NCBI RefSeq assembly: GCF_000226095.1
Contig: NC_016472.1
Location: forward strand, 3,534,001-3,598,000
Origin: Thermothelomyces thermophilus ATCC 42464
Taxonomy: Eukaryota > Ascomycota > Sordariomycetes > Sordariales > Chaetomiaceae
DNA length: 64,000 bases
Direction of reading: 5' to 3'
Shown piece after piece: positions 1-64,000 of this stretch. The notes under the pieces are model-generated. The model saw nothing but the letters and a program-made list of their open reading frames with translations, had not been told where the DNA came from and ran no database searches. Each line of letters starts with the position of its first letter. Position 1 is the stretch's first letter. The position numbers and the translations under genes were made by a program.

Positions 1-103
1 CCCTTGTAATAACAGCCTCAAATAGCTACAAATAGTTCAATTGTAAACTGGGCTCTGAAAAGCTCAAAAACGCAGTAAAATTCAATTCCACCCGGTTGCA
101 ACT

Positions 104-2631
104 AGTCGAATAACGGGTCATATGACTCGCCTTCGTCTCCCTCCATATTATACCCCCTATCCCTATCGCTCTCAACACTCCTAATTACAGTAGTGCCTTC
201 TCTTTTAGCCTCCTGGTAATAGTTACTATCTTCTATCCCTAGCGTTACTACTATAGACTTATAGGTACGTCGCTTCTTAAACCTCCTAATGTCCTTTATA
301 ATGGCTATATATAGAGACTCCTTCTTACCCCTAGATAGAGATAATGACTTGATATCCTCTTCCTACCTATCTTCACTATCTGTAAAGTCAAATCTGTCAT
401 CGTCGCTGTCGTCAATTGACATTGTAGTTACGCCGCCAATCCATATCCTAGGACGTTTAGGGGATAGGAGTTTAACTTCTAATAACGGCTTCTTAGCTAA
501 CCAGGGGATTAAGACTTCTTTTCTATCTCTAAAGTCGAAAAAAGCTAGTAGCTAACGCTCCTTTGGTAGAACCTAGAGAGGGTTGTTATCGTTAAGAGGA
601 AGATAATTATTCTTGTTAGTCTTTTCTAAGAATTTGGTAAAGGTTGCTATACGAAGGCGATGCCTATTAATGCTAGAAATCTTATTTTCTAGGCGCCTTT
701 TCTAGACTTTATATTCCTCCTTGTACTCTTATTTAATTTGCTTAATGGTAATATAGGTAGCTTTTCGGCTAGTATCTCGAATTGCCTTAGTGCTCTTCTA
801 AGCTCGGATTTTCTAAAACTATCGAATCTGCCGGATGGTTATACTTATTATAATCTCTCCTGTTAGCTTGACAAGTTAGCCTTGTATTTTCTTAGTAGAT
901 AGTGTGGCTAGATAGGCTCTCTTGTCTTTAGTAAAGTTATTTAGATGTTTATATATTAGCTAACCCTTATTAACTATTAATATAATATCCTAAAAGTGTT
1001 CTTATATTAGCGAACTAAAAAGTTTAAGATATTACTCTTAAATACGGTTAATACCTTTTTTTATATATATCTATTACTCGTTATTAGGAATCATTATGGA
1101 ATATCTAATACTTATACTAGATAATACTTTCTCCTTGATCTAGTCTATTATAATATATTAGTTTAATAGAAAAAGACTAGTCTTTTCGAATCTTGCTATA
1201 ATGTTTTGGCGTTTAAAACTAGTATCTTAGATTTCCTACAATTCTTTGACAAAGTCTGCCTAGGTAAATGTAAGATTACCGTTTCGAACTACCTGCTGGA
1301 GACGTTATTAATATGCTTCCTTAAGATAGCGAAAGACTCCTATATCTATTAGCTAGATAAAGTGTGTTAAATGGGGAGGGAGGAAGATAATGATAATGTC
1401 GAATGAAAGGCAGTATTTATAAAGCTTAAGGTTATAATATCCTATAAAGTTATCTAGGATAAGTAGTTAGTATATATGTTCTTCTAATGGTATAGATATA
1501 TAAACCGAATCTTTAGGGGTAACGTTATCTAGGTTAATAAAGTATATACTAGGAGCGGGACTAAAGTTATAATAGTTATAACTAAACTATTCCTTGAAGC
1601 TTATACTACGTCGTTAGAACTTAGTATAGATAGCGAAGGAGTATTTATTAAAATGTCATATCTAATCTATTATAATCTTAGCGTTATTAAACACTATCTC
1701 TAACTTATAGAATCGAATCTCCTTATTAAGACCGTTAACATCTTAATCTTCTAATAGCTACTATTTAAAGATATAGAATACTAGGATAGTATTACTAATA
1801 GCGTTTCTAGTACTAATTATATTTATCAACTCTTAGTTATAAAGGTCTAGAATCTCTAGCTAATAAAATACTATAGTAAGTATTCTATATTAGTATCTAG
1901 GGGAGGGAACTAACCTTCTTCTTCTTATCCGTTTTAACTATTAAGATCTTAAACCGCCTATTTAACATTATAAGTATATATCTAGTTTCGTCTACGTTCT
2001 AATAGCTAGATACGGTAATCTTAAAGCTTTCAATAGTATCCTTAAGCTTATTAAAGAACATCTCTAATTCTTCTACCTACTACTTGGCCAAGAGTCGGTT
2101 TACTTCGATTAGTTTAAAGAATATCGGCTAAAACCATAGATAATCCTGTTTCTAACGCGACCACCAGTGCTTATTGATAGGAGGGCAGGGAGGATCGCGA
2201 CGTGCCCGTAAACGGTTGGCAGCATCTTAGAGAAGATCTTTAGCAGTAAGAGAACCAGATTCGATAAGCTAGTACACGTATCCTTCGAGGGCTAAATCTT
2301 CGTCATTTCGAAGCAACCGAGGTCTTCTAACTACGTTACTACTAGTGGCTAGAAGACCAGTATCCTTCAAAGACTTTAAGTGCCGGCTAACCTAGGTCTT
2401 TCTAGTCTTAAATAGCTAAGCCGCGTGCCGAATACTGGGTTGCTTTCTATAGGGTAAACGGCTGGTTCGGTGGCGAGCTTGAGCGGCAAGGAGCCATTTG
2501 GCGGCCCGTATACTAGCCGGTTCCTGGATTTGGTCAGTCAGAGGCATCGTATACAGGAGAGTAGGTTCAACTGGGCTTGTGGCAGTGGTTGTGTCTTCGA
2601 GTATAGGGAGTTGGCTAGTAAAATTGGACAC
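104..2631 (-). pseudogene. RIP-degraded pogo/Fot1-type (Tc1/mariner) transposase
   Basis: Reading the minus strand down from about 2631 and treating TAG/TAA as mutated Gln/Trp codons gives a recognisable pogo-family transposase. The N-terminus is helix-turn-helix-like, with a segment AASIRAAKWLLAA-like around 2540-2480. A CENP-B-type DNA-binding part contains PPINKHWWSR near 2160. Further down are NVDETR near 2000 (the first DDE region) and LPPHLTHFI..LIDIGVF near 1350, matching the LPPHxTHxLQPLDVGVF block of DDE_1 transposases. An acidic, basic-rich tail (IDDSDDD near 410) runs to an in-frame TAG near 104-106, which may itself be a mutated CAG. The frame is broken by many stops, so it is dead. 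At about 840 codons it is longer than usual Fot1 transposases; frame shifts or a second element in the last 500 bp are possible. I could not define its terminal repeats. Family call is firm, limits are approximate. Confidence 0.8.
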
Positions 2632-2684
2632 GGATTTGGACGCATACCTGTCCGGCTATATTGGCATGTCCGGGGGTTTTGGCC

Positions 2685-2706
2685 CCACCTGTCGGGAGAC
2701 AGGTGG
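2685..2706. repeat. 9-bp perfect inverted repeat, GGGA loop
   Basis: CCACCTGTC and GACAGGTGG are separated by GGGA. It lies just outside the transposase start and could be part of the element's terminal repeat. I found no matching copy at the left side of the relic. Confidence 0.5.
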
Positions 2707-3200
2707 TAGTCCTGAACTAATTAGTCAGCAACTAACCACCGGGTACCTAGGACGCGCTCTTGAGCTGTAGTTTGACCTCCCCGAAAATCGTTTACTTCAT
2801 ACCATTCTCTCATTTTAACAGTGCTCGCGGCTCTGACCCGGCTCGTTAACCTGTACTTGCTTGGAGAATAAGCTGTACCGAACACGTACGGTACGGAGTA
2901 CTCTGTGCCGTTAGTGTAGTACGAAATTCCGCCAAATAAGCCATTGTGTAACTACATAGTATTGCATATCAAAAGTGACCGAGAAAGGTTATTGGCTCCT
3001 GCAGATTTCGGACGAGCGATGTCGTCACCACCAGAGCTCAGTCGCCAAAGACACAATGCAAGCAAGGCACATCAGCTAGTGTAAGTCGGACAACGCACAC
3101 TAGTTCAAAGCGACAACCAGGGGCGAAGACCATTCCGAGTAGAATAGGCGGATGGTCGACCGAATGCACGCCGTCGTTGCTTACATGTCTGATTTTTCCT

Positions 3201-3210
3201 GCATAAAAGC
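3201..3210 (+). promoter_or_regulatory. TATA-like element upstream of TPC1
   Basis: GCATAAAAGC lies about 200 bp before the TPC1 start, followed by a GC-alternating tract. It is a candidate by sequence only, as many fungal housekeeping promoters lack a functional TATA box. Confidence 0.3.
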
Positions 3211-3306
3211 GCGCGCGCGGGGACCCCCGAACACGGTGCCCAAAATTTTCGGCGCAATCAATCTCGCTGCACGCGCGTCATCATCCCGAAGGCAAAATAC
3301 GCGACC

Positions 3307-3354
3307 AGCACAGCTGTCAGCACAGCTGTCAGCACAGCTATCAGCGCAGCCCTC
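3307..3354 (+). repeat. Four 12-bp tandem units in the TPC1 leader
   Basis: AGCACAGCTGTC occurs twice exactly, then once as AGCACAGCTATC and once as AGCGCAGCCCTC. The first two units contain the palindrome CAGCTG. It lies 50-100 bp before the start codon, so it is probably in the 5' leader. Confidence 0.75.
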
Positions 3355-3405
3355 AGAGCAACACCCTGTGGAGAGCCCGGGCGCCTAACCGGACTCGCTG
3401 GATGA

Positions 3406-4494
3406 ATGTCACTCAAGGGCGAACACCTCAAAGATGAGGGAACTCGCCTGGAAGTCACGGCTGCCGGGGCCACCGCGGGCCTGATTGCCCGGTATGTCGT
3501 ATCCTGGAACAGACGATACCCCGTGCCATCTCCGTCCATCCATCCATCATCGTCGCGGCAAGCAGAACAGAACACTAACGCCAGGGAAACCCGCAGCTTC
3601 GTCACCGCCCCGCTCGACGTCGTCAAGATCCGCCTCCAGCTCCAAACCCACTCCCTCTCGGACCCCCTCTCGCACCGCAACCTGCAAGGCGGGCCCATCT
3701 ACAAGGGCACGCTCCCGACGATCTGCCACATCCTCCGCCACGAGGGCCTCGCCGGCCTCTGGAAGGGCAACGTGCCGGCCGAGCTCCTCTACGTGTGCTA
3801 CGGCGCCGTGCAGTTCACCGCCTACCGCTCGACCACCCTCTTCTTGCACTCCGCCTTCGGCGAGGGCGCCCTGCCCCAGTCCGCCGAGTCCTTCATCGCC
3901 GGCGCCGTCGGCGGCGGCATCGCCACGGTTGCGACCTACCCGCTCGACCTCCTCCGCACCCGCTTCGCCGCCCAGGGCAACGACCGCGTCTACACGGGCC
4001 TGTGGCGCGCCGTGTGCCAGATCAGCCGCGAGGAGGGCCTGCGCGGCTTCTTCCGCGGCCTGGCGCCGGGCCTGGCCCAGATCGTCCCCTACATGGGCTT
4101 CTTCTTCGCCGCCTACGAGACGCTGCGCCCGCCCCTGAGCGGCCTGGAGCTGCCCTTCAGCTCGGGCGGCGCCGTGGCCGGCACCATGGCCAGCGTGCTG
4201 GCCAAGACGGGGACCTTCCCCCTGGATCTCGTGCGGAAGAGAATCCAGGTTCAGGGGCCCACCAGGGGCAGGTATGTGCATAAGAACATCCCCGAGTACT
4301 ACGGCGGCACGATCGGCGCGGTGAGGACCATCCTGAGGATGGAGGGGTTGAGGGGCCTGTACAGGGGTTTGACGGTCAGTCTGCTGAAGGCGGCGCCGAC
4401 GAGTGCCGTCACGATGTGGACGTACGAGAGGGCCTTGAGCTTCTATAGTGGGCTCGGAAATCGGCTGCGGGAGAGAAGGGAGGATAGTCTGTGA
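3406..4494 (+). CDS. TPC1: Mitochondrial thiamine pyrophosphate carrier
   Basis: Inner-membrane carrier of the SLC25 family expected to import thiamine pyrophosphate into the matrix. Three carrier repeats are visible, each with the P-x-D-x-x-K/R signature: APLDVVKIR (residues 33-41 after splicing), YPLDLLRTR (143-151) and FPLDLVRKR (236-244). The N-terminus ([17 protein letters not shown]) and the stretch [16 protein letters not shown] resemble fungal TPC1 proteins. One intron, 3492-3596, is inferred; removing it joins LIAR to FVTAPLDVV and gives a protein of about 327 residues, normal for the family. The intron is 105 nt with no in-frame stop, so the unspliced frame also stays open. The start at 3406 is the first in-frame ATG and begins the conserved N-terminus. 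The gene is tail-to-tail with the MICOS gene. Carrier family is certain; TPC1 rather than another carrier is very likely. Confidence 0.93.
3492..3596 (+). other. TPC1: Intron in TPC1
   Basis: Donor GTATGT follows exon end GCCCG, the acceptor is CGCAG, and the branch site CTAAC at 3575-3579 lies about 17 nt before the acceptor. Splicing restores the conserved carrier sequence across the junction, while the intron translates to an unconserved Ser/Pro-rich segment. Confidence 0.9.
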
Positions 4495-4887
4495 AGGATG
4501 GTATAGAGAGAGATTGAGAATGTGATACCCTGATTAGACATAACGATAGACCTCTACATACACTACATTCATAGAACCAAACTCGTAATGCTAGCAAGAA
4601 TGATACGCTCTATGGCGGCACCTGGGATAGACCCGGGGCTTTCTTCACGCAAAGCAGAAAAAAAAAAATTCGTCTATCTGACCGGAGTCTCTACCCCTAT
4701 GATACAAGCAGAGAGGGACGTGCCGCTCGCCTTGCCGCTCGCCTTGCCGCCCTAATCAGCAAACTTTCTACACTCGGGGTTCCCCAAGCCCCGCCTTCCT
4801 CTTTCTCTTCCTTTTTGGTTTTTTGTCTTTTTTTCAATATCTCCCTCCGTTCGTTAATACCCCCCTCCTTCCACTACAGGGGCGTCC
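4495..4887. other. Convergent intergenic region, TPC1 and MICOS gene 3' ends
   Basis: Holds both 3' ends. An A-rich run near 4660-4670 and pyrimidine-rich stretches at 4800-4870 fit 3'-end processing signals on the two strands. A short duplication (CGCTCGCCTTGC-like) lies near 4724-4750. No gene is seen. Confidence 0.5.
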
Positions 4888-5896
4888 TCATTTCCCCTTT
4901 CTCACCCACTCCTCCAACGCCTCCCTCGCGCCCCTGACACCCTCGTGCACCTTGTTCTGCGCCAGCTCGGCATGCAGGCGTGCCATGTACACACCGTTCT
5001 CGATGCCCTCGCGGACGCGAATATGGGCATGCGCCACCGCGGGCACCCGCTTCTCGTACTCCCAGACGAGCCCGCTGACGTTGCCCATGGTGACGGGGAT
5101 GACGGTCCATGCGGCGCCGAGGCCGAAGGCGAGCGGGGTGGCGCCACGCAGGAGGATGTTGCGGTTGCGCGCCACGATGCTGCCGGCCATGCCGGCCACC
5201 AGGACGTAGATCAGGCCCGGCATCAGCTTCTCGCCCGACTCGCGGGGGGGCGCCAGCGAGGCGATGGTCGACGTGAAGGACCGCTCGAGCGCAAAGGCCC
5301 GCGCCATGGCGCCGTTGACGGCGTCCTCGGCCACGCAGGCCTGCGCGTAGAGAAAGAGGCGGGCGCGGCGGATCTGCGCGGCCAGCCGGTCCGTCGGGGT
5401 GGGCGCACGGGTGCGGACCACGGTTGTGACGTCGGGTTCCAAGACGGACTGCAGCTGCGCGGGAGGCGCTGCCGGGGAAGTGTTGCCGGCGGCGGCGTCA
5501 ACGGCTTGTTCTGACGGAGCGGGTGAGGTGGGGTGGGCTGCTGGTGCGGGCGCAGGCTTCGCTACGGGCGGGATGTCGAAGTCGTCGTCGTAGATGGGTT
5601 TTCTGGACTGCAAAGTGCCGAGGTCGGGGGTTAGTCCGGCAATCTTTGGGAGACGCTGGAACGGAGGCATGAACACACGCACATATCGGCGCTCGCTGGG
5701 GGCTTCGGCGTGCGCGGTTCGGGGGGAAAAGCCGACACTCCCTACGAGGGCGGCAGCCGCCAACGGCGCAACGCGCTGTCAAAAGACGATTATTGCTCGT
5801 CAGTACTCGCCTGATTTCTCCCGAGGTCCCGAATGGCGCCCAAATCGGAGTTCGCGCACGAGCACATACCCGCTGCAGCAGCACTCTGGCGGCCAT
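4888..5896 (-). CDS. MICOS complex subunit, MIC26/MIC27 (apolipoprotein O-like)
   Basis: Subunit of the inner-membrane complex that shapes crista junctions. Exon 1 (5896-5870) encodes MAARVLLQR; exon 2 (5775-4888) continues RVAPLAAAALVGS, together an Arg/Ala-rich mitochondrial targeting start, for a product of about 304 residues. Residues 66-72 carry the KPIYDDD motif, followed by a Pro/Ala-rich low-complexity linker (about 80-120). The C-terminal half has two hydrophobic segments (about 193-210 and 220-240) with Gly-rich faces, as in the apolipoprotein O family. The tail is charged and helical. Without the intron the frame has no good ATG, which is why this start was chosen. It shares a divergent promoter region with OCT1. 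MIC26 versus MIC27 cannot be settled from the sequence. Confidence 0.82.
5776..5869 (-). other. Intron in the MICOS gene
   Basis: On the minus strand the donor GTATGT is at 5869-5864, the branch site CTGAC at 5803-5799 and the acceptor TGACAG ends at 5776. It is 94 nt long, phase 0, and splits the targeting sequence after nine codons. Confidence 0.88.
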
Positions 5897-6785
5897 TGTC
5901 CACCCAATTGAGATGTCCCTCGCGAGCACTCGAGGCTTCCGGCAATCGGCGGGCAAAAACGGTCCCGTTTGGTGGTGGACGGCGGGCTTTTTGGATGCTG
6001 AGGTCAGAGGTTGCGGAAGCGTGGGCGGGAAACCAGGATTGGACGGCTGCTAGTGGGCATCGGATGCGGCTATTTCCGGGAAGCGACCTGGTAAAAAGCG
6101 ATGAGCTTCCTGGCTACACTATTTCGACAGACTTGCTAACTTGATTTGGCGCTCTAGACCATGTCGGGCTTCCATCTCCACGAATTTACCCATTCGGCTA
6201 CTCTGTACGGAGGTACTGTACTTCGTGTTCCATACTATGTAGTCATAACTAGGAGATAACGAGCTTGAACCATCTCGATTTAACCTATCATCAGGAGAGT
6301 TTGGCATAGATATAATACAAAAGATGTAATGGAAAGAGGACTAGCTGCGTTTCCGTCGACGCTATAGATTTTGAAGAGGGCGTGCGGCCAATTTGTTTTG
6401 GAGCTCGAGGTTCTTGACTTTAGGAGGTATGTACTGTATCTGTGGGGCTCCGTCAAAGTACTCGGCAATTCATGTAACAACTTAGTGTAGCAATAGCGCC
6501 TCAAAATGATTGCTCCCCGGTCACTTTTTTTCAATCCAGCCAAAACCAACTGCAAGCAATTGGAGTCGAGAAACCACCAAGCAGCTCCGAGCCGCCACAA
6601 CCGACGGGCATACGTCGCCGACAAGACCCGCCCGCGACCCGTTCACGTACCTTTGCGCCCTCCACGGCTCGACCCGGCTGCGTCATTGTGGTAGCGACGG
6701 CATTATCGGCACCGTGACGCCCCGCCCGACCAAGGAGATATCGCTATATCGCTCCCTCGCGTCCTCGCGGCCGCAGGGGTTCACC
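5897..6785. promoter_or_regulatory. Divergent promoter region, MICOS gene and OCT1
   Basis: About 890 bp between the two start codons. The centre (about 6100-6500) is more AT-rich than the flanks. The frame upstream of the OCT1 start is open back to 6510 but reads as low-quality peptide, so I treat it as leader. No other gene or clear motif is supported. Confidence 0.5.
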
Positions 6786-9182
6786 ATGATGAAGGCAGTC
6801 ACTCGAACCAGGCAATGGCAACGATGGGTCTGCTCGAGCTGCTTGTCTCAACGCGCGGTACCCGCCCTCCAACGGCGCCGGTTCAGCAACTCTCCCAAGT
6901 CGGCCGCCGTCGAGATCGAGCCCATCATTCCCGCCAGTCATGCGCCGCCGCTGTACCGTGACGAGGACAACACATTGCGCTCTGTTTTCGATTACCCCCG
7001 CTTCTGGCGGGAATTCTCCAGTCATCCTGGCGGCGTGAGCGTCGGCCTCTTCCGGAATGCGTACCTTAAGGAGCCCCGCGGCTTTCTCACCTTCGCCCGC
7101 GTGAGCTTAAGGAAGGCCCGGGCCGTCGTCTCCAAGGTGCTGGCCGCATCGTCTGTCCAGGAGTACCGCGCCATCGTCCGCGACCTCGACCGCCTGAGCG
7201 ACATCCTCTGCCGCGTGCTCGACATGGCCGACTTCGTGCGCGTCACCCACCCCGATCGTAACATGCAGCGGATGGCGAGCATGGCCTGGGATATGGTGTA
7301 TCAGTACATGAACGAGCTCAACACCATGACGGGTCTGCATGACCAACTGGCCGCCGCCATGGCCAACCCCGATGTCACGGCCGTCTGGTCCGAGGAGGAG
7401 AAGACGGTGGCCGAAGTGTTGAAGCTGGATTTCACCAAGTCGGCCGTCAACCTGCCCAAGAAGTACCGCGATCGCTTTGTCGAGCTCTCGTCCGAGATCA
7501 GCGCGGTCGGGTCCGCCTTTGTGCAGGAGATGGCGCCGGATCAGGACCTCATCGTCCTCCCCAGCAGCGACCTGCGCGGTATGGATCCGCTCCAGGCGCG
7601 GGAGCTGACCCGGGGCGGCAAGGTACACCTTCCCACGATGAGCGGGCAAGCCGCACTGGCGCTGCGGACCGTCCACGACGCGGACGCGCGGAAGCTCATC
7701 TACTACGCCTCTCGCACCGCGTCCCGTCGATCCGTCGAACTGCTCGAGCACCTGATGAGACTGCGGGCCGAGCTGGCCACGCTTTCGGGCTTTGAGAGCT
7801 ACGGCCACCTGGCCCTGCGCGACCGCATGATGGCCAGGAGCCCGGAGGCCGTCGACAAGTTCCTCCGCGCGCTGGCCGAGAACAACAGGCCCAAGGCGAT
7901 GCAAGAAATGGCCGAGCTCCTGGCCGAGAAGCGAAAGGCTTACCCGGCCGTCAAGCGACTCGACCCCTGGGACAAGGACTACTACTCCGACCTAATCCGT
8001 CGGCCACTGCGGCTGACCGGACGCCAGGGCGACCTCCTCTCGCCCTACTTCTCCCTCGGCGTCGTGATGCAGGGCCTGTCGAGGCTTTTTACCGACCTGT
8101 ACGGCATCCGGCTCGTTCCCAAGCAGCCCGTGGTCGGAGAGACGTGGCATCCCGACGTGCGGCGCCTCGACGTCATGTCGGACACGGAAGGCCATGTTGC
8201 CGTCCTCTACTGCGACCTCTTCTACCGCCCGGACAAGTCGCCAAACCCGGCGCACTTCACCGTCCGGTGCTCGCGCGAGATATCCGAGGCCGAGATGGCC
8301 GAGGTCTGGCAGCAGAGCAAGCAGGACCCCGACGTACCCCCGTTTGCGAGCCCGGAGTACGCCGCCAACGACGGCATGACCTTTTCGAGACAGCCCAACA
8401 AGACCATCAAACAACTGCCCACCATCGCCCTCGTCTGCGACTTCCCGCACCCGTCCGGGCACGGCGAACAGCAGCCCGCCCTGCTGAGCTTCTTCCAGGT
8501 CGAGACCCTCTTTCACGAGATGGGCCACGCGATCCACTCGGTCCTGGCGCGCACCTCGTTCCAGACCGTGTCGGGCACGCGGTGCGCGACGGACCTCGCC
8601 GAGCTACCGTCCACCCTCATGGAGTACTTCGCCGCCGACGCGTCGGTGCTCGGGCAGTTCGCGCGCCACTACGAGAGCAACGACCCGCTCCCCTACCGCA
8701 TGGTGGCGCAAAAGGTGCGCCAGGCCCGCCGCTTCGAGGCCTCCGACACGGAGAACCAGATCATCCTCGCCATGCTCGATCAGGCCCTGCACTCGCCGCG
8801 CGCCGCCCAGCCCGACTTCGACTCGACCGAGATCTTCCACGGCCTGCAGCGGACGTACGGCAGCGCCCCTCCGGACCCGCCGGGCACCCGCTGGCAGGGT
8901 TTCTTCGGCCACCTGTCGGGCTACGGGAGCACCTACTACAGCTACCTGTTCGACCGCGTACTGGCCCAGCGCGTGTGGGAGGTGGTGTTCAAGTCGGGCG
9001 ACCGCGGCGCCGCGCTCAGGAGGGAGAATGGCGAGCGGCTCAAGGAGAGCCTGCTCAAGTGGGGCGGCAGCCGTGATCCGTGGAAGTGTCTGGCCGAGGT
9101 GCTCGGGGATGAGAGGCTTGCGGAGGGCGGGGAGGAGGCGATGGCGCTCGTCGGGAGTTGGGGATCTACGAGGCAGAATTAA
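6786..9182 (+). CDS. OCT1: Mitochondrial intermediate peptidase
   Basis: Matrix zinc metallopeptidase of family M3A that trims octapeptides from imported precursors after the main processing peptidase has acted. The active site is FHEMGHAIHS, with HEMGH at residues 577-581; the third zinc ligand is the Glu of DLAELPS at 606, exactly 29 residues after the first His as in thimet oligopeptidase. Other M3 blocks seen include GYGSTYYSYLFDRVLA near the C-terminus. The first 40 residues are Arg-rich and free of acidic residues, a typical presequence, ending in RRRFSNSPKSA. I start at 6786 because this ATG (context CACCATGATG) begins that presequence. Length is about 798 residues, usual for fungal OCT1. 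No intron is needed. It is the last intact gene before the transposon block. Confidence 0.95.
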   Translation: MMKAVTRTRQWQRWVCSSCLSQRAVPALQRRRFSNSPKSAAVEIEPIIPASHAPPLYRDEDNTLRSVFDYPRFWREFSSHPGGVSVGLFRNAYLKEPRGFLTFARVSLRKARAVVSKVLAASSVQEYRAIVRDLDRLSDILCRVLDMADFVRVTHPDRNMQRMASMAWDMVYQYMNELNTMTGLHDQLAAAMANPDVTAVWSEEEKTVAEVLKLDFTKSAVNLPKKYRDRFVELSSEISAVGSAFVQEMAPDQDLIVLPSSDLRGMDPLQARELTRGGKVHLPTMSGQAALALRTVHDADARKLIYYASRTASRRSVELLEHLMRLRAELATLSGFESYGHLALRDRMMARSPEAVDKFLRALAENNRPKAMQEMAELLAEKRKAYPAVKRLDPWDKDYYSDLIRRPLRLTGRQGDLLSPYFSLGVVMQGLSRLFTDLYGIRLVPKQPVVGETWHPDVRRLDVMSDTEGHVAVLYCDLFYRPDKSPNPAHFTVRCSREISEAEMAEVWQQSKQDPDVPPFASPEYAANDGMTFSRQPNKTIKQLPTIALVCDFPHPSGHGEQQPALLSFFQVETLFHEMGHAIHSVLARTSFQTVSGTRCATDLAELPSTLMEYFAADASVLGQFARHYESNDPLPYRMVAQKVRQARRFEASDTENQIILAMLDQALHSPRAAQPDFDSTEIFHGLQRTYGSAPPDPPGTRWQGFFGHLSGYGSTYYSYLFDRVLAQRVWEVVFKSGDRGAALRRENGERLKESLLKWGGSRDPWKCLAEVLGDERLAEGGEEAMALVGSWGSTRQN

Positions 9183-9366
9183 AAAGAGAGGGGCTAATAG
9201 ATGTTAGGAGTTACTCCGTAGTACATAACACATACAGTCTATAATGGACTAGGGTGCATAGCTCACGGTATGACCGAATGGGGCAAGGGGGGCCATTTGT
9301 AATTCTAGTTCCATGTTCCATATATATAGACTATGTATATTAACAATATAAAGGGAAAGCTAAGAC
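9183..9366. other. OCT1 3' flank and edge of the transposon block
   Basis: Short AT-rich flank with no coding content. It holds the OCT1 3' end and leads straight into a LINE 5' fragment. Confidence 0.5.
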
Positions 9367-9661
9367 TTCTTCTCTTGCATGTTTGCATCTTTGCGAATAC
9401 CCCATCAAAACACACGAAACTACCACCGCTGGAAAGCCCTCGAAAAACGCTATCTAACGGTACTACTCTCGAACGCGCGCAAGCCGTTGCGGCTGTACAA
9501 CAGGCACTGCGAGCGTGGTAGCCAAATCCAACCATATCCTAACCGTATCTAGTACACCGGTTAAAAGTTTTCGCCATATAGACTACCTTATACCCCTAAA
9601 AGCAATATTAACTTAGAGCCTACTACTAAACCACTAAGTAAAGAGGCCTATAGCTATAAAC
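9367..9661 (+). mobile_element. LINE 5'-end fragment (probably start of copy 1)
   Basis: Homologous to the 5' ends of LINE copies 2 (from 15747) and 3 (from about 23281): all share CTTCTCTT, CATCTTTGCGAATACC and ACGCTATCTAACGG in order. The first 170 bp keep many CpA/TpG sites and are much less RIP-altered than the rest. It probably belongs with the LINE body that resumes near 10330; roughly 420 bp of LINE is missing and foreign repeats sit in the gap. Confidence 0.75.
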
Positions 9662-9780
9662 TATGATATACTAGCCTTATAATAACTATAGATAAGCATA
9701 TAACAATTTATTTAACTATTATAATAAGGAAAAAGAGAAAGAATATAAGAGTTATATAGAAAAGTACCTTTTACCTAGTA
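9662..9780 (+). repeat. Partial copy of hairpin-bearing dispersed repeat
   Basis: Matches the first part of the repeat at 58871-59199 (TATACTAGCCTTATA, then AAGAGTTATA and CCTTTTACC). It is cut off by a reversed LINE tail. Confidence 0.7.
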
Positions 9781-9784
9781 TATA

Positions 9785-9815
<31 letters not shown>

Positions 9816-9981
9816 CCTACACTACTATACTAATAAGTATACTAAAGCCTCTTTAATTACATATAAAGGAAACCATACCTAATAGGCTAGATAAAAACCT
9901 CTATCCTACCTTTAACGCCTAATCTAGAATACTAATACACTACAAAGAAAAGGAAAAGTAGCTAGAATAGCCTTATAGAGG
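9781..9981 (-). mobile_element. LINE 3'-end fragment, reversed, with ATT-repeat tail
   Basis: Reverse complement of the last 200 bp of the LINE (compare 15030-15236). The LINE's TAA-repeat tail appears here as TAT/ATT repeats at 9781-9812. A severely 5'-truncated insertion. Confidence 0.8.
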
Positions 9982-9987
9982 CCTTAC

Positions 9988-10324
9988 TATCACAGGCCTA
10001 GGCTCTACCTAGGCTAAACAATGCCAGGCTTTGCCTGGCAATGGACTAGACCTACCTAGGCAATAGACCAGACCTACTCGACCTACCTAAGTATATATAA
10101 TTAGCCTATAAGACGTTCGTAAGTCGTTTATAGGGCATATAGCCAGGGCCCGCTTAGGGCCTAACCTAGGGCCTAACCAGGCCCTACCTAGGTCATATAC
10201 ATATATACTAGGTAAAAGGCATTCCTCTATACAACTCTTATATTCTTCCCCCTTTCCCTCCCTAAGGTAGTCAAATAGAACATTATACACTTATCTATAG
10301 ATACTATAAGGCTAGTATATTACA
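9988..10324 (-). repeat. Dispersed repeat, about 340 bp, with internal hairpin
   Basis: Inverted relative to the copy at 58871-59199, to which it aligns along its length. It begins TATCACAGGCCTAGG and ends CTAGTATATTACA, which fits TG...CA ends after RIP, so it may be a solo LTR of an unidentified element. A perfect hairpin, TGCCAGGC-TTT-GCCTGGCA, lies at 10022-10040. No coding sequence and no clear target duplication. Confidence 0.6.
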
Positions 10325-10329
10325 TTTCG

Positions 10330-13300
10330 AGCCGTTACAGCCAGGAAGCTCCTAAGCAGGGATATAGTAGTGGTCTTTAAGGATAAGGCCACTAAGGATT
10401 AGTATTCGGCTAACAAGCGATAGGTAGCCACAGCCTTTAGAGAGGAGGCTAGGGAGGTCGGCAAGGCCTATATGGTCCTAGCCAAAGGGATCCGAAGGGA
10501 GGAACTATAGGGGGTCAGCGAGCAGGACTTTAAGGGGGCCGTAGGCCTTTAGTCGATCGAGACGGTCAAGTTCCGGCTGCCGAAGAGCCCGCAAAAGAAG
10601 TAGGCTACGGTACTCCTAGGCCTACGAGACCTCGAAAAGGCCTGGAAAGCCTATAACGAGGGCGTGGTCTAGGATGCCTAGGTACTAGACTACGAACCCT
10701 ACTAGGCTGCTCTAGAGCCAAGGTAATGCTATAGGTATTAGAGCTTTGGCTATACCTAACGGTACTACTAGCGGCCGGCCCGTTACGGCCGTTACGGCGT
10801 AAAAGCCTATAGGAAGGGAAGGAAGACTAGGGAGGCCTAATGCCCTACCTACTCTAACTAACTCCCGTGTAGGTATACAGCCTATAGGGGCCCCTATATA
10901 GCCTAGTATAGGGGCTGCCCAAAGAAAGTCGAAGCCTAGGAGAGGGCTAGGGAGGCCTACTAGTATAGACCCTAGACCTTCTAATTACTAGAGTAACTAT
11001 ACTAGAAGGTAGCCTTCGAGTTTAGTAGCTAGCTAGAAGACGACGACCACTACCAAACCGGGGCTAAATACCCCTATAGGAGGCTTACTATAGCCTAATA
11101 GGTAGCTAGGAGTGCCTTGTTCGATGCCTAACAGACCTGTATCTCCTTTCTATAACCTAGAGCCCCCTCCCTCTTGTAACTAGCTAAGGGGGCAATAGCT
11201 ATAGAGCCTATTACTACTATACCCTCGTCCTCTACTCTAGCTACCTTAAATGTAAATTAAGATCCTTTAGTAAAATACCTAAGGTAATAAATAGGCCCTT
11301 AAGGTCCTACTAGAAAAGGCTAAATATAACCTACTAGCTATCTAAGAGCCGTAAATCAACTAGTTTATAAGGTTAATATACTACCCCTAGGCTTTGAAAT
11401 ACTACTATAACGAACCTAACTCAGACTTCTTCTAAAAGGGTTCAGACGAAGGTAGATTGAGCAGGACAAGCAGGCAAGTCATCTAAGGGATTCAGTGAAG
11501 CCAAAGGGTTTACAACAACACTAGAGTTGTCTCTCATAGTAATTAGCAATACTTGGTATAAGTACTGTGATTATAGGTTACTATCACTGGTGAACTCTTA
11601 GAGTCCACCTAACGAGTGACTATCTATATATATATATAATCCTAGTGATCACTCCTGATCACGGTGATCGTGAGTGATCGTATGGTGGTGATTACCCTGA
11701 TCGCTAGTGAGCGTAGTGATCACTGTGCTTCCTATGTTGTAATTGGTCCTTTCGTTCCTTCGGCTTGACTGGCCATTTGTTTAGGCGGCATCTGCATGTA
11801 TATTTCTGTGACAACTACCTAGTTTATAAACCTAAGGGCAAGGCAGCTATTCTAGTAGCTAAACGCTTCCTAGTTAGCTAGTAGGACTATTTAGTAGAGG
11901 AGAACTAGTATAAGGTAACCTTTCTAGCCCTAAGAGAGAGGGGGTTCGAGCTCTAGTTAGTCTATAATAACAAGGGGGAGCAGGCCCTCTTATAGGACCT
12001 ACTAGCCTTACCTTGGCCAACCTACCCCCTAGTTCTTATAGGTAACTTTAACCTCTACTACCTAGTCTAGGACCTATTCGATAGGCTTAGCCTGGGGGCT
12101 AGGGACCTCCTTAGCCTTATAGACTAGTAGGACCTCGACCTATATACGCCCTATAGCTAGGTTACTAGGGCCCCCTAGGGGGACTAATATAGCCGGCCTT
12201 CTATAATAGACCTATTCTAGGCCTCGGCCGGGCTAAAAGCGACCTATAGGGATATTATAGAACATAGGAAATCTAACTACTACCTATAGGCTCTAAACGT
12301 CTCTTTTTAGGGGACTAATAGGCCTATACTAGCTAGTAAAGGGTAGGACTAGAAGAGCCTAGACGAGGAGGTTATACGGGCTAAGGTGGCCTACCTCTTA
12401 CTCCGGCTTGGTAGGTAGGTATCGGCCCCGGCCGGGCCTATCTTCTAAGGCCCGGAGGAGCTTCTATAGGCCTTCGACAGGCTTATAGAGGCCTTTGAGG
12501 AAATAGCTACGGTCTCGGCTCCGGTAAAGAAGGCTAGTATAGGTAGTAAACGAGCTTAATAATAGACAAAGGAGGTTTAAGAGGCCCGGAAGAGGGCTAA
12601 GGAGGCAGAGAGGGCTTATAGGGGCACCCTAAACCCCTATATATAGGAGGTACTTCAGCAGGCCCTATAGGACTAGGCTAAGACTATTATGGCCGCGAAG
12701 ACCAAGAGCTAGAGAGCTACGTTACAGGAGGTAACTAACCGGCCAGACCTGTTATAGAGGCCAGAGTGGTAGGCAAGGCTATAAAGCTACCTACTGGTTG
12801 ACCCTCTAAAGCTCCTAGCCTTCGAAGGAAGGCTTATAACCTACTAACAAAAGGCTAGGGCTCTGGCCGATAAGTTCTTTCCGAACCTAGAAACAGACCT
12901 ATTAGATATTAACAACCTGGATCTGAATGACTACTAGGAGCCGAAGTTTAAAATAAGCTAGGAGGTTATAGTAGGCGAAGTTAGGGTAGTACTAGCTAGA
13001 GCAGCCCTATAGAAGGCCCTAGGGGAAGACCTTCTCCCTATAGGCCTATTAAAGGCCTATAGGCGGCCGCTCTACCGGATACTAGCTAAACTAGCCTTAG
13101 AAAGCCTACGGCTTGGCTATTTCCTAGCCTAGTTTAAAAGGGCTAAGATAGTAGTCCTCTATAAGCCTAGTAAACCCTTATAAGCCTACTTTACCCTGGG
13201 TGGCTATAGACCTATAACGCTCTTACTAATAGTAGGCAAGGTACTAGAGGCTATAGTTGCCTAGAAGGTAATAGCTATTATAGAGGCCTATAGGTTTCTC

Positions 13301-15199
13301 CTAGCCGAATAAATAGGTAACTAGAAATATAGGTCTACCGAACTAGCTATTCGGCTTATTATAGCCTAGGTTTAGGAGGCTTAGAGGTATAAGGTAGCTA
13401 CCTCCCTCCTATAGCTCGATATCCCAGGGGCTTTCGACACTATTAACTATATCTAGCTACTAGCCACTTTATAGAGCCAGGGCTTCCCGAAGTAGGTGGT
13501 AGTCTAGGTCAGGGAGTAGCTATAGGATAGGGTAGCTATCCTTTACTTCGATAGCTAGGAAACGGAGGATATACTAGTAAGGGCTAGGGTCCTATAAGGG
13601 TTACCCCTCTCCCTTATACTATTTATCCTCTATATAGCCTCTCTTTACCAGGCCATTTGCTAGGCTAGCCTTATAGTTAGTTTAATAGGCTTTGCTAATA
13701 ATACTAACCTCCTAGCCTTTAGGAGGGCCGAGGAGGCCTATAACAGTTAGCTATAGAGGGCCTAGAAGGCCTATCTTTAGTAGGCAAGGACCTAGGGTAT
13801 AGCTTTTACCCCGGAAAAGTACAAGCTCATCCACTTTAACAAGGGCCGGAAATAGTAATCGCAACTACTAGAACTCCTATAGCCCAGAGGGGGTACTACC
13901 ACTATAGCCCCTTCGAAGTCGGCTAGATTCCTCGGGGTCTGGCTAGACTAGAGGCTATAATAGGGCCCCTACTATATAAAGGTAGCTAAGAAGCTAGAAA
14001 CCTAGGAGTTTACCCTAACCAGGCTTGCTACAAAGACCTAGGGCCCCGGCCTCCTACGGGCCTATAAGGTCTATACTAAGTGTATCTATAGCGCCTTAGC
14101 TTATAGGGCCTCGAACTTCCATAAGCCTACTAAGCTAGGGGGCAAGCTAGAAGGCCCTGCTAGGGAACTATCGAAGGCCTAATATAGGGCCCTCCGAGTA
14201 GTTACTAGGGCCTATAAGGCTACCCCTATCTAGTGCCTTGAGATAGAAGCCTAGGTGCCGCCCCTCGACCTCTATCTTAACAAGAGGCTAGCCGACTTCG
14301 AAGCTAAACTCGACTAGCCACTCCTATAGACCGGGGTAGGCCTAGGGGCCTCCCGGATCCCTACGAGGGCTCTTATCTAGTAGGCCTATAACAGGCTAAG
14401 CTAGAGGTTCCGGAAGAGAAGGGCAAGGGCAAGGGGCTAGGAGCCGAGGCCTATAGCCCTAGAGGTAGCAAGGTTAACGGTCCGGCAATGGGTTTAGGAG
14501 GGCTATAAAGAGGGTCAACCCCCCTTACAGACCCTACGAAGAAGGCTACGGGCTACGGAACTAGCCGTAGTGGCTAGCTAGAGCAACCGTTAGAGGGCTG
14601 ACTAAGCCGGCAAGAGGATATAGCGTGTATTAGACAAGGACCCCCTATACCTACTTTTTACAAGGGAAGGCCTATAAAGGCACTAGGGCCTGATAAAGGC
14701 CTAGAGCTCCCTATTGGTATAGGCCTATATAGGGGCTATTAGCCTCCTCGACTTTCTATTTAGGGTTCAAGTCCTAGGGGTTAGTACTCCCTACTATACC
14801 TATAGCTAGGGGAGGGAAACTATAGAGCACCTAGTTATATAGTACCTAAACCTACTAAGAAGCTGAACGTGGGAACCCTAGGAAATACGGTCGTAAAGGG
14901 ACCTAGACCTCGTTCTACAAGGTATAGGGGCCTATAACTATCGTCTAGCAAGGAGGATTCTATAGTAGCTAATAGACCTAGGGAGGCTCCTAGAATACTA
15001 CCTCGTAAGGGGGCTAGACTAGGTGGTAAGGCCTCTATAGGGCTATTCTAGCCACTTCTCCTTTTCTCTATAGTGTATTAGTATCCTAGATTAGGCATTA
15101 AAGGCAGGATAGAGGTTTTTATCCGGCCTATTAGGTATAGTTTCCTTTGTATATAACTAGAGAGGCTCTGGCGTACTTATTAGTATAATGGTATAGGAC

Positions 15200-15236
<37 letters not shown>
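10330..15236 (+). mobile_element. LINE copy 1 (non-LTR retrotransposon, RIP-degraded)
   Basis: Two degraded frames are readable if TAG/TAA are taken as mutated Gln/Trp. ORF1 ends in a zinc-knuckle block near 10720-10930: (C)Y.(C)..FGHTQRY(C), then a second and third Cys/His unit ending GCPKK. ORF2 has an apurinic-type endonuclease (GNFNLYYLVWD-like near 12035, from GDFNLHH) and a reverse transcriptase with FANN at about 13690 where FADD is expected. It ends with a C-terminal Cys/His knuckle (TPYYTYS.GRETIEHLV near 14790). I see no RNase H domain. The 3' end is a TAA/AAT microsatellite tail at 15196-15236. A solo LTR interrupts it at 11406-11813. The layout fits Tad/I-like fungal LINEs; clade not certain. 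Confidence 0.85.
11406..11813 (-). mobile_element. Solo LTR (element 3 family) inside LINE copy 1
   Basis: 408 bp matching the LTRs of element 3 (418 bp) in the same orientation. It is flanked by the 5-bp duplication ACTAC (11401-11405 and 11814-11818). LINE copy 2 has the unfilled site near 17529-17540 (ATATTACCTAGTTT), so the boundaries are secure. Presumably left by recombination between the two LTRs of a full element. It keeps many CpA/TpG sites and so is less RIP-altered than its host LINE. Confidence 0.92.
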
Positions 15237-15238
<2 letters not shown>

Positions 15239-15746
15239 CAAAGTAAAGAAGAAAAGGCTAAAACGAGATCTATTAAATACGAAAGAGTCTATATTGTTAA
15301 TATAACCCTTAATATATAGGTCTATTAAGTTTATTTCATTTATTAATGACCTTATAAAGCTTTTTTAATACCTAAAGCCGGTTTGCCACTTTTGTCTATC
15401 CTTAATAGAGTATTAGGAAGTAATATCGACTATAACCTTATCATATCTCGTATTAATATAACGACAAGGGAAGCCGGACTTATTCCTATAGTATAGATTA
15501 TATAGTTAGATATCTCTATAGGGTATTAGGTCTATATAGCTATAATAGCAATAAGAAGAAATTTAATAAGGCTAACGTATAAAGACAATATAAAAGATAA
15601 TATATAAAATAGTCCTATATCACTAGCCAATGTAATATATCCTAGCATGGAATCCTAGATCTACCTCTTTATAGAAAGCGGTACTAGTACTACTATATTA
15701 CTACCTCTTCTCTCTTCTTTCCTTATATACTTAGCTAAGAAAGGGC
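15237..15746. other. Unassigned AT-rich spacer
   Basis: About 510 bp with no recognisable gene or match to other repeats in the window. It lies between the tail of LINE copy 1 and the 5' end of copy 2. It does not resemble the 28S sequence expected if copy 2 had simply inserted into the neighbouring rDNA. Confidence 0.4.
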
Positions 15747-18700
15747 TTCTCTTACATCTTTGCGAATACCCTACCAAAACATACGAAACTACCATCGCTA
15801 GAAAGCTCTCAAAAAACGCTATCTAACGGCACCACTTTCAACTGCACGCGAGCCGTTACAGGTGTATAATAGGCACCGCAGGCGTAAGAACTGGACCCGA
15901 CCGTAATCCGACCGCACCTCGTATACCTGTCAAAATTTTTACCGTATAGACCACCTAGCGCCCCTAAATGTAACGTCGATTTAAGGCCTAACGCTAAGCT
16001 ACTAAGTAGGGAGGCCTATAGCTTCGAACTAATTAAATGGGGGCTTATTATAGGCCTACCCTACCCTAGATATTAAAGAGCTAAGGGGTCTTATTATATA
16101 ACTAGTTAACCTTATATTAAGCCCTAAATGGGATAAGGTATAGGACCTTGCTAATAGGTTCTCATAGGGCCTTATAACTACTATTATAGGCCTAGTTCTA
16201 AACCTATAGGAACTTGTAGCCGAAGAAGTTAAAAAGGGGCTTAAAGAAGCCCTTAAGGCTACCCCCTACCCTACCTAGGCATAGGTAGCTATAGGGCTAT
16301 AACAGGGGGTAACTAGCCCCTAAGGAGGCCTACCGTTAGCTAAGGCAGTACCGTTACAGGCCTTGTAGGAGGTTACGATACAGAATACGAGTCTATAGGA
16401 GGACCTTAAAGCCTAAACCCTGGCTAAAATAATCTAAGCAATTAATAGGGCTTCTAACCACTAGGGAGCCGTTATAGCTAGGAAGCTCCTAAGCGGGGAT
16501 ATAGTAGTAGTCTTCAAGGACAAGGCTATTAAGGATTAGTATTTGGCTAATAAGCGATAGGTAGCTATAGCCTTCGGAGAGGAGGCTAGGGAGGTCGGTA
16601 GGGCCTATATAGTCTTAGCCAAGGGAGTCCGGAAGGAGGAGCTATAGGGGGTTAGCAAACAAGACTTTAAGGGGGCCGTAGGCCTATACTTAATCGAAAC
16701 GGTCAAGTTTCGGCTATTAAAGAGCCTATGGAGGAAGTAGGCCACGGTACCCCTAGGCTTATAGAACCTTGATAAGGCCCGGAAGGCCTATAACGAAGGC
16801 GTAGTCTAGGATACCTAGGTGCTAGACTACAAGCCTTACTAGGATGCTTCAGAGCTAAGGCAATATTATACGTATTAGAGCTTTGGCTATACCTAGCGGT
16901 ACTACTAGTAGCCGGCCCGTTATGGCCGTTATAGCGTAAAGGCCTATGGGGAGGGGGGGAAGACTGGGGAGGCCTAGTGCCCTACCTACTCTAATTAACT
17001 CCCTTATAGGTATACGGCCTATAGGGGCCCCTATACTACCTGGTATAGGGGCTGCCTAAAGAAAGTTAAGGCCTAGGAGAGGGCTAGGGAGGCTTACTAA
17101 TATAGACCCTAGACCTTCTAACTACTAGAGCAACTATACTAGAAGGTAGCCTTCGAGTTTAGTAGCCGGCTAGAAGACGACGACTACTATTAAACCGGGG
17201 CTAAACGCCCCTATAGAAGGCCTACCCTAGCCTAGTAGGCGGCTAGGAGTGCCTTATTCGACGCCTGACAGACCTGTATCTCCTTTCTATAGCCTAGAAC
17301 CCCCTCCTTTTTATAACCAGCCGAGGGGGTAATGGCTATAGAGCCAACTACTATACCCTCGGCCTCTGCTCCGGCTACCTTAAATATAAATTAAGATCCT
17401 TTAATAAAATACCTAAGGTAATAAATAGGCCCTCGAGGTCCTACTAGAGGAGGCTAAATATGACTTACTAGCTATCTAGAAGCTATAGATTAACCATTTT
17501 ATAGGGTTAATATACTACTCCTAGGCTTTAAAATATTACCTAGTTTATAAGCCTAAAGGCAAAACGGCTATTCTAGTAGCTAAGCGCTTCCTAGTTAGTT
17601 AGTAGGACTATTTAGCAAAGGAAAACTAGTATAGGGCAACCTTCCTAGCCCTAGGTAAGAGGGGGTTTAAGCTCTAGTTAGTCTATAATAACAAAGGGGA
17701 GTAGGCCCTCCTATAGGACTTACTAGCCCTACCTTAGCTAACCTACCCCCTAGTTCTTATAGGCGACTTTAACCTCTACTACTTGGTCTAGGACCTATTT
17801 AACAAGCTTAGCCCGGGGGCTAGGGACCTCTTTAGCCTTATAGACTAGTAGGACCTCGACCTATATATACTATATAACTAGGTTACTAGGGCCTCCCAGG
17901 AGGACTAACGTAACTAGCCTTCTATAATAGACTTATTCCAGGCCTCGGCTAGGCTAGAAGCGACCTATAGGGATATCGCGGAATATGGGAAATCCGACTA
18001 CTACCTATAGGCCCTAAACGTCTCCCTCTAGGGGACTAACAGGCCTATACCGGCTGGCAAAGGGTAGGACTAGAAGAGCCTAGACAAGGAGGTAGCATGG
18101 GCCAAGGCGGCCTACCTCCTATTATGGCTTGGTAGGTAGGTATCGGCCCCGGCCGGGCCTATCTTCTAGGGCCCGGAGGAGCTTCTATAGGCCTTCGACA
18201 GGCTTATAAAGGCCCTCGAGGAAATAGCTATAGTCTCGGCCCTAGTAAAGAAGGCTAGTACAGGTGGCAAACGAGCTTAATAGTAGACAAAGGAGGTTTA
18301 GGAGGCCTAGAAGAGGGCTAAAGAGGTAGAGAGGGCCTATAGAGGTACCCTAAACCCCTATATATAGGAGGTACTTCGGCAGGCCCTATAGGACTAGGCT
18401 AAGACTATTATAGCTATGAAGATCAAAAGCTAAAGAGCTACGTTATAGGAGGTAACTAACCGGCCAGACCTACTATAGAGGCTAGAGCGGTAGGTAAGGG
18501 TATAAAGCTACCTACCGGTCGACCCTCTAAAGCTCCCGGCCTTCGAAGGAGGGCTTATAACCTACTAATAGAAGGCTAGGGCCCTGGCCGATAAGTTCTT
18601 CCCGAATCCGGAAGTAGATCTATTAGATATTAACGACCTAGATCTAAACGACTATTAGGAGCCGAAGTTCGAAATAAGCTAGGAGGTTATAGTAGGCAAA

Positions 18701-20940
18701 GTTAGGGCAGTACTAGCTAGAGCAGCCCTATAGAAGGCCCTAGGGGAGGACCTCCTCCCTATAGGCCTACTAAAGGCCTATAGGCAGCCGCTCTACCAGA
18801 TACTAGCTAAACTAGCCTTAGAGAGCCTACGGCTCGGCTATTTCCTAGGCCGATTTAAAAGGGCCAAGACGGTGGTCCTTTGTAAGCCCGGCAAACCCCT
18901 ATAGGCCTACTTTACCCTAGGTAGCTATAGGCCTATAGCACTCCTACTAATAGTAGGTAAGGTACTAGAGGCTATAGTTACCTAGAAGGTAATAGCTATC
19001 GTAGAGGCCTACGGGCTTCTCCTAGCCAAATAAATAGGTAACTAGAAACATAGGTCTACCAAACTAGCTATCTAGCTTATTATAGCCTAGGTTTAGGAGG
19101 CTTAGAGGTATAAGGCGGCTACCTCCCTCCTATAGCTCGATATCTTAGGGGCTTTTGATACTGTTAACTATACCCGGCTACTAGCTACTTTATAAAGCTA
19201 GGGCTTCCTAAAGTAGTTAGTAGTCTAGGTTAGAGAGTGGCTACGGGATAGGATAGCTATCCTTTACTTCGATGGCTAGGAAATAAGAGATATAGTAATA
19301 AGGGCCAGGGTCCCCTAGGGGTTACCCCTTTCCCCTATACTATTTATCCTTTATATAGCCTCTCTTTACTAAGCTATTTGCTAGGCTTGCCCTATAGTTA
19401 GTTTAATAGGCTTTACTAACGATATCAACTTTCTAGCCTTTAGGAGGGCCGAGGAGGCCTATAACGGTCAGCTATAGAGGGCTTAAAAGGCCTACCTATA
19501 GTAGGTAAAGACCTAGGGTATAGCTTTTACCCTGGAAAAGTACGAACTTATCTACTTTAATAGGGGCCGGAAATAGTAGTCGCGATCGCTAGAGTTCCTA
19601 TAGCCTAGAGGGGGTACTACTACTATAGCCTTGTCAAAGTTAGCTAGATTCCTAGGGGTCTAGCTAGACTAGAGGTTATAGTAGGGCCCTTACTATATAA
19701 AGGTAGCTAAAAAGCTAGAAACCTAGGAGTTTGCCCTAACTAGGCTTGCTACGAAGACCTAGGGCCCTAGCCTCCTATAAGCCTACAAGGTCTATACTAA
19801 GTGTATCCACAGCACCCTAGCTTACAGGGCCTCGAACTTCTATAAGCTTACCAAGCCAGGGGGCAAGCTAAAAGGCTCTGCTAGGGAACTATCGAAGGCC
19901 TAATATAGGGCCCTTCAAGTAGTTACTAAGGCCTATAAGGCTACCCCTATCCGGTGCCTCGAAACGGAAGCCTAGGTACCGCCCCTTGACCTCTATCTTA
20001 ATAAGAGGCTAGCCGACTTTGAAGCCAAGCTCGATTAGCTACTTCTATAGACCGGGACAGGCTTAGGGGCCTCCCGGGTCCCTGCAAGGGCTCTTATCCA
20101 ACAGGCCTATAATAGGCTAAGCCAGAGGTTCCGGAAGAGAAGGGCTAGGACAAGGGGTTAGGAGCCAAAGCCTATAGCCCTAGAAGTAGCAGGGTTGACG
20201 ATCCGGTAGTAGGTTTAGGAGGGCTATAGAGGGGGTTAACCCCCCCTATAGACCGTATAGAGGAGGCTATAGGCTACGGAACTAGCTATAGTAGCTAGCT
20301 AGAGCAACCATTAGAGGGCCGACTAAGCTAGTAGGAGGATATAGCACGTGTCAGATAAAGACCCCCCGTACCTAGTTTTTATAGGGGAAGGCCTATAAAG
20401 GTACTAGGGCCTAATGAAGGCCTAGAGCTCCCTACTAGTATAGGCCTATACAGGGGCTATTAGCCTCTATGACTTCCTATTTAGGGTTTAAGTCCTAGGG
20501 GTTAGTACCCCTTACTATGCTTATAGCTAGGGGAGGAAAACTGTAGAGCACCTAGTCGTATGGTGCCCAAACCTACTAAGAAGCCGAACGTGAGAATCCT
20601 AGGAAATATAGTCGCAAAGGGACCTAGACCTCGTTCTACAGGGTATAGGGGCCTATAACTATTAGTTAGCAAGGAGGGTTTCATAGTGGCTAATGGACCT
20701 AGGGAGGCTCCCGGAATACTACCTCGTAAGGAGACTAGAGCGGGAAGGAAGGCCTCTATAGGGCTATTCTAGCTACTTCTCCTTTTCTTTGTAATGTATT
20801 AGTATTCTAGATCTAGTGTTAAAGGAGGGATAGAGGTTTTCATCCGGCCTTTATAGGTACGGTTTCCTTTATATATAACTAGAGAGGCTCTAGTATACTT
20901 ATTAGTATAACGGTATAGGACTAATAATAATAATAATAAT
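15747..20940 (+). mobile_element. LINE copy 2, full length (RIP-degraded)
   Basis: A 5.2-kb copy running from the shared 5' end (CTTCTCTTACATC) to the TAA tail at 20921-20940. It contains the ORF1 zinc-knuckle block (about 16860-17080), the endonuclease with intact GDFNL (near 17761) and the reverse transcriptase (RT), whose catalytic motif reads FTND near 19410. It has the empty site for the solo LTR seen in copy 1. Its 3' tail abuts 28S rDNA sequence. All frames contain many TAG/TAA stops, so it is inactive. Confidence 0.87.
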
Positions 20941-21087
20941 AAATCATAACTTAGGCTAAAGCTAGATTTTAAATTTAAGCTATTACTACTTTACTTGCCA
21001 TTATTAGGGCAATCCCTATTGGTTTCTTTTCCTCTGCTTATTAATATACTTAAGTTTAATAGGTCTTCCTACTTAATCTAAGGTTAA
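20941..21087 (-). pseudogene. 28S rRNA 5' end, RIP-mutated fragment
   Basis: Minus-strand match to the 28S start. TTGGTTTCTTTTCCTC(T)GC is followed by TTATTAATATACTTAAGTTT, where the usual sequence is TTATTGATATGCTTAAGTTC. Differences are almost all G-to-A or C-to-T. It stops abruptly at the tail of LINE copy 2. Confidence 0.9.
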
Positions 21088-21246
21088 CCTTAGGTTATAA
21101 AGGTCGTTTTGTAGCTAGAACCTATAGTATACCCTAAGCAAGGTTATATACTACTATACCTAGTATAACTAGCGAGCCTACTACTAGGTTTTAGAGCCTA
21201 TAGGTAGCCGTAGGTCCCTAATATAAGCCATAGGCTTAATAGGTTA

Positions 21247-21404
21247 AAATGATACTTAAATAGGTATACTTACTAGGATGCTAGTAGGCATAATATACGT
21301 TTAAAGATTCGATGATTTACTAAATTCTATAATTTATATTACTTATCGTATTTTGCTACGTTCTTTATTAATACCAGAATCAAGAGATCCATTATTAAAA
21401 GTTT
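21247..21404 (-). pseudogene. 5.8S rRNA, RIP-mutated copy
   Basis: Reverse-strand 5.8S is recognisable from landmarks such as AAAGATTCGATGATTTACT, ATTACTTATCGTATTTTGCT and CAAGAGATCCATTATT, each with transition changes from the usual fungal sequence. Flanked by ITS2 (about 21088-21246) and ITS1 (about 21405-21573), which are also mutated. Confidence 0.93.
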
Positions 21405-21573
21405 TGACTTATTTAATATAGAAGACTTAGAGTGGCTATAATATATTAAGAGTTTGGTATACCTCCGGTAGGCGCCTATAGTATAAGCCTTAAGGAAGGT
21501 ATATAAGGGCGCCGCCTGCCAAAGCAACGGTTTAGGTAGTATTTACAATGGTTTAGGGAGTTTTATAACTCTA

Positions 21574-23247
21574 TAATAATCCCTTTACTAGTTTACTTAT
21601 AGAGACCTTATTATAACTTCTACTTCCTCTAAATGACCATGTTTAGATAACTTTCTAGCCCTAAGTGGTCGTTACTAACCTCTCTAGGCTAGTCCGAAAG
21701 CCTTACTAAGCCATTTAATTAATAATAGCGATAAGTAGTATATATAAAGGGCAGGGATATAATCAATGTAAGCTAATAACTTACGCTTATTAGGGATTTC
21801 TTATTAAAGAGTAATAATTGTAATGCTTTATCCCTAGTATGATAGAGTTTAATAAGATTACCTAGGCCTTCTAGCTAAGGGAGTATTTACTAGCTCTATT
21901 AATATGGTATATATACGGCCTAGAATATCTAAGGGTATTATAGACCTATTATTACCTTAAACTTCTATCGGCTCAAGCTAATAATCCTTCTAAGAAGCCG
22001 GTGTACTATTAAAGCAATATAGGCTATTTAGTAGGTTAAGGTCTCGTTTGTTATTATAATTAAATAGACAAATCACTCTACTAATTAAGAATGGCTATAT
22101 ATTACTACCTATAAAATTAAGAAAGAGCTTTTAATCTATTAATCTTTATTATATCTAGACCTAGTAAGTTTCTCTATATTAAGTCAAATTAAGCCGTAGG
22201 CTCTACCCCTAGTAGTACCCTTCTATTAATTTCTTTAAGTTTTAGCCTTATAACTATACTCCCCTAGGAGCCTAAACATTTTAATTTATTATAAGATACC
22301 GAATAGGTCAAAAAATAACGCCATCCGATCCTTAATTGGTATAGTTTATAGTTAAGACTATGATAGTATCTAATCATCTTTAATCCCCTAACTTTCATTC
22401 CTAATTAATGAAAATATCCTTAGTAAATGCTTTCGTAGTAGTTAGTTTTAATAAATCTAAGAATTTTACCTCTAATAATTAAATACTAATACCCCTAACT
22501 ATCCTTATTAATTATTATAGTAGTCCTAGAAACTAATGAAATAGAATTATATATCCTATTCTATTATTCTATACTAATATATTTAAGTATAGGCCTTCTT
22601 TAAGTAATTTAATTTATTTAGAGTAAAAGTTTTAGTTCCCTAGTATACCTAGTAAAAGGTATACGGTTCTTTAGAAGGAAGGACCTGGCTAAGCTAGTAT
22701 ATATAGTAAGGTAGACCGGCCGGCTAGGCCTAAGGTTTAACTATAAGCTTTTTAACCTTAATAACTTTAATATATACTATTAGAGCTAGAATTACTATAG
22801 CTACTAGTATTAGACTTACCCTTTAATTATTCTTTATTAAGGGATTTAAATTATACTTATTCTAATTATAAGACCTAAAAGAGCCTTATATTAGTATTTA
22901 TTATTACTACCTCCCTATATTAGGATTAGATAATTCATATACCTATTACCTTCCTTAGATATAGTAGCCATTTCTTAGGCTCCTTCTCTAAAGTTAAGCC
23001 TTAACCTTCTATTACCTATTATTACTATAGCTAGCTAAGACCTAGCTATCGAAAGTTAATAGGGTAGAAATTTAAATAAACTATTACTAATATAAGGCTA
23101 TATAATTTAAGAAGTTATTATAAATTATTAGAGAGCCCTAGAAGATATTAGTTTTTAATCTAATGAATATATTCCTTCTAAAGTTAGGATTTTTAATATA
23201 TATTAGCTCTGAAATTACTATAGTTATCTATATAATAAGGTACTATC
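21574..23247 (-). pseudogene. 18S rRNA, RIP-mutated, 3' portion (about 1.67 kb)
   Basis: Reverse-strand 18S over its whole length: for example ACTTCCTCTAAATGACCA near 21618, GGTTAAGGTCTCGTTTGTTA near 22033, TTAATGAAAATATCCTTAG near 22404 and TTTTTAATATATATTAGCTC near 23190. Changes are overwhelmingly transitions and many destroy conserved core positions, so it is not functional. The gene is interrupted by LINE copy 3 at 23247; its remaining 5' end lies at 55522-55659. Confidence 0.95.
23231..23247 (+). repeat. Target-site duplication of LINE copy 3, left copy (17 bp)
   Basis: TATAATAAGGTACTATC occurs here and, with a final T, at 55522-55538. Both are 18S sequence, so this marks the LINE insertion point. 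Confidence 0.92.
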
Positions 23248-23792
23248 CTCCTAACCAAACCGATAAAAAGAGAGAGGAAAGGGGGCTTCTCTTGTATCTT
23301 TGCGAATACCCTACCAAAACACACAAAACTACCATCGCTAGAAAGCTCTCGAAAAACGCTATCTAACGGTACCACTTTCAACCGTACGCAAGCCGTTACA
23401 GGTGTATAATAGGCATCGCAGGCGTAAGAACTGGACCCGACCGTAATCCGACCGTACCTCGTACGCCCGTCAAAATTTTCACCGTATAGATTAACTAGTA
23501 CCCCTAAACGTAACGTCGATTTAAAGCCTATTGCCAAGCTACTAAATAAGGAGGCCTATAGCTTTGAACTAATTAAAGAGAGGCCTACTATAGGCCTACC
23601 TTACCCTAGATATTAAGGAACTAAGGGGTCTTATTATATAACTAGTTAACCTCGTACTAAGCCCTAAACGGGGTAGGGTATAGGACCTTACTAACAGGCT
23701 TTTATAGGGCCTTATAACTACCGTTATAGGCCCGGTTCCGAACCTATAGGAACTTATAGCTAAGGAAGTTAAAAAGGGGCTTAAAGAAGCCC
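23248..23792 (+). mobile_element. LINE copy 3, piece 1 of 4 (5' end)
   Basis: Starts right after the 18S target duplication. The first 33 bp are not shared with copies 1 and 2; the common LINE sequence begins near 23281. Cut at 23792 by LTR element 1 and resumes at 31387. Confidence 0.9.
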
Positions 23793-24240
23793 TGTCACGG
23801 ATAAGCACATAGACGGCCCGGCAGGCTGCAGCCAGGACACGGGACATTCCAACAGCCAATCACTTGACGGACCAATCAGAAGATTATCACTGCCAAGACT
23901 AAGGTCTTCACTAGTGATAATAACATATCACCGTCGACAACACGGAATCACGGAACAAAAGGAGAAATAGTACTAGTAATAACTATTAAAAAAGGATAGA
24001 TAATTATATATATATAGCTAGCTAGTCACTCGTTATAGTAGACTCTAGGAGTTTACTAATAATAGTAACCTATAATCATAGTACTTATACTAAGCATCAC
24101 TAACTATTATAAGAGATAACTCTAGTATTATTATAAACCCTTTAGCTTTACCAAATCCCTTAGACGACCTATACACTTATCCCGCTTGATTTACCTTCGT
24201 CTAAACCCTTTCAGAAGAAGTCTGAGCTAGGTTCGTTATA
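23793..24240 (+). repeat. 5' LTR of element 1
   Basis: 448 bp, from TGTCACGG to GTTCGTTATA (GTTCGTCACA in the 3' copy, i.e. two CpA-to-TpA changes). A TATATATATA box lies near 24008-24018. From the box onward it resembles the element 3 LTR; before the box it does not. Confidence 0.95.
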
Positions 24241-24267
24241 CGTTGCTATTACTCCCTTTATTCTATC

Positions 24268-25460
24268 ATGGTTTAGGACAAAGGTGATTTCGACCTTGAC
24301 ATTGATATAGCTACTAACGTCACGGCCGAATAACTGCTTACCTAGCTTAGTTAACTCTAGCAGTAGATCTAGGAGTTAGACTAGAGAGATAAGGTTACTT
24401 AAGCTCGGATTAAAGAACTCGAGAACGGCGAAAAGCACTTGTAGAAGCTAGTTAATGAGGCTTACGCCAAAATTAAGGCACTCGAAGGCGCTAAAGCGAG
24501 CCGTATCAAGATTAAACTACCTAGCAAATATAGAGAAACTAAGGAGGATCTTGTAGGATTCCTGACAAACCTCTAATCTTACTTCTAGCTTAATAACGAT
24601 AAGTTTCTAGACGATAAAGCTAAAGTCCTTTATATAGCTACGAGACTAGAGGGCAAGGTACTTAGATGGTTTAAGCCTATATAGAATGACTATCTTACTA
24701 AGGAAGACGAAGACGACCGAGACGCGTTTATATAGGCAGTCTTTTGATCCTATGACCGTTTTGAAGAAGAGCTTTAGAAGGTTTTTAGCGATAAAGACAA
24801 GAAGATTTATATATAAGAAAGACTTGCTAGTCTTCGATAGACTAAGTTAGTAGCCTCTTATGCTATATAGTTTAGATAGGATATACTTAAGTCTTAGCTT
24901 AATAATAAAGTATTAATATAACTATTCTATAATAGCTTAAAGGAGAAGGTTAAAGACAAGCTATATAAGTATAACTAGCCTAAGACCCTAGATAAATATA
25001 TTATATAGGCTATTAAAATCGATAATTGACTCTATATATAAGAGTAGTAGAAATAAGGTCAAATAAATAGAACTATAGTTAAGGCTAATGATAAGAAAAA
25101 ACAAGTATACGTTAGTACCTTATATAGGACGTATCCTAGAGCTATAGATATGGATATAGTATAGAAGCAGGATTAAAAGAAGATAACTAAAGACAAGTCT
25201 AATATTACCTACTATAACTATAGAAAGAAAGGGCATTATAAGCGAGAATATTGAAGCCTAAAGAAAGAGTAGAAAATAGTCCCTAGAAAGGAAATTACGG
25301 CTATCGACGAAAATACCAAGGATGTCATCGAAGTAGCGGCTACAAGCTATAAAGACAGGGATAGCGACACGGATAGTCTCGGACACGATGGCGACGGTAA
25401 AGACGAATAAGTACCGTACTCTAAACTGGTCATAGTAGACCTAGAGACAGGTCTTGCCAA
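24268..25460 (+). pseudogene. Element 1 gag with CCHC knuckle
   Basis: Starts at ATG 24268. If TAG/TAA are read as Gln, a coiled-coil N-terminus is followed by a retrotransposon gag core: LPSKYRETKEDLVGFL, LEGKVLRWFKP and YDRFEEELQKVF. A nucleocapsid knuckle near 25211-25252 reads YYNY.KKGHYKREY, where the spacing says the Tyr residues were Cys (C-x2-C-x4-H-x4-C). It would form the particle and bind RNA. Inactive. Confidence 0.8.
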
Positions 25461-28400
25461 ATAGGACACGGTAGGAGAGTATATACTACCAATTTTGATT
25501 CTCTTAGCCCTAAGGTAGTAGGGTTTTATAGTTATATAAAGGTAGGATGGATCGTGGACAACCGATACCTAAGGAATCGAAAGACCTAGACCTAATGTTT
25601 TATTCCTCTAGGAACGAATCGAATAGTATCGTAACGAAGTTTTCCGGCTTAATACGGAACTATATAAATGGGATAGACGCTTAATTTGACTTGCCTAGTA
25701 GAGTAATAAGATAAGGGACAAGATAAGGAAACTCCGACGTATTATAGAAACTATCAAAGAGGAATAGCCTATGACGTATAATAGGCCTAATAGCCATGCC
25801 GAGCATTTTAACAATTAGTAACTTAGCTACGACGTATAGAACCCTAAGTACTAGTTTATACGCGCAAACCGTAGAAAAGATAAATATACGTGGGAAAACT
25901 ACTAGAAAAAACACTCCTACCTTAGCATTAGAGTACCTATAGTCTATATATAGTAGGAAAGATTTAGAAAAGAATTCTAATACCTTCTAGGCGACGCTAT
26001 ATAACTGTACTCGTAATACAAAGTATATATATAAGTGCCCTAGTTCTAGTATATGTTATACGAATGCTAATACCACTTTCGTGACAAATTCAAAAATAAT
26101 TACTAGCCAACCCGACAAGGAAATGAGAACGGAAGCCTCTACCCTATAGAATAGGTCTATAATATAGGAAACAGAGCGGCCGAATTGCTTTAGAAGATCG
26201 AAGCCCGCGATCTAGAAGGTATTACGGTAGTACTAAAACGAGCCTAGCCTAGGTACTACGGAATAGGATAAAACATATAGGACTCGTGCCGGAGTAACGA
26301 CTGCCTCTACTATACGGACGAAAAGAAATCGCGGATCTAGGAGCTTTAGATAAAGCTATAGCACGTATGACGAAAAGCAGAACGGACCTAATGGTAGGAA
26401 GCTATAAGCACTTAATAGCTTATAGAAATGAGTACGATTGATGAAGCTACTATTAGCCGAATAACTAAGGAGGTTAGTACTAACCTAGAAAACGGGTTAG
26501 GGCCCTTCAAGGGGCCTAAAAACCATTAACGCCTATATAGCGGTGAGTGGTAGCGTAGTATAGGAGGAACTAGTATGAGAAACCACTATATCAAGACCTC
26601 CTAGTAGAAATATAGGAAATCGCTATAATCTTTAGACGATAGCGGTAAGATAAGCGACTATAGATAATAGTATAATAGAGATAGCACGAAATGCTTATAC
26701 TAGTAGATAGTAGAGTAGAGATAAACCTAATTTCGCCAACGCTTGTAAATTAGCTATAGATACCTTAGAGAATAAAGTAGAAGTATAGTATAGTCAAAGG
26801 GCCATTTCCGACGTAATAGGTATATAGGGAGACCGAACCGATCGATATCACTATAGTAAGGAAGACTATAATAGTCGTATTTAGTATTATAGATATAGGT
26901 AACGATAAAGATATAATATTAGGGTTACTATAATATAAAGATTATAACCTAGATATTAGCTAGAAGAATAGTAGCTACCTATGACCCTAAACGAAGTTAT
27001 ATTTAACTAGTAAAATAGGGAGTATATAAGGATCGTAAGCAGACAATACTCAAGGGAAGGCATGTCCTACGGATCTACCGCAAGAGACGGACAGTGGTAG
27101 GCAGATCACTACGGACTCTAGAAAAAGCGGCATAACGACACCGACATTACGACAGGAGGAACAAGCTAAACCACCAATAGCTATTCTCTCCGTTAACGAA
27201 TACAGAGCACTATAACTAGAGCAGTAGGTTAAGACAAGAGAAATCGCTAGTATCGCTATAGACGGAACCAAGTTCGTATATTATCAGAAAGCCAAAAGAC
27301 GAGACAAGACTAGGGAAGTACCGAAGGAATATAAAGGACACCTAGCATTTGAACCGAAGCATCTAGAAGAACTACCAGAGCACGGCCTATAGGATTACAA
27401 GATCAAACTCAAGAAAGGAGCATGATTAAAGTTCTTTAAGATTTACTATATAAGCTAGATATAGAACGAAGAACTTAAGCGATATTTAGAGGAGAACCTT
27501 TGAAGAGGATATATCTGCCTGTCGATATTGCTAGTAGGCTACCTAATTCTATTTGTGCCTAAGAAAGATAGAAAGCTATAGTTATATATTGACTATTGGT
27601 AACTTAACGAATAGACTATGAAAAACCAATACCTATTACCGCTAATCTTACGGCTCTAAGATTAGTTAGTAAGAGCCTAATATTTCATACATCTTGACTT
27701 GCTATCGGCCTATAACTATATACGGATTAAAGAAGGCGACAAGTGGAAAATAGCCTTTAGGACACCCTATAGCTATTATAAGTACCTTGTCATGCTATTT
27801 GGACTAATAAACGCGCTAGTAACGTTCTAAGCCCCAATTAATCAAGCTATCTAACCCTTTCTTGACAAATTTACAGTATATTATCTTAATAATATACTTA
27901 TCTTCTCTAAAACGATAGACAAACACCGGAAGTATATAAAAGTAGTATTAGACGCATTATATATATATAAGCTATTAGTTAATAAGGAAAAGAGCAAATT
28001 CTACGTTAGGAAAATGGTATTTTTAAGATACGAAATATCCCTAAGACAAATCTAGATAGAACCCTTAAAGGTTAAAGCTATCAAGGATTGGCTATAACCA
28101 ATATTAGTTACGGAAGTATAAAGTTTTATTAGGTTTACGAACTTCTACCGGATGTTTATTAGGAACTTTAGAACGATTATACGACCTTTATACGAACTTA
28201 CTGGGAAGAACGCTAAATTCTTATAGGAAGAGCAATATAAGTAAGCATTTACGTAGATCCGTGACGCTATTACTAAAGATCTAGTACTAGTACTACTAGA
28301 CCCTAAGAAGCCATTTAAGGTAGAAACGGACGCTTTAGACTATACCATCGGAGGACAATTAGAATAATAAGATAAACAAGGGAAGCTACATCCTATAGCC

Positions 28401-30236
28401 TTCTTTTTAAAGAAGCTTGATAGACTACATCTTAATTATCTGATCTATAACAAGGAACTACTTACAATTGTTAAAGCTTTTAAGGAATAGCAACTATACC
28501 TTAGCGATATAATTAAACTAATATAAGTATATACGGATTATAAGAATTTACGGTACTTTACGACGATAAAGGAGCTTAATAGATAACAAATATAATAGGT
28601 AGAATTCCTTGTAGAATTTAATTTTGAGATCCGCTATAAGAAGGGCAAAGAGAACGTACAAGCGGACGCCTTAAGCCGATAAACGGATCATATAGAAGGA
28701 CAAACAGAAACAACGCCACCGTTATTCAAGGAACGAATAGACAGAACGCTATATTACGAAACGTAGACACCTATAGAAGATAATCTACTTGACTCATTCC
28801 TAGAATATTACGCAATCTTTCGAGAAGAAAGGATTAACAAGGCATAGTATCAAGTAATACCTAGACTAGTAGTACCTAATGGAGTAGAAGAAAAAGATAG
28901 GAAACTCTGGTACCAAGGCAAAGTATACATCTACAACGGGGATTAATAGCTACGAATGATTCGAGAACTCTACGAATCGAAACTCGGAGGATATAAAGGA
29001 GTTACGAAGACTATTGTATAAGTCAAGAAACATTACGACTTTCTATAGCTAACGACACAAGTTAAGGAAGTCGTACGGAGCTATGACATCTATAATCGAA
29101 GTAAAACGGCACAATATAAGCCATATAGGCTACTTTAGCCACTGCCAATAGCTAACAAACTATGGAGTTTAGTTACAATAGACTTTATTACGAAATTGTT
29201 AGAATCTAAGGATACGGCTATAGGGGTAATCTACGATAGTATTCTCACTATAGTAGATTGCCTAACTAAATAGGTATACTTCTTTCTCTATAAGGAGTCC
29301 TAGATAGCTAAATAGCTAGCAGACGTAATCTATTGGCAAGTCGTATTAGTATACGCTTAGCTATAGGAATGGATTACCGATAGAGACACCAAGTTCGTAT
29401 CGAAGTTCTAGTAAGCATTAATATAACGATTAGGCGTCAATAGCAAGCTATTAACGGTATATTACCTATAGACTGACAGACAAACAGAGTAACTAAACTA
29501 AGTTATCGAGTAGTACCTTTATTCTTACGTTAACTACTAGCAAGATAACTAGGTCATACTATTACTAATAGTATAACTCGCTTATAATATAATGCTAATA
29601 GAAACGACCAAAGTTATACCATTCTTTGCGAACTATAGATATAAAGTAGACCTTAGGCAAGGACTAGAGGTTATAGTGCCGAGAGTAGCAGTCAAAGTGA
29701 AATAAATATATATACTATATAAGAAGCTTAAAAACGAACTTAAGTTTATTAGAACTAGAATAAAGAACTACTATAACAAATATAGGCTCGAAGGACCTCG
29801 CCTAGAGAGAGGAGACAAAGTCTACCTAATTATACGAAACTTATAAACCAAACGACTAAACACGAAGCTAGACTTTAAGAAGGTCAGACCCTTTGTTATC
29901 AAGGAACGAATTTCGACATCTAACTACCGACTATCGTTACCGTCATCTATATAATTACAGACAGATGTTTTTTATATTTTACTTCTCGAACTAGTGCCAA
30001 AGAACGCTAAAATCGCTATAAACATCGAAGCAAAAGACGAAGAGGAAGAATAGGACGTCAAAGAAATTCTAGATTTACGTATCATTAATAGGGAACTATA
30101 GTATCTAGTTAAATAGCTTAATTTTAGACTAGAGGATAACTTATAAGAACTAGTTAAGAATTTAAACTACCCTAAGAAACTAGAACAGTTCCACTAGCAG
30201 AACCCGGATTAACTAAAGGAAAACCTAGGATAGAAC
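25461..30236 (+). pseudogene. Element 1 pol: protease, RT, RNase H, integrase, chromodomain
   Basis: Readable through RIP stops. A coiled-coil region near 25600-25790 and a Cys/His-containing region (HFRDK near 26090; C-x4-C near 26285-26300) precede the protease, which reads VDSRVE near 26703 (expected DSGA). RT carries YLNN at 27882-27893 in place of YLDD, after a VDYRQLN-like block near 27590. RNase H (about 28260-28680) and integrase (about 28930-29700) follow. The C-terminus is a chromodomain (about 30050-30210: VKEILDLRI, YLVK.LNF, ED..) ending EQFHQQNP. The chromodomain assigns it to the chromoviruses, which use it to target chromatin. Confidence 0.82.
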
Positions 30237-30806
30237 TAAAGACAGCGCCCTAGTCGATAGTATCGATAGCATCATTAATCTATGACGAGGGCATAGTAGG
30301 CGCCTCTTATCGCTCTTACCGCTTAACCTCCTCTAACTCGTCTAAGGTCGACAGACTATACGCTACCATATTAGCACCTTTCTCTACTAAAAACTCTTTC
30401 TACTGATAAAGATACTAGAGCCGTATAAGCTTTTCGGACAACTCGCGCTAGGCTTCTTCTAGACGGTATTAGGATTTATCTAGCTTAAGTTCGGTACAAC
30501 GTTTAACATCCTTAATATGACGTTACTCCTAGAGAATACGATCTACTAGAATAAATATTAGGAATCACATTTAAAAAAAAAAAAGGAGACGTGCTTATAG
30601 GAAGAAAGCGATATGCTAGAGCTATTGTAAGAACGACCTTAACGAACGTAGGCTTCGTAACGCTTTATACGCGCGATCATTTTATAGACAAGGCCTTACG
30701 ATACGTACTAAGAGTAAGGCATAACAACAAAACCGTTCTTAGCAATGTTCTAAGCAAGGGAAGTATAGTAACGTATAAAATATAACTTCCGTTTCTCTAT
30801 CAGCAT
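30154..30806 (-). pseudogene. Antisense two-exon gene in element 1: Zn2Cys6-like cluster plus coiled coil
   Basis: Lies between pol and the 3' LTR on the opposite strand and overlaps the pol 3' end. Exon 1 (30806-30599) opens with ATG. At codons 31, 34, 41, 50, 53 and 60 it has Tyr codons, all TAT/TAC as expected from TGT/TGC after RIP, giving the spacing C-x2-C-x6-C-x8-C-x2-C-x6-C. That spacing matches the fungal Zn2Cys6 cluster. A 53-nt intron (30598-30546) has a mutated donor (ATAAGC from GTAAGC), CTAAT and TTCTAG. Splicing joins SSL to DRILQEQRH. Exon 2 is a charged coiled coil with KEFLVEKGA and STLDELE, ending at TAA 30154-30156; about 199 residues. Element 3 has the same arrangement. 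Function unknown; a DNA- or RNA-binding dimer is inference. Confidence 0.7.
30546..30598 (-). other. Intron of the antisense gene in element 1
   Basis: Minus-strand donor now ATAAGC (GTAAGC before RIP), a T-tract of 12, branch-like CTAAT and acceptor TAG at 30548-30546. The same frame shift is solved by an intron at the same codon in element 3. Confidence 0.65.
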
Positions 30807-30933
30807 TTTGTTAATATAGCGACTATAACGTAGAAATAGGAAGAATGTAGTACTTATAAGCGAAGGGTTATTAACGCTATTTGAAACGGCCTAAGAGGGC
30901 TTTCGGGTTGAAAGCCTTAAAGGAAGGGCATCG

Positions 30934-31381
30934 TGTTACGGATAAGTATATAGACGGCCCGGCAGGCTATAGCCAGGACACGGGACATTCCGACAGCTAA
31001 TTACTTGACGGACCAATCAGAAGATTATTACTGCCAAGACTAAGGTCTTTACTAGTGATAATAATATATCACCGTCGACAACGCGGAATTACAGAGTGAA
31101 AAGAGAAATGGTACTAGTGATAACTATTAAAGAAGGACAGATAATTGTATATATATAGCTAGCTAGTTACTCGTTATAGTAGATTCTAGGAGTTTACTAG
31201 TAATAGTAACCTACAATTACAGTACTTATACTAAGTATCGCTAACTACTGTGAGAGATAACTCTAGTGTTGTTGTGAACCCTTTGGCTTTACCAAATCTC
31301 TTAGACGACCTGTACGCTTGTCCCGCTTGATTTACCTTCGTCTGAACCCTTTTAGAAGAAGTCTGAGCTGGGTTCGTCACA
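30934..31381 (+). repeat. 3' LTR of element 1
   Basis: 448 bp, TGTTACGG to GTTCGTCACA, the same length as the 5' LTR and differing mainly by transitions. Confidence 0.95.
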
Positions 31382-31386
31382 AGCCT

Positions 31387-31676
31387 TTAAGGCTACCCCC
31401 TGCCTAACCTAGGTATAGGTAGCCGTAAGCTTATAATAGGGGGTAATAGGCCCTTAAGGGGGCTTACTATTGGCTAAGGTAGTGTTATTATAGGCCTTAT
31501 AGGAGGTTATAATATAGAACGTAGGCCTATAGAAGGACCTTAAAGTCTAAACCCTAGCCAAGATAGTCTAAATAGTTAATAGGGCTTCTAGCTACTAGGG
31601 AGCTATTATAGCTAGGAAGCTCCTAAACAGGGATATAGTAATAGTCTTTAAGAATAAGGCTACTAAGGATTAGTAT
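31387..31676 (+). mobile_element. LINE copy 3, piece 2 of 4
   Basis: Continues the LINE exactly where piece 1 stops (TTAAGGCTACCCCC, as at 16254 in copy 2). Interrupted at 31676 by LTR element 2. Confidence 0.9.
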
Positions 31677-32128
31677 TAGGCTAGGGCTAAAAGTTCTTAA
31701 TATAACCAGAAGGATATAAGGTATAGTTTTATTTTTCCGGTTCTATAGAGCTTTACTATATACGAAAGGTATAAATAGAGGTTACCTATCTAGGGGCACT
31801 AGATAAGAGAGACAAGAATAACAGATAGCTTTCAACACTTATTTTACTCTAATAGATTAGAGTAATAGGATATAGTTCTTCTTTCTTTTATAAGTTAGGG
31901 ATATCTTTTTCCACGTAAGTAGACTCTTTTACGTCTATCTAGAGGGATATCACTATCGCCGCCTTCGCCCCTATTATCGTTGCCGTCTAGATAGTCGGAC
32001 TTGCCTACTATAACCGCGAATACTCGGACGCCCTAGACATTTTAAGCCAAGGCTCCTCCCTATCTGACCAGACGGAGGTTTAGTTCTAAAGGTACTAAGT
32101 AGTGCCCTAGAAGGTTAGTACTAGCTTA
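31677..32128 (+). repeat. 5' LTR of element 2
   Basis: 452 bp, from TAGGCTAGGGCTAAAAG to GTACTAGCTTA, matching the copy at 43173-43624. The end dinucleotides TA...TA fit TG...CA altered by RIP. Confidence 0.92.
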
Positions 32129-33049
32129 TATTTTTAAGGGCTTAATCGGAGAAAAGTATAGCTTTAAATCTAAACTAGACTACTAGACTTTGAGTATAGT
32201 AAGATAATAACGTTTATGATAGAGGAGCAGGGATATATATATAGAGGTATATATAATAAAACTGTTAAGAAAGCGAGAAGAGCAAATATAGGTATTAAGA
32301 GATTAGTATATCTAGTGGTAGGCTAGGGAACTACTCTTGCCCTAATGTAATAACACCGCTAGTAGAGATGGTAGGAATCGTAGGATAATAAGTCTAAAGG
32401 AGTTTAACGTCTATCTAGAGAGATAGAAACTCCAAAATACGGATTAGCGACACTAGAACTATTCGGGATTTGGAAACGAGATTTTAGAGTTATATAGACA
32501 CTAGAGGAAAGCTTTACGACTATCCTAGCCCTAGTTACCTTAGTATTAGTACTTACTAGTAAGGGTATATCTATCTATATATTACTACTCTTTAATAGTC
32601 TAGTGTAGATTTGTCTTATTGTTCTAGGAGTTCTAATTTTAGAGGTTAGAGCGCTATTATTATAGGGTATCCCCTATTAGAAGGTTTAGGAATAGCTTTA
32701 CTAGGTATACTCTAAAGGAGTAAAAGTAGTAGACTAAGTTTACATTTAATCTTACTAGTTAAAGAAAGACTTAAAGGAAAGGAGGAAGTCTTCCTAGATT
32801 AGCTATTCGGATAGAAAAGTTATCTTTAAGGAAGTTACCTAAATAGGAAGGTATAATTAAGGATAGTAACCTTAGGTACTACTCTTCTTGACGGTTTAGT
32901 AAATATCTTAATTAGAATCGCTACTCTTAATATCTCTTATGTCTAGGTATACCAAAACCTTATTAGGAAGGACGCCATTAGAATTGCCTTAATCGCTAGA
33001 GTTTAGAAACCTTACTTCGGACTTAGAAGTCAAGTATCGTACTTAAGTA

Positions 33050-36000
33050 GAGATTATAGCAGATAGACTTACCAAAGTTATTTAGGTTATATTCCCTTTA
33101 CCGATAGATAAAGGATTACCTAGCCCCTTCTCTAATTATGATACTATTAAATACCTCGAGCGTTTCGAAAAAGCTTATAAGATCTTTAGCAGAGATAATA
33201 GTAATAAGATCTCCTACTTCGAGTAATGGTATATAGATAACCTTCGGGAAATCCTAGACTAGTGGCCAGGGTTAAAGAAAAAGGACTAGGCTACTTTTGA
33301 AGCTACTATTAAGGAACGTTAGAAGTGGAACGACTCTCGCTAGGAAACCTCTACTTAAGAGCTAGAGCGTCTTTTAGATTCCTAGTATACGGATTCGGCT
33401 AAGTCTATCTACGACTACCTAGAGCACGTCAATGTCTTACTTACCTGAGTGCCGAAGAAGAAGAAAGCAGTCTATTAGTCGTTAGCTATTTAGAAGGTAT
33501 AGGATAGGTTTCTTCCTACTCTCTAGACTAGTCTTTAGGTCTATAAGAAAGGTAACTTGTAGGTTAATGACATAGAGTAAGAGGACTTCTATAACTTTAT
33601 ATGGGAGTATCTATATAAAGGAATTAATACTAGGTTAGTATACTATAAGCTAAATTTAAAAGGAGGAAAAGTTAAACTATAGGTAAGCTAGACTATCAAG
33701 AAAAGTCCTTCGGTTCTCTAGATATAGGAGAGTCCTTTAGGTTTATCTGCCTAGAGAGACATTACCTTTAATAAGATCATTGACAGGCTTATAGACACCT
33801 TATATAAGCTTTGGATTAATAAGGGCAAAGTTGGCTACAAATCCTTAGACAGAGGTAGGCATTCCTGTAACTAGACGGACGACCTAAGCGACGATAAGAT
33901 TAAGGAAATCCGAACCTACCTATTGGCTACTTAAGAGTCTTAGTAGAAAAGGAAGAGTAGCGGATTCTGACCGAGTTTAACCTTAGCTATACCTTATAGC
34001 TACTATTACTATAATAATTAGATATACTTTACCTATAGGTATCTAATCTTAGTAAAGGATATTTATAATAGTCTTATCCATTAGCTTGGTTTTAAGTAGA
34101 TCTTAAGTAAGAGAGATCCTACTCTTCTAGAAAGCTAATAAGTTAAAATTCTTAGTAAGAATATAGCTACTATAGCTAATTAAAGGACCTAATAATATAT
34201 TATTTATACTTATACCTCTCTTTAGCTAGATCTTCCTAGCTAGGAGCTATACTAACGGTTTATAGAGAACTACTAGAAAGAATATAGTTAGGAGTACTAT
34301 CTAGACCTAAACATTATTACTAATAAGGTCTTCCTTTAGTATACTAAAGGTTTATACCTACTAGAAGTGGTTATAACCTCCCTTAATTACCTTACCAATA
34401 CTAAGAGAGTTTCCCTAGAGTTAATCCATAACTATACTAAGGCTAGAGAGATTAATTTCTAAATAGATCATAAGTAAGGTAGATATACTCTTATTTAGTA
34501 GGTAAAATAGACGGCGTCTCGGACAGACGACTCTATTTTTACCACCGATTACAAGGGCTTACCGGCAGACGTGTCACGGTCTGACCAGACAGTAATATAG
34601 GCTTTTAATACTATTAAGTTAGAGGTTAATAGTAAAGATATTTCTAATAGGGATAGCGATATAATAACTATAGTATAGAGTATTACCCTTATAAAGCGCC
34701 GTTTTATAGAAATGGAAGATAAGCTAATATAGGATTCTATTAGGTAAGAGGGGACTAATAAAGTAAAGACTATTTAATTATTAAAAAGGAATATAGAAGT
34801 AAGAGGAGCTTACCCTCCGGCTATAAGCTAAGGGGTTATAACTACTACTAAGAAGGCTACCAATCTAGCTAGTAAGGGAGCTCTCCCCCTAGCTAGATAG
34901 AAACGAACCATTTACTTTAAGGAATTAGAGAAATCGACTAAGGAAAACATAGCCTATAATATACTCTCTCTAGTTAGTAAGGCTCTTTAAGCGAAGACAC
35001 TTACTATTGATGAGGTCTTAGGGATCTCTCTAGCATTTAAGAATATACTAATTATATTCCTTAAGTAGGATTATAAAAGTCCTTAGGAGGTAATTAAGTA
35101 TAAGGGCTTAGCTATTCCTTTCCCTAATAAGCCGGCTTTATAAATAAGAGGGAGAGCGCTATAAGAGGTTAAGATATACCTTAGCTATCTAGGTAGACTA
35201 AGTAACGTTAAGGAAGAAGAGTCTATAATTATGGTTCCGGTATTTCTAGGGGTTACTAGTAATGGCTAGTAGGCTATTATAATGGACGGTTTCTAGAGTA
35301 ATTACCTTATTAGATAGTAAGACTAGCTAGATTTAAAAGAAATCGAAATATCCTTCTAGGCTCTAATCTATATACTCTTTACTAGTTAGAAGATTTAGAT
35401 AGGTATACTTATATAGATATATATACTACTAAGGCTCTATTATAACTTTAAAGATCTAAGAGATAAGAAGGTACTTACTCTAATTAATACTAGATCTAAG
35501 TATAATATAATTACCCTTAGCCTAGTATAGAAATACTATCTCCCTATATAGATAACGATAGTAATTTCCTAGGGTCTTTATAATAGTAAGCCATTTATTA
35601 GGGAAACAATTAATACGATTATCTTAGGAGCTATCTCAATCTATAAGCATTTCTTCGTTTTAAATAGAGATATTAGTAATTACTAAATCTTATTAGATAT
35701 ACCATTTATCTATAATATAAGCCTAATATTTAGCTATAAAGCTAGCTATCTAGTTATGGTAAATATTAATACTAAGAATGAATTAATTAAAGCGTCGGTT
35801 ATCTTAGATATTATAGCCAAAATGACGTTCGAAAGAAAATATTAACTTATAGAGGACGAACTCTAGTATTTAATTATAACGATTACTATTACCCCTATAT
35901 TCGCTAATGTTTAGGATAGCAAAATTCTACTTAGATTTCTTAATAATTAGGCTAATAAAGCCATTTTTAATATAATACTAAGGATTTCTTGCCTACCTCT

Positions 36001-39000
36001 TATTGATACGCTTACTAAAGTTCGACATTTTATCTTACTAGACAAGATACTTCAAAATAGAGACACCAGGAAACGGGGGGCGAAACGGATAAGCCTAGCT
36101 ATCTAGATAGACAGGAAACGCTTAGGAAAATTGTATCGGAGATTAGAAAAGGGTTATAGGAGGTATAGACATTTACTATATAAAAGTCTGTAGCTAGAAA
36201 AGTTTACCCTGTAGATATGGCCGTTAGCGATAGTTCGGTACCTAATGGTAACCCTAACTAGCAAGAGTAGCGCCTAGGGAAAGCTACTAAAAAGATAAAG
36301 TTTAGGTTAGAGTAAGATAGCCTTATTACGTTATAGTTTTCAGACCTAGAGCCTAGGATACGGCTTATAGCTAAACGGCTTAATATATTACTTATATCCA
36401 TAGAAAGCTTTTTATCTAACTAGGAGAAGGAACTCTTTATATAGGTTCTATAGAATAGGGAGGCTACCTTAGTATAGGATTTCACTAAATATAGGCGGAT
36501 TTACCTTAATATTGTCCCTCCTTAGGTTATCTAGACTATTCCTTACGTAGTGTAGTAATTAAAGAGTATCTCTATCCTAAAGCCGTTAATACTAAAGGTT
36601 ATTAACCTCCTAAAGTAGCGGATTTAGTATAGAATTATCAAGCCTAGCTATAGAAGCTACTATAATAACTAGTTCCTAGTCCTTAAGAAGGATAGCGGTC
36701 TCCGGCTAATCAATGACGCCTAGAAAGCCAATACTATAACTATATAGGATGTATTTATACCGCCAGCTATAGAGGAATTTAACAAAGACTTTAGTAGTTA
36801 TAAAGTTATCTCTCTCTTAGACCTCTTTTCTAGGTATAACTAAGTTAGCCTTGACAAACGGAGCTAGGACCTTATAACCTTTTAAATGCCTATTAGCCTC
36901 TTCCGGATATATACCTTCCCTATAGGTAGAACAAACTCTGTTGCCTAGTTTTAATAAGCGATGACCTAGATCTTCTAAAACCTGATTCCGGATGTCTGCC
37001 GCGTTTACCTAGATAATATCTATATAAAGGAGCCGTAGTCTGACTATAATAGGGAAGAAGTTACCCCTAGGTTACGGAAGTTCTTCGTAGTTAAATACCT
37101 CTAAAATGTTAATATAGTTCTCTTAAATGCTAAACTTGCTAGAGCTACTATCGTAGCTAGGAAATCCTAGTAGTACCGCCTATAAGTAATATTACTTAGC
37201 TACCTCTATATACCTAAAAGGCGACTACCTAATAATACCAAAGTTATAAAAATCCTTAAGTAGACTTCCTATTCGGATTTAAAGGATATTTATACCTTCC
37301 TAGGAATTGTTAGCTATTACTAAATCTAGATAGAGCACTTTACTATAATTACTCGGCCGTTATACGACCTAATGAAAAAGAATGCCTATTAGGAATAGGG
37401 CCTTACTTAATAGCAGACTATAAAGGAACTCTAAACTCGAATAACTACTGCCCCGGTCCTCGTACCGCTTATTTTCGATGACCCTAGATATAGTTAGATA
37501 TACCTAATGACCGATATAAGTCTTTTCGGTTAGGGAGGAGTCATTAAACAAGTCGGCCCTAATAAAAAGAGGTACCTATACCGGTTTAAGAGTAGGATAT
37601 AGTCTAAGGTAGAGAAATAGTATAACCTTACCAAATAGGAGCTTTATAGACTGCTTTTCCTATTGAAACGTTTCCGACAGTACCTCTTTAGCGTTTACTT
37701 TATTATAGAAATAGACGCCCTTGTCCTAGTTTACTAGTTAAATAGTATGGCTAGTAATATATCTAGAATCTTAATAATATAGTAGATCGTATAGATTCGA
37801 CTATTCGACTTTAAGGTTAAGTACATTCTAGGTTCTAAAAATGCTATTACTAATAGGCTTTTATGGAAGCCTCCTAGTCTATCTAACTAGATAGAGAAAG
37901 CAAACGAAGAGGATATTGACGATTAGGTTAACGTATGAATTTATACTAACTACGTTAACGATCCTCCTAAACCTATAGACCCGAACCTCAAGGAAAGATA
38001 CTCCGAACACTTTAGAGCCATTATACGGTACTTGGCCACTCTAGAAGAACCTATAGCTATCTAACTATACTAGCGATAACATCCATTTAAGAAGGAAGCG
38101 CTTAAATATTTAGTAGATAAGGGCTATTTGTTCCTTCGGCTAGCAAACAATACCTAGAATCCTCGCTATATAGTAGATACCCTAGAAGAAAGGCGACGAA
38201 TTTTCTAGGCTTACTATAATAAGATAGGCTATAAGAGCAGAGAAGCTACTTATTAGAGGGTTACTAACCACTATTACTAGAAGGGAATATATACTAACGT
38301 AGCAAAGTAGATTCGTACCTACTTAGAGTGTTAGGTATAGGATACCAAAAGATTTAAAGAGGTATATTTACATTTAGAACCTTCTCTAATCCTATTTATA
38401 AAATGGTACTTAGATATCTAGTTTATACCTTCTAACTAGAAGGGGAAGCCCTATTTCCTCCTCAAGGCGTATAACGATCTCTTAGGATTTATAGAAGCCG
38501 AAGTCCTACCTAATAAGTTAGCTAGAGTAATAAAGAACTTCATTAACCGTAATATTCTCCTTCGTTAGGGACTCCTAATAGTTATAGTCGTTAATAGGGG
38601 ATCTAAATTTAAAGGGGAAGTAAAAGCTATCTTAGAAGAACTAGGGGTAAAATATATTATTATTTCTCCTTATAACTCTAGGGCTAACGGTACTAGTAAG
38701 GCTAGGTATATACCTATTATAGCTACCCTAGCAAAGATAACTATAGGAACTAGAAAGAACTAATGATAGCTTCTTCCCTATATCCTATATACTAACTATA
38801 CTACCGTTCGAAATAGCTATAGCCACTTACCCTTTAACCTTATCTATAACTATAATCCTATTAGCCCGATCGAAAACGATGTTCCTACCTAGTAAATCCT
38901 TTACTAGGACTCTATAGCCGTCTGATTAAATAGGGAGAATTAAACAGAAGCCCGTCTATGATTACTAGAACTCCGTATCAAGGTATTACTTAATATAGAA

Positions 39001-39545
39001 TTCGATCTAGAAGTTACTACTAAAAAGTTGCCGAAGCTAGACGAAAAATGGCTAAACGCCGAAACGAAGCCTATTATTATAAATTTAGAGCCGAGAATGC
39101 CTAAGTCAAGGTAGGCGATCTTATTCTAGTTTATAATAACGTTTGGCAGATCGATATAAGCTCGTTTCGAAAACTCTAATATCGGTAGTATAGCCTATAC
39201 TAGGTCTAGGAAGTTAGGAACAGAAATACCTACTACCTAGAGACTCTTAATAGTATAACTATATAGATACTATATTCCGCGAACTACGTTAAGAAATTTT
39301 TCAAGCGGGATAGAGTTTAGCTTAAAGCCAATAGATCTAATAGTTTTCTAGGCAAGTAGAACCCCTGGAACTAGGAAGTAGGTTCTTCGCTACTAGAAGT
39401 GCTTAAAGAAGTAATAGTAGAAGAGGAAGCTCCCGGACGAACTAGGCAACTATAACTAAACGACCGATTTACTAGATCTAAAGCCCGAGAGTAACAATAG
39501 TAACGGTAAAAGCTTATAGTTAAACTAACTAGAGGGAAATTACTC
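33050..39545 (+). pseudogene. Element 2 gag-pol
   Basis: With TAG/TAA read as Gln/Trp this is one long reading region. Gag-like sequence starts near 33070 (PLPIDKGLPSPFSNYDTI, then Lys-rich coiled stretches). The protease reads LINTRSKYNIIT at about 35480-35515, where NTRS is expected to be DTGS. RT shows RLINDA.KAN near 36690, and its catalytic YLDN at 37006-37017 stands for YLDD. RNase H-like sequence follows near 37480-37780. The integrase core includes VNRGSKFKGE (38590, first residues altered) and RANGTSKAR near 38680. The tail near 39400-39540 is charged. No chromodomain was recognised. The domain order puts it with Ty3/gypsy; its clade is not clear to me. Confidence 0.75.
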
Positions 39546-39700
39546 GGATTTTGACTTTTAAACTATTAATAGAAGTATAAGTTAACCTTGTTCGATTTTA
39601 TTTCTATTTACTCTTTACTATTTAAACTTCTAATTACCCCCTTTTCTATACCGCCTTTACCCCTTTCCCCCCCCCTAAATCCCTAATTCCCTACCTATAG

Positions 39701-41090
39701 ATGCCGTCTACCCCGTTTATAAGCTACCTATTGATCCCTAACTATACTATCTAAATCCGTTAAAATTAGAGAGCTCTTTTTCTACGTTACTAGCTAGACA
39801 TTCTTTAGCTAGCTATTAAGGTCAAATTTGGCCTAACCTATAAACCGAGGGTTAGGATCTTAGGAGTTATCATTAACTATATCTTCCTATAAGCACTTCT
39901 TATCACTCTAGTAGTAGTTTCCGTACCGTCTATCTAGGATAGGACCTATTGAAATATAGCTATAGAATGGCTATATAACGTAGATAGTGATAGGCTTCTT
40001 GTTCCTTAGAGAGATAACCTTAATTATTAACCTTCGGTAGGACTATTTATAGGCCTAGCATAGTGCCGGATTCCTATATCCCCGATTAGCTTTTTCTCTA
40101 ACTAGAGGGAGGAAGTTATTCTTATATGTCCCTAAATACCTAGATGAATAAACTGAGAACTCGGGCCTAGTAGGTAACCATAGTATAAATCTACCGACCA
40201 AACGGACTATTGTTATTAATTTCCACGAAAACCGGGTATAACTGCTTTGCTAGAGCTTTCTTATATGTAGGTATAGAAGAATTCTATATAGGAGTAAGTC
40301 TTAGGATTCTAAATATCCGCTCTAAAGCGTTAGGATTAGGGTTTAGCTCCTAGTAAATGTATAGGACTACCTATATCTTAGGGTACTTAATAAAGAAGAA
40401 TCTATAGTATAAAAGGAATAATTTATACTAGTACTATATTAAGGCTACCTCTAGATAATCTAAAGGTATTAGGGGATCTTCTAGGTAAGTTGCTCTTACT
40501 ACCTATATAAACTTAGGAGGTACTAGGAACCGATTATCCTAGGTAGTCGTCAAATCTACCGGCCGGTTAGTTATCAAGGGAAGTATAGGCTTAATATCCT
40601 TATCGATTTTTATATCTTCCTAGATAAAGGATTTATATCTCTAGCGTTTAACTCTTTTAGTAGATATAGTAGTCGAACTTGCTTATAGGAGCTTATAGCA
40701 AGTTCGAAAGGGAAGTAATATAAGAAGAAGTAGTACTAGCTATCTAAGTAGAGGAAGACAATTATAAGTAAAGAGTTAGTTAGAAGGGTAGAAAAGTAAG
40801 AAGAAGTTTAAAGAGAAATAAGGGATACTTATCCTTTAAACGATTTAATAATTAGGGTACTAGAACTACTAGACTTCTATTCGAAAAAGGTATACCTAGG
40901 CTAGAATGACTTATTATATAATAGGTTATACTCCTTTATTACCACTAGATAAAACGTAAGTCAAGGTTATTCCTTAGAGTTATAATAAAGAATAACCTAG
41001 TTATATAGAGGCTAATATAGTTACCTATTAGATAGTACCGGAACTAATAAATATAGCCTAGAATAGCTAGATAAGGAAGGCGTCTAGAAG
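39701..41090 (+). pseudogene. Element 2 accessory ORF A (unknown product)
   Basis: From ATG 39701 the frame contains only TAG/TAA stops of the RIP type (no TGA seen in the first 600 bases). It reads MPSTPFISYLLIPNY, LDILQLAIKVKFGL and so on, continuing with plausible protein sequence for roughly 1.3 kb in the same orientation as gag-pol. A pyrimidine-rich stretch (about 39600-39695) precedes it, like a fungal promoter/leader. I recognise no domain. It could be an accessory gene of the element or a captured or inserted gene. The end is uncertain. Confidence 0.45.
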
Positions 41091-41109
41091 GAACTAGAAA
41101 GTCTATAAA

Positions 41110-41197
41110 TACCCTTAACTTAACCTTCCTTCTCTCTCTTTTCTATAACTAATAATTACAAACTATAAATCACCGACTTATAAAAACGCTAAACAAA
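41110..41197 (+). promoter_or_regulatory. Promoter-like leader of accessory ORF B
   Basis: TATAAATACCC just upstream (41105-41115) is followed by a CT-rich tract and then an A-rich approach AAACAAAATG to the start codon, the usual order in ascomycete promoters. Confidence 0.4.
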
Positions 41198-43110
41198 ATG
41201 TCATCTCTACCTAGTTAGATAGCTAGGCACCGTTAGGTAAGTATTCTACCAAGCGATTTATTTCTAAATGTTAGTAGTCTAGGTTTTAAACGACTCTACG
41301 TAAGTCTTCCGACGGTAAACATATACAGGGACAACGTTAGAGATTTAGATCGAAGAAGAAGAGAAGGATCGGTTCCTCTCCCTCTGACCAGAGGGCCAAG
41401 CTAACCGAGTATAGGACTACCTTTACTCCTTCTAGGAGAAGATCCTAAAACCCTAAGGCTCTTTCTTTAGTACCTTCTTATAACTTAGGTTCTAAGGGAA
41501 GAAATCGCTAACTACCCAAGGAGTGGTAATACCTAGAAGCTCTTTAATAAGCTATATACTAGGCCTATTCCCTATCCTAGGGAAGTTATAACTAGAAGGC
41601 TAGAGTAGCTTATAAGTCCTAGTCTTAAGACTAATAAGTAAATTATTAGTTACCTATTTCCCTTATATATTAGGCTATATAGTTAGGAGAAGATATACTT
41701 TAGCTAGTATTAGTACGATATTACTGTAAGCCTATATAATATTAAAGGGCTTATATTAAGAAAGGAGTACCTAAAAGGCTATAACCTCCTAAACCTACTT
41801 TGGTATATATTAGTATCTTACGAACTATATATCTATATCTTTTTAAAAGCCGTTAGTAACCTAAAGCCTAAGTAGTTAGCACTACCCCTATAAAAATGGA
41901 AGAATATAGCCGGAAAACGATTCTAGGTAATCCTCTATTACTTGTAACAATTACACTAGGCTATAGCTATATATAACTAGATAGAGTCCTATTTCTATTA
42001 TATAGATTCCTATCCTTTTAATAAGTAAAGCTAAAAAGATCTATTTAAGACTCTATAAGATAAGGTCATTCTCCCTAGCTTTCTTTTTCTACCGCCTAGA
42101 GATTATATATACTAGCCGATAGTATAGACGATATCAAAGTAAAAGGGCTAGTAGGAATATAATATCTAGGTTACTAAATTCCATCACTTCTACATTTAGG
42201 AAATATAATAGGGAGATAAGGCACGGCTTAAGCTCCCCTAGCAGAAGGGCTATCTATATGTAGGGCTAAAAATGATAAAGGCTAAGAATAAGATGTTAAT
42301 ACTCTAGCTTAGAACAATCCAGATAGCTCTAGGCTATCTGCCTAATAGCTCCCTCCGGCCAGAAAAGCCAAAGAACCCTTAGGGGGATATCAATCCCTAT
42401 TAACCACCCGGGTAGCCTATAGATAAGCCACTTTACAGGCCGCCGGTTTTATGACTATAGCTATAGCTAGGATAGGCGAAATTAGTTATCTCTATCTAGA
42501 TAGAGGAAGGAAAAGATAATCTATTACCGACAAAGGAGTAACTAGTTATAAAGAAGGATTATTAGGTCCCCCTAGATAATACCATCTAGCGGTTCCTTAA
42601 TAAGGTACCTAAGGGACTTAAGCTGCCTTAGCTACTTTAATAGGCACTTAAGTATCCCTATAAACTAAGGATAGCTATCTACTAGCACGTGGTAAAATAG
42701 GTAGAAGAGCAAGTTATAGCTATAGAAGGACAAGGAAAGCCTTTAGGGTTATAATGATAATAACTAGTGAAGTAGGCGCCTTTGGTAATATAACGGCCAC
42801 CTGGTCAGACCAAGACGAAGCCAAGTAAGCCGGTATAGACATAGGAAACACGCTCGACCCGAGTTACTAAGAAAGGATAGGCTTATTAGCGTCGCCCTAA
42901 TAATAATCCTACTAAATAGACTTAGCCCCTACTATTCGAATATTTAGGGCCTAAAGATCTTAAGCTAGTTCCTAAGTACCTACTATAGTTTATAGGCTAA
43001 GACACGTTAGATACCAAAGTAGAAGCCTAGTAAAGGTATTAGATATCTAAGAAACGGCCTTTACCTAAAGGTAATAGTAGAGCTAAGTAGGCTAGGCATT
43101 ATAAGGAACA
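41198..43110 (+). pseudogene. Element 2 accessory ORF B (unknown product)
   Basis: ATG 41198 opens a frame (MSSLPS..., VNIYRDNVRDLDRRREGS, LILRKEYLKGYNLLNLLWY) that stays free of TGA for over 1 kb and contains only RIP-type TAG/TAA. The last part, which may be in another frame, is Pro/Lys/Arg-rich (PPGQTKTKPSKP, then RPLPKGNSRAK near 43050) and runs nearly to the purine tract of the 3' LTR. Same orientation as gag-pol. No family recognised. A nucleic-acid-binding tail is possible from the basic residues, but that is inference. Confidence 0.45.
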
Positions 43111-43172
43111 CAAGTAAATTTTTAGGTCCAAATTTACCGGTAGGAGCCTTAGGCAAATTCGAAGGAAAAGTA

Positions 43173-43624
43173 TAGGCTAAGGCTAAAAGTTCTTAATATA
43201 ACTAGAGGGATATAGAGTATAGTTTTATTTTTCCGGTTCTATAAAGCTTTATTATATATAAAAGGTATAAATAGGGGTTACCTATCTAGAGGCACTAGAT
43301 AGGAGAAATAAGAATAATAGATAGCTTTTAACACTTGTTTTACTCTAATAGATTAGAGTAGTAGGATATAGTTCTTCTTTCTTTTGTAAGTTAGGGATAT
43401 CTTTTTCCACGTAAGTAGACTCTTTTACATCTATCTAGAGGGACATCACTATCGCTGCCTTCGCCCCTATCGTCGTTGCCATCTAGATGGTCAGACTTGC
43501 CTGCTGTGACCGTAAATACTCGGATGCCCTAGACATTTTAAGCCGAGGCTCCTCCCTATCTGACCAGATGGAGGTTTGGTTCTAGAGGTGCTGAGTGGTG
43601 CCCTAGAGGGTTGGCACTAGCTTA
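43173..43624 (+). repeat. 3' LTR of element 2
   Basis: 452 bp, equal in length to the 5' LTR. It keeps more CpA/TpG sites than the 5' LTR (for example GGTTTGGTTCTAGAGGTGCTGAG), so RIP load differs between the two ends. Confidence 0.92.
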
Positions 43625-43628
43625 GTAT

Positions 43629-46600
43629 CTAGCTAATAAGCAATAGGTAGCTATAGCCTTTGGAGAGGAGGCTAGGGAGGTCGGCAGGGCCTATATGGTC
43701 TTAGCTAAAGGAGTCTAGAAGGAAGAGCTATAGGGGGTTAGCAAATAAGACTTTAAGGGGGCTATAGGCCTACACTCGATCGAAATAGTCAAGTTCTAGC
43801 TGCTAAAGAGCCTGTAGAGGAAATGGGCTATGATACTCCTAGGCTTATAGGACCTCGAAGAGGCCTAGAAGGCCTATAACGAGGGTGTAATCTAGGATGC
43901 CCGGGTGCTAGACTACGAGCCTTACTAGGATGCTCTGGAGCTAAGGTAGTGCTATAGGTACTAGAGCTTTGGCTATACCTAGCGGTACTACTAGCGGCCG
44001 GCCTATCATAGCCGTTATAGCGTAAAGGCCTATAGGGAGGGAGGGAAGACTAGAGAGGCCTAGTGCCCTACCTACTCTAACTAACTCCCTTATAGGTATA
44101 TAGCCTATAGGGGCCCCTATATAGCCTGGTATAGGGGCTGCCCAAAGAAAGTCAAAGCCTAGGAGAGGGCTAGGGAGGCCTATTAGTATAGACCCTAGAC
44201 CTTCTAACCACTAGAACAACTATACTAGAAGGTAGCCTTCGAGTTTAGTAACTAGCCGGAGGATGACGACTATTACTAAACTAGGGCTAAATGCCCCTAT
44301 AGGAGGCCTACCCTAGCCTAATAGGCAGCTAGGAGTGCCTCATTTAATGTCTAATAGACCTATATCTCCTTTCTACAGCCTAGAACCCCCTCCCTCTTAT
44401 AGCTAGCTAAGGGTGTAATGGCTATAGAGCCTATTACTACTACTATACCTTCGTCCTCTACCCCGGCTACCTCGAATATAAATTAAGATCCTTTAGTAAA
44501 ATACCTAAGGTAACAAATAGGCCCTCGAGGTCCTACTAGAGGAGGCTAAATACGACCTACTAGCCATCCAAGAACCGTAGATTAACCGGTTTACAGGGTT
44601 AACATACTACCCCTAGGCTTCGAAATACCACCTTATTTACAAACCCAAGGGCAAAATAGCTATCCTAGTGGCTAAACGCTTCCCGGTTAGCCAGTAAGAC
44701 TATTCGGCAGAGGAGAATTAGTATAAGGTAACCTTTCTAGCCCTAGGAGAGGAGGGGTTCGAGCTCTGGTTAGTCTATAATAATAAGGGGGATCAGGCCC
44801 TCTTATAGGACCTACTAGCCCTACCTCGGCTAACCTACCCCCTAGTTCTTATAGGTGACTTTAACCTCTACTACCTAGTCTAGGACCTGTTCGACAGGCT
44901 TAGCCCGGGGGCTAGGGACCTCCTTAGCCTTATAGACTAGTAGGACCTTAACCTATATACGCCCTACAGCTAGGTTACCAGGGCCCCCTAGGGGGACTAA
45001 CGTAGCTAGCCTTCCACGATAGACCTATTCTAGGCCTTAGCTAGGCTAGAAGCGACCTATAAGAATATCATAGAACATAGGAAATCTGACTACTACCTAT
45101 AGGCCCTAAACGTCTCCCTCTAGGGGACTAATAGGCCTATACTAGCTAATAAAGGATAAGACTAGAAGAGCCTAGATAAGGAGGTTACGCGGGCCGAGGC
45201 AGCCTACCTCCTACTCCGGCTTGGTAGGTAGGTATTGGCCCTGGCCGGGCCTGTCTTCCGGGGCCCGGAGGAGCTTCTATAGGCCTTCGATAGGCTTATA
45301 GAGGCCCTTAAAGAGATAGCTACGGTCTCGGCCCTGGCAAAGAAGGCTAATATAGGCGGTAAACGAGCTTAATAGTAGATAAAGGAGGTTCGGGAGGCCC
45401 GGAAGAGGGCTAAGGAGGTAGAGAGGGCCTATAGGGGTACCCTAAACCCCTATACGTAAGAGGCACTTCGGCAGGCCCTATAGGACCAGGTTAAGACTAT
45501 TACGGCCGCGAAGACCAAGAGCTAGAGAGCTATATTATAGGAGGTAACTAACTGGCCGGACCTACTATAGAGGCTAGAGAGGTAGGTAAGGCTATAAAGG
45601 TACCTACCGGTCAACCCTCTAAAGCTCCCGGCCTTCGGGAAGGAGGGCTTATAACCTACTAATAGAAGGCTAGAGTACTAGCTAATAAGTTCTTCCCGAA
45701 CCTGGAAGTAGACCTATTAGATATCGACGACCCGGATCTAAACGACTATTAGGAGCCGAAGTTCGAAATAAGCTAGGAGGTTACAATAGGCGAAGTCAAG
45801 GCAATACTAGCTAGGGCGGCCCTGTAGAAAGCCCTAGGGGAGGACCTCCTCCCTATAGGCCTATTAAAGGCCTATAGACAGCCGCTCTACCAGATACTAG
45901 CCAAACTAGCCTTAGAGAGCCTACGGCTCGGCTATTTCCTGGCCTGGTTTAAAAGGGCTAAGACAATGGTCTTCTATAAGCCTAGCAAACCCCTATAGGC
46001 CTACTTTACCCCGGGTAGCTATAGACCTATAGCGCTCCTACTAATAGTAGGCAAGGTACTAGAGGCTATAGTTACCTAGAAGGTAACGGCCGTCGTAGAG
46101 GCCTATAGGCTTCTCTTAGCCAAACAAATGGGTAACTAGGAACATAGGTCTACCAAACTAGCTATCTAGCTTGTTATAGCCTAGGTTTAGGAGGCTTAGA
46201 GGTATAAGGCAGCTGCCTCCCTCCTATAGCTCGACATCTTAGGGGCTTTCGATACTATTAACTATACCCGGCTACCAGCTACTTTATGGAGCTAGGGCTT
46301 CCCAAAGTGGTTAGTAGTCTAGGTTAGGGAGTGGCTATAGGACAGGGTAGCTATCCTTTACTTTAACGGCTAAGAAATAGAGGATATAGTGGTAAGGGCT
46401 AGGGTCCCCTAGGGGTTACCCCTTTCCCCTATACTATTTATCCTCTATATAGCCTCCCTTTACCAGGCCATTTGCCAGGCTTGCCCTATAGTTAGCTTAG
46501 TAGGCTTTGCCGATGATACTAACCTTCTAGCCTTTAGGAGGGCCAAGGAGGCCTATAACGGTTAACTATGGAGGGCTTAGAAGGCCTACTTATAGTAGGC

Positions 46601-46918
46601 AAAGACCTAGGGTATAGCTTTTGCCCCGGAAAAGTACGAACTCATCCACTTTAACAGGGGCTAGAAACAATAGTTATAACTACTAGAGCTCCTATAGCCT
46701 AGAGGGGATATTACTACTATAGCCCTATCAAAGTTAGCTAGATTCCTTAGGGTCTAGCTAGACTAGAGGCTATAGTAAGGCCCTTACTACGTAAAGGTAG
46801 CTAAGAAGCTAGAAACCTAAGAGTTTGCCCTAACTAGGCTTGCCACGAAGACCTAGGGCCCTGGCCTCTTACAGGCCTACGAGGTCTATACTAAGTATAT
46901 CTACAGTGCCTTAGCCTA
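43629..46918 (+). mobile_element. LINE copy 3, piece 3 of 4 (ORF1 knuckles, endonuclease, RT)
   Basis: Continues from the GTAT duplication with the LINE ORF1. Zinc-knuckle block near 43950-44160; endonuclease GDFNLYYLV near 44850; RT near 45900-46550. The catalytic motif is intact here (GFADDTNLL near 46503), unlike copies 1 (FANN) and 2 (FTND). Many other codons are stops, so it is still inactive. Interrupted at 46923 by element 3. Confidence 0.9.
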
Positions 46919-46923
46919 TAGGG

Positions 46924-47341
46924 TGTGACGAACCTAACTCAGACTTCTTCTAAAAGGGTTCAGACGAAGGTAGATTAAACAGGGCAAGCAGGCAGGTCGT
47001 CTAAGGGATTTAGTAAAGCCAAAGGGTTTATAACAACACTAGAGTTATCTCTTATAGTAATTAGCAATACTTGGTATAAGTACTATGATTGTGAGTTACT
47101 ATCACTAGTGAACTCTTAGAGTCTACCTAACGAGTGACTATCTATATGTATATATAATCCTAGTGATTACTCCTGATTACGGTGATCGTGAGTAATCGCA
47201 TAGTGGTAATTACCCTAATCGCTAGTAAGCGTAGTAATTACTGTGCTTCCTATGTTGTAATTGGTCCTTTTGTTCCTTTGGCTTGATTGGCCTATTTATG
47301 CTAATGGTCTAGGTAGCATCTATATATATATTTCTATAATA
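46924..47341 (-). repeat. 3' LTR of element 3
   Basis: 418 bp, running on the + strand from TGTGACGAACC to TTTCTATAATA (TTTCCGTGACA in the other copy). Confidence 0.93.
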
Positions 47342-47459
47342 CGATACCTTCCCTTTAAGGCTTTTAACCTAAAAGCCCTCTTTTAGGCCGTTTTAAATAG
47401 CGCTAACATCCCTTATATTCCTTATATATATTTTTCTTCTTAGCTCTTTATTACCCTTT

Positions 47460-48082
47460 ATACTATTAATTATACTATCTAATATATATAGATCCCTAGT
47501 ATCTATTCGCCGTAAGCGTTTAGCTTAGTTTATTTCCGATCATAGGTTTATAGTAATAGCATGTTCCTATTATATAGAGTATAACCGAGTATATAAAATG
47601 ATTGAAAAATCTTATCATTACAAGGCTTATATATGTCAGGGTCATACTTATAATAGTTCTAGCGTTCCGGTTTCCTCTTATAAGTTCCCATTTCCTTATA
47701 AGGGTACGTCTCTAATCGTAATGTAGTAGATCGTATCATACACGAGCAACGTCATTTAAAGGCTAAAGAGAAAGAGGCCGAAGCCTTGCTACAAGAATAT
47801 TAACGCAAAGCTTCTAGGGCGTTAGCCTGTCTAACTCGGGTTTGTAAATAACGAGAGTTCCTAGTAGAGAAGGGGGCAGACATAGTTATATAGGGTTTGT
47901 CGAATCCAGACGAATTGGAGGCGGTAGAATAGCAGGAATCGGGGGCCGTTATATAACTTAATGGTGGTGTTAACGTTATTAACTAGGGCGCTATTTTCGG
48001 TTTTATCCTAGGTTTGCCTTTAGCTAATCTAGGTTCTACTAATAGAACTATTCTAGTTTCTTAGGGTAGTTTAAGTTTTTAA
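47460..48082 (+). pseudogene. Antisense two-exon gene in element 3: Zn2Cys6-like cluster plus coiled coil
   Basis: Opposite to pol and adjacent to the 3' LTR, as in element 1. The start is approximate: the aligned start codon is now ATA (47460), expected from ATG after RIP. Exon 1 carries one Cys and five Tyr codons at C-x2-C-x6-C-x8-C-x2-C-x6-C (first Cys at 47562). Intron 47680-47726 (donor ATAAGT from GTAAGT, CTAAT at 47712, acceptor GTAG) joins VPVSSL to DRIIHEQRH. Exon 2 is a coiled coil with REFLVEKGAD and SNPDELEAVE and ends at TAA 48080-48082. Protein similarity to the element 1 copy is clear while much of the nucleotide sequence has diverged, which supports real antisense coding. From memory, similar hypothetical proteins occur in fungal genomes; I have not checked. 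Confidence 0.7.
47680..47726 (+). other. Intron of the antisense gene in element 3
   Basis: 47 nt with a RIP-altered donor (ATAAGT), branch-like CTAAT and acceptor ATGTAG. It interrupts the same Leu codon as the element 1 intron although the intron sequences differ. Confidence 0.65.
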
Positions 48083-51000
48083 CTAGTTCCTATAAGCTAT
48101 CCTCTAGTCCGAAATTAAGCTATTTGACTAGATATTATGGGTCCTTATTAATAATATATAAATCTAGAATTTCTTTGACGTCTTATTCTTTTTCCTTATC
48201 TTTTACTTCGATATATATAGCAACCTTAGTATTCTTTAGTACTAGTTTAAGAAGTAAAATATAAAAAACATCTATCTATAGTCGTATAGATAATAGTAAC
48301 GATAATTAGTAATTAGATATCAAAATTTGTTCTTTAATAATAAAGGGTCTAACCTTTTTAAAGTCTAGCTTTATACTTAGTCGTTTAGTTTATAAGTTTT
48401 ATATAATTAGGTAGACTTTGTCTCCCCTCTCTAGGCAAGGTCCCTTAAGCCTATATTTGTTATAGTAGTTCTTTATTCTAGTCTTGACAAACTCGAGTTC
48501 CTTTTTAAGTTTCTTATATAGTATATACATTTGTTCTACTTTGACTACTGCTCTTGGCACTATAACCTCTAGTCCTTGCCTAAGGTCTACTTTATATCTG
48601 TAGTTCGCGAAGAACGGTATAACTTTAGTTATTTCCGTTAGTGTCGTATTATAAGCGAGTTATACTATTGGCAATAGTATAACCTAGTCGTCTTGCTAGT
48701 AGTTAACGTAAGAGCGGAGGTACTACTTAATAACTTGGTTTAGTTGCTCCGTTTGTCCGTCAGTTTACAGGTAATATGCCGTTAATAGCTTGCTATTAAC
48801 GCCTAATCATTATATTAACGCTTGCTAGAACTTTAATACGAACTTAGTATCTCTGTTAGTGATCTATTCTTGTAGCTAAGCGTATACTAATATAACTTAC
48901 TAATAGATTACGTCTACTAGCTATTTAGCTATCTAGGACTCCTTATAAGGAAAGAAGTATACCTATTTAGTTAGGCGATCTACTATAGTAAGAATACTAT
49001 TATAGGTTACTCTTATAGTTATATCCTTAGATTCTAGTAACTTTATAATAAAGTCTATTATAACTAAGCTTCATAGTTCATTAGCTATTAGTAATAGCTA
49101 AAGTAGCCTATATAGCTTATATTATACCATTTTGCTTCGATTGTAAATGTCGTAGTTCTATATAACTTCCTTAACTCGTACTATTAACTATGGAAAGTCG
49201 TAGTGTTTCTTGACTTGTACGACAGTCTTCGTAACTCCTTTATATCCTCTAAGTTTCGACTTGTAGAGTTCTCGAATCATTCGTAGCTATTATTCCCTAT
49301 TATAGATATATGCTTTGCCTTAGTACCAGAGTTTCCTATCTCTTTCTTCTACTCCGTTAGGTATTACTAGTCTAGGTGCTGCTTAATATTATATCTCGTT
49401 AATCCTTTCTTCTTAAAAGATTATATAATATTCTAGGAACAAGTTAAGTAGATTATCTTCTATAGGTGTCTACGTTTTATAATATAGTATTCCGTCTATT
49501 TGTTCCTTAAATAATAGTAGCGTTATTTCTATTTATCCTTCTATATAATCTATTCGTCGGCTTAAGATATCTACTTGTACGTTCTCTTTGCCTTTCTTAT
49601 AGCAGATCTTAAAATTAAATTCTATAAGAAATTCTACCTATCGTATTTGTCATCTATTAAGCTCCTTTGTTATTATAAAGTATTATAAATTCTTATAATC
49701 TATATATACTTATACTAGTTTAATCGTACTACTAAGGTATAGTTACCATTCCTTGAAAGCTTCGATAATTGTAAGTAATTCCTTGTCATAGATTAGATAA
49801 TTAAGATATAGTCTATTGAGCTTCTTTGAAAAGAAGGCTATAGGATATAGCTTCCCTTATTCATCTTGTTATCCTAATTGTCCTCCGATAGCATAGTCTA
49901 AAGCGTCCGTTTCTACCTCGAATGGCTTCTTAGGGTCTAGTAATACCAGTACTAGATCTTTAGTAATAGCGTCGCGGATCTACGTAAATACTTGCTTGTA
50001 TTATTCTTCCCATTAGAATTTAGTATTCCTCTTTATAAGTTTATATAAAGGTCGTACGATCGCTCTAAAGTTCCTAATAAACATTCGGTAAAAGTTCGTA
50101 AATCTGATAAAGCTTCGTATTTCTGTAACTAACGTTAGTTATAGCTACTCCTTAATAGCTTTAACCTTAAAAGGTTCTATCCGGATTTATCCTAGGGATA
50201 TTTTGTATCCTAGAAACACCGTTTTCCTGATATAGAATTCGCTCTTTTCCTTATTAACTAATAGTTTATACGCGTATAGCGCGTCTAGCACTGCTTTTAT
50301 ATACTTCCGGTGTTTATCTATTGTCTTAGAGAAGATAAGTATATTATTAAGATAATATACTGTAAATTTGTTGAGAAAGGGTTAGATAGCTTAATTAATT
50401 AGGGCTTAGAACGTTGTTAGCGCGTTCGTAAGTCTAAATAGCATAATAAGGTACTTATAGTAGCTATAGGGTATCCTAAAGGCCGTTTTCTACTCGTTGC
50501 CTTCTTTAATCTATATATAGTTATAGGCTAATAGTAAGTTAAGATACGTAAAATATTAGGCTCCTATTAACTAATCTCGGAGCTATAAGATTAGTAGTAA
50601 CAGGTATCGGTTTTTTACGGTCTATTCGTTAAGTTACTAATAGTTAATATATAACTATAGCTTTCCATCTTTCTTAGGTACAAATAGGATTAGGTAGCCT
50701 ACTAGCAATATCAATAGGCAGATATATCCTCTTTAAAGGTTTTCCTCTAAATATCGCTTAAGTTCTTCGTTTTATATCTAGCTTATATAGTAAATCTTAA
50801 AGAACTTTAGTCATGCTCCTTCCTTAAGCTTAATCTTGTAATCCTATAGGCCATATTCTAGTAATCCTTCTAGATACTTCGGTTCGAATGCTAGGTGTCT
50901 TTTGTATTCTTTCAGTACTTCCCTAGTCTTATCTTGTCTCTCGAGTTTCTAATAGTATACAAACTTAGTTCTATCTATAGCGATGCTAGCGATTTCTCCT

Positions 51001-53968
51001 GTCTTAGCCTACTACTCTAATTATAATGCTCCGCATTTATTAACGGAGAGAACAGCTATTGGCGGTTTGGCTCGTTCCTCCTATTACGATATCGATGTTG
51101 TTATACTGCCTCTTCTAGAGTCCGTAGTGGTCTGTCTGCTATTATTTGTCTCTTGTAGTAGATCTGTAGGATATGCCTTCCTTTAAGTATTGTCTGCTTA
51201 TGATTCTTACGTGCTTCCTATCTTGCTAGTCGAATATAACTCCGTTTAGGGTTATAGGTAGCTACTATTCTTCTAGCTAATATCTAGGTTATAATCTTTA
51301 TACTATAGTAACTCTAATATTATATCTTTGTCGTTACCTATATCTATAATACTAAATATGATTACTATAGTCTTCCTTACTATAGTAATGTTAATCGGTT
51401 TAGTTTCCTTATATATCTATTATATTAGAAATAGCCCTTTAATTATACTATACTTCCGCTTTATTCTCTAGGGTATCTATAGCTAATTTACAAGTGTTAG
51501 CGAAATTAGGTTTATCTCTACTCTACTATCTATTAGTATAAGCATTTTATACTATTTCTATTATACTATTATCTATAGTCGCTTGTCTTGCTACCATCGT
51601 CTAAAGATTATAGCGATTTCCTATATTTCTACTAGGAGGTCTCGATATAGTAGTCTCTTACGCTAGTTCCTCCTATACTACGCTATTACTTGCCGCTATA
51701 CGGGTATTAATAGTTTCCGGGCCCCTTAAAGGGCCCTAACCTGTTTCCTAGGTTAGTGCTAACCTCTTTAGTTATTTAGCTAATAGCGGCTTCGTTAATC
51801 GTACTCATTTCTGTAAGCTATTAAGTACTTATAGCTTCCTACTATTAAGTCTATTTTACTTTTTATCGTATATACTATAGCTTTATCTAAAGCTCCTAAG
51901 TTCGCGATTTCTTTTTATCCGCGTAATAGAGGTAGTCGTTGCTCTAGCACGAGTCCTATATATCTCGTCCCGTTCTATAGTACCTAGGCTAGGCTTGTCT
52001 TAGAACTATCGTAATGCCTTCTAGATCGTGGGCTTCGATCTTCTAGAGTAATTCGGCTGCTTTATTTTCTACATCGTAGACCTATTCCATAGGGCAGAGG
52101 CTTCTATCCTCATTTCCTTGTTAGGTCGGCTAGTGATTGTTTTCGAATTTGTTACGGAAGTGATAACAGCATTTATATACTATATATTAGAACTAGGGCA
52201 CTTGTATATATACCTCGTATCGGGGGTATAGTTATATAGCGTTGCCTAGGAGGTATTAGAATTCTTTCCTAAATCCTTCCTATTATATATAGACTATAGG
52301 TACTCTAATGCTAAAGTAAGAGTATTTCTTCTAGTAGCTTCCTTATATACGCTTGTCTTTTCTATAGTTTATATATATAAACTAGTATTCTAAGATCTAT
52401 ATATCGTTACTAAGTTACTAGTTATTAAGGTACTTAGTATAGCTATTAGGCCTATTATATATTATAGGCTATCTTCCTTTAATAGCTTCTACGATATGTT
52501 AGAGTTCCTTTATTTCGTCCCTTATCTTATCACTCTACTAGGTAAGTTAAGTTAAGCGTTTATCCTATTTACGTAGTTCTATATTAAGTCGGAAAACTTC
52601 ATTATAGTACTATTCGATTCGTTCCTAAAGGAATGGAATATTAGGTCTAGGTCTTTCGATTCCTTAGGTATCGGTTATCTACGATCTATCCTACCTCTAT
52701 ATAACTATAAAACCCTACTACCTCAAGGCTAGGAGAATCGAAATTAGTAGTATATATTCTCCTACTATATCCTATTCGGCAAGACCTATCTCTAGGTCTA
52801 TAGTGACTAGTTTAGAGTACGGTGCTTATTTATCTTTACCATTACCGTTATATCCGAGACTATCTATATTACTGCCCCTATCTTTGTAGCTCGTAGCTAC
52901 TACTTCGATAACGTCCTTAGTAGTTTCGTCGATAACCGTAATTTCCTTTCTAGGGACTATCTTCTACTCTTTCTTCGGGCTTTGACATTCTTGCTTATAG
53001 TGCCCTTTCTTTCTATAGTTATAGTAGGTAACATTAGACTTGTCTTTAGTTGTCTTCTTCTGGTCTTACTTCTATGCTATATCTATATTTATAGCTCTAG
53101 GGTATGTCCTATATAAGGTACTAACGTATGCTCGCTTTTTCTTATTGTTAGCCTTAACTGTAGTTTTATTTATTCGGCCTTATTTCTATTACTCTTATAT
53201 ATAGAGTTAATTATTAATTTTAATAGCTTATACGATATATTTGTCCAAGGTCTTAGGCTAATTGTACTTATATAGCTTATCTTTAACCTTTTCCTTTAAG
53301 CTATTATAAAATAGTTATATCAACGCTTCGTCATTAAGCTAAGACTTAAGTATATCCTATCTAAACTATATAGTATAGGAGGCTACTAACTTAGTCTATT
53401 AGAGATTAGCAAGTCTTTCTTATATATAAATCTTCTTATCTTTATCGCTAAAAACCTTCTAAAGCTCTTCTTTAAAATAGTTATAAGATTAAAAGACTGC
53501 CTATATAAACGTATCTTAGTTATCTTTATCTTCCTTAATAAGGTAGTTATTCTATATAGGTTTAAACTATTTAAGTACCTTACCCTCTAGTCTTATAACT
53601 ATATAGAGGACTTTGGCTTTATTATCTAGAAACTTATTATTATTAAGTTAGAAGTAGGATCAAAGGTTTATTAGGAATCCTATAAGATCCTCCTTAGTTC
53701 CTCTATATTTACTAGGTAGTTCGATCTTAATACGGCTCGCTTTGGCGGTTTCAAGTGCCTTGATTTTGGTATAGGCCTCGTTAACTAACTTCTATAAGTG
53801 CTTTTCACCGTTCTCGAGTTCCTTAATTTAGGCTTAAGTAGCCTTATCTCTCTAGTCTAACTCCTAGATCTGCTACTAGAGTTGACCAAGCTAAGCGAGC
53901 AGCTATTTGGCCGTGACGTTAATAGCGATATCGATATTAAGGTCGAAGTTACCTCTATTCTAAACTAT
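48083..53968 (-). pseudogene. Element 3 gag-pol
   Basis: Minus-strand relic colinear with element 1: gag from about 53968, zinc knuckle near 52985-53030, protease near 51530, RT catalytic motif (YLNN for YLDD) near 50345-50360, integrase around 48500-49300 and chromodomain near 48130-48190. Stops are of the TAG/TAA type throughout. Confidence 0.8.
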
Positions 53969-53995
53969 AATAGAACAAAGGGAGTAATAGCAACG

Positions 53996-54413
53996 TATAA
54001 CAAACCTAACTTAGACTTCTTCTAAAAGGGTTTAGACAAAGGTAGATTAAACAGGATAAGTAGGCAGGTCGTCTAAAGGATTCGATAAAGCCAAAGGGTT
54101 TATAACAACACTAGAGTTATCTCTCATAGTAATTAGCAATGCTTAGTATAAGTACTATGATTATAAGTTGCTATTACTAGTAAACTCTTAAAGTCTATCT
54201 AACGAGTAACTATCTATATATATATATAATTCTAGTGATTACTCCTGATTACGGTGATTGTGAGTGATTGTATGGTGGTAATTACCTTGATTGCTGGTAA
54301 GCGTAGTGATCACTGTGCTTTCTATGTTGTAATTGGTCCTTTTGTTCCTTTGGCTTGATTGGCCTGTTTGTGCTGGTGGTCTAGGCGGTATCTGCATGTA
54401 TATTTCCGTGACA
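53996..54413 (-). repeat. 5' LTR of element 3
   Basis: 418 bp, TATAACAAACC to TTTCCGTGACA on the + strand; matches the other LTR of the element in length. Confidence 0.93.
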
Positions 54414-54418
54414 TAGGG

Positions 54419-55521
54419 CCTCGAACTTCTATAGACCTACTAAGCTAGGGGGCAAGCTAGAAGGCCTTACTAGGGAGCTATTAAAGGCCTAATATAAGGC
54501 CCTTTGAGTAGTTACTAGGGCCTATAAGGCCACCCTTATCTGGTGCCTCGAAACAGAAGCCTAGGTGCTACCCCTCGACCTCTATCTTAATAAGAGGCTA
54601 GCCGACTTCGAAGCCAAACTCGATTAGCTACTCCTATAGACCAGGGCAGGCCCGGGAGCCTCCTAGGTCCCTACGAGGGCTCTTATCTAACAGGCCTATA
54701 ATAGGCTTGGCCAAAGGTTCTAGAAGAGAAGGGCTAGGGCAAGGGGCTGGGAGCCGAAGCCTATAGCCTTAGAGGTAGCGAGGTTGATAGTCTGGTAGTG
54801 GGTTTAGGAGGGCTATAGAGGGGGTCGACCCCCCCTATAGACCCTATAAAGAGGATTACGGGCCACGGAACTGGCTATAGTGGCTAGCTAGAGCAACCAT
54901 TAGAGGGCCGACCAAGCCGGTAAGAGGATATGGCGTATATCGGACAAGGACCCCCCGTGCCTAGTTTTTATAGGGGAAGGCCTACAAAGGCACTAGGGCC
55001 TGACAAAGGCCTAGAGCTCCCTACTAGTATAGGCCCGTATAGGGGCTATTAGCCTCTATGACTTCCTTTTTAGGGTTTAAGTCCTAGGGGTTAGTACCCC
55101 CTACTATACCTGTGGCTAGGGGAGGGAGACTGTCGAGCACCTAGTTGTATAGTGCCCGAACCTACTAAGAAGCCGAATATAGGAATCGTAGGAAATATAG
55201 ACGTAAAGGGACCTAGACCTTATCTTACGGGGTATAGGGGCCCGTAACCATCGTTTGGCAAGGAGGGTTTTATAGTAGCTAATGGACCTAGGGAGGCTTC
55301 CGGAATACTACCTTGTAAGTAGGCTAGACCGGGAGGGAAGGCCTCTATAGGGCTATTCTAGCTACTTCTCCTTTTCTTTATAGTATATTAGTACTCTAGA
55401 TTAGGCATTAAAGGAGGGATAGAGGTTTTTATCTGGCATATTAGGTACGGTTTCCTTTATATATAACTAGAGAGGCTCTAGTATACTTATTAGTATAGCG
55501 GTATAGGACGAATAATAATAA
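54419..55521 (+). mobile_element. LINE copy 3, piece 4 of 4 (3' end and tail)
   Basis: Completes the LINE: C-terminal ORF2 with the Cys/His knuckle region (near 55100-55150), 3' UTR and a short AAT tail at 55511-55521. The four pieces add up to about 5.2 kb, equal to copy 2. Followed directly by the right-hand 17-bp 18S duplication. Confidence 0.92.
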
Positions 55522-55659
55522 TATAATAAGGTACTATTAAATAAATAATAACTAATTTAATACGTTATTTATTATTTCGCTATATGATTACTTATATTTA
55601 GATATATATAACTTAATCTTCAAGATAAGTATATAATTACTAGTAAAACTAACTAGATA
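55522..55659 (-). pseudogene. 18S rRNA 5' end, RIP-mutated (separated by LINE copy 3)
   Basis: Begins with the target duplication and continues as reverse-strand 18S: AAATAAATAATAACTAATTT and CTTATATTTAGATATATATA, ending ACTAGATA at 55659 where the normal gene starts TACCTGGT. With the main part this makes an 18S of about 1.8 kb, full length. Confidence 0.9.
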
Positions 55660-56249
55660 ACTATTATAAGCCGGTTAAGGCTAACTATCCATATTTTAAG
55701 GTAAAAGAGTTTACTAAGTTACTAGGTCGGTAGGTATAAGGGCCTATATAGCTATATAGCTCGTCTGGTAACGTGTTAGTCGAGCTATAGGTTATATCTA
55801 CTTTCCCCTCCTAAATTCCCTAGAGCGCCGTCGGCGGGCGAGAGCAGGGAGCGATCGCGCCCCGAAGTCGCCGCCTAAGCGCCCTAAGAGGAGGCCTGAC
55901 TAGGAGGTTTAGCCTTATAGGTGTCCCTAACCGGTAGGTACCCCTAGTAGCTTTAGAAAGGTCTAGCGAACCACTAAGCACCTACATAACCTACCCTTTA
56001 CTATATATGGGGTATTCCCTTACATTTATAGAGTCTTCTTAGATATTATATATACCTTTAGGTAAGGTTATACTAGTAGTAGTAATAGTGCTAAGGTAGT
56101 ACTTGCTATAATCGTTAGTACCTTAGTAGACTATAAGGTATTATATAAAGGTAGTAATATATAAACTAGGACTAATAGTAGCCTATAAAGGCTATTATAG
56201 AGAGGTATTAGGTTATCTAAAAGTAGGTATATCTAATAGTCCTTCTATA
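55660..56249 (-). other. Probable 5' ETS / IGS of the displaced rDNA
   Basis: Assigned by position upstream of the 18S. It includes a CpG-rich, CpA-free patch at about 55813-55890 (GCGCCGTCGGCGGGCGAGAG and GAGCGATCGCGCCCCGAAG) standing out from AT-rich flanks. No coding content. Confidence 0.5.
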
Positions 56250-56405
56250 GGAGCTTTTTCTTTTTTCTTCTTCCTTCCTTATATATCTATTGACTAATAT
56301 ATAGCAAGGTATATATACTAGTAGGCTCTAGGGTAGAGTTCCAGGCCTTATAAAACTTGTTTATATAGCCTTTGCCAAAAATAGGCTTATAAGCTTATAA
56401 ATACT
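56250..56405 (+). repeat. 150-bp repeat unit, copy 1 of 3
   Basis: Shares TATATAGCCTTTGCCAAAAA and TAGGCTTATAAGCTTATA with 56520-56680, and a more divergent version with 58375-58530. Confidence 0.75.
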
Positions 56406-56519
56406 AAGATAGGTAGATCTATATAGCTAATAGGTAGAAGACTAGGAGACTTTAATATAGCTATGCCGTACCTTAGGCTATAGAGGCTAATAGTAGCTAA
56501 TAGGAGTAGTTACCTTTAG

Positions 56520-56680
56520 CTTCTAGCTTGCCTGCCCCTTTCTTATATACCTACTGACTAATATATAGTAGGGCGTATATACTAGTAGCTTTAGGGGTAG
56601 AATCCTGGGTTCTATAAAACTTATTTATATAGCCTTTGCTAAAAATAGGCTTATAAGCTTATAGCTATATATAATGCCCT
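56520..56680 (+). repeat. 150-bp repeat unit, copy 2 of 3
   Basis: Leads straight into the large CCTACC array, as does copy 3 before the smaller array, so unit and array seem to move or duplicate together. Confidence 0.75.
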
Positions 56681-57620
56681 ATCTTACCTACCTTATACTA
56701 ACCTATCTTATACCGACTTACCTTATACCTAGCCTAACCAACCTACCTTATACTAACCTACCCTATACTAACCTACCCTATACCTTGCCTAGCCGACCTA
56801 CCTTATACTAACCTACCCTATACCTTATCCTCCTAACCAACCTACCTTATACCTAACCTACCTACCCTATACCCTATCCTCCTAACCGACCTACCCTATA
56901 CCTAGCCTACCTACCTTATACCCTATCCTCCTAACTAACCTACCCTATACCTAACCTACCTACCCTATACCCTAACTTACCTACCTTATACCTAGCCGAC
57001 TTACCCTATACCTAGCCTAACTAACCTACCCTATACCGACCTACCTTATACCTAGCCTAACTAACCTACCCTATACCGACCTACCTTATACCCTATCCAT
57101 CCTACCTACCTTATACCTAGCTAACCTACCTTATACCTAGCTAACCTACCCTATACCCTACCTATCCTACCTACCTTATACCTAGCTAACCTACCTTACA
57201 CCCTATCCTCTTAATTAACCTACCCTATATCTAGCCTACCTACCTTATACCCTATCCTCCTAACCAACCTACCTTATACCTAACCTACCTACCCTATACC
57301 CTAACCTACCTACCCTATACCTAGCCGACCTACCTTATACCTAGCCTAACTAACCTACCCTATACTAACCTACCTTATACCTATCCTAACCAACCTACCC
57401 TATACCAACCTACCCTATACCCTACCTATCCTACCTACCTTATACCTAGCCGACCTACCCTATACCTAGCCAACCTACCCTATACCCTACTTATCCTACC
57501 TATCTTATACCTAGCCGACCTACCTTATACCCTATCCTCCTAACCGACCTACCCTATACCTAGCCTACCTAACCTACCTTATACCTTAGCCTACCTACCC
57601 TATACCTATTCTACTCATCC
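56681..57620. repeat. Tandem array of CCTACCYTATACC-type units, about 940 bp
   Basis: Dense short-period repetition built from CCTACC(C/T)TATACC and linkers such as TAGCC, TAACTAA and CTATCCT. Period is irregular (roughly 11-24 bp). Likely an IGS minisatellite of the displaced rDNA; it is not the TTAGGG telomere repeat. Confidence 0.85.
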
Positions 57621-57904
57621 TATACCCGTAATCGAGGCTAATCCCTATAACTATATTAAATACTAACCTATAATGACTCGAATAATAGGCTCTTAGGCCT
57701 AGAAGCCCTACTAGCTATACTAGAACCTTACCTCTTATACTAGAGTAAGAAGGTAGGTTAGATAACTAACTATAATATATAGCACTTATATAGCTAAAGG
57801 ACGAGAACGTCTAACCTAGGTTAGCTAGCTACCTTACTATCTTATATCTAACTACTCCTTAAGAGTAGGAAGCTATATAAGCATTTTAAATAAGATATAA
57901 ATAG
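57621..57904. other. Spacer between array and ATT microsatellite
   Basis: About 280 bp without recognised features; no coding content. Confidence 0.4.
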
Positions 57905-57984
<80 letters not shown>

Positions 57985-58192
57985 CATTATTATTATTAAT
58001 CCTATACCGCTATACTAATAAGCACGCCAGAGCCTCTCTAATTATATATAAAGGAGGCTATACCTAATAAGCCGGATATAGAGGTTTTTATCTAGCCTAT
58101 TAGGTATGGTTTCCTTTATATATGACTAGAGAAGCTCTAGTATACTTATTAGTATAACGGTATAGGACTAATAATAATAATAATAATAATAA
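57905..58192. repeat. Two LINE 3' ends in inverted orientation with ATT and TAA tails
   Basis: An ATT microsatellite (about 57905-57996) is followed by a reversed LINE 3' end (57997-58075), then at once by a forward LINE 3' end (58076-58177) and a TAA tail (58178-58192). The arms make a near-palindrome with microsatellites at both outer edges. Both are extreme 5' truncations. Confidence 0.85.
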
Positions 58193-58374
58193 GCTAGATA
58201 TAAATAGATTATAAGCTAGTATAGGCCTAAATATATAGTATAATATTATAACAAGGCAGGGCACGTCGCCCTATAGCTAGTACAAATAACAGACCTAGAG
58301 AAAAAGACATACGACTAGAGCGCTTCTCCTACCCCATACCCTATCCTACCTGACCTACCCTAGACCGTAGCCCC
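58193..58374. other. Unassigned spacer with short CCTACC fragments
   Basis: No coding content. It includes a few array-like units near 58330-58370. Confidence 0.4.
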
Positions 58375-58530
58375 GACCCCTCCCTTATATAGCCTGGCAA
58401 GCAATGCCTAGTAGGCAGTACGGCCTATACTACTCGAGGGTAGCAAGGCCCGGCACTATAGAGCTTATTTATATAGCCTTTACTAAAAATAAGCTCGTAA
58501 GCTCGTAGCTATATATAGCTCCCTATCTGA
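58375..58530 (+). repeat. 150-bp repeat unit, copy 3 of 3
   Basis: Diverged copy ending TTATATAGCCTTTACTAAAA then AGCTCGTAAGCTCGTAGCTA, followed by the second CCTACC array. Confidence 0.7.
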
Positions 58531-58870
58531 CCTACCCTATATTTATCCTAACTAACCTACCTTATACTAACCTACCCTATACCTTGCCTAACTAACCTAC
58601 CCTATACCTAACCTACCTACCCTATACCTAGCCGACCTACCTTATACTAACCTACTCTATACCCTACCTAGCTAACCTACCTTATACCTAGCCTAACTAA
58701 CCTACCCTATACTAACCTACCCTATACCTAGCCTAACCAACCTACCCTATACTAACCTACTCTATACCCTACCTATCCTACCTACCTTATACCTAGCCGA
58801 CCTACCTTATACCCTACCTATCCTACCTACCCTATACCTAGCCTAACCAACCTACCCTATACTAACTTAC
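58531..58870. repeat. Second CCTACCYTATACC tandem array, about 340 bp
   Basis: Same unit types as the larger array, again directly after the 150-bp unit. Confidence 0.85.
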
Positions 58871-59199
58871 TATAATATACTAGCCTTATAGCAACTACAG
58901 ATAAGTATACAATGTTTTACTTAACTACCTTAAGGAGGAAAAAGAGGAAAAATACAAGAGTTATACAGAAGAGTGCCTTTTAACCAATATATATATATAT
59001 AACCTAGGTAAGGCCTGGTTAGGCTCCGGGTTAGGTACTAACCGGGCCTTAGCTATATATCCAACAGACAAGTTACGAACGAGCAACGAACGCTCTACAG
59101 ACCTATAGGATATACGTAAGTAGGGTAGGGTAGGTCTATTCTAGTGCCCGGGTAAAGCCCGGGCATTATCTAGCCCGGGTATAGCCCGGGCCTATAACA
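58871..59199 (+). repeat. Dispersed hairpin-bearing repeat, complete copy
   Basis: Counterpart of 9988-10324 (inverted) and 9662-9780 (partial). Ends are TATAATATACTAG and CGGGCCTATAACA; the first seven bases are near-complementary to the last seven. Contains TGCCCGGG-TAAAG-CCCGGGCA at 59145-59165 and further CCCGGG palindromes. Non-coding; could be a solo LTR or a MITE. Confidence 0.65.
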
Positions 59200-59620
59200 T
59201 ACCCCCCCCCCTTCTCTTTTCGCGCTTGCCGGGCCGACCTACCCTATATCCTGCCCCTGTGTCGGTCCCACAAGCGGGTCCTATACCTTCCTTCCTTTGT
59301 TACTATAATAATGTGACCTATATATATAAGGGCGTATTAAGCGCGAACAGGTAGCTATTCGAGTTCAGATAAAAGCTAAGCTCCTTCCTTTTATTATTAG
59401 AATAACGCGACCTATATATGTAGTAGTAAGTTATATATATAATAAGTAGGTTACCTAGGTCCTATATATCCCCCTACCGTCCTCCTCTTAATGCTTATAA
59501 ATACCCCCTCCTCTTCCCTCCTTCTCTTAATTCTCTCTCTTATAACTAACTCTCCTCTTCTTCTATACCTTTTAACTACCCCTGCCTCCTATAATTATAC
59601 TTGCTACCTATACCCTTGTT
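59200..59620 (+). promoter_or_regulatory. Spacer and promoter-like leader before the antisense frame of element 4
   Basis: A C-run at 59202-59211, a purine tract on the minus strand (AAAGGAAGGAAGG, 59287-59299) that could be the element 4 polypurine tract, and GCTTATAAATACCCC near 59490-59504 followed by a long CT-rich stretch up to ATG 59621. Confidence 0.4.
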
Positions 59621-60716
59621 ATGCCTTTAAGTATTTTGTTTCTTAATTAGTATTCATTTAGTATATTAATAGCTACTGGTTTACTTAGTAGTAATGATAG
59701 TAATTATTACCTTAATAGTAATAAGAATAAAGATTACTATATAAGTTTTCCCTTTCTTATACTGATTGTTAGCTATTATATATATATATAGAGTGTGGAT
59801 TAACTCCTTATTTTATAGTATAAGAATGCTAACCTCTCCCTTAGTAGGTATACTATTAAGAGTAACTCTTCTAATAAGGAGTTTAAACTATAGCCTAAGA
59901 AGTAGTAATACTACCTATTATATATTAACCGACTTTTAAGAAATAATAAGGTCGAGTATATCTAAGATTAGAACGCTTCCTATATAATATATTATAAGAG
60001 CTATAGAAGCTATATTTAGGATCTATAGCTCTAGGCTAATAATCCCTACCTATATATAGGTATTAAGAAAATTGTAGGTTATTATAATATTAGTATTACC
60101 CTTGCCTCCCTTACCTACTATAAGACTACTAACTAGGGTACCTATTACGCCATTCTAATGCCTAAGTTCTCTACACTAGTATATTTGTTCTCTATACTCT
60201 TCGAGGCTGCCTAGTCTAACCGCTTGCCTAGATAGGCCGCCTTCGCCCCTGCCTAGGCCGTAAGTTCTTACTATTCTAGTAACGACTTCGCCCTAGTCGC
60301 TATTACCACTGCCCCTAATATACCTACCTACCATAGTAACATTATCTAGCTTACTACTAGCCCTAACCCTACCCTATAAGCTACTAGGCAGCTTATATAT
60401 CACACTATAGTATAGAATGATAGTATATTACACCAGATATAGCATATAAACGAGAACATATTAACTTTAATCGACACTAATACTACCCTCGTTATCTATA
60501 TCCTAGGTACCCTGTCGCCTGCCTCCTATACCCGCTCTAGCACCTCTATACGCCCTATACCTATGCCGATCGACTTTGGCCGTTCCTATACTTACCGCTC
60601 TTCCTTACCTACTAAGCACGTAGCGTGCCTGGTCCGCGACCGTAATAACCCTACCCTTACCGCTATAACTATTATTTTAAAGGGAGAGGATAAGGAGGAG
60701 GAGGTCATAGAGTAAG
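59621..60716 (+). pseudogene. Antisense frame next to element 4 pol (Cys-rich, unknown product)
   Basis: ATG 59621 opens a frame of about 364 codons whose internal stops are all TAG/TAA, ending DKEEEVIE and TAA. The middle (about 59960-60120) is full of TAT/TAC codons in a spacing that suggests former Cys residues, including Y-x2-Y-x6-Y. The last third, rich in Ser/Thr/Pro, is best preserved (SPASYTRSSTSIRPIPMPID). It faces element 4 pol tail-to-tail, where elements 1 and 3 have their antisense gene, but the protein is not obviously the same family. It may instead be an unrelated relic. Confidence 0.5.
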
Positions 60717-60949
60717 CATATCGTATACTAGTTAGTGTGTTTATTTTGTTTTTGTAATTAGACTATCTCTATAGGCACGTCTATAACGCGGTTATAACGC
60801 GTCTACAACACGCCTGCTACTTGTTTGCCCTAGGTTTGCCTACCTATGTAAAAAATTTATATTATTTGCTTTTATACTTTCCCTTACCTCCTATTTATAA
60901 CTGGTCTATTATAGTAATATATGTCTCCCTACTCCTATTTAAACACGTT
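60717..60949. other. Spacer between antisense frame and element 4 chromodomain
   Basis: About 230 bp. It contains a run of related units (CACGTCTATAACGCGGTTAT, AACGCGTCTACAACACG near 60776-60812). No gene seen. Confidence 0.4.
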
Positions 60950-63900
60950 AAGCGCCTTAGTATTTTCCAGATTTTCCAATAGTTCCTAAGTTAGGGTATT
61001 ATATCCCTTCCATTTTATTAGTATATTATATCGATTTCTTCTTCCCCTTGTGTTCCTAGCTACGAGAATTGCTTCTACTTTGTATTCTTCCTATAGTAGT
61101 CTCTTCTAAGAGAGTTTTAATACCAAGGCTGGTTAGAAATCTAATATACGTTACAAAGGTAGTAGGTCGGATATAGTATACTTAACAAGGTTAATATAGA
61201 AGGTAGGGTAGAGGCTATAGGGAATATTTAAAGTTACCGTTAGTAGCGTCGGTACCGTAATCACTTTATACTTAGCATTAACCTAGTTAAGTTTATAGCT
61301 AGGATGGTTAGTCTTAATATTATATAAGGATAGCTATACTTTATCCCTTACCTTAAATCTCTTAGCTAGGCGTTAAGAATGATTAGCATTTTCTTACTAG
61401 TGCTACTATATATATATAATGGTAGCCTAGGTCCATTTGGTGCCTTCTCTTAGGTAATATAAGAAATTAGTAGCTCTTCTTTATAGTGTTAAGGTAGGAG
61501 TATCTAGTAGGTTAACAAACTATATTAGAGTTATATTATAACTATAGAGGAGGTAGCTTATACTTGTCCTAATTACTATCAAGTTACGATTATTAATCAT
61601 AAGCTAGTATATAAGGAGATATTTAGGCTAGTCATACTAGGTAAAGGAAACTATAGTCTATAGGATAGTCTATACTTCCTAATTTATATGTTTTATACCT
61701 TTATCTATCTATAGATAGTAGGCTATTAATAATAGCTACTTGATCCCGATAGTCTTATAAAGAGTAGTCTAAAACTAGCTAAGCTAGTCCGAACCACGAT
61801 TAGTGATAATTTATATCGGAAATCTATAAAACCGCTACTATACGTCCCGGGACTAGAGTATATACGCCTCAGCTCCTATCGAGGACATAGCTTCGAGCTA
61901 GACGTACTTTAACAGCCGGTCGGTAATTACTATAAGGTACTAGCGCGAATTCTCGTCTTGTATAGGGAGATTAACTATAAAATCGATAGAAATCTATTTC
62001 TAGAAGCGGTTAGCAATAGGTAGGGGCTAGAGGAGTCCTTGTCATAATTAATGTAAAACCTTAGCCCTTCGATATATATGACAATTCCTTATAAATCTCC
62101 TTATGTCCGGGGATATAAAGTCCTAATAATAGTCCCATTAGAGCATTTTAAATAACCTATTCCTCCCTAGGTAGCCTGACATAGGGGAATTATAGATATA
62201 TTAAAGAATAGTAGTTATAAGCAGCTTCTATATAAGAAGCTAAAGTCTACCCTAGAACTAAAGGGTACCTTATATATTAAGGGAGTAATTTATAATCTAG
62301 GTGTATATTACGTTTACCTCCTTTGGAAATTTTCGGGCCCTGTCTTAGATAGTCTAGAGCTAGTATATATAATGTTTATCTTTAATAACTCCCTTATCCT
62401 ATAAGGCTATAAGCCATATATCTACGAAAATGGTACTCCCCTTTAATAGATAGTATATTTTAGGTAATGATAAGGTACCGGTTATATCTATCTAAATAGT
62501 AGAGAGGAGTTATACTATATACTATATATCCTTAGGGTAATCTTATTTATAGTAGGACAGGGTATTAGGATGGGAAGCTTATAATCCCGGTTAGTAACGA
62601 AGTTTAAAGTTAAAGAGGGAGAGTATTTTGGCCTATTAAGCTTACTATTTACTAATTAAACGAGGCTAAGAGAAGTATTTAAGGTTCTTATAGTTAGTTA
62701 GGATCTAAAAGGGGGTAGTAATACTATAAAGCTTAGCTAACTAGGCCTTTAGATACGAGATGATTATAAGCAGTTCCTTGTTATAGATCGTATAGTTCCG
62801 TTCGGCTAGGGACAATTTTATAGAATAGTAGGCCATAAGATATAGGACCCTATCTTCCCCCTGTTAGGATAAACACCCTCCTAACGCTATCCTAGAGCAA
62901 TCCGCCTCGAATACCGTCTCCTGTTTAGGATCCTATTATACTAGGACAGGTTCCGATATAAAGGCCGTCTTAAGAGCTTTAAAGGCCCCTTGTTCCTTAG
63001 TCCCCTACCGAAATAGGGTGTTCTTACGAGTTAATCGTATTAAAGGTATAGTTAACTTAGAGAAGTTAGGGATAAACTCTTAATAGAAGTTTACAAACCC
63101 TAGGAAACTCTATACTCCCTAAACCTTATATAGTACCTCCTACTTGTAGATAGTAGCTAGCTTTTTAGGGTCTAGGTAAACCTAAGCCCCTACCTCTACA
63201 ATATAACTAAGATATTTGACTTCTTTTATAACGAATATATACTTCTTAAGATCTAATATAAGTCTTACTTTCTATAGCCTTTAGAGTATATCCTTTACCT
63301 ACCTTATATGATCTTTTTTACTATTTAATATATAGATTAAAATGTTATTAAGGTATATTATTATAAAGTCTCCGAGTATTAGGCTAAGAGTGTTATTAAT
63401 ATATTATTAGAAAGTTATAGGTATACCTATAAGTCTAAAGGGGTAGATAAACTACTTAAAGAGGCTAAACTAGGTCTAGAATGCTATTAAATACTTATAA
63501 CCCTTTATAATCTAGATATAATAGAAGGCTACCTAGATATTAAGCTTTATAAACTACTTAGCTCTAGCTAGGGAGTAAAGCGTTTCCTTAATAAGTAAAA
63601 GAGGGTACTAATCTTACTTTATAATCTTATTTAACGCCCGATAGTTAATATAGAACCTTTATCCTCTGTTTACTTTCTTTACTAGGAGGACAGGAGCAAT
63701 AGCTAAAGAGGAGCTAGCTTAGATCTATTCCTTATCTAGTAAGTTAACGACTTACTTTCGGACTTCTAATAAATAATCTCGTAATATATTATATAGAGGT
63801 CCCTAAGGGAGTTCGGGAATCTTTCTATCCAGGCCTTCCTTTAATTTAATATAATAGTCGGCCATGCTATAATATAGGGGGAGTCTACTAGCTTTCTCCT

Positions 63901-64000
63901 TATTAAAGAGGTTGGCAAAGTCACGAAGTTTGTCTGGTAAGGTAACCTCTAACTCTATACCGGGCTTAGGTCGGGTGCCCCCCTTTCCTAGGCCGTCTCC
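60950..64000 (-). pseudogene. LTR element 4 pol (Ty3/gypsy chromovirus), partial, runs off right edge
   Basis: Minus-strand relic. The C-terminal chromodomain near 60960-61085 reads VEAIL.AR..RGRR, YNILIKWKGYN and ELLENLENT. Integrase sequence lies upstream (about 61400-62400 in window coordinates). RT carries YLNNILIY at 63344-63355 for YLDD, followed by the expected KKDHIR stretch. Protease, gag and the 5' LTR must lie beyond 64000. Degraded by RIP-type stops. It differs from elements 1 and 3. Confidence 0.8.

What the first reader, a model, noticed from the sequence alone, without database searches (positions are those of the whole stretch)
30154..30806. Intron-bearing antisense gene with Zn2Cys6 spacing inside a chromovirus (element 1)
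Seen: opposite to pol and next to the 3' LTR, a frame starting at ATG 30806 has Tyr codons at 31/34/41/50/53/60, all TAT/TAC. RIP turns TGT/TGC into these, so the ancestral spacing was C-x2-C-x6-C-x8-C-x2-C-x6-C, the signature of fungal Zn2Cys6 clusters. A short intron links it to a coiled coil with a DELE motif. Inference: the retrotransposon carried its own antisense regulator-like gene, laid out like a fungal transcription factor (metal cluster then dimerising coiled coil). I am not aware of this being described for chromoviruses.
Basis: partly seen in the sequence, partly recalled or inferred. Interest (0 to 1): 0.86.

Follow-up and report, generated by a model that had tools for sequence, protein, structure and literature searches.

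The report
Antisense zinc-cluster gene in fungal retrotransposon
A fungal jumping gene carries, on its opposite strand, a real intron-containing gene for a small protein built like a dimeric DNA-binding regulator, and this gene and the element's own promoter differ together from one element type to the next, as if each type kept its own key and lock.

Summary
In 30 copies the six positions are only Cys or Tyr codons, each Cys in at least one copy. Eighteen un-RIPed copies elsewhere in the genome keep the frame open with all six Cys; spliced, each equals database protein P0002. Relatives occur in many fungi, the coiled coil varies in 7-residue steps in 51 of 55, and selection is purifying.

Pfam's Zn_clus cut-off was not met where scores were shown, so this is a Zn2Cys6-like cluster.

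The unexpected result: three element types share the end of pol (88-95% DNA identity) but differ in two places, the antisense gene (46-59%) and U3, the promoter end of the LTR (46-57%). Gene and U3 type match in all 53 pairs found. Each U3 carries repeats of a GTGAT core with type-specific extensions. Best explanation: the gene makes a dimeric regulator of its own U3, and the pair is exchanged as a module. DNA binding is inferred, not shown.

The parts
23793..31381 (+). Chromovirus element 1 (type A, heavily RIPed): 5' LTR 23793-24236, gag, pol with chromodomain, 3' LTR 30934-31381
   Evidence: LTR pair 89.6% identical over 444 nt and 79.6% DNA identity along 7.6 kb to un-RIPed sister L061; Pfam pieces of the sister: Chromo PF00385 E 3.2e-14, RVT_1, gag
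30599..30806 (-). Antisense gene exon 1 (ATG at 30806)
   Evidence: tblastn of P0002 1-73; copies; splice site by comparison with L061
30627..30716 (-). Six-position zinc-cluster segment, codons 31-60, C-x2-C-x6-C-x8-C-x2-C-x6-C in un-RIPed copies
30546..30598 (-). Intron (phase 1); donor reads ATAAGC in this copy, acceptor TTCTAG kept
   Evidence: intron at the same place in one type B and one type C copy
30154..30545 (-). Antisense gene exon 2: coiled coil, short acidic/aromatic motif, stop at 30154-30156; last ~125 nt overlap the 3' end of pol tail to tail (overlap measured in L061)
30864..30933 (.). Conserved spacer between the antisense leader and the LTR; holds a purine tract and a 7-bp stem (30898-30916)
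   Evidence: 70 of 70 identical between L061 and the C copies, 87% to L064
30934..31144 (+). U3 part of the 3' LTR, type A, with GTGATAA/TTATCAC iterons (cores kept in this copy near 31055, 31068, 31117)
23793..24003 (+). U3 part of the 5' LTR, type A; five GTGAT/ATCAC cores kept
46923..54413 (-). Chromovirus element 2 (type B, RIPed)
47511..48070 (+). Type B antisense gene of element 2; six positions C,Y,Y,Y,Y,Y at 47562-47651
11410..11807 (.). LTR copy related to element 2's LTR (88.7%), with 8 GTGAT/ATCAC cores in one 200-nt bin

Best explanation
The chromovirus carries a genuine protein-coding gene antisense to pol, between pol and the 3' LTR (shown by sequence). It encodes a ~196-residue protein: N-terminal tail, Zn2Cys6-like cluster, long coiled coil of heptad-variable length, and a short acidic/aromatic C-terminal motif (sequence shown; fold and metal binding inferred). 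It acts as a dimeric, sequence-specific DNA-binding regulator of its own family's LTR (inferred). Its likely targets are the iterated GTGAT-core sites in U3: GTGATAA in type A, GTGATCAC in type B, GGATCAC/GTGATCC in type C (sites shown; recognition inferred). By binding there it sets transcription of gag-pol up or down, or keeps the LTR open against silencing. Because a regulator and its sites must match, gene and U3 are inherited and exchanged as a cognate module while the rest of the element's 3' part is shared (co-divergence shown; cause inferred), comparable to an immunity type. The antisense transcript probably starts in or near the 3' LTR (inferred from the ATG lying about 120 nt from it).
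For: Open frame and all six Cys in 18 of 18 un-RIPed places, each giving P0002 exactly when spliced. LTRs of 449-451 bp 99.8-100% identical in the 3 elements fetched whole. dN 0.33-0.58 against dS 1.65 to saturated in eight between-type comparisons. 70 of 98 relatives have the six-Cys pattern; coiled-coil segment 9/16/23/30/37 residues in 51 of 55, 34 in the other 4. PF00172 is the Pfam family most often touched, by 26 of 55 members at E<=1; hhalign to ten host Zn2Cys6 clusters E 3.8e-4 with all Cys in register, against a best of 0.0071 in 20 Cys-keeping shuffles. L061-L078 (A-C): last 1.5 kb of pol 95%, spacer 100%, R-U5 93%, but exon 1 53%, exon 2 50%, U3 54%; A-B and B-C alike. U3 type equals gene type in 53 of 53 pairs. 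The top 7-mer count in U3 of B and C is reached in 0 of 1000 dinucleotide shuffles; 17-nt spacing with alternating orientation in type C. Only 3 of 319 200-nt bins of the window hold 4 or more cores, and all three lie in LTRs of types A or B.
Against: No binding, expression or structure data; the structure server took no job. PF00172 cut-off not met where scores were shown; K/R in the C2-C3 loop average 1.8 (n=70) against 4-5 in nine host factors, and the proline before C4 is present in 1 of 70 against 9 of 9, so the usual DNA-contact surface is weakened. The best PDB matches by sequence are unrelated coiled coils (E 0.037 and up); PUT3, HAP1 and LAC9 come at E 0.35-2.7. Type A iterons are weak (5-mer 31, 6-mer 249, 7-mer 23 of 1000 shuffles reach the count). 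Only three types: the 53 matches are mostly clonal descent, not independent events, and gene types were assigned by hand from three searches. U3 is known to evolve fast in LTR elements (recalled). Type A TGATAA looks like a host GATA-factor site (recalled).
Confidence: 0.5

Rival explanations
1. The gene is real, but the U3 iterons bind host factors (for example GATA-type regulators); gene and U3 differ together only because the 3' end of the element was replaced as one block by recombination during reverse transcription.
For: Type A core TGATAA fits a GATA-factor site (recalled). Gene, spacer and U3 are adjacent, so one template switch could carry all (layout). The types appear older than the species: type A falls in a clade with a Canariomyces protein, B and C in clades with two different Corynascus proteins.
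Against: B and C cores (GATCAC, GGATCAC) are not GATA sites (recalled), and the extension of the core changes with the gene type. The spacer between gene and U3 did not diverge (70 of 70 A-C), nor did R-U5.
Confidence: 0.22
2. The protein is an anti-silencing factor like Arabidopsis VANC: it binds its own element's non-coding repeats and removes silent chromatin marks, rather than acting as an ordinary activator or repressor.
For: VANC targets often form tandem repeats that vary between related elements (abstracts of PMC5735166 and PMC10398659), a pattern like the one here. The element lives in a genome that RIPs repeats.
Against: No chromatin data; homology to VANC not tested; the layout (zinc cluster, coiled coil, acidic/aromatic tail) looks like a fungal activator.
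Confidence: 0.15
3. The protein is an accessory that binds RNA, Gag or integrase (nucleocapsid-like or targeting role) and the U3 repeats are unrelated.
For: A Cys-rich, basic segment and a coiled coil could serve RNA or protein binding; the C2-C3 loop lacks the usual DNA-contact charge.
Against: gag already has a CCHC knuckle; this does not explain why gene and U3 diverge together while the end of pol does not.
Confidence: 0.1
4. No protein: an antisense RNA or a chance open frame.
For: Antisense RNAs of retrotransposons exist (recalled); no transcript data were available here.
Against: Purifying selection, an intron at the same place in three types, heptad-step length changes, relatives in many species.
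Confidence: 0.02

Closest known systems
brtn, antisense gene of Boty-like retrotransposons (Botrytis cinerea; Zhao et al. 2011, Virology 417:248)
   Same: Antisense gene of a fungal gypsy element between pol and 3' LTR, also named for Sclerotinia sclerotiorum (PMC7264820 passage); PMC4227169 passage describes gag, ZnF, RT, IN and CHROMO domains beside brtn; a Monilinia transcript resembles Pol and BRTN (PMC5987419 passage)
   Different: The original paper is not held, so I could not compare sequences or see whether BRTN has a zinc cluster, an intron or U3 covariation
Antisense ORFs of plant Retand/Grande/RIRE2 elements (TRP28, PF04195)
   Same: Antisense, pol-to-3'LTR position, in 97% of the Retand clusters studied, suggested DNA binding and regulatory role (PMC11963269, abstract and passages)
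   Different: Non-chromovirus plant lineage, different domain; the word zinc does not occur in that main text
HBZ of HTLV-1
   Same: Antisense-encoded nuclear protein (PMC11963269 passage); splicing, 3' LTR promoter and dimerising bZIP are recalled
   Different: bZIP, not a zinc cluster; animal retrovirus; homology not tested
VANC anti-silencing proteins of VANDAL transposons
   Same: Element-encoded sequence-specific protein whose target sites are repeats in the element's non-coding DNA and vary between related elements (abstracts)
   Different: Plant elements, different protein (homology not tested); anti-silencing not shown here
Fungal Zn2Cys6 transcription factors (PF00172; PUT3, HAP1, LAC9)
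   Same: Six-Cys spacing followed by a coiled coil; weak, non-significant profile matches to PUT3, HAP1 and LAC9 (E 0.35-2.7)
   Different: Below Pfam cut-off where shown, few basic residues in the C2-C3 loop, no proline before C4, encoded by a retrotransposon

Membership tests
Chromovirus (Ty3/gypsy with chromodomain) | gag, RT/RNase H, integrase and C-terminal chromodomain between LTRs | tested here: met
   Pfam on three pieces of L061: Retrotrans_gag 7e-12, RVT_1 9.7e-40, RT_RNaseH_2 4.3e-15, Chromo 3.2e-14; LTRs 450 bp. The integrase core piece was not scanned.
Fungal Zn2Cys6 cluster (PF00172) | C-x2-C-x6-C-x5-12-C-x2-C-x6-8-C (spacing recalled) | tested here: met
   x2,x6,x8,x2,x6 in P0002 and most of 70 relatives
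Fungal Zn2Cys6 cluster (PF00172) | Pfam gathering score 21 bits | tested here: not met
   P0009 16.0 bits, P0007 8.4, P0002 no hit; best E 0.0011 among 55 (bits not shown); none of the 88 genome hits lies within 1.5 kb of 23 antisense genes checked
Fungal Zn2Cys6 cluster (PF00172) | Basic loop between C2 and C3 and proline before C4 | tested here: not met
   K/R mean 1.8 (n=70) against 4-5 (n=9); proline 1 of 70 against 9 of 9
Fungal Zn2Cys6 cluster (PF00172) | Profile relation beyond Cys spacing | tested here: inconclusive
   hhalign probability 36%, E 3.8e-4; 20 Cys-keeping shuffles best 0.0071, 20 full shuffles best 0.017
Fungal Zn2Cys6 cluster (PF00172) | Binds two zinc ions and DNA | not testable with these tools
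   No structure job was accepted
brtn of Boty-like elements | Antisense gene between pol and 3' LTR of a fungal gypsy element | tested here: met
brtn of Boty-like elements | Sequence homology to BRTN | not tested
VANC-like TE regulator | Target repeats in non-coding DNA differing with the protein type | tested here: inconclusive
   U3 repeats differ with the gene type, but that they are targets is inferred
VANC-like TE regulator | Causes loss of silent chromatin | not testable with these tools
   No chromatin data

The most novel reading that the evidence does not exclude
LTR retrotransposons of fungi have cognate regulator/operator types: an antisense-encoded zinc-cluster, coiled-coil protein reads type-specific phased iterons in its own U3, and gene plus U3 are swapped together between otherwise closely similar elements, giving a retrotransposon equivalent of phage immunity groups (each type regulates itself and ignores the others).
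Probability: 0.4. Interest if true: 0.9.

Novelty: new variant of a known kind. Interest (0 to 1): 0.78.

Why it matters
Antisense genes of LTR retrotransposons have been known for years, and the review passages seen here call their function unknown. Here one comes with an apparent target: three element types in one genome that share the end of pol, the spacer and R-U5 but differ in exactly the antisense gene and the promoter region with its iterated sites. That turns an open question into a direct binding test, would add a self-encoded specificity system to LTR retrotransposons beside VANC of the VANDAL elements, and gives a function hypothesis to more than twenty named 'hypothetical proteins' of fungal genomes.

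Tried and rejected
Start codon: I first favoured codon 29, because most of the 30 RIPed copies have a stop at codon 19; P0002 and the intact copies are open from the ATG that matches 30806, so I dropped that. Intron donor: GTCTCC was considered; intact copies show GTAAGC. A fourth element type was suspected from weak N-terminal matches at 46446-46508 and 19352-19414 (E 0.15-0.34); the frames around 46 kb show no gene, so taken as chance. Viral and bacterial/archaeal contig scans confirmed no relative (65 and 87 pattern matches, none confirmed). PDB search by sequence: only weak matches. The six invariant Cys of alignment A3 are partly circular: its 55 rows were picked from the 70 of 98 that fit a six-Cys pattern, 15 of the 70 being left out; the four rows of A2, found by similarity alone, show the same. 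Of the 28 relatives without the pattern most lack all or part of exon 1; some that have it are broken or differ (for example P0005, P0030, P0053, P0066, P0090).

Structure prediction was never accepted (server busy), so no fold search was made. Relatives' DNA in other species was out of reach; the same antisense position there rests on 4 of 98 proteins examined (P0007, P0016, P0024, P0026; three species) whose tails match the antisense of pol. Papers were searched; no paper naming a zinc cluster in an antisense retrotransposon gene, or covariation with U3, was seen in those listings. Most subscription journals are not held, so this is no proof of absence.

Full report
Setting. The window lies in a 38.7-Mb genome in 7 contigs; the lengths of contigs C7, C6 and C2 equal those given for Thermothelomyces thermophilus ATCC 42464 proteins P0005, P0006 and P0017. 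Element 1 (23793-31381) is a RIPed chromovirus with LTRs 89.6% identical. In its un-RIPed sister L061 the LTRs are 450 bp and identical, open frames of gag (1464-3767) and pol (3722-7516) are intact from stop to stop, and the antisense gene lies at 8060-7392, overlapping the end of pol by about 125 nt. Pfam finds gag, RT and a chromodomain in three pieces scanned.

Observation. Across 30 copies the six codons are Cys or Tyr and nothing else, with Cys in 27, 7, 13, 1, 3 and 10 of 30. In exon 2 the length changes among copies are 9, 9 and 3 bases. In the window's six frames the pattern is found only here, in the second chromovirus, and in a TAY repeat.

Intact copies. A genome search with P0002 gave 217 matches (150 candidates scored, so counts are lower bounds); 18 places have exon 2 at 99% identity without stops. 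All 18 also have an open exon 1 with six Cys, and all 18 give exactly P0002 (196 aa) when spliced at GTAAGC...TAG, with introns of 66-80 nt. P0002 is held in the 'metaclust' source with six members; since it is already spliced it comes from a transcript or from a correct gene model, which I cannot tell. The type B and type C copies read have an intron at the same place and phase (B GTAAGT...CAG, C GTCCGT...CAG).

Relatives. Searching with P0002 gave 16 proteins, and with a four-row profile 96 (only the 8000 candidates sharing most words were scored). Named ones come from Chaetomium, Corynascus, Canariomyces, Staphylotrichum, Verticillium, Colletotrichum, Metarhizium, Cordyceps, Apiospora, Thyridium, Neoarthrinium, Xylariaceae and Pseudogymnoascus. 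70 of 98 proteins in hand have the six-Cys pattern. Of 98 proteins compared with L061, four gene models of three other species run on into the antisense of pol (E 3.7e-13 to 3.1e-5 in a small search), so the position is the same there. Some database entries already carry the name 'Zn(2)-C6 fungal-type domain' (P0007, P0026, P0054, P0055).

Protein. The stretch between two conserved columns of the coiled coil is 9, 16, 23, 30 or 37 residues in 51 of 55 proteins and 34 in 4: steps of seven, as a coiled coil requires. The cluster is related to, but outside, PF00172: 26 of 55 members touch it at E<=1, best 0.0011; profile comparison with ten host clusters gives E 3.8e-4 and 36% probability with all Cys in register, against a best of 0.0071 in 20 shuffles that keep the Cys and 0.017 in 20 full shuffles. 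It is poor in basic residues in the C2-C3 loop (0-3, mean 1.8, against 4-5) and lacks the proline; K/R sit instead in the later loops. In a PDB sequence search the top rows are unrelated coiled coils, PUT3, HAP1 and LAC9 following at E 0.35-2.7. A conserved V(V/I)DW(N/G)A(V/I)F-like motif near the C-terminus looks like an acidic/aromatic activation motif; that is my inference.

Selection. Between types, outside the pol overlap, dN is 0.33-0.58 and dS 1.65 to saturated in eight comparisons. RIP cannot mimic this in A-C, where the copies are not (L061) or little (L077, L078) RIPed; L064 (type B) is RIPed, which inflates differences there.

Two modules that change together. In the aligned 3' ends (last 1.5 kb of pol to the end of the LTR), A (L061) and C (L078) are 95% identical in pol, 91% in the overlap, 50% in exon 2, 53% in exon 1, 40% in the leader, 100% in the 70-nt spacer, 54% in U3 and 93% in R-U5. 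A-B (L064): 89, 82, 59, 53, 48, 87, 46, 92. B-C (L064-L078): 89, 85, 52, 50, 50, 86, 57, 96; a second pair (L065-L076): 88, 85, 55, 46, 44, 80, 54, 96. Within type A (L061 against the window copy) the segments are 78-91% (RIP); within B 76-96% (L064-L065) and 70-88% (L064-window); within C 92-100% (L076-L077). Saturated dS beside 95% identical pol means that old alleles were exchanged, not that the gene evolves fast in place. In a tree of 33 rows (T. thermophilus B and C by exon 2 only) type A falls in a clade with a Canariomyces and two metagenome proteins (97/93), B with one Corynascus and four metagenome proteins (99/95), C with another Corynascus, a Staphylotrichum and three metagenome proteins (95/88): the types look older than the species.

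Linkage. I searched the genome with each U3 (40 scored candidates each) and paired U3 hits with gene hits within 700 nt, gene types being assigned from the three protein searches. 53 of 120 U3 hits had a listed gene beside them, and all 53 were of the same type (A 18, B 16, C 19); 67 had none (5' LTRs, solo LTRs or genes not listed). Most of these are clonal descendants, so the independent evidence is the three between-type contrasts.

Iterons. Each U3 holds repeats of a GTGAT/ATCAC core: A 5, C 6, B 9 overlapping matches in 186-211 nt, against 0.36 per 200 nt inside L061, 0.7 and 0.5 in the pol parts of L078 and L064, and 0.16 in the window. The extension follows the type: GTGATAA (A, 3), GTGATCA (B, 5, partly palindromes), GGATCAC (C, 5). 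For B and C 0 of 1000 shuffles reach the top k-mer count; for A 31 (5-mers), 249 (6-mers) and 23 (7-mers) of 1000, so type A alone would not convince. In C the sites alternate in orientation every 17 nt and are the same in the three C copies, apart from one base beside a core in L077; in A they lie 27-31 nt apart. Two other LTR pairs of the window have 0-1 cores each.

Mechanism. Best reading: a dimeric DNA-binding regulator of its own LTR, with gene and operator region exchanged as a pair. Shown: gene, intron, conservation, module covariation, type-specific iterons (strong in B and C, weak in A). Inferred: zinc binding, DNA binding, recognition of these iterons, sign of regulation, antisense promoter in the 3' LTR.

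Prior work. [quoted passage not shown]), Retand and others in plants (PMC11963269, abstract and passages). TE proteins with varying target repeats are known for VANC (abstracts). The combination in an LTR retrotransposon, and the zinc cluster, I did not see in the listings named in Tried and rejected.

Noticed in passing
G000, 18 places (L031-L048): Eighteen un-RIPed copies with identical antisense protein (LTRs 99.8-100% identical in the three fetched whole) in a genome where many copies are heavily RIPed: it looks like a recent burst that escaped RIP.
   Followed up: partly
30898-30916: 7-bp stem GGCTTTC...GAAAGCC just before the purine tract, the same in one copy each of types A, B and C although gene and U3 around it differ; its role is unknown.
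   Followed up: no
11410-11807: LTR-like copy with 8 GTGAT/ATCAC cores, related to element 2's LTR: the densest iteron bin of the window.
   Followed up: partly
56700-58900: Low-complexity, C-rich-skewed tract (GC skew -0.68 at 57-58 kb) with TAY repeats and internal tandem similarity.
   Followed up: no
L061 2601-3767: Second half of the long gag frame, after the CCHC knuckle, has further Cys/His and was not scanned against Pfam; could be another accessory domain.
   Followed up: no
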